Positions 1-64,000 of a stretch of 64,000 bases of DNA are shown piece by piece. The stretch comes from Salminus brasiliensis (lineage: Eukaryota; Chordata; Actinopteri; Characiformes; Bryconidae). Position numbers and translations under genes: made by a program. Under the pieces are notes generated by a model, which searched no databases, was not told where the DNA came from, and saw nothing but the letters and a program-made list of their open reading frames with translations. Position 1 is the stretch's first letter; the number at the start of each line of letters is the position of its first letter. The DNA lies in contig NC_132896.1 of the NCBI RefSeq assembly GCF_030463535.1, forward strand, positions 24,427,709 through 24,491,708. Direction: 5' to 3'.

Positions 1-499
1 ATAACTACATTACTGCCACAAACATCAATTGCACCAACACTAAAATAGAACCTTCATAATGGATTCTACAGTAGAACTAATAAATACTAATAAACTTTAG
101 GGTTTAACCCTACTTTAAACGTGTTGGAATTTTCCAACAAAATGTGCCTTTACTGTTTCATCCTATATGGCAAATCATCCCGCTTTCATGCTAGCCAGCA
201 CAACGTTAAGGGGATTTGCCAGTGTGTGCAGTGTGAAGGGCCCTGGGTGGACTCTGATATGCAAATAATTGAGATGAATGTCACGAGCAGCGCTCTCAGC
301 CTTCACCCTTCGAGCCCGCCTCAGGTCAGGTGACCAGCGCTCCCTGGGGGGAGGGCAAAGGCAGGTGGCCTCTCTACTGTACACAAGCAGTGCCATGGAG
401 CGGACAGCTGTGCATTTATCAAAGTGCTGCCCGCTTTTGATCTCATTTCAATCAGCCATGAATGGGGCAACAGCTCCAGCCTGCTCTCCCATCTTGTGC

Positions 500-534
<35 letters not shown>

Positions 535-2220
535 ATCTCTATCTCCCTCTTTCAATCGCTCTCACTCTCTCTCCACTAGGACCCTTAACTATTGTATAGA
601 CCTCTGTTTGTGGGTGGCATATGTTGTGTAATGAATGTATCGTGCACAGCGACACTATGGGCGCTGACTATAGTAGGTCGCAGCTCGGAAATGGTGCCCC
701 CCGGGGGTAGTGCTATGCGTATGGTCTGTCAAGAAAGCAATAAGTAATCTTTACCACTGAATCACATTGTTTCTTTATGACTAAGCAGGGCTGCCAAAAA
801 GATAAATAGACATGATTTATATCTTGGAAATGTAAGAAGAATATAAAAGAAAAAAAAAAACACAAAACAACAACCACAAATGGTTTAGTGTCAGGCAAAT
901 ATATTACACAGTATTCATCAAAATATGGCAGTCATTTCAGTGAACAGTACAAGTGTTTAGGTCATCTGCTCAGTTATTACAGTTCCAGTACATGTAAACA
1001 AGTCAGGATGTACCCAAAACCCCTTGCCTTGTGGAAATCTAGGTAGGAACTAGGTTTGTGATCAAAAACGATAGGCAGCAGATTACCTGTGTGGCTTCAG
1101 GGTAATTATACACTCTCATAAAGCAATGTCAACCAGTCCTGGCAATATTTTCCAGGGCTTGCAATTTTGTCCAGATAACACACGATTTGTACAAAAAATA
1201 TCTGTGTACATCTGAGAAGTGATTTCCAAGTTAAGCGTGTTACGTGTCAGGAAGCCAAAGACTACGTCCAAAACCACATACGTCTAGAAGGTCATACTAA
1301 TGGTGGAATACTAATTCTACATACTAATTATCATGTAATACACACTTCTAAACACGGCTATAGGTTCAACCTCAAAGCCCCTGCCCACACTTGGATGGAG
1401 TGCCTGATATATCTAAGCTAAGCAGCCGCAGTTGTCATGATTTTATCAGTTCAGTTCTGATTGAATATCTGCATGTCTGTGTGAACCCACCTTTGTGTCT
1501 GTAAAGTGAGCTTAGGAGATTGTACATCCTCATGTTATTTAAGCACATTAGCTGCTGGGTTCATGTTAGTATAATCTGAAAGCTGCACTAGACTGGTACT
1601 TTATATAAATGCATATTCTCAGATTTTCTGAGTAGTCCTTGGTATATTTAGGTAATGTTTAATTGTCAGAGTGTACATGCAGATAATCTATCAGTGAGCC
1701 ATTTTATTATTTCATTTTGATGTAGAATATAAAAACATTGATATATTATTTAACCTTGAATCTTATGCATATTTTGGTTTAGAGATGCATTTCCAGTTTG
1801 TTTCTGACAAGAACAAAGTCAAGAAAAACTCAGTATTCAGAAAGGTTCTGAATTTAAAATACTACTCAAAAACATTGCATCGCATTTTAAGAAATGCTAC
1901 AAAATGAAGCATTTTAGTCCACAGTGGTCCAGCTTATGTTCTAGCTAAATATTTCTGAGAATGGAAAGCCCTTTTCTATTCATGCAGTCATATCACTCCT
2001 GATTGATTTATTAAAGTTTGCTTCATCACAATGAATGGTACATGTGCAGTTTGCATCACTTTTGTTATACCATTACATTTATGTAAAATGAAGTAGAATG
2101 AAACACATAATATGTTAGACAGTGTTTGCATGTAATTCATGTTAATCTAAGTTCTAGCCCTTGCTAGCCCTTTTAACAGTGCTGCAATATATCTTAAATA
2201 TTATGGAAAAAAAACAACAA
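1..2220. other. Intergenic 3' flank of tmem182, no gene seen
   Basis: No reading frame here resembles a known protein, and the short open frames lack splice-compatible neighbours. It is mostly AT-rich with two exceptions. Positions about 200-490 are GC-richer and of high complexity. A CT-rich microsatellite follows at 500-572. Possible minus-strand polyadenylation signals for tmem182 (TTTATT on the plus strand) occur near 2007, 2411 and 2750; the last lies about 190 nt beyond the stop codon and is the nearest. I cannot tell which is used. Confidence 0.6.
500..572. repeat. (CT)n / CTAT microsatellite
   Basis: A run of CT dinucleotides from about 500 to 528 grades into CTATCT units and then further CT-rich sequence. 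It is a simple repeat and gives rise to a spurious Ser-Leu repeat frame. Confidence 0.9.
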
Positions 2221-2388
2221 CATTATGACCTTATGTAGGTATAATAACTTCTGTATAGCATGACTGCTAATTTCCAGAATTCCTCTTATATAAAGACATT
2301 CATAAATGCAAAAGTCATATGCAACTATAACTCAGCTTGTAAAAGTTTTCTATTTATAAATGTATCTATAACTTCTATCTATAACTTT
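2221..2388 (+). repeat. Interspersed repeat, copy A of a local direct pair
   Basis: This roughly 165-bp block is nearly identical to 3622-3783. Both contain the same long tract starting with CTGTATAGCATGACTG and ending with TATTTATAAATGTATCTATAAC. Copy A lies downstream of the tmem182 stop codon and copy B lies in its last intron, so the two copies bracket the terminal coding exon. No terminal inverted repeats or transposase were seen. Confidence 0.85.
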
Positions 2389-2942
2389 ATCATTATTTGT
2401 ATAAATACACTTTATTTGTCTATAATTTTTATGATCTTAATAAAGAAGACTAATGAAGACTGATGCTTTTGTATCATAACAGGCTTCTATGGGACCTTTG
2501 TATTGCCAATTCCAAATCAGTTTTATAAAATGCAAGAAGTGTAAAATGCACAATCATGATGTATCAGTCCGAAAGTGGCGATTCATCTGCCTCAATTTAG
2601 GACCAGGAATATTCACTTTTTAATTCTGTTCAATAAAGTAAGTGATTCTTCTGGCCAAAATTAAAATTCTTACAATATGTTCAAATTATGTTAAATGTCC
2701 CCAAAAGGATTGGTGCATTTTTTGTGCTCCTAAGTAAATAGTTCCTCCTTTTATTCCTGTACTTATATACTGTAATTCTGAATCAAATCAAATTGTTTTA
2801 AAATGTGAGGCTTTATGACACCTTGAATTGTGACTGAAATCAAATCGTGACATTTTGAGGTCAGAGATTTCACTCCTTGGTCTCCATCACAAGTTTACCC
2901 ACTGTTCTGTCAGACACAACATCTCCTTCCCACTCCGCTCTC

Positions 2943-5900
2943 TTACGTATGCTTCTGGAGGTGCTTCCCTATGCAAAAGAAAAGGAGACCAGAGAGAAGG
3001 ACCAAGGGGATACCAGCCACTGCCACCATGAAGGACCAGCCGTAGTGCGCCTCCAAATGTGCACTAGGGCAGTCCTCCCCGCGCTCCTGTAGGACATATC
3101 GCCTCACGTCCACTAACTCCTTCCACAGCACAAACAAGCCCACCAGTGCCAGGAAAAGACATGCTAGGAGACAGGAAGAGAAATGTAAAATATCAGAAAT
3201 GACTGATGCCCCAAAAGTTTGGTATTTGACAGGATAAAACGTCCTGCTTATACCTACCTCCTCGAAGCCGGTTTGGCACAATCAAATTGGATGTATTTTA
3301 TCTCAAGCACACCTGATATAACTAGTGAGACCCTTGATTAGTTGCATCAGGTGTGCTTGAGACAACATCTGATTTCTTAATGCTCTTATGAGGGGTTCTG
3401 TTCAGGGGGTTGAATAATTATAAAACTGCAGTCATCATTTAATTGGATGATGACAACCGATGGTTCCTGGCTTTTTTGGCCATGGTTATAACTTAGTAAC
3501 AACTCAGCCAGTTTGTATTGCTTTTCATGTAGCAACTCTTAAACTCTTCCTACTCAAGTAGTCATTCTTAAGGTGTAATAAATGTCATGGAGCATAAGGG
3601 GCTAAAAAAATTTTTTAAAACCATTATAACCTTATTTAGGTTAAACTTCTGTATAGCATGACTGATAATTCCCAGAATTCCTCTTATATAAAGACATTCA
3701 TAAATGCAAAAGTCATATGCAACTATAATTCAGCTTGTAAAAGGTTTCTATTTATAAATGTATCTATAACTTTTATCTATAACAGAAATATTTAATATAG
3801 TTAAGATAATTCAATTTCTCTTAACACACCAATAGCAACAATTTTCCAATGCATCCCCAGTCATGCCCGTTTTGCAAATGCAGCTACAAATGTCTAATGT
3901 CACTGTGGTTTAATGACCCTTACATTTGCATTTAGACCTTCAAAAGCACTGTTTATGTATTTCAAAGCTATGCATTTCCTTTCTCTTTTATATTGTTGGT
4001 CCAGTTAAAACACATTCATTCCATTGTAAACCGCTGCCTATTGCTATGCTAATTTAACTGTACAACTGCTTCTTAGGTGCAGCACCATGCACCAAATTTG
4101 TTTAAAAAGTAAACCTGGGTGGATTGGCTTCTCTGAGTTATGCAGAGCATGATCAGATTGTGCCCAGCATTAGTTATTTTTCTTTCTCTTTTTTTTATAC
4201 AAGTTATTTTTATATTAAAAAGTATGCCCTGACTTTCAATTTTATCTGTTGAAACATTTACTTTTTACTCTTATATACTTAAACATGTTTAAATATTGAT
4301 CTTAAAGTATATTTCTGTCTCCATACTTGAGTGCCTGTGTTTACTGGACATATCACTTATGCTTTTCACTTAGTACTTTATCTACTCGATCCTATGGACC
4401 TGGCTGGTTCACTAGGCTGATGAGTTTGCTAATTTGCTAACATGAATGTACTGCAATCAGAATTTCAGCTTTCTATCAAACTTTACATCCAGCATTGCTT
4501 GCTCGTTCCTATACGCCACTAGCCAATTAAATTCAATTGAAACATATGTCTTGAGTTGTCAGGAGTGTGATATGAGGTGTTGGAGGGTTGTATATCCTTG
4601 TGTAATCTTGCCGTTTATCATTAATCAATGTTTTTGAATAAATACCCATAATCGTGTGGTTTAACATCTAGTTCTTAATGACATTTGAGACAAAAGTCAG
4701 ACAGTTAATACTGTTTACAGTTGAGCATCATGGATAAAATAATGACTAATAATGAAAATAAATGATAATAACTTAATTATCTCCTTGATTAATTGGTTAA
4801 TAATAGGCTGGTATTCCCAATGGTGTATACAGTTATATGCGAAAGTGTAAAATCATTTGTTCTGTGGATTTTCTAACTGAAAAGTTCTACAGAAAGCAAC
4901 ATTTAATACTGTATGTTTCTCTTTCAGAGCACAGTATGTTAAAAATAGCAATTGTAATTGTGCATAAAAATGTGCAGATGCACACTGTCTATGGAGAATT
5001 TGTTAACCTAGTTTCACTTAGAAAAATAGTCATTGGACCAGTTGTTTTTAAACTTATCCATACAACTCTATATTTATTGGTCTCACAGGTCTCTCTTACA
5101 GCAAGAGAGTTTGATGAATACACCCATTTACTTGCATTTTAAGGTTCTTTTTTCCCAAATGGTTTATTTGGTGTGGTTTGTTGGTCATTTTGTGTCACCT
5201 GATTAATCATCAAAGTAATGATTAAATTACTTAATAATTGTCAAATACTGATTCAATTAATTCTTAAAAAGTGTATTGGCTGCTGGCTGGCTGAAAGAGT
5301 TATTGCAATTCCATTACCAAATAATACCCCACCTGTTTGTACAGGAGTCCCTATAGTTACTGAATAATACGCTTTAGTGTCTAATAAGCCTTTCTACGCT
5401 AAGGGGTTAAGCCCTATTCAGGTGGGATTTGTTTTACACGGGGAGGTGGAGTAATGTAATTTAACCACAGGACGTCTGTACAATTTATGACCAATTTTCA
5501 CTGGAAAAGAAATCTTGGCATTACACACTGATGTCATCACCAAAACACAGGATAATAAACAATCTTATAACCCACTTAAAGTAATAATGACATTTTAGTT
5601 TGAACATTAGCAGCTACATGTTCATAAGATTCATGTAGGCTATAGGCTACACAGCCTAAAGCTGTTCGAGGAGTACTTTGGCTCATCTCACAACGAAACT
5701 ATATGACCCCTCGAGCACCTCCATTCTTAAGAAAAGCTACAAAAAAGTCCATGGGATATAACAGAATATTTACCCACATGTCGATTCGCACGGGATTAAT
5801 ATAAACTGAGGCTATTCTATGGCTTGTTTTGCAAAAGGTAAAGGCGACATAATCTGTCATGTCTGACATGGCACATTTGGAGGGGACTAAAATCACAGAG

Positions 5901-8900
5901 AAACTCAGGTAATAATGACATTACCCCACCTTCCTATGTAAAATCAATATAGTCCAAAAAAATATATATTCAAACTTTAAACTGTTGATTTTTTTTAAAT
6001 ATTGTCTAAATGTCTGCTGTTTAAGGCAGTTTACGATATTTTGTGATCTGCCTGACCACCTATATACTCTGGTCAGGCCTTGTTGTGCTTGTGTCTGAGC
6101 TTCGTAGACGTCACACTGCAGGCAGCTGGCAGAGTCCAGTTTCAGCGGTCTGTGTGCAGTAGCATTCCAAGCACACTGGTGATGGACAGGGCTATTTCTG
6201 TTGGCTGTGGGACACTTACTCACGCAAACGTATGAGGAGAATTAATGTCTAGTGACATGGTGTTGCTCAGACAAATGCATGCAAACACAAGCATGTATGC
6301 TCACACAGGCAGTGCATGGCCTTTCCATATTCATAGCCAGTTCGTACCTGCTGTGATGAAAAAGGCACCACCCGCCCTGTAGAGTTTGTGGCTGACGAAA
6401 GGAACTGCACACACCAGAAGAAAGCCACCGGTCACACTAGCAACAATGGCCAGGATTATTAGCATGGTCCAGAAGCCACGGAACACTAAACACACACAGT
6501 TCTTGTTTTAGTGAAAGATGGTATACAGTGATAATAAATATCATTTTGTCCTAAAAAGTGACAGGATGTGTGGAGCTTCTAAGCAATGTCCATGAAATTC
6601 TAATTATAATATATAATAAAATAACAAACTGTAATAAGTAGAATAATGTGAACAGTGTGTGCTATTGTGGGACTATGTTTTCTTTCAGAGATGGCGTGTA
6701 ATGGATCTATAGAAGTGACTTACCAAACCTATGGTGCCAAGGGTTTGGTAAGTAAGTCAATGGCAGCACCATGTATACCACACATAGTACATATCACTAC
6801 TAAATTTGTACACCATAATGAAAATGATTATCCAAAAGATATGACAGCAATGATTTATATATTGATAAATATAGATAAAGATACAGACATAGAAACCAAC
6901 ACCATGAAAATATTCTTAATTCTTAATTTCAAGTCCTTTTGGTAAATTTCTATTGGATAAGTCATCATGAGTTTTGATGCATTGTAAAGAACAACTGCCA
7001 GTAGTTGTCACTTGACTCTAACTCTCTGTATATATATACCGTTGCCCATATTTTCTTTTTAAATGCAGATTAAGGATTACAGTGTAGGATGCCCACCTAA
7101 AATAAGACATTTTCCAAGTTCCTAAACTTTGAAAATGTATTCCATGTTTTGAAAAGTTAAAATACCACCCCAAGCAAAGATGAGTTTTCTTAGGAAATAG
7201 ATCAAAGAACTGATTTTCATTTTCATCTTCATTCCCATCACAAAGCAATCATTCACTCTGTTTTATTATTAAAACAGACTGTTCCTAATATTTATATAGC
7301 ATCCCAGATGTGTTCTTGTACTGCATTGGGTTACATATGGCTCTGGTCCCAGAGTTCCAGAAACATGGTGTTAAGCTCATCTTCCCTATTAGAGAGAGTT
7401 TGATCTAATCGTGTAGAAGGTTTTTGTGCTACAAGACTTTTGATACATTTGAATCATTTCTAATTTAATATTTTATGACATACCTCTCAGCTATTAGCCA
7501 TTATTCACAATTAATGTATTTTTATTATTTAGTCTACACTGTGATGTATTTACACAAGCTCTTAAAGATCTTTAAATCATATTTTGAACAAGAATTAAGC
7601 TCCATATCCCAGTTATACCCCTTATACATTTTCATGTACATTCATAGTCTGCAGCTTAAAGAAATGTCAGTACAGTGGCTTCACTGTTTGTCATTCATTT
7701 GGAACTCGTAGTGAGAATGAACATTTTGCAACCAGAACAGATAGTTTGTTCAGTTTTCCTGAGCATTTTATATTGTGGCATAACACAAACAGACTAAACT
7801 AAAATCCTGCTTTACTGTCTCTGAATGTAAAACGTGTGTATGCATGAAAACATAGTTATTTCTTATGATTTATATGATAACTATTAGTTACTGTAATAAT
7901 TACATTTCCATATACCTGCTATACATTATGACAAAAAGGCATTAGAATGACTTTTAATGGCTAAGAAGTCATTAGTGATAAAAATGAGGGCCATAGTGTG
8001 CAGTCCAGACTTATACCTTGTGATCAAAATAAAAACTTTCCTTTTCTTTTAAAAAAAGTCCTAGAAGTATTTTAATAGAAAATAAATAAATAGAATAATA
8101 ATTTTTTTGTACATTGTTTAATTGTTGAAGTCTGCGGCTCACCACAAACCCCGATTTTGAAGAATGGGGGCACAAACCATTGCACTTTTGGCCCCTCATG
8201 ACAAAAAGTTTGGCCCCCCCTAGTCTAGTCTAGTGTTCTTCTGAAAAAAGGGTGGGCGTACAAAAGGCCTCACCTGCAGTGGCATCGTAAATGGGATGAG
8301 GGATGGGTCCAACCGCAACCGGCAGAGGGAAGAGGTATCCATGAACGCAGGCTTTTGATCTTGGCTGGTTTGCTGCGATCGGGCCGAGAAACAGAACCGG
8401 TCATGTTTAGAAGAGTCACATGAGAGCAAAATGCTTATGATCTGAATTTGTGTTGCGCAGTATTAGTCTCAAACAGCTTCCTGGTAAAAATATACATATT
8501 GCATAGCACTCACAAAGGCCAAAGCTCAACCACTTCAGAGTGGAATAACTCAGCTGTGCAGGCTTTGTTACTCACTGAACAAAACAGCCCACACTACGTG
8601 CAGCGAGGGGTCACTCTGGAACACGCAGCGCCAGAAGAAGCCCTCGTGATGGAGAGTGAGCGGGGATAGGCTGGGGTCCGTCACCTCCGCTCCCTGGGGA
8701 GAGGTGGAAAGGGAGCAAGAGCTGAAGCGGTTTGTCGGGAACAGGACAGGACGCTTTTAAAAATGTGATATTTAAGCCGGGTAGATAAAGTGCATGAAAG
8801 GGTGGAAAATGTAATGATCCATTTTCCATTCATGTTCTCCTCCTCGTGTTGACACTGCATGAACCTCTGGAAGAACCTATGACTGTTTGGAATAATATGA

Positions 8901-11900
8901 AACATTGCCTACTGTGGCAACCCTTCTGCAGCCGTAAAGCTCTTTGAAGTGAGCCACTGCTTTTGAATAAATGGCTCCATTTTTTTTTTTTTTTGGATAG
9001 GTACTGTGGAGTGCTGCCGAATACAGTCTCGCTGCCAAATGCAGCCTCTTAAGAACAAAAGTGGAAATAATTTGTGGTCCGTGGCCCTTTAAGCATACAT
9101 ATGAAATGATTCTGCACACTCAATGCTGTCATAAAAATGATTGATGGTGCAGGGAACCATATGTGTGTGTGTTTTTTTGTAGGTTTTCGTAGCTTAAAAG
9201 GAAGAAAGATTTGCAATGCTGTCAAGTCTGGATGATGACTTGCTGGTACAGAAACTGTCATGCTGACAACACTAGGTAGCTATGTCTGAATGGTGAATGA
9301 TGTACTTTGTTTTGAAGAATAGCTAGTATCTGGGTAATGTTCGCTAAAAAAAATAAAAAATAAAAAAGTGATGTCTCATTTCAGCAGTGCCCCAAAATAA
9401 ACTCTGTAACCGATGCCACTTCCTGAAAGTGACTCAAAAGCAATAGCGAGATTCCCTCCAGTCTTCCATTTAAATGCTTTTACTTTTGACATATTCAGGT
9501 CACTAATGTGCTTTAAGTTATACTTGAAGCCAAACCTGAAGACTAATACCTTTGATTCATCTGTATTATAAAATGAGCTATAGACATTGTTTGTTTGAGT
9601 GTTTGCTATAAAGCGTGGTCACAAATCGAGTGCCTACCAGTCTCAATGTAAAAATATTTAATAGTACTCTGAAAAAGGTAGACTGAGCTGATTGAAATAA
9701 ATAAATACTAAATTCCTTTAAAAACTCAAGGCCTTGGTATTTCAGTGATGTACAGAACAGACTTTGTCCAGCATGGATCAACACTGATCACACCAGATCT
9801 TTCAAGGTTGTTTACAAATGAAATAAATGTCATATTTAACCCCTTAACACTCCAAGGCTTATTACACACTAAGTATTATTCAGTAACTACAGGAACTTCT
9901 GTACAAACTGGTGGGGCTATTCTTTGGTAAAAGTTCTTGTCATATTTAAAAAATATTATAAAATGATTAATTTACTCTGTTGTATATACTCTACTCATAG
10001 ATTCTTATTTAGCTGGTCAAACTCACCTTGTAGTCTGAAGCTTTGCCCGAAACTGTGCTCTGCTCACCATATAGTGCACTACTTTGAGGTTTCGCCATTT
10101 GTAGTGGTGTCCGGAGTTATTATTATTTTATATTATTTTTGTAAAGATCCCACAATGCACCGCAATAACTAGTATACAAATGATGTACGCTATCAGACAT
10201 GGAATACCCATAATTTATCACATTGTTTGGTTATTTGGGGTTCAGATTGTTTATGTAACACAATCTGTTATGTAACACAATCTGTTTATCTTTACTGTGC
10301 TGTCACACAGTAGTTAACTCGTACACATGACAAGGTGTCTGAAATGGTTGGCTAACTGGTGGAATTCAGTTTCCTATAATAGTGCTCTATATTGTGGTCT
10401 GTATTTTGTCATGTAGAGGATAGTGAGTAGGACACAGCTCTAGGAAGAAATCTCAACTTATCATGACAATACTTCATACTGAAATTTTCAATTTTCAATT
10501 AGATCATGACTTAGGCCCCAACCAAGTGTGTCTGGATATTAAGATAAAATGAGCAATACTTTCGGCCTCAAGTCCACACTAACACAAATCACTGAAATTT
10601 TAGAGATCGGGTTGAGTAGGCCTGCTGGTTAAACTCAATTACATAGTCTGTGTTGTTAGAAAGCACAGTTGAACACACACTCTACTGGCCTGGAATGTTT
10701 TTCACATGGACAGAGAATTTTCAAGAAACTCTCTTTGCTGGACCTGGAGAGGAAAACCTACGTATAGCTTTTACCTGGGGTGAGGTAAATGCTACGCTAA
10801 TGTTAGTTTGGTTGTATTTATTATCCTACAGATCAGTTGCCGACATATTTGTGTGACATATGGTGGGTATTATAGTGAGATAACACTGATGCACAAAGTG
10901 AGCTTAGGGATACAATGCTGCACGCTTGCAGAATGCTGCAAATCACTACAAACAATGTTAAAAGCTAGTTTTTGACTAAAATGTCTATTTAGCCTGCTTG
11001 GAATGTTATAATCGTGTTACAAAAGTGCTATAATGTTAGTGTGCAAAGTTTGCGAATTATTTGGAAACATTATCACTTTCTTAAAAGAGCCTCAAAATGT
11101 TTTACAAGCGTTGGTTTTGCTTTTGCTATCTATCTGCCTGTAAAGGTAGTAAGAAACAAGGCAGATCCTTTGATATTGAGAAGAATGTTGATAACAGGTG
11201 TTGATTTTGCATATGGTCTCTGCTAGGCTATATAGTAGGCTATGAAGTAGGCTATATACTTAATCAGCAGTACTTTTGTTCCTTCTTATAGACAAAACTC
11301 ATCTTTAGCCTGTAACAAGCTGATCTTCTGTTTAATATGAAAGCTTGGCTCAACATTAAGTCTCCTTTCAGAGATACATGTCTGCAGAGTCCAGCATGCC
11401 TGACAGCTGGTCACGGTCTGACACACCCTTGTTAAATACTTCAGCTGTTTTTATTAGATTCTCTTCGCTAGAAAGTTATTCTTTCAAAGTGAATTGAGTT
11501 GGTGGGTTATTATTCTACTAGTTGTATATTAAATGTGTTTAAAAGTGACTGAATTACTGAATTTATGTCAGTAATTTAAATGTAGGTCAACGTTTTAGCG
11601 CTGATTTACTGATACTGTCAAAAAAGACATGTTTACCGTTGAATAGGACAGAATTGATAATTATGCTTCATGCCTGGCAGCCCAGTAGAGAACAGATTGT
11701 ACGGTGAGACATGCATGTATCTTTAACTGCCTTGGGCTACTTTTAGACAGGAGAGTGGAAAGCTTAAATCAGATTTGTTGTTCTTTACTTGATGCCAGGT
11801 TTGGTTTAGAAATGCTGTTGCTTTCCTAGAATGTTGTCATTGGTATATAAAAAAAGTCTCAAGATTAACATTAAAATTATTTCAAAGACATTAATTGTTG

Positions 11901-12315
11901 CTTTCATTAATTGTTGCTTTCAAAAGTAAAAGTTTTGCTTCAAATGAATCCCAAGTTTTTGCACTTGTGTCATTTGTTTAATGCCTTCTAAAACAGCTAT
12001 TAATCCTGTTTGTTTGCTCTGTAAACTGTAGTATACAAACCACAGCCCAAGCTTGTTTGCTCAGCATAGTACTTTTTAAAGCTCCCAGACATGGACTGCG
12101 TGCAGGCAGTGTGTGCGTGTGTGTGTGTGTGTTACCTCAGTGCTGTTGTCTTGCTTCTCTGCACTGACTGTGCGAAGTGTCGTATCCAGCTGCCTGAGCC
12201 CCCCGCAGTCATCACTCGCCAGCAGCCAGTAATCCGTGCCGAACGCCACCAAGAAGCAGAGAACCCCCAAGCCCCCCAGCAAGCCCCCAACCAGGGCGGC
12301 CACCCCAGTCTTCAT
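2943..12315 (-). CDS. tmem182: Transmembrane protein 182 (claudin/PMP22-like four-TM protein)
   Basis: Five coding exons join in phase: 12315-12136, 8693-8576, 8372-8274, 6485-6348 and 3163-2943 (TAA stop). They give 251 residues; mammalian TMEM182 has 229. Exon 1 starts at the ATG of MKTGVAALVG, followed by TM1 (about 5-30) with FGTDYWLLAS, a family hallmark. Exon 2 carries HHEGFFWRC (75-83), the conserved extracellular loop. Exon 3 carries TNQPRSK, exon 4 TM2 (RGFW, about 136-163), and exon 5 the end of TM3 and TM4 (YGWSF... to GKHLQKHT). An N-glycosylation sequon NST is at 57-59. In mammals TMEM182 is a muscle plasma-membrane protein reported to bind integrin beta-1 and restrain myoblast fusion; that role here is inferred. 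Exon 2 starts with a 13-residue segment (61-73) that I do not recognise from mammals. Whether this is the a or b fish paralogue cannot be decided. The gene is on the same strand as slc9a2, downstream of it. Confidence 0.92.
3301..3362. repeat. Perfect 17-bp inverted repeat (palindromic MITE-like hairpin)
   Basis: TCTCAAGCACACCTGAT at 3301-3317 is the exact reverse complement of 3346-3362, with a 28-nt loop between. The arms resemble the CAGGTGTG-type cores of short palindromic DNA-transposon relics common in fish. It lies in tmem182 intron 4, 138 nt from the last exon. Confidence 0.85.
3622..3783 (+). repeat. Interspersed repeat, copy B of a local direct pair
   Basis: Second copy of the block at 2221-2388, in the same orientation, within tmem182 intron 4 (3164-6347). 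It differs from copy A by scattered substitutions and a few small indels. Confidence 0.85.
5312..5410 (+). repeat. Interspersed repeat, one of an inverted pair
   Basis: This roughly 95-bp stretch (CATTACCAAATAATACCCC through AAGGGGTTAA) matches the reverse complement of 9837-9931 along its length, including the shared core GTTACTGAATAATAC. It lies in tmem182 intron 4. The family is not recognised. Confidence 0.8.
6486..8273. other. tmem182 intron 3, no feature recognised
   Basis: AT-rich intronic DNA between the GT donor after 8274 and the AG acceptor before 6485. No repeat family or coding exon was recognised. A GATTTTG/CCCC-rich patch around 8150-8220 lies just before the donor. Confidence 0.6.
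8694..12135. other. tmem182 intron 1, no gene seen
   Basis: A 3.4-kb intron. The acceptor has a good polypyrimidine tract (CCACCTCTCCCCAG). The donor GTAAC is followed at once by a CA/TG microsatellite (about 12108-12133). Apart from the repeat at 9837-9931 and two small tandem duplications (about 10243-10286 and 11884-11921), nothing is recognised. Confidence 0.6.
9837..9931 (-). repeat. Interspersed repeat, second of an inverted pair
   Basis: Its reverse complement matches 5312-5410. It begins TTAACCCCTTAACAC on the plus strand and ends at GGTAAAA. It lies in tmem182 intron 1. Confidence 0.8.
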
Positions 12316-15300
12316 GATGCAGCCAGCCAAAGTGAGTAGGCTCAAGTGAGGAGGCCAAGGACAGCGGCCCAGCCCTGCAGTGGGGGGCTGCGGGCACAGG
12401 AAGAGTGAGGGAGGGGTCCAACAGGGGTGGTAGTGGTGGTGGGGGGGTGATTGACTATTTTAGGGGATAGAAGAAGCAGCCCGGTCACACTTTGGTGTGG
12501 GTTACCCTAGGTGGGCTGAAGGCATTCCACGCTCAAAGCAAGGTGTGGAGTGCCCTGTTGAGCTTACTAAGTAGCCTATTTCAACCTGTAGAAGTTAATA
12601 GTTCATCTGTAAAAAAGAAATTAATACTAATCAATTTGATTTGTTTCAGTGATGATACTAATACATCACTGAAACAAATGGAGCATTTTTGTCCAAAGTA
12701 TGGATTCTACATTTCTGATTAATACCAATTTTGTGTTTGATAGTAAAAGAGGAGAATTATTATTAGGATGATTTATTAGAAGAAATTATTGTCTAGTTTT
12801 GCTGAAATTAAAACAATGCATTCTTGTTCCAAAGGAAACACATGGGGAAATGGAAAAGGCCAGAAAAAACTATGGATATAGAATAGTATGTTATTGTGTA
12901 ATTACATTTAAATAATTAATCAAAACAACATTAATAACTCTAGTCTTCCACAAGTTTGAACTGATTTAATCAACATGGCATATATAATGCGTGAAGACCT
13001 GTAAAGCTTCAGATCTTCCAGTGCCAGGGATTCTGTTTAGCGTATTTTGCACTAGGCCACACGTCTCTGGGAAACATACTGGCTGCGGAATGCAGTGGGC
13101 TGTTAGCGTAGTGGGCACTGTTTATTGATCAAAGCTATGTAGCCCCTCAGTGTTACTCTTGGACAGAAAGCAAAAAATGAATTAGCCAGTGGATGTCAAT
13201 TGCACCCCCAAACTTCCTGGCATACTTTACCACTCTGAGCTCAGTGTAGTCTTTCCAATATATGGACACAGCAGAACACTGTGTAGATTGTTGCCATGGA
13301 AAAATCTCTCCCTGAAACTGAAAACGAGAGCAGTTAGGTTCAGTATAGCCTTTGGGTCATTCAGTAGTGTTAGGTTAGAATGTATCACATTGCCGGTTCA
13401 AGCCCACTCAAGGCTTAATCTGGTTTTATGGCCGTGTCATGTGACTGCCCAGCAGTTATACCAGGGGGAAGAAGTATTGGCCTTGGAGGGTTGGAATTCA
13501 GTACATTTTAGTAACCAACCTGCTCAAAAAAACTTAAATTTAACTCATGTGTTAATCAGCAGGTTTAGTACAGCGAGACTCATTAAAATGATTGTGGTAA
13601 TTGATCGCTTACTGCAGATAGAGGTTAGAATGAAGAGCATTGGAGTATTTCTTTAAGTGGCTTAAGACCTTCTAAGCACTTCTCCTTCCACCTGACTGAC
13701 CATATGATTTGATGGTAGTGTTTTATGGTAATTATTGTAATTAAGAATTTTGTTGTTGCCGTGCAAATTCTTATATTTCCAAAATTAAAACTACAGGAGG
13801 ATAAAAAGTTGCTCCTAACCTTCAGTGTAAACAGACTTTATTCCAAGTACTTTTGAAGCATTTCAGTTGGTCTATTCTTCAAAATGTTTCGACACAATGT
13901 AAAATGCCTGAAATTATGGGATTTAAAATTATGTAAAAGAAAACCCCCTAAAATAAAGGCACAAGGATTTTCTGGTATAGCGACGATATCTGACACTCAA
14001 TTGTGCAAGGCGAATCCTCGTAGAGTTTAAAATATATGATCCTATACTGATCAGTCCAAAACCAGACACCTGTCAACCTTAGTAGAGAGGGCAGTGGTGG
14101 CTCAGGGGTTAGAGCGCCGGGCTATCGATAACAGGGATTGAATAATTTAACAATTTTAAATAAAATTCACACTGATTTTTTATTCAATCAAACTATTTAT
14201 ATACAAAAGATAAATTTGATCGGCTTGGATTACCCTAGGGACTGCTGATTTGAAATGTGTGCTGTTGCTTAGCACTACAGCATGATAACTCATTGGCTTC
14301 TGCAGCAGAACTGATATCTATCTACCCTAGATTACATTGTGAGTTATATAGCTATCCATCCACGGAGGTTATTAATGAAAAAAGGCAATAAGTGAGTGTC
14401 CAGTAAGTGAATATACAGATTGAAGGTGGCAACCCTAGGCTGTAGCCTGCAGTGACAATAAGCTGCCATGTATGCCTTAAAAATAGCATGCTAACTTTAC
14501 CTTAGTTAAACATCTGTGGATCTGACTCTTAAGACTTTTTAAACATGCATGAACTGTGTTGACTGTATTATACAGTAAGTCTTACATGCACAGGAAAGTA
14601 AAGACATGTTGGAATATATTATTTAGATCAATTCTCTCCAATTGTTTAAGCACCCTTTTTTTTATTCAAACCATATCATAAGAAATTGGTCTATTAGACC
14701 AATAAATAATGCATAGTAATGCCTAATAATATGAACTGTACATAGGGGTATAAGATCCAGACGGACTCCAGAATTTATTACAGTAAAGCATCTGAAGCAT
14801 CTTCCTAATATAAAATTGCGCTATGCTATAAGAAATATCAATATTTCAAACACTGCAGTTTTGTTTTATAAATTTTAATCATATGTGTCCACCAACCCCA
14901 CCCCTCTACAGTCGGTAGGCCAAAGGCACAGGCAATGCTTACATGCAAGGGGAAATTTGAATGTGTCAGTTTTGATACTGTACAACTATTATTGTTTTGG
15001 CAACTTTATTGCAATATGTGGCAATTTAAGAGCTGCATTTATTTTACCAGAAATCTTGTGCAAAAAGTATTCAGAGGAAAAAAAACACATGATATATGTA
15101 AAAGCATAGATATACGTAAAATTACAGGAAATTCCGCAGTCATTAGCAGTTTACTGTAAACCAAGGCATTGGCTTTCAAAAAGAAGGTCACTTCAGGTTT
15201 TAATTTCATTCAACTGTAATGTTAGGCCATGATTAAAATAATAATTTGTACGTAGCAGCATTGTGTATATTATGCGTAAAAGGCTGAGTGACATCACTCC

Positions 15301-15330
15301 AAGATGTGTGATTGATTTATAAGCTGAGAG
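12316..15330. other. Intergenic DNA between tmem182 and slc9a2
   Basis: This holds the tmem182 5' flank and presumably its promoter. The GC-rich stretch at 12170-12430 covers exon 1 and immediate upstream sequence. MFSD9, which sits between SLC9A2 and TMEM182 in human, is not visible on either strand. The only recognised element is a SINE head fragment near 14085-14140. A 155-codon plus-strand open frame at 13189-13656 looks fortuitous. Confidence 0.55.
14085..14140 (+). mobile_element. Truncated tRNA-derived SINE head (A box only)
   Basis: GGCAGTGGTGGCTCAGGGG and the following TTAGAGCGCCGGGCTATCGAT match the 5' tRNA-like head of the SINE at 24835-25104 in reverse orientation. The match stops at GATAACAGGGATTG, before the B box, so only the A-box half remains. 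Confidence 0.8.
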
Positions 15331-15335
15331 GACAG

Positions 15336-15527
15336 CTATTTCTCTTTCTCATTCTCAAGGACAAAGCTGAGTTTCTTTGGCATGTGCATTCTGGTAGTGC
15401 TGGAGGCTTGATTTTGAAGAGATGGACCAGAAAGATTGGCCAATCCGTCCAAGGTGACTCTCACTGGTCCATTCGGGCTGACCTCTGCTGGGCTGTGCAC
15501 AGGCCTGGGACTTTGACCCACTGTTGG
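15336..15527 (-). CDS. Candidate alternative terminal exon of slc9a2 (weak)
   Basis: On the minus strand a pyrimidine-rich tract ending CTTCCAACAG precedes an open frame from about 15527 to a TAG at 15336. Its product ends KKLSFVLENEKEK. The acceptor phase (1) would match a CAG|GT site inside slc9a2 exon 10, after GSRKA, giving a different tail. I see no convincing similarity to a known NHE C-terminus, and a second frame is open over the same stretch, so it may be noncoding. RNA-seq junctions would decide. Confidence 0.22.
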   Translation of the reverse strand, partial: PTVGQSPRPVHSPAEVSPNGPVRVTLDGLANLSGPSLQNQASSTTRMHMPKKLSFVLENEKEK

Positions 15528-15960
15528 AAGGCAGAGAACACACCACTTGTCGACAGTCAATGCAAATGAATGTGCTTCCTCTGCTATTTCTTAGTTTAAA
15601 GGATATAGCAAAATGTGGGGACGAGCAGGTACCTGTTAGTGACCTGGAGAGGCATGCGGCCCGGCCGTCTGCATGATCCCACTGATTAAAGTGCAACCAC
15701 ACAGGATTGAAAGCCATGAGTCATTTGATGTTTCGTCAAATAAACAACAATGTGTAAATAAGAAGTTTAAAAAAATCGAAAGATCTGAAGGAGCTAAATG
15801 CTAGTGTGAGGTCATGTTACAAGTATGAGGTGATATTACCTGCTAATATATCTATTAGGAATAATCCCCATAATTTGTCTGATTTCCAATTTTCGTTCCT
15901 TTTAATTTTTTTTCAATCATATAATATGACAATCAAAAATAGGCATTATACAGTTTACAT

Positions 15961-16435
15961 ACACCGATCAGCCATAAGATTAAAACCACTGACAGATGAA
16001 GTGAATTACATTGATTATCTGGTTACAACCAGTGTATATACAGGTGGGATATACATATTAGGCAGCAAGCGATAGTCAGTTCAGAACAGAAGTTTATGTG
16101 TTGAAAGCAGGAAAAATGGGCAAGCGTAAGAATCTAAGTCACTTTGACAGAGGACAAACTGTGATGGGTAGACAGATCTCCAAAACATCAAGCAAGTCTT
16201 GAGGTTAGTGGTTGGTATATTACTAAAATTAGAAAGAGTAGACCAGGGTGAACCAGCTACAACAAGTGAACTCACAACTTTTGATCTTCTGCTAACGTTA
16301 TGGTGCGAGATAACACAGGACACCTTCAGAGGCTTTGTGGAGTCCATGCCTCAGTGAGTCAGAGCTGGTTTGGTAGCATAATGGGGACCTACACAATATT
16401 AGGCAGGTGGTTTTAAAGTTATGGCTGGTCAGTGC
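15961..16435. mobile_element. Internally deleted Tc1/mariner element (MITE)
   Basis: The ends are inverted repeats of about 30 bp. CACCGATCAGCCATAAG begins at 15962 and the reverse complement of CTTTAAAACCAC-type sequence ends at 16434. A TA target dinucleotide is preserved at the left end and degraded to CA at the right. Inner sequence retains a transposase start (ATGGGCAAGCGTAAG near 16116) and its 3' end (GTGGAGTCCATGCCTC near 16338), with most of the gene deleted. The element ends about 23 nt beyond the slc9a2 stop codon, so it probably forms part of that gene's 3'UTR. Confidence 0.88.
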
Positions 16436-16457
16436 AGACTAAGGTTTGGCAGGAGTG

Positions 16458-19400
16458 TCAGTAACGCAAGTGAACCTGGCTGCTGTGTGTCTGTATAGAG
16501 CTGTGTCTCTCTCCCAGACTCTGGTGCCGCTGCAGACCTGCTTTCCTACTACCATCCACTGTGAAGTCCTGGTGCAGAGTGTGTCTGCTATAGGCTGTGA
16601 TATGCTAGAGAAATCCATCAGATAGTCATGTAGCCACACTGTTCAAAGTATACAAACTAGATACAAGCAAATATATATAAACATAAATATAAACATAACA
16701 TGTCAAGAGATAGTTAAGCTCCAGGCTTATTATTTAGTTGTTAACTTTTGAGGTGTATTATTGAATAACTCATTCAGTATTTATTTGGTAACTAATATGA
16801 AAACCAATATCCTACCCTTATACATAGTTCACTCTGATTATATTTATAGATATTAAAGTCAAGAATTAAAGTGTGAGCTGAAATATGGGCTTTGGGGTTT
16901 ATGGGTAAACACAAAGTCATGTATGAACACTATACATGTCAGGGTCATACCTTATTGTTGAAGTTGCGCAGGTTTGTGGACAAAATCCTCCTTATGCTGT
17001 CCATCTCCTCTGGCAATAGTGGTCTGCTCTGGATTTGATTTTCCTCACTGCGGTAAAGACATCAAAGCAGGTTCCTATGGTTTTGAGCTTGCACTAGAGT
17101 TATTCAACAAGTTCTGTCATAGCTGCATGTTTCTACACCAGCATAATTGTTCATCCTGCATGTGTGTCAGAGATTCTCTTACACTGCAGGTGCTTTCTCT
17201 CGCTTGCCCTCATCGTCCTCTCCCATCTGTTCTCGACGTTCCAGCTCCTGGTAGAGTCGCACGATACTGGACTTTGGCTGCTTATCCTCCCGGATCAGAA
17301 ATCTCTTCAGGTACTTTGTGTTGAACTGTTCAAACCTGTGGATGTCCACAGGTACTGATGCAAAATAATGCTTTTACTGAAGCCACCTGTACTCTTACAC
17401 AATGTGTAAGAAAACTCATAAACTCATACCAGCTGGGAATAGCCCCTCGAACAATATCTAACAGGTGGTCTGGTTAGAAAAGTGATGGGGTAGATGATGG
17501 GGTAGATATGGGGTAGATGATGGCTGACATATTGTGCACAGATGGGCTACAATCATAACTGTAAACCTACAAACTACAAACTGCACCTACAGTACATGGT
17601 AGGTGTACTGATACAATGGTCACTACACTACTAGGTACTATGTTGATGTACATAATAATAATTATCTCATAATCAAAATATGAATCTGAGCTTTAAGCTT
17701 GAGATTCATCAGATAATCAACCCAAATAATTCAGACACATCCAAATGCGAAGATCTATACTGCCCCCTACTGGGCAGTTTGCTCCTGTACAAGAAAAGTG
17801 GAGCTGCATTAAACATGGTAAAACATGGCTTTTTACAGGCTGTGCAAACTGTGCACACCACTAGTATGCTCAAACATAGGCCCATCCCTGTCACCATTTG
17901 CAATTATCAGGCAAATTAGAGGGACATAGGGGATCATACTTGTCTTTCCAGTAATGCTGCCCCCAGTAACCAACAACATCTTCGATCCCTGACAACAGGT
18001 GGTCCAGGAGCTGTAAATAGAATAACATGTTATTTAATTAGCATGGACAACAGGCTAAGGTTGGTATGTTGGTTGAAGGACAACTGTAAGATTTAGAAGG
18101 AAGAACCACTCAATCACCATTTGTGTTGCACACACATACACACGTGCACCCTACAGGAGAAATGAGCACATGCGCCTAGAGTGGTGGGCAGTTCTAGCTG
18201 TGGTGCGCAGGAAGCAGTTGGGCATTAGGTGCATTACTCAAAGGGCACTTAAGTTGTGTCCTGACGGTTCAGGGGATTGATCTCATTTTCCGGTCACAAG
18301 GCTGCTTTTCTATCATTTAGGCCACTCTAATGATTTGATAATTAAGTTAAAGTTATTCTGATGATAGTGGGGCATTATTGATAACACTGAAGACCCAACT
18401 ATTCAAAAAGTGCTAAACACTTTTGTGTTTAGTAGTATCTAAGCTTGGACATATCTTTTGTAGTCTATACATGTAGTCTATACTGTATTTTTTGAGTAAA
18501 CAGCGAAGCACTTTTGTAAATCGCCACTGTTTCACTTTTGTGACTTTGTGTAATCTCCATTCGCTTTTTCATCATTTTTCAACTTTGTGGCCATCTTTGC
18601 AATGACTACAAGACCAGATTCTATCTCTATGTATGGCAAGAGACCAAAATATTCAAAACTGAAGGTCAAATTGATCTCAAAAGAAAACCTAAAATAAATT
18701 TGACAAAAACCTAATAGTTTGTAGCATTTTGCTCAATAATGCACATGCTTATTCATCATTCAGTTTTAGTTTCAACCATCGGCCTGTCTTGTGGCTGGTC
18801 TTGTTTGACTCATGTATATCATCTCTGATTAAAAACACATGAATCAGCTCATTAGCCTGTTAGCAATGGCTTCATGAACTGAACGTTTGAAGAAGGAGAT
18901 AACTAATCTATGCATATTCTAACTAACCCAGCCCCTTGTATTTTCAAGTCCTGGTCGTTGTTCTATTTTTGCCCTACCTTGCCTTTTGTGTTACTGATAA
19001 TAAATTAGCCTAGGATGGTTCTGTCAACCTGTGTGCTTCCAGTTTTTGCCAGTGGTGGGCAGTAATAAAGCACATGCACCTACCTATTATACTGTTACTT
19101 TGTATACTGTAGCCATTTCCATTTTTGGAGACTTATTTATACTGCACTACACTTCAGAATAAAATATCCAAAATAGTAGGATGCAACTTAAACTAAAGCT
19201 TTTGTTATGTGTTTTTGTTATTTAATCCAAGTGTAAATATTTAGTAATATTTGTTTACTTCTGTTCTTGGCTCTAAATTACACTACTGGAAACTGCCTCA
19301 GACCCCAGACTATTACATATCCAAACACATGTTTTTTGTAACTAATCTGGAGATTTTTTTTTAATCTTTTTTCCCTTTTGTTTAAGATGACATACAGAGA

Positions 19401-22400
19401 TTTCTCACACTAACTCTCTTTGTGTTGTAGGTATCTGTATATTTGTGTGTTAAAAGCTAAGCAAGTGAAACAAGAGCTTTGTGAAGATGACAGCATTGCT
19501 CTAATGGCTCACTTACCCTGCAGTGGATCTCCTCACTCACTGTGGGCAAAACTCTCTTCTTCCTTTTAACGTCAAGTAGCTCTACCAGAGGCTTGATGGT
19601 CATACCCTGAAGCACAAAACGGAGAGTTAATTATTGATTGATTGATAAAAATGTATTCAACCACTTATCTTGCTTGTAGGTAGCTGCTGATGTATAGTCT
19701 TCTCTGGAAATAGTGGAACAGCAAGACCATATATTTTGTTTAAATATATGTATGACATATATATATACATTTTATAATAAATAAATGAGATGGGGGGTGA
19801 AAATTCTAGCTTTTATTTTCCTAATATTTACATCTAGATATGTTAACATAGATAATGGCACATTTGGTGGCATACCAAAAATGTTAGATGAGCAAAAGCA
19901 TAAGAATGTACTTTTTTTTTTTGTTGCAATAATTGCTTTGTGCTAGTGACTCACTAATATATCACCTAACTGTTGTATTCTGCGTTTGTTAGATGCTTCC
20001 TGGCTTTTAACACAGATTTGCTTAGTCTAAAACATTTTTCCCCTCTTCCCCTCTTTTGTCATGTTGGCTAAAGCTGCATTGTAAAATTTCTCCCAATTGG
20101 ACTACATGCATTTTCTGTAAATTGGCAGACAGACTTCTACTGCTGCTACCATTATGAGTTTGAGTGAGAGTGAGCTCATTCCAGAAGCAGGCTTGCAAAC
20201 ACTACCTCCACCATGCTTAAATAAGAAGCCTCTATGTTTTGGATCATGAGCAGATTCTTATCATTCTCTAAACTATGGCAGTTCCATCACTTTCACTGAG
20301 GTTAATCTTGGGCTCATCTGTCTATAAAACATTTGTGGCTGATCCCATCATTTCTCTGCAAGTTCCAATCTGCCCTTCCAGTTCTTACTATGGATTTCAT
20401 CTTGTGATATGGCCTCTATATTTCTGCTCTCAAAGTCATCTTTCAACAAAGGATTTTGATACCTTCACCTCCTCACCTCTTGCTCTTAATATGCCTCTGA
20501 CTTAAGCTTCTGTTGTTTTCCTTGGCTGACCTACTTGATGTGTGGTTATTAGTGTGGTTATAAATCACAATTCTTGTGCAGTTGCTCTGATTGATTGTCC
20601 CTCTTTTCACAGCTTTAAAATGTCTTACTTTTCTCCCATAGACAACTATCTGGTTTTTATTTTAGTGATCCTTTCTATAATAAAGGCAGTTTTCACAGGC
20701 AACATCTAGGGCTCACACCAAGAGTATACATTCACAGCAATTCATTGATTAAACGATAAATCTAACAAAGCAAACCTGGGCAGCAAGAAACACCTGTCAG
20801 GCACATGGTCCAATAGTTTTGCTCAGTTGAAAAAGCTGCCATGATCTAAATTGTTTAACATATCTACATGTGGAAGCTATGATGTTATTTAATGTATTAA
20901 ATTTATAACAACAACAAAAAAAAAGAATCAGCCTTGCCATTTCAATATTTTTGGAGGGAACATGTATGTTTAAATATAAATGTGATGGTAAGACATCTTG
21001 CATGCATTGATCAACCTGCACAAACACAGTGAACAGAATGACCACAATGGTGGTGGTGATGAAAAGCCTTTTTTTGGGGAAATCTTCAATGAGGAAGACC
21101 AGTGAGAAACAAATTGCCCCTCGCAGGCCACCATATGCAATGATGAACTGGTCACGGAAGGTCACAGCATTGCGGCGAAGTTTGTTGACTACTGCTGTAA
21201 GAAGGAGTACACCTGAGGAGTGGAGAAGAGATGAAAGAAGAACAGAAAGCAACAACGATGAACCATATAATGCAAACTTTGGCCTTGTCTTCTGTCTCCA
21301 GTTGTTTGATTGAAAATTTTCTCACAGATCAGATATCTATCTGATCAGAGTAAGGTACATGGAGTGTTTCAATGGTATGCACTTACCAAGAGCCCTCCAA
21401 AGCAGACAGAGGAAGAGTGTGGAGGAGACGAAGGGCCAGCTCCACATGTGGACATCCTGGATGGTAGATACGCCCAGAAAGATGAAGATCAGGGTCTCAC
21501 TCACGCTGCTCCACATCTTCAGGAAGTACTTGATGGTGGTGTTGGACCTCTCAGAGACATTGGCCTCCACATACTGTTTCATAGTCACAGCACAGGTCAC
21601 AATACTGCAGAGAGAACAGCACAGAAATTGTATTCTACATATTTTAAGTTATTGTAAAACACTGAACAACCACATGTTTCCTTACAAAGAGAGCAGTTAG
21701 TCCTGTTTAGTTGTATGTATTGCAGTGCAGTGTATGAAACCTTTTTTTTAACTGGATTAAAATGTGTTTGATTGGTGACACAAAAATGTTGTCCAGTTGG
21801 AAAGTGCTTTTGTCACATCCACAAACTTAGGGATCTTTAGGTTGCACCCATTGCTGATACAGATGTGCAAATGCACACAAACAGCTTGTCTAGCCCCTGT
21901 AGTAAAGTACTTTAAATGGAATTGGACTCTCTGGAGCTGTAAAAACATGCCCATTGGCACAATGTCTAATCCCAGGCATGGGCAAGATCTCTGGAATCAT
22001 GGTGCTCCATGCAATAGTTTTGGGATAAGTTGGGGAAGAGGTGAGGTAGTGATCACCCAACATCCTGACCTCACTAACGCTCTTGCTGCAATCAGATCCT
22101 TATGGCAATGCTCCAACATCTAGTAGAAATCTTTCCTTGGGTAGTAAAGACAATTACTCCAGCAAACCTGGAATTGTTTTTGCTTATCTTGCACACTTTA
22201 AGTACAGGTGGGCCTCCCGCACTGTACTTAGCTGGCAAACACTGCTTTTGACCAGTGGTTCTCAAACAGTGATAAGTGATGTTCCCAAACAGTGTTCAAT
22301 AATGCTGGAAGGTACAAAAATATGTTAGGTTGTTCATTGGCCTTACCAGCACAGGCAGACCAATATTAAGACTTCTATGAAGTGTGAAGGTAATGTTTAG

Positions 22401-23142
22401 AAATCTGTTCTGAAGCTAAATTGCCATTTTGTCTCTTTTAGTTTATGCTTGGTGGTTCTGAAGAGTGATGGTTTTGGCTGATCTGAGACCAGTCTTTCTG
22501 AAGGTTATAAAAACTGTTTTAGAGGCTGACGCTTATCTTGAATCAGCCTATACAGTTTTCAGGGCTCTGGACTAAGTGAAAATGGCCTTTGTTTATTTAC
22601 AGAGCACTGTGTCTTTCTGGGTCTCCCCAGAAGGGTTATTGTAAACATATACATTGTCTAAAATCTTGCAGTGAAGCCTTGAGCACACATTCCTAACCTT
22701 ATAAGAATTGACAAGAAATGTCCCTGCATGTGTTTAAATAACGCTGTGAGTTGATGACAGTTTCACGCAATAAGAGGAAGTCAGATGTTGGTTAACCATA
22801 TCCTGAAACAGTCTGAAAGTAGCTGAAAAGCTACAATGTGTGCCATTTCAGTCACACTTCCTTACCAGAATATATGTAGTGAAAAGTGTTAGCTTCTAGT
22901 TTTAATTGAATGCACAAGTGCATGGAACTATACATCCTCACTCTCATGCAAAAACCTTGCTTTTTGCTCTTTTTTCCACTACTTTACATTATGTCAAAAT
23001 ATAGATAAAATCTTTTTGCATTGAGGGTTTTATTTTCTGGAAAGCTTTAATTTTTGGATGTATAAGGATTTATGATGGTGATGATATAATGGTATAATAC
23101 TGAGTGAAACAAATTTATTTAAATATATTTCAAAAGAATTGT

Positions 23143-23203
<61 letters not shown>

Positions 23204-26200
23204 TAATTTATGGATGCAAGCAAACGTTTGGTCAAAATGTCTGTTGCTGTGAATAGTTAAGTAAGGAGAAGATCAGAACAGATCTTCGAAAGGCATACAG
23301 TTAAAGATGGTACATTCTTTTTCACATTTTAGGCAAGATTAGTGTATTATATTTGTTTTATACAATTCTAAAGTAAAAATGAGCCCCATGAATGAAAAAT
23401 GTAAAGATGTAAAAGTTTGTAATAGTTTACATTTTCTTTATATTGCATTGTTTATACATCACATTGCAGGACCTGCTGGTAACATCTGATACCACTGTTG
23501 TCCCCTGAACGGTTGTGTGTTTAGATATCTGTAGCTGTACACTCACGCCATGATGCCGGAGAAGTGAAGCATTTCCGAGGTAAGGTAGGACAGGTAGCTG
23601 TAGAGGAAGACAAAGAGTGGAGCAATGACCTGTGCTCTGGCAGTAAAACGAGTGGTGAGGGCTGCAACCAGCCCAAAGAACAGGCCCACAAACAGGCCTC
23701 CCAATCCTACCACCACAAACTGACAGCCTCCAGCAAGCACGTCCACGCTGGACACAGTTGGCATGCGTAGAAAGGACTCAAACAGTTTATATAGCACCTG
23801 TGGAAAAATGACAGAAGGAAAAATCAAAAAGGCTTTTTTTTTATCTTTTTGGGTTGTTGTTGTTTTTTTGTTTGTTTTTTTTTTTTTTTTTTTTTTTTTT
23901 GGGGGGGGGGGTATTTAGCATTGTCTCTTTTATCCTGTAGTTGTCGATGTGCCTCATCATCCACTGACCCTGCTCTGTCATTTTACATGGCCTGTCGTTT
24001 TGTTGCTGCCGTTCCCAATCACTTCCTCTTTGTTATAAAACCCCTGACTGACTGTGAAATATTTAGTAGTGAGGAATTTTCATGACTGGACTTGTACAGG
24101 TGGCATCCTATCACGGTACCACGCTGAAACTCACTGAGCTTCTGAGAGTGACACATTCTATCACAAATGTTTGTAGAAACAGTCTGCATGCCTAGATGCT
24201 TGGTTTTATACACCTGTGGCCATTGAATTGATTGGAACGCCTGAATTCAATGCTTTAGATGGGTGAGTGAATTCTTTTGGCAATATAGTGTATTAAGGGA
24301 AGTTGTCTGGTTAGGAGAAATGGTAGGAAAAGGTGCATAAGCAACATGGATGACCACAGCCTTGAAAGGATTGTCATGTGTCTATTCAAGAACTTCAGTG
24401 CATCAAGAGATACCATGCACAGATGTCCCCAGAAAAGGTGCTACAACTGCTGCATTCCTAATATCAAGCCACACACACTTACAATACAACTTCAGAAGTC
24501 TCTTACCTGGGCTAAGGAGAAAAAAAATTACCAATGCTCAATGATTACATTTTTCAGCAGAACTTAGCTACCAAATGGTTTGCTGACCATGATATTGCCT
24601 GATTGGTCAGCCAATCCCCCAGACCTGAACCCTAACACCTGTCCTAGAAATACAGATGAGCAGAAGGCTACTATCAAAGCAACCTGGCCTTCAGTATTCA
24701 GTATTTAAATTTCTGCATTGTACATCCTTTTCTGTTTGTGCTTATGAAATATGCTAATAATTTAAGAGACAGGGTTTGTAATGTTTGTGAGCTATTAGCC
24801 ACACTGATAAAACAAAAAACAAAGCTTGAAATTTGTCACTTTACATGTAAAGGTGCACGTATTTGTTACTGTACAGCGAAATGTGTCCTCCGCATTTAAC
24901 CCATCTGGTAGTGAACACACACACACACACACACGTGTTAGGGGAGTACACACACACACACCCAGAGCGGTGGGCAGCCAACTCCAGCGCCCAGGGAGCA
25001 GAGAGGGTAAAGGGCCCAACAGTGGCAGCTTGCCGAGCCCGGGAATCGAACCCACAACCCTGTTATCGATATCCCGGCGCTCTAACGGCTGAGCCACCAC
25101 TGCCAACGAATATGAAGACCTTTTACCTTTTTTTAAAAAAAGATTATGAAGATTATTTTTTACTAGTAGATATTAAGATATATTGGCCAAAAAAACCTAA
25201 AGATGAAATATGAAAAAATATATATATATTCTTTTGCTTGCCAGTCCTTGTCAGCACTTAAACAGTTCAAACAACAGCAGACAGCCCACAAAATGTGGGC
25301 CCACGGATCTTGGGTTAATGGCTTGGTTTATATTGTTCACTGTGTTCTGTAATTGAAAGAAAAATCATCCAACTTTCACTCTTACCACAGTTACTGCGTC
25401 ATTGAGAAGTGATTCTCCAAACACCAGGATGTGAAGCTGTTCATTGACATGGATCTCCTCAAACACCGAGAGCACTGCCACTGGATCCACGGCAGCAATC
25501 AGACTTCCAAAGAGCAAGAAGTGGAGCAGGCTGACCTCTTCCAGGCCCCAGCCACCTAGCTGGCACAGCCCATACAGCGAGAGCCCGATACCTAGCACAT
25601 TCCACAGCGTACCCAGCACAGCATACCACAGGATGGTGCCCAGGTTCTCAAAGAAGAGCCTCCCTGGTAGGAAATAACCAGCATCCAGAACAATGGGTGG
25701 GAGCAGGTAGAGGAAGAAAGCTTCAGCACTCAGGACAGGTGGAGCGGTGTGGCGGACCCCATAGATGACTCCTCCAACCAGTAGGCCCACCATGATTAGT
25801 AGACAGCTTTCAGGTACCACGGCAGGTATTCGTCCAGACCAGTGGAACCCTAAGAACGATATCATTATGCCAGTGAAATTTGTAGTCTTGTTATGGTGGG
25901 ATGGGATTGGATTAGGTGGGATCTGGAGTCTATTCAAGTGTTGTTGTTTTTTTTATTCTGTCTAGGCTTTTGGTATAATTTTTCTTATACAGAGATGGAT
26001 TCTGGTGGTTTATTGCCATTGGAAAAATATGCATGGTATGGGAGTTACTAAAATAATTAGCAATGCCCTCGTTAATCCTTGTGAAGGCAGCTAATAATAC
26101 TGTTGGCAGCTAAAAGGTGTTCAGCTCCATGGATGCTTTCCCCTTTTATTGATTTTTAATGAAATGATGGTCAATATAATTTGACAAAACAAATACACAA

Positions 26201-29025
26201 AAACTCTTTAATATCATGGTGAAAACAGATCTTTACAAAGTAATGTCAATTAAATAAAAGATATAATGTTAATTACGTGATTGCACAAATAGTCCCCCCC
26301 CCCCCTTTAAAGTGATTTACCTAATTCAGCAGAGGTCCAGACAGTTGGTAATCTCACAGTTAATGAAATGCGGATTACGCGAGTGCAGTGAATATGTTCG
26401 AAGTGATGATAGTATAGAGACACATGTTTGGAAGGTCAAAAGAACACTCTACGCAAAAAAAGGCAATTGAAAAGTCAAGGGATGGTTCACAATATAAAAT
26501 AATAATAAAAAGTCACAATTCAATTAAGTTCAGTTAAATCCAACATTAAAAAATGGAAGGAATGTGGCACATGAGCAGTCTCTCCTCACAAACTTAGTGA
26601 CTGTGCAAGAAGGAGACTAGGGAGGTAGGCCACCAAGACAACTCTGACTACTCTGAATGAATTAAAAGCTTCAGCAGTTCAGAAAGGAAAGACTCTGCAT
26701 ATGACAACTGTTGCTTGGGTTTTTCATCAGTCAAAGCTTCGTGGTAGAGTGGCAAAATTAATACGAATTAAATCTTGACTAAGGCTCCTAAGCTTTTTCA
26801 GTCCGCAAGAGAAGATTTATTTTCCAGCAAGACAATGACTTGAAACATACAGCGAAAGCTGCACAGAAATAGTTTTAAGACAACAATGTTATGCAGTGGC
26901 TGAGGAAAAGCTCAGACCACAATCCAATAGAGAATTTGTTGCTGGACTGTGCAACATGACAAATCTTAAGCAGTTTTGCAAAGAAAAATTGTGTAAAATT
27001 GCAGTGCCTAGACGTGTAAGCCTGATTAAGACCTATCCACACAGACTGTGAATGAATGCAAGGGTGCATCTACTAAATACTGACTTGAAGGGAGTGAATA
27101 TTTATGCAATCATTTATTTTTACATTAGATATTTTTATTTAATTGACATAACATAAATCTAACATATCATAACATAACATAAATCATAACATAATAAATC
27201 TGTTTTCACTTTAACTTTTTTAAGTTTTTTTTTTGTTGTTTTTTTTGTTTTTTGGTAAATTCAGTTTTCTTTTTCTTTTTTAAAAAGTACAAATTATATT
27301 GACCTTGATTCCATTTACAAAAATAATAAAAGAGGAAAACATCCACGGGGTGAACACATTTTATAGCCACTGTACATTTACATTCACGGCATTTGGCTAA
27401 CACTCTAATTTAGGTAGCATTAGGTAGGTGAATGTAGCGTTAGAAGTCTTGCCCATGGTCTCCTATTGGTGTAGTGTGGTTTGCTTGGCTGGGGAATTAA
27501 AAAGTAGCCTGTCCCATAGAAGGCAGTGTTGCTGCCCACAACCTTTAACCCAATTCCATAGTTATCCCACATTTATTGGTTTGTGCATTATTCATTTATT
27601 AATTTTATCATTTTTGGGTCTCTGAGAATGTAAGTGCAATGAATACAATGCTTTTTAAAATGAATATTAATGTTACCTGGGGTTATTTCTACAGCTTATT
27701 GTGGAAAGCTGTATTGTTATGGAGTGTGCAGTCCATACAATTAACTAGTATGGAGGATTTTCTTTAAGAAACGTTCATTTTGGATTATCTTATACTTATT
27801 CTAATGATTAAGTTTGGATGTACAATAAGGTTATTTATTAATAAAAGTTATTTTTTTTATTTTAGCTGTCAACCATAGCACAGCTTAACTACATTAAATA
27901 ACCATTGTTAATACTTTTTTGCTGAAGTGTGGAAGCCATCCACATCACCAGACTCTGGGTTTCTTTCCCAGTGATGTTCTGCTAGACCTGTATTACAGAT
28001 GTTTGCAGTTCCTGCTTAAGTTAAGGATGTTTAGTCTTCACTTTTAAGTAGACAAATTGCATACATGTTTTTGCTTCACAAGATCTTTTTTGCTTTCATG
28101 CTATGTATACTGTATTGATGTTTTGCTTTGTAGTTTATCATACCGGTCTATGTAAACAGTTTCTGACTGGGCATTTAACCAGTGGAATCCTCAGAAACAT
28201 GTGATTTCGATCATTTTGTAGCCTATTGTGAAGAGTAGTGCAAAAGGTGCTAGGTGTTTTTTGATACCAGTGTTCATGTTTTGAGCAGTAGGATGTTTTT
28301 TATAGCAAATGTTATAGCAGAGTTATTGATACTCTGTAAGGTCACCACAAAATATTTAAGCAGTTGTTTGTATAATTAGTTTGATTACATTGACTTCATT
28401 ACACATCAGTCGCATCAGTTGAACATATTCACACAGCCTTCCTCAATATTTTTTGTGGATTAGGCCACATATGAGGAAATAATAAGAGCACTGAGCTTTT
28501 AAAAATACAAAGTACAAACTTTTGCCTTTATTATTATTAACTTTGATAATGAGCAGATGCTCCCTTAAACATAGTGAATTATTCTGAAATAAAATCACCT
28601 TTTTGATAAAGAACATTCTGTGCATATTATCTGTAAATACATCTGTTGACAAAGTGTCAACATGCACTCAAGAGTCTTGGTGTTAGTATGGATTAAACAA
28701 GGCTCAGATTTGAAGAAATCTCTTTTAACCTCTACTACAAAAAAAAAAAAAAAAACTCACCTAGCTTAGCCAAAGATGCCAACATGATCCAGAGCACGAT
28801 TTCAAAGGGAGCTTGCACATGGTGGTAGTCCACACTGAAGACTCGAAGAGCTATGGAGCCAGTGTGATGGCTCTCCGCTTCGTCTACATCAATGCTATCC
28901 TTGCTGTGGTTCCCCAGCTGAGGTGAAAGATTTTGGGTGGATGTTAGGGCAGTTGAGGGATCTGCTAGTAGTAGTAGGAGGAGGAGAAGGTGGAGGTAGG
29001 TCTGGGGGATCCAGAGTTTCAGCAT
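16458..29025 (-). CDS. slc9a2: Sodium/hydrogen exchanger 2 (NHE2, SLC9A2)
   Basis: Ten coding exons join in phase: 29025-28761, 25849-25386, 23797-23547, 21604-21387, 21212-21016, 19606-19517, 18010-17940, 17335-17183, 17047-16951 and 16604-16458 (TGA). They give 650 residues. A Leu-rich signal sequence precedes the exchanger core. [16 protein letters not shown] (133-148) is the inhibitor-binding TM4 region, DPVAV is at 210-214, the transport motif ND at 238-239 ([11 protein letters not shown]) and [10 protein letters not shown] at 426-435. The cytoplasmic tail has PKSSIV and YSRHTL, both NHE2-like. The family exchanges luminal or extracellular Na+ for cytosolic H+ at epithelial apical membranes. 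Segments such as LLIMVGLL and DQFIIAYGG favour NHE2 over NHE3 and NHE4. The tail stops about 160 residues earlier than human NHE2 (812 residues); exon 10 or later splicing may be incomplete. An upstream in-frame ATG at 29070 is an alternative start; 29025 gives the cleaner signal peptide. Confidence 0.93.
18110..18345 (-). mobile_element. Degenerate tRNA-derived SINE
   Basis: Read on the minus strand, the right end (GAGTGGCCTAAATGATAG, then GCCTTGTGACCGGAAAATG and GATCAATCCCC) resembles the A-box to B-box head of a widespread fish SINE whose intact B box is GGTTCGATCCC. The body has the usual AAGGGCACTT and GGGCAGTT segments and ends in a short CACACA tract. It lies in slc9a2 intron 6 next to exon 7. 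Confidence 0.7.
18346..19516. other. Rest of slc9a2 intron 6, nothing recognised
   Basis: AT-rich intron sequence between the SINE and exon 6. No coding exon, RNA gene or clear repeat family was seen. Confidence 0.6.
20130..20780 (-). mobile_element. Antisense, truncated Tc1-like transposon
   Basis: Plus-strand text such as TTTTCCTTGGCTGACCTAC, TTGCTCTGATTGATTG, CTTACTTTTCTCCCATAGAC and ATTGATTAAACGATAAATC is the complement of a common fish Tc1 transposase and its 5' end (start codon near 20660). The open frame at 20275-20505 is an antisense shadow. The element sits in slc9a2 intron 5 and has no intact transposase. Confidence 0.82.
21797..22330 (+). mobile_element. Degenerate Tc1-derived interspersed repeat (with a relative at 43.9-44.4 kb)
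   Basis: CTGACCTCACTAACGCTC, GCTCCAACATCTAGTAG and flanking text correspond to the 3' part of a common fish Tc1 transposase. The preceding part (AACTTAGGGATCTTTAGG, GACTCTCTGGAGC) belongs to the same internally deleted family, also seen at about 43900-44390. It lies in slc9a2 intron 3 and has no functional frame. Confidence 0.65.
22331..23145. other. slc9a2 intron 3 remainder, nothing recognised
   Basis: No exon, RNA gene or repeat family was recognised between the Tc1-derived repeat and the TA microsatellite. Confidence 0.55.
23146..23199. repeat. (TA)n microsatellite
   Basis: About 27 uninterrupted TA dinucleotides in slc9a2 intron 3, followed by AATTATAATTTATGG. Confidence 0.95.
23875..23911. 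repeat. Poly-T run abutting a poly-G run
   Basis: A long T homopolymer is followed directly by about ten G residues, in slc9a2 intron 2. It is simple sequence and error-prone for assembly. Confidence 0.9.
24290..24720 (+). mobile_element. Internally deleted Tc1-like transposase remnant
   Basis: Segments CTTGAAAGGATTGTCA, GTGCATCAAGAGATACCA, CTTACCTGGGCTAAGGAG, AAATGGTTTGCTGACCATG and ACTATCAAAGCAACCTGG run in the order of a Tc1 transposase. They match the fuller copy at 62636-63580. Frameshifts, stops and a large internal deletion make it nonfunctional. It lies in slc9a2 intron 2. Confidence 0.85.
24835..25104 (-). mobile_element. tRNA-derived SINE with recognisable Pol III A and B boxes
   Basis: On the minus strand the head GGCAGTGGTGGCTCAGCCG is followed by TTAGAGCGCCGGGATATCG (A box, complement of 25079-25096). 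GGGTTCGATTCCC then forms a B box matching the consensus (complement of 25041-25053). The body has CACTGTTGGGCCCTTTACC, CACACA runs and TTAAATGCGGAGGACACATT, and it ends near CTTTACATGTAAAG. It is inserted in slc9a2 intron 2. Long open frames across it are artefacts. Confidence 0.9.
26120..27373 (+). mobile_element. Degenerate Tc1-like transposon (second family)
   Basis: From about 26590 the order CAAGAAGGAGACTAGGGAGG, TCAGTCAAAGCTTCG, CCAGCAAGACAATGACTTG, CCAATAGAGAATTTG, AGACCTATCCACACAGACTG, CATCTACTAAATACTGACTT follows a common fish Tc1 transposase. The right end GGTGAACACATTTTATAGCC followed by ACTGTA matches its terminal repeat near 27373. The catalytic D (CAAGACAATGAC) and E (ATAGAGAAT) regions are visible but separated by indels. 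The left boundary is uncertain. It lies in slc9a2 intron 1. Confidence 0.82.
27374..28740. other. slc9a2 intron 1 remainder, nothing recognised
   Basis: AT-rich sequence ending in a 17-nt T tract (on the coding strand) that begins at intron position +6 of the exon 1 donor. No exon or repeat family was identified. Confidence 0.55.
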
Positions 29026-30320
29026 GCTGCTGCCTGGCCAGGGGAGCAAGGGGAGAGCGGGATGGGGCATGCGTGTGTGTATCTCTGTCCTTCCACACCC
29101 ACACCCCACTGGCTGGCTCCCCAGCTAACGGATGCACTCAGGCACTAATGTGCACAGGAATCCCTGAGCTAGCAGTGGAATCCAATCAGCTGTAAGGGAC
29201 TTTTAAGGGGGAGCCACATCAGTAAGACCAGGGTATGACGAATCAGTATGAGCTGCATGTAATAAGACTTTGTTTAGAATTACACTGGTCTGCGAGCAAA
29301 TGTGTTCATTGACGGACAACAATTAAAAAGTATGCAGATTTTTTAATTTGCTATAGTTGGTTTATTATAAGTACAGTACCATAATGTAGCAGCAGGTGGC
29401 AGATATACAGCCTTTTGCAAATATGCATTTTAGTATCTAACGCTATGTCATTTAGAACAATTTGACATTTTACAGGATTTCCTTTCTTTTTTCCTATGGG
29501 TTAAATTATTTATTTAATTAATAATTGTGCATAACCCACTGGAGGCTACTGTTATTACAAGCACAAAAAGATAACACTTTACATCAAGCTGCCTAATTGA
29601 ACTTTTTTCTAAACCAACTAAATTGGTTAACATTAGCAAATCACAAAGAGATTCATAGATTTGAGAACTGTGGGCCAATGCTAATACACAGTATGTATAA
29701 TGTGTAATTTCTTATGATGCTGATAAATATATGAAATTGTCAGTGTTACTATTAAACATCCATATAACATCCATATATTCATTTGTGGAGGGTTACAAAT
29801 TCAGTAAAATTACTAAAATGTAGAGCTTGTAGTGCAGCAGCCCAGCATCATTTGTAATATTCTGATCTTCCAAAGTCAAAGAAATACATCATCAAATATG
29901 ATTGAAATATCGGTCAAATCAAAAGAATATTTTTAAGCAGCGGTCCGTGCATACTGATTTGATTCCCATATCATTGTACATCCCTACAAGTTTTAAAGCA
30001 CTTAAAATGATAGTAAATCATGCTGAAACCGTCCTTTTAGCATCACTTATGAATGCCTTGAATTAACCACATTAGTCAACCGCATTCATTCAAATTGATT
30101 ATTGTGGACACACAATTAAGTACAAATCAATGTATTTGGAGAGTGACATACTGTTTGTGGTTTTGCTTCTGTTCACCAACAAATTGTACTTAAAATCAAA
30201 CAATCAACAATCAAAACAAAAGTTGTAAAAACGCTAAAGAAATACATTCAATTTGATTTGATAAATAAATGATTTCATAAATGTAAGTATTTTAATACTT
30301 CGGTGCAAATAATTTACAAT
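29026..30320. other. slc9a2 upstream region and putative promoter
   Basis: On the minus strand the sequence immediately 5' of the start codon is GC-richer. About 130-190 nt upstream are CTTAAAAGTCCC (TATA-like, near 29196-29207) and CTGATTGGATTCC (CCAAT-like, near 29178-29190). These are plausible core elements, but no transcription start can be placed. Beyond 29250 the sequence is AT-rich with nothing recognised. Confidence 0.4.
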
Positions 30321-30329
30321 CAATGACTG

Positions 30330-30932
30330 CCTGAAGAACCCGAGAATATTACCAAATGCTGAGTTTCCCCTGAGGAGATTCTTTGCCAGTCCTGTACTAC
30401 AGTCTTGCTTTCTGTTTTGTTGTCACTATGTGAAAAGCCGCTTGATAAGGTTGAAGTCAGGTGACTTTTTTGTTGCATTTGACTAAATCTGAGCAAGAAA
30501 GTGTAGCTCTGTACACTTCAGAATGTATCCTGCTTCTTGTAGCTGTAAACACCAGTGATCCAGTTCCATTGCCATGCCATGCCAACAGTGCATCCACCAT
30601 GTTTTACAGATGATGTGGTATGTTTTTAGATCATAAATCCTTTCTTTCCTTCTCCATACTTAAGCTAATCTTAGTTTTATCTGTCCAATAAATCCAATGA
30701 ATCTTGTTCCAGATCTGGAATTTACTGGTATTTAAGGCATCTCTTCACAATGATATGCCTATCTTTTCAGGCATGTTCTTAAATTGCCTGGATGTTTGTT
30801 TGTTTTTTAATAAATGCATTTGTCAAACCCCTTTTGATTGCTTTATTTCTGATTTTATGTGGTGGTGTACACATGCATATATTTATATATTTTTTAAATG
30901 TCACTGTCCAAATACTTTTGGATCTGACTGTA
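30330..30932 (-). mobile_element. Antisense Tc1-like transposon remnant (third family)
   Basis: Plus-strand CACCATGTTTTACAGATGAT, GTGGTATG and the terminal TGTCACTGTCCAAATACTTT followed by TGGATCTGACTGTA are the complement of a common fish Tc1 element whose end reads TACAGTCAGATCCAAAAG. The terminal repeat ends at about 30932; the other end is lost. No intact frame remains. It lies between slc9a2 and the TASL-like gene. Confidence 0.82.
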
Positions 30933-31244
30933 TTTTGATCCACAGATGTATGTATGTAGAATACATTTAAGCTATACACTTTGGGGTGTATTGCTTTATT
31001 AATTCTGTTCACTGTTCGGTAATGCTGATGCAGATGATTTGTTAATGTTAACTAATGCATGGCCAAATAATACTGCATTACCAAAAACATGATTAACAGG
31101 GAACCTGTTATATGGGAAATGGGAAACTAAAACTGACAGTTAAATAATTATGAAATATTAAAATAAATGAAAATTAATTGTTTAATTGTTTAATCTTTTT
31201 TTGTCTTTGAAAGTCACCAAAGTCAGTACCAGCTTCAACCCTTC

Positions 31245-32132
31245 TTACAGGCAGTCAGGGTGCACTGGTCTTTTGGGCTGTTCTGCGTTGGAAATGCGCA
31301 GTACTGGAGAGCTGAAGTTGGAGCTGGCTCGTTGGCTGAGGTGCCCCTGGCTGGTGGCGAGTGGAGGGACTTGGTTTGGTCTGGCCTCAGGGTCAAGGCT
31401 TGAATCCATGTATGCCTGCTCACTGAGCTGAGGCAGGCTGGGCTGGCGGAGAAGAGGGAAGAGGCTGCAACCAGGAGAAGATCCAGGGCATGCCAGTCTT
31501 TCCTGCAGGTACTGGCTGTACACTTCCTGGAGCTTTCTATCCAGGTAACCATTAATCATGGAGTTAGTCGGAGGCTCTCCATTTAGCATGATGCTGCTGT
31601 CCATCACCAGGTAGCCATTGTCAGGGATGTGGGCCTGCTCAGGAATGAACCGGAGCTGCTGGGGGGCAGATTCATCCATGTCTGATGTGTGCCACTCTTG
31701 CGGCTTCATTGAGAGAAGGTTCTTTTGGCTCTCGGAGATGCCTTTCAGTTGCATGTCAGGGCTGTCATTCAAGGCATTGCTGGTCGGCAGGCTTTGACTC
31801 AGATTTACATAAGTCTTACAGAAGTACAGGTCAGGGCTGGGGTGAGGATCCTGGGATCCTGACTGTTTCACCTCATAAGTCACGTCTGAAAGTGCTGGCT
31901 TGTCTGACGCTGGTGTTTCTGTCAGTGAATAGTACAAAACAACATTACTGAATGTAAATTTCACCCAAATTGTCTCTTTAGAGGTACTCCAGAGCCTACC
32001 TTGCACCTGAGAGTAAGAACCGGGGCCATGAACGCTGTCCGTAGAGGAAGTGAGCGATGCCCTAGTTACACCTGGTGAGAGACTATCCTCTTGTCTGTAT
32101 TTTAACAGATGTATGAAGCTCTCTCCCAGCAT
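31245..32132 (-). CDS. TASL/CXorf21-like protein (SLC15A4-binding TLR adaptor family)
   Basis: An open frame from the ATG at 32132 to a TAA at 31245 encodes 295 residues. Residues 190-213 (NSMINGYLDRKLQEVYSQYL onward) align by eye with the helix NAVLNEYLEQKVVELYKQYI of human TASL. Both are followed by an SSP turn. Near the C-terminus SPVLRIS (275-281) corresponds to SLHIS in human TASL, the pLxIS site through which the adaptor recruits IRF5. The N-terminus MLGESF echoes human MLSEGY, the SLC15A4-binding end. Human TASL (301 residues) acts on endolysosomes downstream of TLR7/8/9; the role here is inferred. An 81-nt in-frame segment (31999-31919) has GT-AG ends and may be an intron, giving 268 residues. 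The residue before LRIS is Val, not a polar residue. It may be a second fish TASL paralogue; mammalian TASL is X-linked. Divergence from the human protein is high, so the family call is firm only at the two motifs. Confidence 0.78.
   Translation of the reverse strand: MLGESFIHLLKYRQEDSLSPGVTRASLTSSTDSVHGPGSYSQVQGRLWSTSKETIWVKFTFSNVVLYYSLTETPASDKPALSDVTYEVKQSGSQDPHPSPDLYFCKTYVNLSQSLPTSNALNDSPDMQLKGISESQKNLLSMKPQEWHTSDMDESAPQQLRFIPEQAHIPDNGYLVMDSSIMLNGEPPTNSMINGYLDRKLQEVYSQYLQERLACPGSSPGCSLFPLLRQPSLPQLSEQAYMDSSLDPEARPNQVPPLATSQGHLSQRASSNFSSPVLRISNAEQPKRPVHPDCL
31919..31999 (-). other. Possible 81-nt in-frame intron (exitron) of the TASL-like gene
   Basis: The donor CAAG|GTAGGC and the acceptor TATTCACTGACAG flank 81 nt with no stop codon, encoding residues 45-71. 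Splicing leaves phase intact (G plus AA gives Glu). The encoded peptide (GRLW...VVLYYSL) is hydrophobic and intron-like, and unlike TASL. Confidence 0.55.
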
Positions 32133-34330
32133 CTCCAATCAAACCTTTAGATAACACAGAACCATTGTGCTACATTAGAAACTACATTAGCATCAACATT
32201 AGCAATAATGGGTTAAACATTTCAGTGAAGATTTTTGACGTTTATTGATGTACTGTGTAAACATTAAGTTTAAACATGTATTGGTCACTTTTCATTACAC
32301 TCCTCATTACATTAAATGCAATATTGTATTTTACATTGACATCATCTTGAAACCCTCAACTAGCAATACTTTGGAACTAAAACTCTGCAATGCACTGATT
32401 TCAGATTTCAATTCAGGTAAAATTGAATTGGCCTTTTAATTTGGCTTTGCAGTTTCTCAGTAAATTGAAACTAGAAATTGTAAATTGGTGTGTAAAGTCA
32501 AAAGGTAATCCATATTGTTTCTGCAGAGCTGCAGTAGAGCTGCCCATGCAGTTGAAACTAAATCCTGGGGTGGATTTTTACTTTCTGGTCCTGAATTTTC
32601 CATCTCTAGCTTGTTTCTTAGTCTACTTTCGAAAGAGATTATTCAATATGATATGCTGTTCAGGAGCCTTTCCACAAGACTCAACTGTCATTAGGATACA
32701 TTGCATAGCTAAAGATATTGTGGCATGTTAAAGCTTTTGTAATACTGAGAACAAGCAAGTTTGGATGACGACAGCTGTTATAATCAACCATTAGGGCATC
32801 AGAATTGCAGGTCACTTACCAGGGTTGTAGATTCTTATAAGAATGTAGATTTAAGCAGTGTAGGTTTATCCGCTATTACTGACTATACTATTTTCAGTGA
32901 CCTCTCTCTCAGAACCAAAGTAACTGAGGACATCCGTGGATTTTATCACATATCTATACACATCTGCTTTCTAAAATGGAACAGGAACCGAAGCTCAGTA
33001 GCACGAGTGCTGGAAGTCACGCTTTCAGAAAGTGAAACTGGTGTGGTCCAGCTTCTGAAATGAGCAGATCCCTTCTTTTTCAGGCACTGGCGCTTTGTCT
33101 CAGAGAATGAGGGGCTTTATATCTTGACCTTTTGCCACAATTGGAAAAAAACATAATGAATCTTACAGTAAATCGACCCAGAAAATTATGTTTGTCAACA
33201 GAAATGAATATACTGGTAACACATCCCAGCCAACATGCTCATTTGGGGCTAAGGTGGGCATGGGCTCTGAGTGGGTTTGTACGTCTTTTTATTTTGACCC
33301 AGTTGGGCTTGCTAAATGGGTTACATCGTTACAGCTTACCTTAACTTCACATAGCTCCCATCTAGGCCCCTACAGTGTACAACCCAGGGCCTATGTATAA
33401 CCCTTCCTGATCCCATCACTGACACTGGTGGGAAGCCATATGTGGAGCCAACGTAGAACCCATGGACAAACCTTTGCAGTTTGTAGAGTGCTCAGTAGGT
33501 CCTCTGCTGTTACTCTTGCTCTTACTCTTTTAGAATTGCCTGTTGTGCTCTTGGAGTGATATTAATAGGATGCACACTCCTTGGGAATTAGCAACAGTCC
33601 TATTTTTTCTAAGCAATTTTTCAGTACTTTTGTAGCGTTTTCCAACTTCCTCTTTAACATGTCTCCTCAAAGTTGTTTGCATTAAGGCACGATAGACACT
33701 AAGCAAATTTTCCTGAGAGGAATAGATTGGTCAGCACCAATTAGTGTTACTTACTTTTTTTAACTGTTGATGGTGTGTTTGTCTATAAATGTAACATAGA
33801 CAATGATCAGGCCACATTTTATTAGTAATTTAATGCAGTTTGGCTTGTGGATTAATTGTATTAGCAGACTTCCTATTTTTAATGGACTTCAACTCCTAAA
33901 AGCCTGTGTAATTAGCTCATGGGCATGACCAATAGTCTGTCAGCTATTGGTCATGAAGGTAAGTTTACGACTATCCACAAAACACCACAAAACAACTTCC
34001 TTACTGTATTGTAAAATGTGTTTGAATATAAACGTAATAGCAGTTTTCTTTATATTCAGATGTACTGTTTTACATTGTCAGCAGTTCTCTTACATTTGGG
34101 ATGTTTACATCGTTCCTTGTAGATGGGAAGTTGTATCTGACAGTTCTTCCCTAAAAGTTTAATTAATGTAATGTGAGACCGTCTCCTGACAAGAAATGGG
34201 AAGAAACAGTTTAATGAAACAATGTTTTATTTTCCTGCTCCCTTCGATAATATCATTCTTTTTTTTGGCATGACCTTTCCTGTTCATAAAATAGAAAAAA
34301 AAATGTACACTATCAAGACACTCGGAAGAA
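32133..34330. other. Intergenic upstream of the TASL-like gene
   Basis: No gene was recognised. Around 33225-33480 there is a low-complexity, Trp/Gly-codon-rich stretch (CATGCTCATTTGGGGC, GTGGGCATGGGC, GTGGGAAGCCATATGTGG) that resembles decayed tandem repeats found in fish genomes. Open frames across it are not supported as genes. Confidence 0.5.
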
Positions 34331-34334
34331 AGAG

Positions 34335-35317
34335 TTAAAGGTACACTAAGTAAAGTTATATTTGTGCTGTTGAATTTCATTTGAAGCCATGAGCGGCCTT
34401 TGGACACGCTAGAAGTTGTCTGCTGCATGGAAAGCATTTCATTGTGGTGTGGACCTTTCAGAGAAGCCACGCTACTTCTAACTAACACATAGGGACAGTA
34501 TCCCAGACCTAGATTAGGCTTAAGAGTTACACTGAAATACCTTTTCACTGGTGAAATACTATTGGTTTTGCAATTTAGTCAAAGACTAAGTTTAATCCAT
34601 GTCTGGGGAAACAGTTCAATAAGGTTTTGGGTCACCCCAAGCCACCAGAACAGCTCCAGGATGCCTTGGCATTGATTCTACAAATCCTTGCAGTAGACCG
34701 TACTGGATTGAGAAAACATAATTCTTCCATAGGACCTGCATTTGGTGTTTTGATAATGAAAGATCACAACCAATCCAACCTCGCCCATAGGTGTTCAACT
34801 AGGTTGAGATCTGGTGACTGTGAGGACCATAGCATTACCATTAACATCACTTTCACACAAACCATTCAGTGACTGGAGAGATCAAGCATTCAGGCCTGTT
34901 CTTTCCTCTTGCTGTACACCACACAAAGAATCACCTACTTGTTGAGAATGTGGTGATTATATAAATACTCACCTAACCAACTATCAAATGTATATTCATC
35001 TTAGTAATGAGGGCAACCCTCTTGTAAAAGTTGTGGGCAGACTGTGACCATGACCATGGAAGGATGGTAATTGCTCAACTGTATCATGAAGCACACCTGT
35101 CTGGAAACCTCTACACTCATTACATTTCTCCATCGTTTATTCAGGTTCTTCCTCGGTCACCTGTCTATAGTCTACTACACAACACAATTCATGTACAGAA
35201 TTGAAACCAGTGGCTCAGTTACATGTTTATAGTAACCTGGTATTTTATGCTGACTCATATTACAAGGTTCACTGCTGACCACAGAATTGTCAACATTTCT
35301 ACTTAGTGTACCTTTAA
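34335..35317. mobile_element. TTAA-flanked DNA transposon (piggyBac/Kolobok-like, nonautonomous)
   Basis: TTAA at 34335-34338 is followed by AGGTACACTAAGTA. The exact reverse complement TACTTAGTGTACCT ends at 35313 and is followed by TTAA at 35314-35317. That is a perfect 14-bp terminal inverted repeat with a TTAA target duplication, spanning about 975 bp. No transposase of its own is visible. A Tc1 fragment lies inside it. It sits just downstream of the sh3bgr stop codon. Confidence 0.88.
34615..34990. mobile_element. Tc1-like fragment nested in the TTAA element
   Basis: GTGTTCAACTAGGTTGAGAT followed by CTGGTGACTGTGAGGACCAT matches the antisense Tc1 segment GGTTGAGATCTGGTGACTG common in fish. 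Upstream text about TTGATTCTACAAATCC also fits. Both ends are decayed. Confidence 0.7.
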
Positions 35318-35914
35318 AAGTCACCACAATCTCAAAAGACAAAAGCATTCTCCTTCCATACAAAATGGCAGATTTAAGACTACAGCAATAGACTCTGACA
35401 CCAGAGCAACACATTTAAGAATACATAAGACATAACTATTACTTATATAGCCCTTTAACGTTATTTATCAGGGAATCTTTTCTGATGAAAATTCGGATGA
35501 ATTCTAAGTGCATTCTGTGTGTTGCAATGCAGGCACCGGTTATTTAAGTACTTGCAAATGGCACTTCATTAACATATACCACAATACGAGTGTATGCTCA
35601 ACAACAGATCTGTGTTTGGACTTCTCAAGGAAGATGGCACATACTGTAGGACATTCTGATAACTGGCATGAATGATTAATCCACTGTCGTAAGACAATAA
35701 TTTTTAAGACGCTTAGGAGCAGGGTGGACAAAAACAGGCCGTCTATTTGTGTTGGAGGGGGTAGCAATGCCTAAAGTGATAGTGGTGGAATGTTGATAGG
35801 AGTGAAAGGACAGAGCAGGTAGTTGCATTTGCGATCACTGTATGTGAGGAGGGGAAGCGCTGGAGTCTAGCTGCAGTCTTGGAGAATATAGAGGGTAATG
35901 GAAGATGTTGTGGA

Positions 35915-48625
<12,711 letters not shown>

Positions 48626-48907
48626 GATCTTCAAAGCCCTGCGAGACAGCGAACCGAGAGGAGGAAACCCTGGCGAGCTTTCGAGGCCGGTGGAAATGAC
48701 AGTGAGGTGGATGGAGGTGCACTTTCCCTCGTTCAAATCGCTGGCTGTCGTGGCCTCGCAGCGTGAGAAGTCTGCACGTCTGTACAGACCGCTTAGTCCT
48801 CCCAGTCTTCTCTAGATGGACTTCACAACTTCCCCGCCTCCTTTCTCTCCTACCCCTCCCCTGCTCGATAATAGTACACTGCTAATATGCAAAACGTTAT
48901 CTGTCTG

Positions 48908-48952
<45 letters not shown>

Positions 48953-50029
48953 TTTTAACGTTAAATTAAATCCAGCTCCACTCTTTTAGCATTAGCCATT
49001 CAAGCATCAACACAGCCTAGCCTACAAAGGTAGCACTAGCTAACTGCTGCTTCAACATATGCACTACATTCAGCTACTCCCCAAGCTAAAGTGTGCCAGT
49101 CTGTGAGGAGACCTCCCTCGACCCTTATTTCTCTGACACCGATTTTTTTTCGGCAAATTAAACCAAAACCAAAACAAACAAACAAAAAAAACCTAAAACG
49201 TTTTTCTAAAATTTCCTGCAAGCATTTTCTTTCTTCTCGTCCACATTTTAATGTAAAAAAAAAAAACAACAAAAAAAAAACTACACCACCACTGTATAAT
49301 TTATAAGTCTCTTTTTTCGCCTCCTAAGAGAAAGTAGTCAGTTCTGTTTCAGCCTGTATTCTGCTGAGGCCCAATCTGCCCAAATGGCCTCTCACAGAAT
49401 ATCTACTAGTGAACGAGAGCGAATGACGCCACCTACAGGCGGCTTCTCGCCTCCGAGTACAATAGAGGCTCCTTTTTTGTCGGGGCTGTGAATTTGGCAA
49501 AAAGGGAAAGACCGGCGAGAATGCACCGGGCAAGGAGGGCGCCATTTTGGACCTCGGCTGAATATAAGGCTCGACATAAACCTTTACGAAGACTCGCTAT
49601 CAAACGGCCATCAATAACGACCCGCTGTTTCTTAAAATATAGCTAGCTACCACAAATAAGAGTACGCATTAAGAGGGAAAGATAACGCAGAAAGCCCCAG
49701 GTTTAAAGGCTAAAACGATGCACTGGATAATTGTGTGACTTTCTTAACCCTTTAACTCTGCTCAGGCAACAAGCATTTGGCGGGTACGAGAAACACCGGC
49801 TTGGTTATTCTTCTTCATTCGCAGCTCCGAACGCTGAGCTCTGATTGGCCGAGCACACATCAATCACGTCTTAGCCGCACCCCTCCCCCTCATTCAGCCA
49901 CTAGCTCTAATGCTCCTGTGTGTTTACTACTGTATTTAGGATAAGGAGACGGTCACGTATATGCTGTGCGTCGTCAACTAAAACTCTCGCTTTTAGTAGT
50001 TTTTCAAAGACACCCTTCAGGAATCCAAC
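48626..50029. promoter_or_regulatory. Putative bidirectional promoter region of sh3bgr and hmgn1
   Basis: The start codons of the two divergent genes are 1.4 kb apart. CpG-rich sequence lies at both ends (48530-48800 and 49320-50050). On the hmgn1 side there is a YY1-like GCCATTTTGG at 49541-49550 and an inverted CCAAT box GATTGGCC at 49843-49850, with no clear TATA box. A long (GT)n lies between them. A shared promoter or two separate ones both fit; transcription starts cannot be placed from sequence. Confidence 0.6.
48909..48951. repeat. (GT)n microsatellite
   Basis: About 21 GT units between the sh3bgr and hmgn1 start codons. Confidence 0.95.
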
Positions 50030-52529
50030 ATGCCCAAAAGAAAGGTATGTAGCCCTCCGCGTGTGCAGATAGTTTTACTGTGAAATCAGAGAAGCAGTTA
50101 GCCATTGATAGCTCGCTGTTTATTGTAAAGCCATCTTCACAAGACCTGGCTTTTACGCGAATTCATTTTGTTAGCAAAATCTCGTGTTTCCCAGAAATAT
50201 TTGTTGTTAAACGTGCGATTTTATTGCGGTTTAAACGGCGTAGTTTTGCATTATGAGAGTGCACGGGTGCTCTTCCCCCTCCAAGCAGTCTTGCTCGGTG
50301 GAGTCTGAAATCCAGCTTGGTCTCCATGCTGGTGAACCTCAAGCAGCCATGCTTTGCAGATTCAACTAGTCACTGTGAAAATGACCAAGAACAAACGGCG
50401 TTTTTATCGTCTCAAGCGCACAAACGGACTCCAGAGGCACTCGAAAAATCGACTTACGAATCGTTTTTTCGACCATACTTATCATGGTGCACTCTTATCG
50501 CCGCAAAAAGACATATTTGTTATTTTTTCCCTTTGTTCGCGCTGCCAGATGGCTGCAGTTGCGCCCTGCTTGCAGCAGATGGCGTTGTGGTTGTTCAGGT
50601 CGGCCCCTCCCCCTCTCTCGCATCTCCCTCCCTGATTTTTTTTGAATTTCTGCAAAGGTTGGTTGACCAGATGGGGCTAACTAATAAGGGGTGTTAGAGA
50701 TGTCACACTCCCATTGTCCACTGAACCCAACTCTAATAAAATTATTGGACACAGTTTGTGATCACTGCTGGATTCAGACTTCTCTGATTAGTTTGTAAAG
50801 CTGCTGGTTGAAATGCTCTCTTTGGTGTGATTATAGGAGTAACAGTAAAGTTCCTGATACTCAATTTGTTTCACTTTGTGTCTTGTGATCACTCTCAACA
50901 GGGAGCTGAAGGTGACGCAAAGGAGGAGGTATTTATTCCTCTCAACTTTTTCTTATTTATTTTTGGTTAACTTTCATTTTTATTATTTTTTTTCTTCCCC
51001 AAGGCAAGTATTTGCTTTGCATTTTACAGGTATTTGTTGTAAGATATTCTTGTGTAATGTGTTGACGTATTCTCTCTCTTCAGCCTCAGAGGAGATCTGC
51101 ACGGTTATCTGCAGTAAGTAGCTAAATATATCTTTTGTATTCTATTATAATTTGTATTTGTCGTCCTACATATATTACAACATTAAGTTGCAGTTGTTAT
51201 AATTGCCCAATTTATGAACACCCTTATTATTTTCCCTTTTATTTCTGATTTGTCACTCATTTATTTACTTTTACAACAGATCACTTATAGTTGACTGTTT
51301 CTTTTACAGCGACCGGCTCCTCCCAAGCCTGAACCAAAACCAAAAAAGACAGCTAAGGTAAGTACAAAAGTACTAGTCATAAATCAGTGTTGCATCTGCA
51401 AGCACAGTAGTCAGTGACTGCATTGAATTCTCCAAGTTAAATCTGTAAAAACAAAATTACAAACAGTTGGTAGAGCATTATGGCAATAACCCTCTTTGAT
51501 AAAATTATTATTAATTTAATCAGGGACTGTTTATAATGCAGAATGCAATCCTTAATACCATCTAAACACTATGCATATTACTTAGGTTTTAAGCATAGGG
51601 CTTAACTGTTATGTACTAATGAGAGTAGGGAGCTATAGTGTGGTAACGCAAGTATGCCCTCAGGGTTTAAGAGGTTACATTATAAAAGGGTGCTTAAGAT
51701 ATAATCTTCCTTCCTAACTATAGATTATTGCTATGGGGAAAAAATACGGATTGAAATATTAATTAATAATTATTACAGGTTATTAAGATATGTAGTCAAA
51801 CTGCACTGCTGATATCTCTCTGCCTGAATAGTGAAAAATGTAGTACAAATGTTCTCTGTTTATGTCCCTGACAGAAAGACAAAGCCGTCAAAGACAAGAA
51901 AGAGGACAAAAAGAGCAAGGCAAAGGCCAAGGAGTCCACAGAGCCAGAGGCCAATGAGGAGAACCACTCAGAAAATGGAGAATCCAAAACCAATGCGGTA
52001 AAGTTGCACACTCATACACACCTTTGGGGTGTAGGGGACCTTCATTAATTGGGATTAGGAATCTCTGAGAAACATGCTTGTATTGTGTAGAGAAGTAAAT
52101 GCAGTTAAAAGAACAGGTTTGCTTCCTGAAGTAAATGAGACGTAGTATTATATGTTCAGGCCTGTAGCTCATTTAAGTATAATTGCCTAATGTCTCTTTG
52201 CCTGCAAGGTGGTATTGAACAGCTAACATGGGACAGCGGAATTGGTGTTCCTCCAGTCATAAGAAGAAATGAGAACTTTTCAGTACATAGACATCTTCCA
52301 AGTGTTATAACATGTTGATGTGTATTTAGCATACATAAGTTCAGCTGTAAGTTTTTTGCTGTTTGTTTTGGACTACTTGCTACTTTGTTACAGTTGTACA
52401 ATAACTTCATTATATATTTTTGCAGACTCTGTAAACTAATGCTTGCATATGTGCAAACTCATTAAATTTTCCTTTTATCAGGTTGAGGAGACTCCTGAAG
52501 AAACCAAGGAGGAAGCAAAATCTGAGTAG
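50030..52529 (+). CDS. hmgn1: HMGN-family nucleosome-binding protein, HMGN1-type
   Basis: Six coding exons join in phase 0: 50030-50044, 50902-50928, 51084-51113, 51310-51357, 51875-51997 and 52482-52529 (TAG). They give 96 residues with the classic HMGN exon layout. MPKRK opens the protein, followed by GAEGDAKEE. The nucleosome-binding domain RRSARLSARPAPPKPEPKPK spans 17-36; its RRSARLSA core contacts the nucleosome acidic patch. A Lys-rich region follows, then an acidic tail ending EETPEETKEEAKSE. The family loosens chromatin by competing with linker histone H1 in the nucleus. The short spacer before the domain and the EAKSE end (EAKSD in mammals) point to HMGN1, although PAPPKPEPKPKK is HMGN2/3-like. 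Arg25 replaces the usual Lys after RRSARLSA. Retained introns argue against a processed copy. Assignment to HMGN is certain; the paralogue is probable. Confidence 0.88.
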
Positions 52530-53360
52530 CACCACTGCCTCCCATTGGCCCTCTCTTCCTTTCCACTTTTCCCCCTGCCCCACTTTTTTCTCTTTTTCCC
52601 TCCCAAAACGCTCCCGGTCTCATGTTATTGCCCCTCTCTTCCAGGCGTATTGTTAACAGAGGAATATTTTTATCAATGATTTTATAAGTATCGATACAGA
52701 TTTTTAGCACAAACTTAAAGCTAAACGCGGAGCACCTTGCAGATTTGCAGTGGTCATATCAAGTGTCTGCGAGATGAACACACTAAAAAAAAAAACAACT
52801 TTTTTTAAATTGCATTTCATGAGTGTCGATAGGTTGTCTGGTAGTAAGAGCAAACCTGCTTCTACAGTTTGAGTGTTGTCCTGTTTTCCACCCACCCTAC
52901 CCTCCTTCTATCTGAACTATATTACCATTTAATGAGTGGATTTTTTTTCTCTTTTTTTACCTTACATATGTGCAGTGAGTCTCCTTCCTTTTGTTTCTTG
53001 TACTAGATTTTTTTTTTCTCATTTCAGTGTATTGTTCATAAGACAGAGGAATACAGAGGAAAAAAAAACAAAAAAACATCAGAAAACATTCCGGGGCAGA
53101 GTTACATGGGCTGATCTTTATTTCAACCTACCCTGCAGTTAAAAAGAAAAGGAAAAAAAAGAACAAAAACAGGAAAAAAGAATATTTTGTTTAAATTAAA
53201 TGAGAGCAGCTCATCCAAGGCTATGCTGTTATACAAGATTTTCTAAATGATGACATTTTTTAGGATGAAATTCTAACCTTTATTGAAGTGTGCAGGTGTC
53301 CATGTACCCTATCTAATGTTCTGGATGTCTCTTAATAAAGAAAAAGTGTAGAATTTTCCT
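52530..53360 (+). promoter_or_regulatory. hmgn1 3'UTR with polyadenylation signal
   Basis: AATAAA at 53334-53339 is followed within about 40 nt by TTTGCTTTGTGGTGCTGTTT, a U/GU-rich downstream element. This gives a 3'UTR of about 820 nt. The UTR is rich in U tracts. Confidence 0.75.
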
Positions 53361-56300
53361 CATCTTTGCTTTGTGGTGCTGTTTTTGTTTATTTTTTTTA
53401 TTTTTTCCTTTTTATTTATTCGTATATATAGAGTGTTGGGCACAAGTTTTAGTCACACAAGCACATTGTTAATACCATTTATCTCTGTAAAATGAGTGTT
53501 TTTGCTTTTAAAGACACTATGCCATATCATAACTAAAGTAACATCAGTGGGGTTAAAAGTAACGAGTTTCTCATTTTGAAGAAAGTAGTTGGGTTCTTGT
53601 GAGCTAGTTGGACAAACAATACTAGGTTTAAGATTTCTCCTGGATGTTCCTAGTAACTTTGTGAATGTTTAATTCCATCACCAGCTCTCCTGATTTAACA
53701 TCGTTAAACACTGATTTCACTAAAGCAGGTCTTGGAGGATAACTATAAATAATAATACTCCCAAATGAGAGCTTTGCAAATGTTTTAAGGAACTCACTTT
53801 TCTAATGTTATTTTGTTATTGGTCTTCAAATTGGCAATTAAAAAAAACACCTAATGTGGTACACAAAGCAACGTTGTGATTGAATGGTTTGAAGACTGAG
53901 GAAGTTATTGAACTGTTGTGGAGAAGAAAACTATTTCTTTTTCACTTTATGTATATTTATTTGTGTATGTGTATTTAAAGTTACATGTTACTTATTTAAT
54001 GTTATTTAAATAGCATCTAAGTTTTCATTTAAGAATGTAAATGTGCCAGTTAAAGAGCAAATAATGTTAGTATTGCAAATGTGATCCATAGAAGGTACCT
54101 GTGCTAGTGTGTTCAGGGTTAACTGAACATATGGAGCAAACTAGCACATTAAAAAAAAGAACTGGCATTGGCAAATTTGGTTGTAAAGAGAACCGCCCAT
54201 AAAAATATCTAGGTATTGGATTATAATTAAATGCAGGGTTTCCTCCTGGAGAGATTTGGAATTGGTTAAGCAAACCACTGGGACATGTCCAGTAAAGTGA
54301 CCAGTTTTCAGATGAGAGATTTGTTGGTGCATGTTAAAACTGCAGTTTCACTGCTTTCATCTGAACTGAAATTAGACAGTCTAGTGCTTGAAAACTTCAT
54401 TTGAAGTTGATTGTATACTTTGTATAAGTCTTCACATTTTGATTAACATTGTAAGTACTTGTGTTAACTAATAGTTTTGGATGATTATTAGTGAAGGTAA
54501 TGCTTTAAAATGGTGTTAATGGGTGCTGGCCTTTTCTGCCAATCTGAGACAAGCTGCGCTGCTTTTGAAAAGAAAAGCTGATTCCAGTATGAAAGAGGTT
54601 TTGCTGGCAAAAATGTTATCAGGTATTAACCAAAAGGTTGAAAACAGCCAGGATATATGCACCTTTCTGACAAACAATTTCCTGGGTATGGCCATGTCTC
54701 AGTCCATTGTCTGAGAATAATGTGCTCTTTGATAGGGCTGTTCTGCTCCTGATATCGGTCAGCCTGAGCCTGCCTGCCTGTCACTGGGCAGTGCAAAAGC
54801 ATGACATTATGTGCGTAAATGCATGACCTCATCCCTGCTCTGACTTGCCTCCTTATAACCAGCAAAAAACAAAAACCTAAAACAGACAGCTACACTGGAA
54901 AGAAAACGTCAGGCTACTGATTTCTGCTCTGTTGTGATTCAGTCTGTTGGGTTGCTCTGGGCCCAATTGCTTAATTCATTTGCCGTTGGTTGCCACGCAA
55001 TTGATAGTTTAGAGTTAGAGGAATTCATATTGTAAAGAGTAAAGTGCATTTGGAAACAAAATTGGCTGGATTGTGAGTGGATAATCAGTTGATAAATAGT
55101 CAATGACCTTGTGTCAACTGAATGTGGTGCAATTATCAGACCTGAAATTATGCTGTCTGCCCACTCAACAGAAGTCTATAAACCTCAGTGTCTCAGTCTC
55201 ATAAGTGTGTTCTCACACAGAATAGCTTTTCAACACAAATCTAAGTAGATTGAGTACTTCTGTAGGTCTCCTAATGGACGTTTCAACAGATATAAAAGCA
55301 GGTACTGCAGCTGTGTTGAAAACCTTGATTCTGATACTGAAGAGTGTGTTTTAGGTACACACAGGATCGAGGAGCAGTGGCCAAGAGGCTGCTCCAAACT
55401 CTACTGCTCTAACCTACAGGCAGAGGGAGCCTCATGATAAAGATTCCTGGCACCTTTCTTGAAAAAATACTTTCAGCATGGCAGGTGATATGGTAACACA
55501 AAGAAACCGGCTTAAACTGGAGATGGATGGCCTGTCCAAGTCCACACATGTTCACTTTAGCCAATTATGTATTTATGAATATATCCAAACTGCAAGAGTG
55601 CTGGTTAATACTACGAGTGTGTGCAGACTTCAGAAACTGTATGCTAGTGTGTTACCAGTATGTTGAACTGTGATATATACTTAGTCCAGTTAATATCGCT
55701 TCAAGGGGGGAGTCAATGATATCCAATGAGTCGATGAGATGTTCAGTGTGGTTGGTCGGTCTTGTGCACCGATCAAAAACGATCCAGTATATTTTGCTCA
55801 CAGATAAAAAAAATGTTTTAGCACTAGGTCTTCCTCAGAATACTAATAGGACAACAACCAAAAATACTATATTGACCAATAGGGGGTATACCACCCCGTT
55901 ATCAACGTCATTACAAAGTCTATCCTACAGGTCTATCCTACAAAATAGGATGCTTTATGCTTTATGTAAAATGGGCATTTACTGGGGCTAAACCAGAAAC
56001 TTGGTCACCAAAAGTTTTAGCTAACTTTGCAAACATAAACAGTAAAAATCCTACGTAAATAATTACATCAGATAATTTAATACGGTCAAGTGCACAGTGC
56101 TACACACCCACTGATAGCTAGAACTGCCAACAGTGTAGAACTGCCATGGTTGACTGTAGTAAAGGAAGCTTAGCTAACTTAGCAAGTAGCTGTGTAATGT
56201 AGATCCCATCAAGTAACACAAAAAAGTTAAAAGTAAACCTAAATATATCATGTATACCAATATACCATACCATTATAAACCACTGTACAATACCACAAAC

Positions 56301-56778
56301 AGATTAGTATTGTAGTACTGCAGTAGTGATTTTATGTAGCTAGCTGACTAACATATGTGTTCAGCTCAGCTTAGCTAAGAAGCTGACGTAGTAATTAGCA
56401 TGCTAGCACTGGCTAACTTGGTTCCCACAAATATAAAAAACACAAACATGACTATAATTATTCCAGAGAATAACATTCCTACTAAGTACAGTGTGGCACA
56501 TTGAGTTTTCCTTGTTCCACAGGATTTCTGCTAAAAAATCTGATGGCAATGCCTGCAGCAATTGTGTGAAGGATATTTCTGCAGGAATATAATCCTACAG
56601 GATTTTCAGTAATAATTTTGTGTATTAAAACTAATTAATACTATTTAATACTAATTCATATAAGGTGTATATTTACTGCTATGTTTAGGGCAGAGGATGA
56701 TTTGTGTGACAGCTCAGCTGAGAAGGTGGCTGAGCATGGTGGCTAGCTTGCCTACAATGTATTACAATGCCTACAATG
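53361..56778. other. Intergenic downstream of hmgn1, nothing recognised
   Basis: AT-rich sequence with no supported gene, RNA gene or transposon. The short open frames encode low-complexity or unplaceable peptides. Confidence 0.5.
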
Positions 56779-57641
56779 TCTCCTTTTAGGTCCAAAAGAC
56801 ACTAGAAATCATCAGACTTAATGATAGACTTGGCTGATGCTTTCATTAATCCTGGTCTAGCAGCTAAGAATCTTGCCGTCATATTCTATTTTATAATATT
56901 AGTAGGACAGCCTTTATGCAGCTTAGGAACATTGCAACTAAGAATTCTTTATCTCCACAGGTTTCAGAAAAGCTTGTACACGCTTTTATTATCTCAAGAC
57001 TAGATTACTAAAGGAACCTCAATAAACTTCAACTAGTTCAAAATGCTGCAGCCAGGGTTCTTAATGTTTCCCCTTAGATAAAGGTTGTAGGTCCAGGGTT
57101 TCACAGACACAGGGAATTATAGTATACTTATAGTATGCTGGAGCTGTCATCTTGCTGCTTGCACACAATCACTCAGGTTTGTGTATAGTGGAGTAGATGG
57201 ACACTAGCGTTTCAGGGTGCTCCTGTGTCTGTGTTACCTTCTGGCTCTCTCCTTTTACTTAGGATGTTATAATCAGACCTGCCAGAGTCGTCAGACACAC
57301 TCTGATACTGCTCAGCATTCTCTGCTCTCTGTAAATCCATTCAGAACTAACTCTGTCTCTTTACCTTCTCCAAGAAAATGGTCACCCAGCCTGTCCTACT
57401 GGAAAACTGCCCACTGGGTTCCCCTCTACCTACGTCAGACCAGCAGCCACCTACCAGTCCCTCCAGCTCTGAGGGAATTTTTCCTTGCAACTGTCACCGT
57501 TGGCTGGCTCACTGGGAGTCTTAGATTTTTCATGTCTTTTTATGTTATTTCTTTTTCTTTTTTTCTTTTACAAATTACTGATCATGTAAAGCTGCTTATG
57601 ACAACAAAGTAAAAGCGCTATACAAATCAATTTGACTTGAC
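56779..57641 (+). mobile_element. 3' end of an L2-like non-LTR retrotransposon, degenerate
   Basis: Reverse-transcriptase remnants read AKNLAVIF, then SEKLVHAFIISRLDY, then LQLVQNAAARVL with intervening frameshifts and stops. This is the order of fish L2/CR1-type LINE proteins. The 3' end has GTAAAGCTGCTTATGACAAC followed by AAAGCGCTATACAAATCAAT and TTGACTTGAC, the typical tail of such elements. It is strongly 5'-truncated, as is usual for LINEs. Confidence 0.85.
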
Positions 57642-60200
57642 TATTATCACCTTTCTGTGATGTAACAGTTTATTTTTCATTGACTGATTGTTTATGCTGT
57701 TGCTCTCTTTTATTTGTTTATTTAGAGCCAGTGGAGAAGGGGCAGTTTGGGCTAGACACTGCTTATATTAGAACTTGATGCCTCTGCAGACAGTCTGTGT
57801 GTGGAATGCTTCAGTATGGCTTATGTGTTTGTCCTTTTACTGCTGCAGGCAGCCTGTTTTCTATTGAGTGGAATTTCCATAGGCTCCTGGCTGTTTCTGA
57901 ATTGTAAGATTACTTATCAAATCACAATGAGGAAATATTTTTCATATCTTTACCACAATACTAGCAGAATCATCATTTTAAAAATCATTTAATATCAATT
58001 AATCAATTAATTTGGACTTGAAAACTAAATAATTCCAAGGCTGATTAACCTAAGGGTTACCTCTACTACTAAATTGCCTAAATTGAGGTAGTGGGCCACA
58101 GGCAGTGTAAAGTCAAGAAGGCCAGATGATTTTATGATAATATATATAAATCAACAAAACATAATTTGACTTTAGTTTTTTGTTTTGATTGTGTGTGTGT
58201 GTGTGTCTTTAATGATCAGATATTGGCATCTTCATATCTAGATATCAGCACTGACTGATTTGTCTGGCAGTATCTTAGATCAAGGGTATTTTTATTTATA
58301 GCATATTCACACTAGGCTTTTATTGCTTTTTGCATACACATTAATTAATTAATTCAAGAGTACATTGAATTTAGTTGAATCCTAACCTTCATCTTCATGC
58401 ATAACTACCTACATTAGTTAAAGGTGAGTAATTTAAGCTTAGGGTTGCTAATATATGAAATTCATGTTTTCGTGCTAAATGACCACTTATTTTCTGATTA
58501 AGTAAATACCTTAATTACTGTCAGTTAATGTCACCCTAATACAAATGTTCTCAGTTTTGGGTACAGGATCTACACCCTTGTTATAGGTTCACTGAATACA
58601 GGTTTATTATGGGTAATTGTTGGTTTGTGTGGAGCAATTGTAGGTGCCACCTGAACATATAGTAACATATACACAACAGTACAACACTCATAATTTATGT
58701 TATTTATGCATTCTCGAGGGACAAGTGTTGATTATAGTACAAAGTGGGTTCAGACTGACCAAAAGCATGGAAATCACTTTGAATAGATCTTGGAAAAGAA
58801 ACTTCTTTGCTGTATGTTTGAGATAGTCCTGTAGGCTGCAGTTGGCAAACATAAAGCACTGCAGTTTTTCTGGTGAAACTGTTGTGTGGATTTGTCAGAC
58901 TTTGTTCATAGTTAGCTAGCACTAGCTGAAAGTCACTGATATCACTAGCCAGTCACTGTTAATTGGGCTAAACAGCATTGCTGTGGCAGCCGGTGTAAAG
59001 TCAATGCAAAGTATGACATTTAAGTTTTATAATAATAATATATAACCTATTATAATCAAACCTATATATGTGTAAATTCAACAGATGCCATAGTTTACAA
59101 GTTGGTTTCATAGTTGGTTGTGGTGTGGTAGAGCCATGCTGTTTGGCACACTGCTGACCTAATGAGGCAGCTTAGTAAACTGATGTTGTGGAGATTTAAT
59201 CTGCTAACCGTTTAAACTACCACTATGAAATGAAAGCAAATGAAAAGAGTTCTGCAACTAGAATCTAAAGTAGTGAACATAGTAAATATTATTATATATG
59301 CACATATTAAACCTTCTCTGCAGTATGGTACTGTGGTACTGTGATTACTCCCTTTTTAAAGGCAGAAAACAATTACAGCTAGAGTAGATGCTTTATTTAA
59401 GAAACATTTCTGTTACATTTCATAAAATACTCTTCATATCCTAAAAGCGATCAATAAATCAAATGGAAATAAAAAGGACAACAAAAAGGAAACAAAAACG
59501 TTATCTATGGAGGCCACACAGGAGGCCTGTCTAATCAATCATTAGTTAGCGAGCTAAGGTCACAAGCTTGCACTGCTCATAAAAAAAAAAGACAGAAGTA
59601 GAAAAGTCTTAGAGCATAAGAGTTTGGATAAATAAAGAGTCAAACCAAAGTGAACACTGGCGTGGCTTTTCAATGGAGGTGAAACCTGAGGGAGTTGAAA
59701 GGCCTGGAAAGTGACACCAAGGTTGTAATTTTTGTTGGACAGGTCATTATCCAATTTGCTGTGTTTATGGACGAATTTCATATTTTACTAAAATGATCTA
59801 GTCAAAATATCTAGCTATGTATGTAACAGCATTATGTATTATTCCAAAACTAATCTCAGCTAAGCTATAGGCGAAAGCTATCTAGCTTCTGAGCAAGCGT
59901 CGTTCAAGGGTATTAATCTTATGCTAGTGAGGTAATGTAGTTTTTTAAGTTGTAGTTATGAGAAAGATTTAACTTCAACACTTTCGAAGTGTGGACGTAG
60001 GAGCCCACAAGCCCCCGCTGCATTTAGCATCTCTTCAACACTTTCTGACTAGACTAGCCAGTTTACAATAAATTGCAGGGCACTATTAAGAGCTTGCATG
60101 GCAAACAGAGAGAGAAGATAACACCAGAGTGTTGTCATTTTAAAACTAGAGCTGGTCTAACCAACCAATCCAGAGTAACCATGTGCTAAAATCCCCCGAC
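57642..60200. other. Intergenic, nothing recognised
   Basis: AT-rich with a short (GT)n at 58190-58208. No gene or repeat family was recognised. Confidence 0.5.
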
Positions 60201-60219
60201 AGACCCCTTCCCCCTGGGG

Positions 60220-60690
60220 AATGCTGCAAACCTGGTGTCCATTTAAGGTGGGGGATGAGCAACCTCCCAGGGTAAAGCAGAAAAGCAGTGCAAAGATTTA
60301 TAGATTTGTCTACATTAAAAGTGGTACTGAAAGTACTGATATTATTAAATTACTAAATTATTTAAATAAAATCTTGGACTTAAGTTTAACCATGAATCAT
60401 GCAGCAAAACAGTGACCCTAAGCACACAATAAAAAGTCTACAAAGAAATGGTTGAACCATTTTGGAATGTCCAAATCAAAGTCGAGACCTTAATTCAGGA
60501 GAAATGTCGCAGAAGGACCTAAAATATAATAATTTTTAAAAAATAATTTAAATAAATATAAAATAATATATAAATATATAAATAATTTTTACAAATGATA
60601 AATGATAAAAATGCTAAAACCTGTAATTTTTTTCTACAGACAATTGTAAAGGGTCCACACACTTTCTAAAGTCACTGTGGTTCAGTTAGA
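60220..60690 (+). mobile_element. Decayed Tc1-like transposase fragment
   Basis: CAGTGACCCTAAGCACACAA, TACAAAGAAATGGTTG, TTTTGGAATGTCCAAATC and AGACCTTAATTCAGGAG follow the catalytic-D to catalytic-E segment of a Tc1 transposase, with many changes. Confidence 0.72.
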
Positions 60691-60710
60691 CACATCTATA
60701 ACTACTTATA

Positions 60711-61140
60711 GTCATGGACAGAAATACTGGCATCCATACAGAAATTTCAGAAAATACGCCCCTTCTCCCAGACATTTGTTGCATTTATAAATGCTTTGAT
60801 AGTTACATGTTTATATCTCTAATTAAAAATAGTAATAGCAAGTAACAGTTCCTGTCTATGTTTATTCCAGTAGAGAAGTGCAAGAAACTCATTCATAGTT
60901 ACAGGAAGTGACTGATTCCAGCTATTATTTTCCTATGGGTGTGCTACCCAAGCAACAGGGTGCCAATAATTTTGACCAGTCCATTTCTGCAATTAGTGTA
61001 ATGAGAATGCTTTTTTGTATTTTTCCAAAGCAAACAGAATAAAAATAAGGGTGAATACCAAAGCATTTGCAATTGTTACAATGTTCTGGGAGAAGTGGTG
61101 CATTTTCTGAAAGCCAATATTGCCTACATAGACAGGTTCT
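60711..61140. mobile_element. Probable DNA-transposon-derived repeat
   Basis: TCATGGACAGAAATACTGGC at the left and GGTGCCAATAATTTTGACCA within it resemble the terminal sequences of a common fish Tc1-type element (GTCATGGCCAAAAGTATTGGC form). Boundaries and family are uncertain. Confidence 0.5.
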
Positions 61141-62600
61141 AGTCCAATGCCCTTGAGGTGTTTAAGTGGAAGCAAAACCAGAGGACATGGGTCATGCATC
61201 CAAAGGCTCCCATCTCAAAAAACAGCACAAAAAAAATTAAGCAACTGGGGCATGAGCGAAATGACCCACTTAGACCTCATTCACTGGATTCACATACACA
61301 GTCAGACAGTCACAGCTGCGTCAACTTCAAATACAGTGGAGGAAATATGCACAGTGAAGCGCTCAGGATAAAAGATGACATATCGTATTCTATATAGTCC
61401 ATAGCTTTGACAGCTGCTCTTTCTATAAGTTCTGTTTTGCTGTTATATTGTCTAGTTATTATATGCATAACCTTTCTACTATATGCTGCTTTAATAATGC
61501 TTATTAATCGTAATCTTTATTTTAATGTGTTCTGTTGTATGTCTGGTAAATCTGTGGATTTGTGGGAACATGCTTGCATGTTTAGGGGGTAGGAGAGGAA
61601 GAGGCAAAATATGATATTATTGTTATTATTTGATATTGGTTAATTTTATTTCAACAAATTCCTGAAAATGCACATCTGGCAGTATTGACCATCTTCATTA
61701 ATGCTGCTGTGCTTGACAAGCATGGAGTTTAATCTCTATAGTGGCTTTCAGTGGTTACAGTCTCTACAGTACTATTAACACTTCAACATTTCAGACATAA
61801 AAGAGCACACACAGAAACCTCAGTCCTCCTGCCATGTGATGCATGAAGGTCCCAACCCTTGTTACCAACCTTACCATATTTCTGCAACCTAAGCTGTTAA
61901 TAATAATGTAAGAGCAGTTTTCTCTGCCAGTCTAAATTAGTAGGCACATGGAGTGAAACAGTCTGTATCAACTATAGGTCACACAGACTGAGGTCAGGTC
62001 CTGAATGTTCAAAACATGGCATTTTGCAGTGTGTATTGTTTGTAGTATGCAAAATAACAGCATTATGCTTCAGTACTGACAAAGGACAGGCCACTTCCTT
62101 CGATACAATCTCTGACTCACTGTGTGGTGAAATGCTAACTGCAACTATGCCTTTTGAATACAGACACATGCCAACCATATATAGTACATATATATGGTTG
62201 GCATATTAAATATACTAGATGGAACTAGATGGCATATTAAAATACTAGATGCTATTGTGAGAAGTAGCAAGCATAATGTTGCCACATTTCAAAGCAGCTC
62301 CTAGTGTTGGTGTGGGAGGGAAAGACTTAAGAGAGAGGGAGAGGTTTAACATTTTGCACAGCCACAGGGGCTCAGTGTGAACCTTTTGAATCATAATGTT
62401 CTAAAATAATAAGAAAAAGAGGTGAAAAGAGAGTCAGCCATGCTTCAATAGCATTTTAACAGTGATAACCAGCTGTATGTGCACCCCTGGCCAAATTGCA
62501 TATTATTGTAGTGAAAAGAACTAAACAACTAAACTTCTCAAATTATTGGAATATATAATTTAGAGTTTCAGTAACTTACTACTAACAGAATAAATACTGT
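61141..62600. other. Intergenic, nothing recognised except a palindrome
   Basis: No gene or transposon was recognised apart from the hairpin at 62168-62205. Confidence 0.5.
62168..62205. repeat. Long near-perfect palindrome followed by a tandem duplication
   Basis: ATGCCAACCATATATA is followed, after a very short loop, by its complement ending TATATGGTTGGCAT. Directly after it, GGCATATTAAATATACTAGA is repeated with small changes (about 62200-62252). Confidence 0.85.
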
Positions 62601-62635
62601 GTATCTTCCAGTCTAGTCCTCAGCACATGCAACCA

Positions 62636-63580
62636 CAATCATGGAGAAGGCTGCTGACTTTACAGCTGTCAGAAGACGATCATTGACACTCTCCACAAAG
62701 GAGATAAGCAAAAAAGAGTGGCTGGCTGTTCACAGAGTGCTATATCAGAACATATTAATGGAAAGTTGTCTGGAAGGGGGTTGAAAAGGTGCACAAGCAT
62801 CAGGGATTACAACAGGGATTACAATCCTTGATTCAGCAGTTTGGCCTGAAGCAAGTTTTTAATGCATCAAGAGCCACCACTCACAGACGTCTCCAGGAAA
62901 GGGGCTAGAACTGCTGCATTCCTAATATCAAGCCACTCCTGAACCAGAGACGACATCAGAAGCATCTTACCTGGGCTAAGGAGAATAAAAAAAAAATATT
63001 GCTCAGTGGTCCAAAGTCCTCTTTTAAGATTAAAGTAAATTTTATATTTAATTTGGCAATCAAGGCCTTAGAGTCTGAAGGAAGAGTGGAGAGTCACAGA
63101 ATCCAAAGTGTCTGAAGTCCAGACTGTGATGGTTTGGGGTGCACTGCTGGTGTTGGTCCTCTGTGTTTTATCATGTCCAAAGTCATAACTAGCATCTACC
63201 ACTTCATGTTTTCATCGGCAGACAAGCTTTACAGAGATGTCAAATTCCTTTTCCAGCAGGACTTAGCTCCTGCCTACAATGCTAAGACTACTACTAAATG
63301 GTTTGCTGAGCATGATATTACTGTGCTTGATTGACCAGCCAACTCTCTGAACCTGAACCTTATAGAGAATCTATGGGCTATTGTCAAGAGAAAGATAAGA
63401 AACACCTGACCCAGCAATACAGACGAGTTGAAGGCCACTATCAAATCAACATAGGCTTCAGTAACATCTTAGTGGGGCTGAGTGCCTCCATGTCATGCTG
63501 CATCTATGCAGTAATTTGTAGTAAAGGAGCACAAACCAAGTATTAAGTGTAAAAATGAACATACTTGTTGGCCTTCAAGC
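62636..63580 (+). mobile_element. Tc1-like transposon, near full length, stop-interrupted transposase
   Basis: It starts AATCATGGAGAAGGCTGCTG and runs in order through most of a Tc1 transposase to AGGAGCACAAACCAAGTATT followed by AAG. The catalytic core has FQQD (near 63250) and LIENLW (near 63360). Exactly 34 residues separate D and E in one frame, the D34E signature. A TGA stands where a conserved Trp codon is expected (near 63332), and there are other stops. It is the same family as 24290-24720. Confidence 0.9.
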
Positions 63581-64000
63581 AGACTCTGGAGTGGTGGAAC
63601 ACTGGTCATTTTTTAAAACAAATATCACCTCCATGGAAGAGTCATCAGAAGAAAACATTTCCAGCTTCATCCTAACCAGAAAATTCAGTACCAGACATTT
63701 TCTAAGGAATATCTGAACAAGTCTGACACCATTTTGGAAACGTCCTGTGGACTGATGGAGTGAAAGTAGAATTCTTTGGCTCCAGATATATCTGGAGAAA
63801 AAAGATTGCAGAATCTAATAAAAAAAGAACACCTCTCTGACTGTTGAGCATTGGGAAAGATCTATCATGCTTTGGGCTTATGTTGCAGAAAGTGACACAG
63901 GACTGAATGGATTCAGTTAAATACCAGCAAATTCTGAAAGCAAACGTCACATTGTCTGTAAAAAGCTGAAGATAAAAAGAGAATGGTTCTATAGCAGGAC
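63581..64000 (+). mobile_element. Tc1-like transposon, cut by the window edge
   Basis: GTCCTGTGGACTGATGGAG, AATTCTTTGGC, CAGTTAAATACCAGCAAATT and TGTCTGTAAAAAGCTGAAGA follow another fish Tc1 transposase in order. The reading continues past 64000 towards its catalytic D region. It lies immediately beside the preceding Tc1 element. Confidence 0.8.

Follow-up and report, generated by a model that had tools for sequence, protein, structure and literature searches.

Background

TASL (CXorf21) is an adaptor that links lysosomal nucleic-acid sensing to interferon genes. It has been described as lupus-linked (PMC12974799), and in the human complex an N-terminal helix made of its residues 1-14 reaches into SLC15A4, with contacts made by the main chain of Leu2 and Ser3, by Glu4 and by Tyr6, the last of these meeting Lys384 and Asp385 of SLC15A4; co-localisation is unaffected when Ser3 is replaced by Ala (PMC10589346). 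Conservation of the first ten residues is reported; binding is disrupted in Glu4 mutants, and residues added ahead of Met1 decrease or abolish binding of the TASL peptide (PMC10502012). The p residue of the pLxIS motif is described as hydrophilic (PMC7411613). In mouse, the paralogue TASL2 (Gm6377) was reported in 2025 as previously uncharacterized; according to the same article, Tasl and Tasl2 each have a single protein-coding exon, and TASL2 orthologues exist in other vertebrates (PMC11759703). Among fishes, LOC108266986 of channel catfish has been called an orthologue of human TASL and turbot tasl has been listed with the poly I:C-induced genes, the text covered of these reports stating neither the copy number nor the copy meant (PMC11426453, PMC12263217). 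In the covered text of the literature on TASL, TASL2 or CXorf21 and fish, we found no account of several TASL genes within one fish.

Here we describe a TASL-family gene of Salminus brasiliensis, located in a 64,000-nucleotide stretch of contig NC_132896.1 (hereafter, the window). Like TASL (PF15133), its product has an ML.E start, a C-terminal helix, an LxIS motif near the C-terminus and a long variable middle. Unlike TASL, the gene has a probable intron, Val before LxIS and Phe in place of Tyr6, and the gene of this genome that groups with TASL is a different one, on contig C8.

Gene structure and family assignment

The frame lies on the minus strand at 31245..32132, with an ATG at 32132 and a stop codon that ends at 31245, and comprises 295 amino acids. 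Its Pfam match is to TASL (PF15133; E 3e-11; 44.1 bits, with the cut-off at 27 bits; residues 176-282), and no second Pfam family reaches even E 10 in the 295-residue frame. Among PDB chains, the TASL chain 9irc_B matches best (E 7.4e-5); it belongs to an entry that includes an SLC15A4 chain as well, and the alignment spans the helix and LxIS. Three other PDB matches, with E 0.23-0.39, were taken as chance. The first-pass annotation had called the frame TASL/CXorf21-like on the strength of a conserved helix and a C-terminal LRIS, and the family searches bear this out, since INGYLDRKLQEVYSQYLQ and PVLRIS are both present in the frame and both features fall inside the aligned part. The profile search that it proposed as a check likewise places the gene above the PF15133 cut-off, and the helix and LxIS are kept in a sister gene on contig C1. 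The gene model has the following elements.

32000..32132, minus strand: coding exon 1, 133 nt, ending in phase 1, with the N-terminal stretch MLGESFIHLLKYRQED, counterpart of the SLC15A4-docking helix of TASL
31919..31999, minus strand: probable in-frame intron, GT..AG, 81 nt, indicated by the best-scoring donor of the stretch, low GC and the intron of the C1 sister
31245..31918, minus strand: coding exon 2 with the stop codon, from the open reading frame and the Pfam TASL match on the spliced protein
31491..31568, minus strand: conserved helix TNSMINGYLDRKLQEVYSQYLQERLA, covered by the Pfam and PDB alignments and sharing 16 of its 26 residues with the C1 sister
31290..31304, minus strand: VLRIS (LxIS with Val in the p position; LRIS itself 31290-31301), from the open reading frame, the PDB alignment and the C1 sister

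The frame appears continuous because the probable intron contains no stop codon. Residues 45-71 of the 295-residue frame are probably unspliced intron, which would start at AAG/GTAGGC (slash at the splice point; the better of two donor-like sites in the stretch), end with CTGACAG and lie in phase 1; its GC content is 0.37 (first two bases excluded), compared with 0.50 and 0.54 for the exons on either side. The main support for an intron comes from the C1 sister, where the corresponding position also holds one in phase 1. In that gene, exon 1 is 163 nt long and ends in phase 1, the 344-nt intron does not stay open in the reading frame, and the remainder falls to exon 2; two AGs lie four bases apart at the acceptor, and the frame-keeping one was chosen. 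The spliced window protein has 268 residues and matches Pfam TASL with 44.9 bits (residues 149-255), slightly above the 44.1 bits of the unspliced frame. While the coordinates given by the first-pass annotation stand, its continuous 295-residue protein very probably reads through an 81-nt in-frame intron at 31999..31919, and from the sequence we put the product at about 268 amino acids.

The stretch around the presumed intron start also has a weak tblastn match at 32501-32554 on the minus strand (50% over 18 residues, E 0.07), which is probably chance and could be a small duplicated tract. One scan for relatives among viral contigs gave 19 pattern matches, none of which was confirmed.

TASL-family copies in the genome

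The whole assembly (1.07 Gb, 103 contigs) was searched with the window frame and with the family profile. At E up to 0.001, the protein search recovered the gene itself and C1:26586890-26587261 (E 1.6e-12) and missed the gene on C8. The PF15133 profile found at least three loci, all above the cut-off: C8:41885541-41886266 (228 bits), C1 (87.6 bits) and the window (39.8 bits); the same search matched none of 14 control genomes. Across the searches, the window copy scores 39.8 to 44.9 bits, the lowest of the three, versus 87.6 to 97.8 bits for C1 and 228 bits for C8, and its Pfam alignment covers the C-terminal part only. The C8 gene (within C8:41884300-41886600) is a single open frame of 281 residues, from MLCESSLWRM to STPQLQISSQTK.

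Pairwise comparisons at a fixed database size give 65 bits for window-C1 (E 4e-12), 38 for window-C8 and about 40 for C1-C8; against 9irc_B, C8 scores 77 bits (70 in the reverse direction), the window protein 45 and C1 35. In the aligned C-terminal part, 40 of 91 residues are identical between the window and C1 and 41 of 88 between C8 and 9irc_B, while the four other pairs share 27 to 32 of 87 to 91; over 92 positions, C8 and 9irc_B are 45% identical. An unrooted tree of just these four sequences (108 columns) separates window and C1 from C8 and 9irc_B with a bootstrap of 100 (200 replicates), the columns supporting the three possible splits numbering 6, 1 and 1. In this small tree the window gene does not group with the known TASL. 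Nor does it appear to be a single coding exon, given the inferred intron, and the same holds for C1, whereas C8 is one frame.

By its sequence, then, the window gene is an extra, diverged copy of the TASL family and differs from the TASL-grouping gene, since the genome also has a more typical TASL on C8 and a second extra copy on C1. The findings bear out, and strengthen, an earlier suggestion that this may be a separate paralogue in fish: three PF15133 loci are present, C8 groups with 9irc_B and the window gene pairs with C1. The members of the pair resemble each other in the start MLGE.F.H.L.Y.QE, the end FSSPVLRIS and the phase-1 intron at the matching place; they differ in that C1 has a 344-nt intron and a much higher Pfam score (97.8 bits), and their overall identity is 29% over 299 aligned positions. 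The pair probably arose by duplication of one ancestral second TASL gene, perhaps by way of a genome duplication in fish.

Conserved ends and a diverged middle

The window protein starts with MLGESFIHLLKY, in which Leu2 and Glu4 of TASL are kept, Gly replaces Ser3 and Phe replaces Tyr6. This SLC15A4-docking motif is an addition to the earlier description of the gene, which had named only the helix and LRIS. Ahead of Met1 the frame holds only Leu-Glu, preceded by a stop codon, with no in-frame ATG, so translation should begin at Met1 as long as no upstream exon contributes residues. The shortness of the upstream frame matters because residues ahead of Met1 decrease or abolish binding of the peptide (PMC10502012). 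Ten of the first 16 residues are identical between the window protein and its C1 sister, a value that did not arise once in 100000 shuffles that kept Met1 in place. When the first 24 residues of the window protein were searched against PDB, nothing matched at E up to 10, so that the homology of the docking helix rests on the C1 sister and on key residues taken from two papers. The C8 protein starts with MLCESSL, with Leu2 and Glu4 kept and Ser for Tyr6, the position occupied by Phe in the window pair.

At the other end, LRIS supplies the C-terminal LxIS of the TASL family, and the residue before it is Val instead of a hydrophilic one. The context is PVLRIS in both the window protein and C1, PQLQIS in C8 and PSLHIS in 9irc_B. 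The Val, which the first-pass annotation had pointed out, is indeed present; it recurs in C1 and gives way to Gln in C8, and since the window protein and C1 share it while C8 and 9irc_B lack it, it characterises the pair. Val in the p position may alter kinase or IRF binding, as the first-pass annotation proposed, and the strength or the partner of the IRF step may differ from that of TASL.

A comparison of the two copies shows, at the sequence level, that both ends of the protein (the docking stretch; the helix with LxIS) have been conserved and that the middle has drifted. In the 11-codon block SxFSSPVLRIS, 10 of 11 residues and 2 of 11 codons are identical (pS 0.87, pN 0.04); the 26-codon helix has pN 0.19 and pS 0.62, and the 16 N-terminal codons pN 0.21, with a pS that computes above 1 in so small a block. 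A 7-codon GYLV block (pN 0.24) has zero silent changes and is of no help to the conservation argument. The remaining 183 aligned codons outside the four blocks have pN 0.54 and pS 0.79, with 49 residues identical. Because the blocks were picked by eye, and with dS between the copies saturated overall, this contrast between blocks and remainder is descriptive.

Partner genes and the proposed function

A PTR2 search of the genome returned 14 matches, which fall into four groups (one on C6, one on C7 and two on C8). The C6 first exon is SLC15A4, as its PDB matches are to SLC15A4 chain 8cni (E 4e-63), which we take to be the chicken protein of PMC10502012, with other SLC15A4 chains at 2e-48 or weaker and SLC15A3 at 4e-42. 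By a hand count on the alignment, the exon keeps Arg44, Tyr82 and Lys180 of 8cni, and an AF2 model has SLC15A4 Arg44 and Lys180 at Glu4 of TASL and Tyr82 at Met1 (PMC10502012). The residue comparison covers this first exon, the counterparts of human Glu465 and Lys384/Asp385 lying outside it. The IRF-3 domain gave 16 matches, of which three were retrieved and one was searched against PDB; this one, on C2, is of the IRF5 type (3dsh, IRF5, E 1.6e-52; next IRF4, 1.4e-15). The distinction between IRF5 and IRF6 rests on a reading of the C2 and C25 translations, since the match list contains no IRF6 chain.

Since both ends are conserved and the genome has SLC15A4 and an IRF5-type gene, the mechanism of TASL and TASL2 is likely to apply to the window protein, which by analogy is most likely a TASL-type adaptor that docks on SLC15A4 and recruits IRF5. 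At the endolysosome, its first residues would occupy the inward-open cavity of SLC15A4; the serine of its LxIS would be phosphorylated after TLR7/8/9 signalling, and the phosphorylated motif would recruit IRF5, in parallel to the product of the C8 gene. We consider it probable, by a fair distance from certainty, that all parts of this reading hold together: a TASL-family gene, forming a diverged pair with C1 beside the TASL-grouping gene on C8, whose product docks on SLC15A4 and recruits IRF5.

Genomic neighbourhoods

The order of genes in the window is TMEM182-like, Na/H exchanger, tasl-like gene and sh3bgrl, all on the minus strand, with the tasl-like gene flanked as follows.

2943..12459 (approximate), minus strand: TMEM182-like gene, named by eye; Claudin_2 above the cut-off for the last segment and below it for the first
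20797..29124 (approximate), minus strand: Na/H exchanger gene, slc9a2-like, downstream of the tasl-like gene; Pfam Na_H_Exchanger on two of three segments tested
37392..48625, minus strand: sh3bgrl, upstream neighbour; coding pieces from 48625 downward, 38232-38047 and 37472-37392

The neighbour named slc9a2 in the first-pass annotation is an Na/H exchanger by its Pfam matches, the segment 28735-29124, read by eye as the first exon, giving no Na_H_Exchanger match. Among SLC9A members, slc9a2 is the candidate by analogy, from the adjoining TMEM182-like gene and the human gene order. Searched in the genome, the last segment of the TMEM182-like gene matches itself and, weakly, C8 and C7. The sh3bgrl gene was located with a human probe, and its identity follows the PDB scores (SH3BGRL, 1u6t, E 9e-47, versus SH3BGRL2, 4e-35; Pfam SH3BGR, E 2e-36). 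Its first coding exon overlaps the only stretch of the window that passes a simple CpG scan (48251-49000; GC > 0.5, observed/expected > 0.6), which may be the sh3bgrl promoter. On the plus strand, translations at 45415-45893 and 62617-63331 resemble, by eye, remnants of Tc1/mariner-type transposases; the one piece tested, of 127 residues, matches no Pfam family at E 1 or below. In the 30 kb to the right and 10 kb to the left of the window, no gene was recognisable by eye in open segments of at least 65 amino acids.

Within 100 kb of the C1 gene lie ATRX (PDB E 2e-33) and CNG-channel, bromodomain, WD40 and SAM-domain pieces, read by eye, among the segments listed, as CNGA2-, BRWD3- and CNKSR2-like. 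Within the 200 kb surrounding the C1 gene, no match at E 0.01 came from any of six probes (two exchanger segments, the TMEM182-like gene, sh3bgrl, gk and nr0b1). The relatives of sh3bgrl elsewhere in the genome are on C27, C14 and C3, and the weak ones of the TMEM182-like gene on C8 and C7, with none on C1, so that a whole-genome-duplication origin of the pair is no more than possible. SH3BGRL, ATRX, BRWD3, CNGA2 and CNKSR2 are X-linked in mammals. Both copies have such X-type neighbours and lack the GK/NR0B1 pair. The argument that the distance of SLC9A2 from the X-linked mammalian TASL marks a separate gene is weaker than it had seemed, because the neighbour on the other side, sh3bgrl, belongs to the X in mammals. 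As for the second TASL gene expected near GK and NR0B1, the C8 tasl, at 41.89 Mb, shares its contig with one of the two glycerol kinase loci (C8:35.41 Mb and C15:21.03 Mb) at a distance of 6.5 Mb, but the NR0B-type receptor matches lie on other contigs (C29, C1:98.77 Mb, C3 and a weak one on C68), so that the trio is scattered.

Alternative readings

The neighbours also bear on the possibility that the window and C1 genes are fish orthologues of mouse TASL2, which would have been kept twice beside TASL. With sh3bgrl beside the window copy, and ATRX and the bromodomain/WD40, CNG-channel and SAM pieces beside C1, taken as X-linked in mammals, we judge the chances of this to be slightly in its favour. 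Mouse Gm6377 presumably lies near Sh3bgrl; among the matches listed, no literature names both. The window gene is like TASL2 in being an additional family member in a genome that also has TASL and in its conserved ends, and unlike it in probably having two coding exons, as both fish copies are inferred to have, where mouse Tasl2 has one (PMC11759703).

It is rather unlikely that the window copy is decaying or acts as a dominant negative, docking on SLC15A4 with a VLRIS that is a poor site for the kinase or IRF5 and so competing with TASL. Such a fate would suit the replacement of the hydrophilic p residue by Val and the lowest family score of the three, and a pLxIS mutant of TASL2 appeared dominant negative in mouse cells (PMC11759703). 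Against it, the frame is intact over 295 codons, and LxIS and the residues preceding it are the same in both copies even though 9 of the 11 codons of the block differ.

A more speculative proposal, to which we give somewhat less credence still, is that an ancient second class of these adaptors, defined by two coding exons and VLRIS, persists in fish beside TASL, in which class the Val-type LxIS would serve a different kinase or IRF from that of TASL, making two endosomal TLR branches based on SLC15A4. With the docking helix on its own exon, splicing in such a class could yield forms with or without lysosomal docking.

That the window gene is the fish orthologue of TASL, relocated beside slc9a2, is highly improbable; it has the Pfam TASL family and an X-type neighbour, sh3bgrl, on its side, but a far better TASL is found on C8 (228 bits, one frame, a polar p residue) and the tree separates window and C1 from C8 and 9irc_B. 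For this genome the relocation is refuted, barring contamination or mis-assembly as the source of the C8 gene. A chance open frame or a disordered protein unrelated to TASL, as the poorly conserved middle and the weak non-TASL PDB matches (E 0.23 to 0.39) might suggest, has a negligible probability and is refuted by the Pfam match (E 3e-11), the match to the sister gene (E 4e-12 at fixed database size) and the conservation of both ends.

Implications

The preferred reading is that of a diverged pair of TASL-type adaptor genes beside the TASL-grouping gene. One TASL-grouping gene and two further genes in a fish suggest at least two branches of the family outside mammals, and the three copies form a natural series of LxIS variants. 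Expression data for a fish "tasl" should name the copy measured, and knockouts in such fish would require the removal of all copies.
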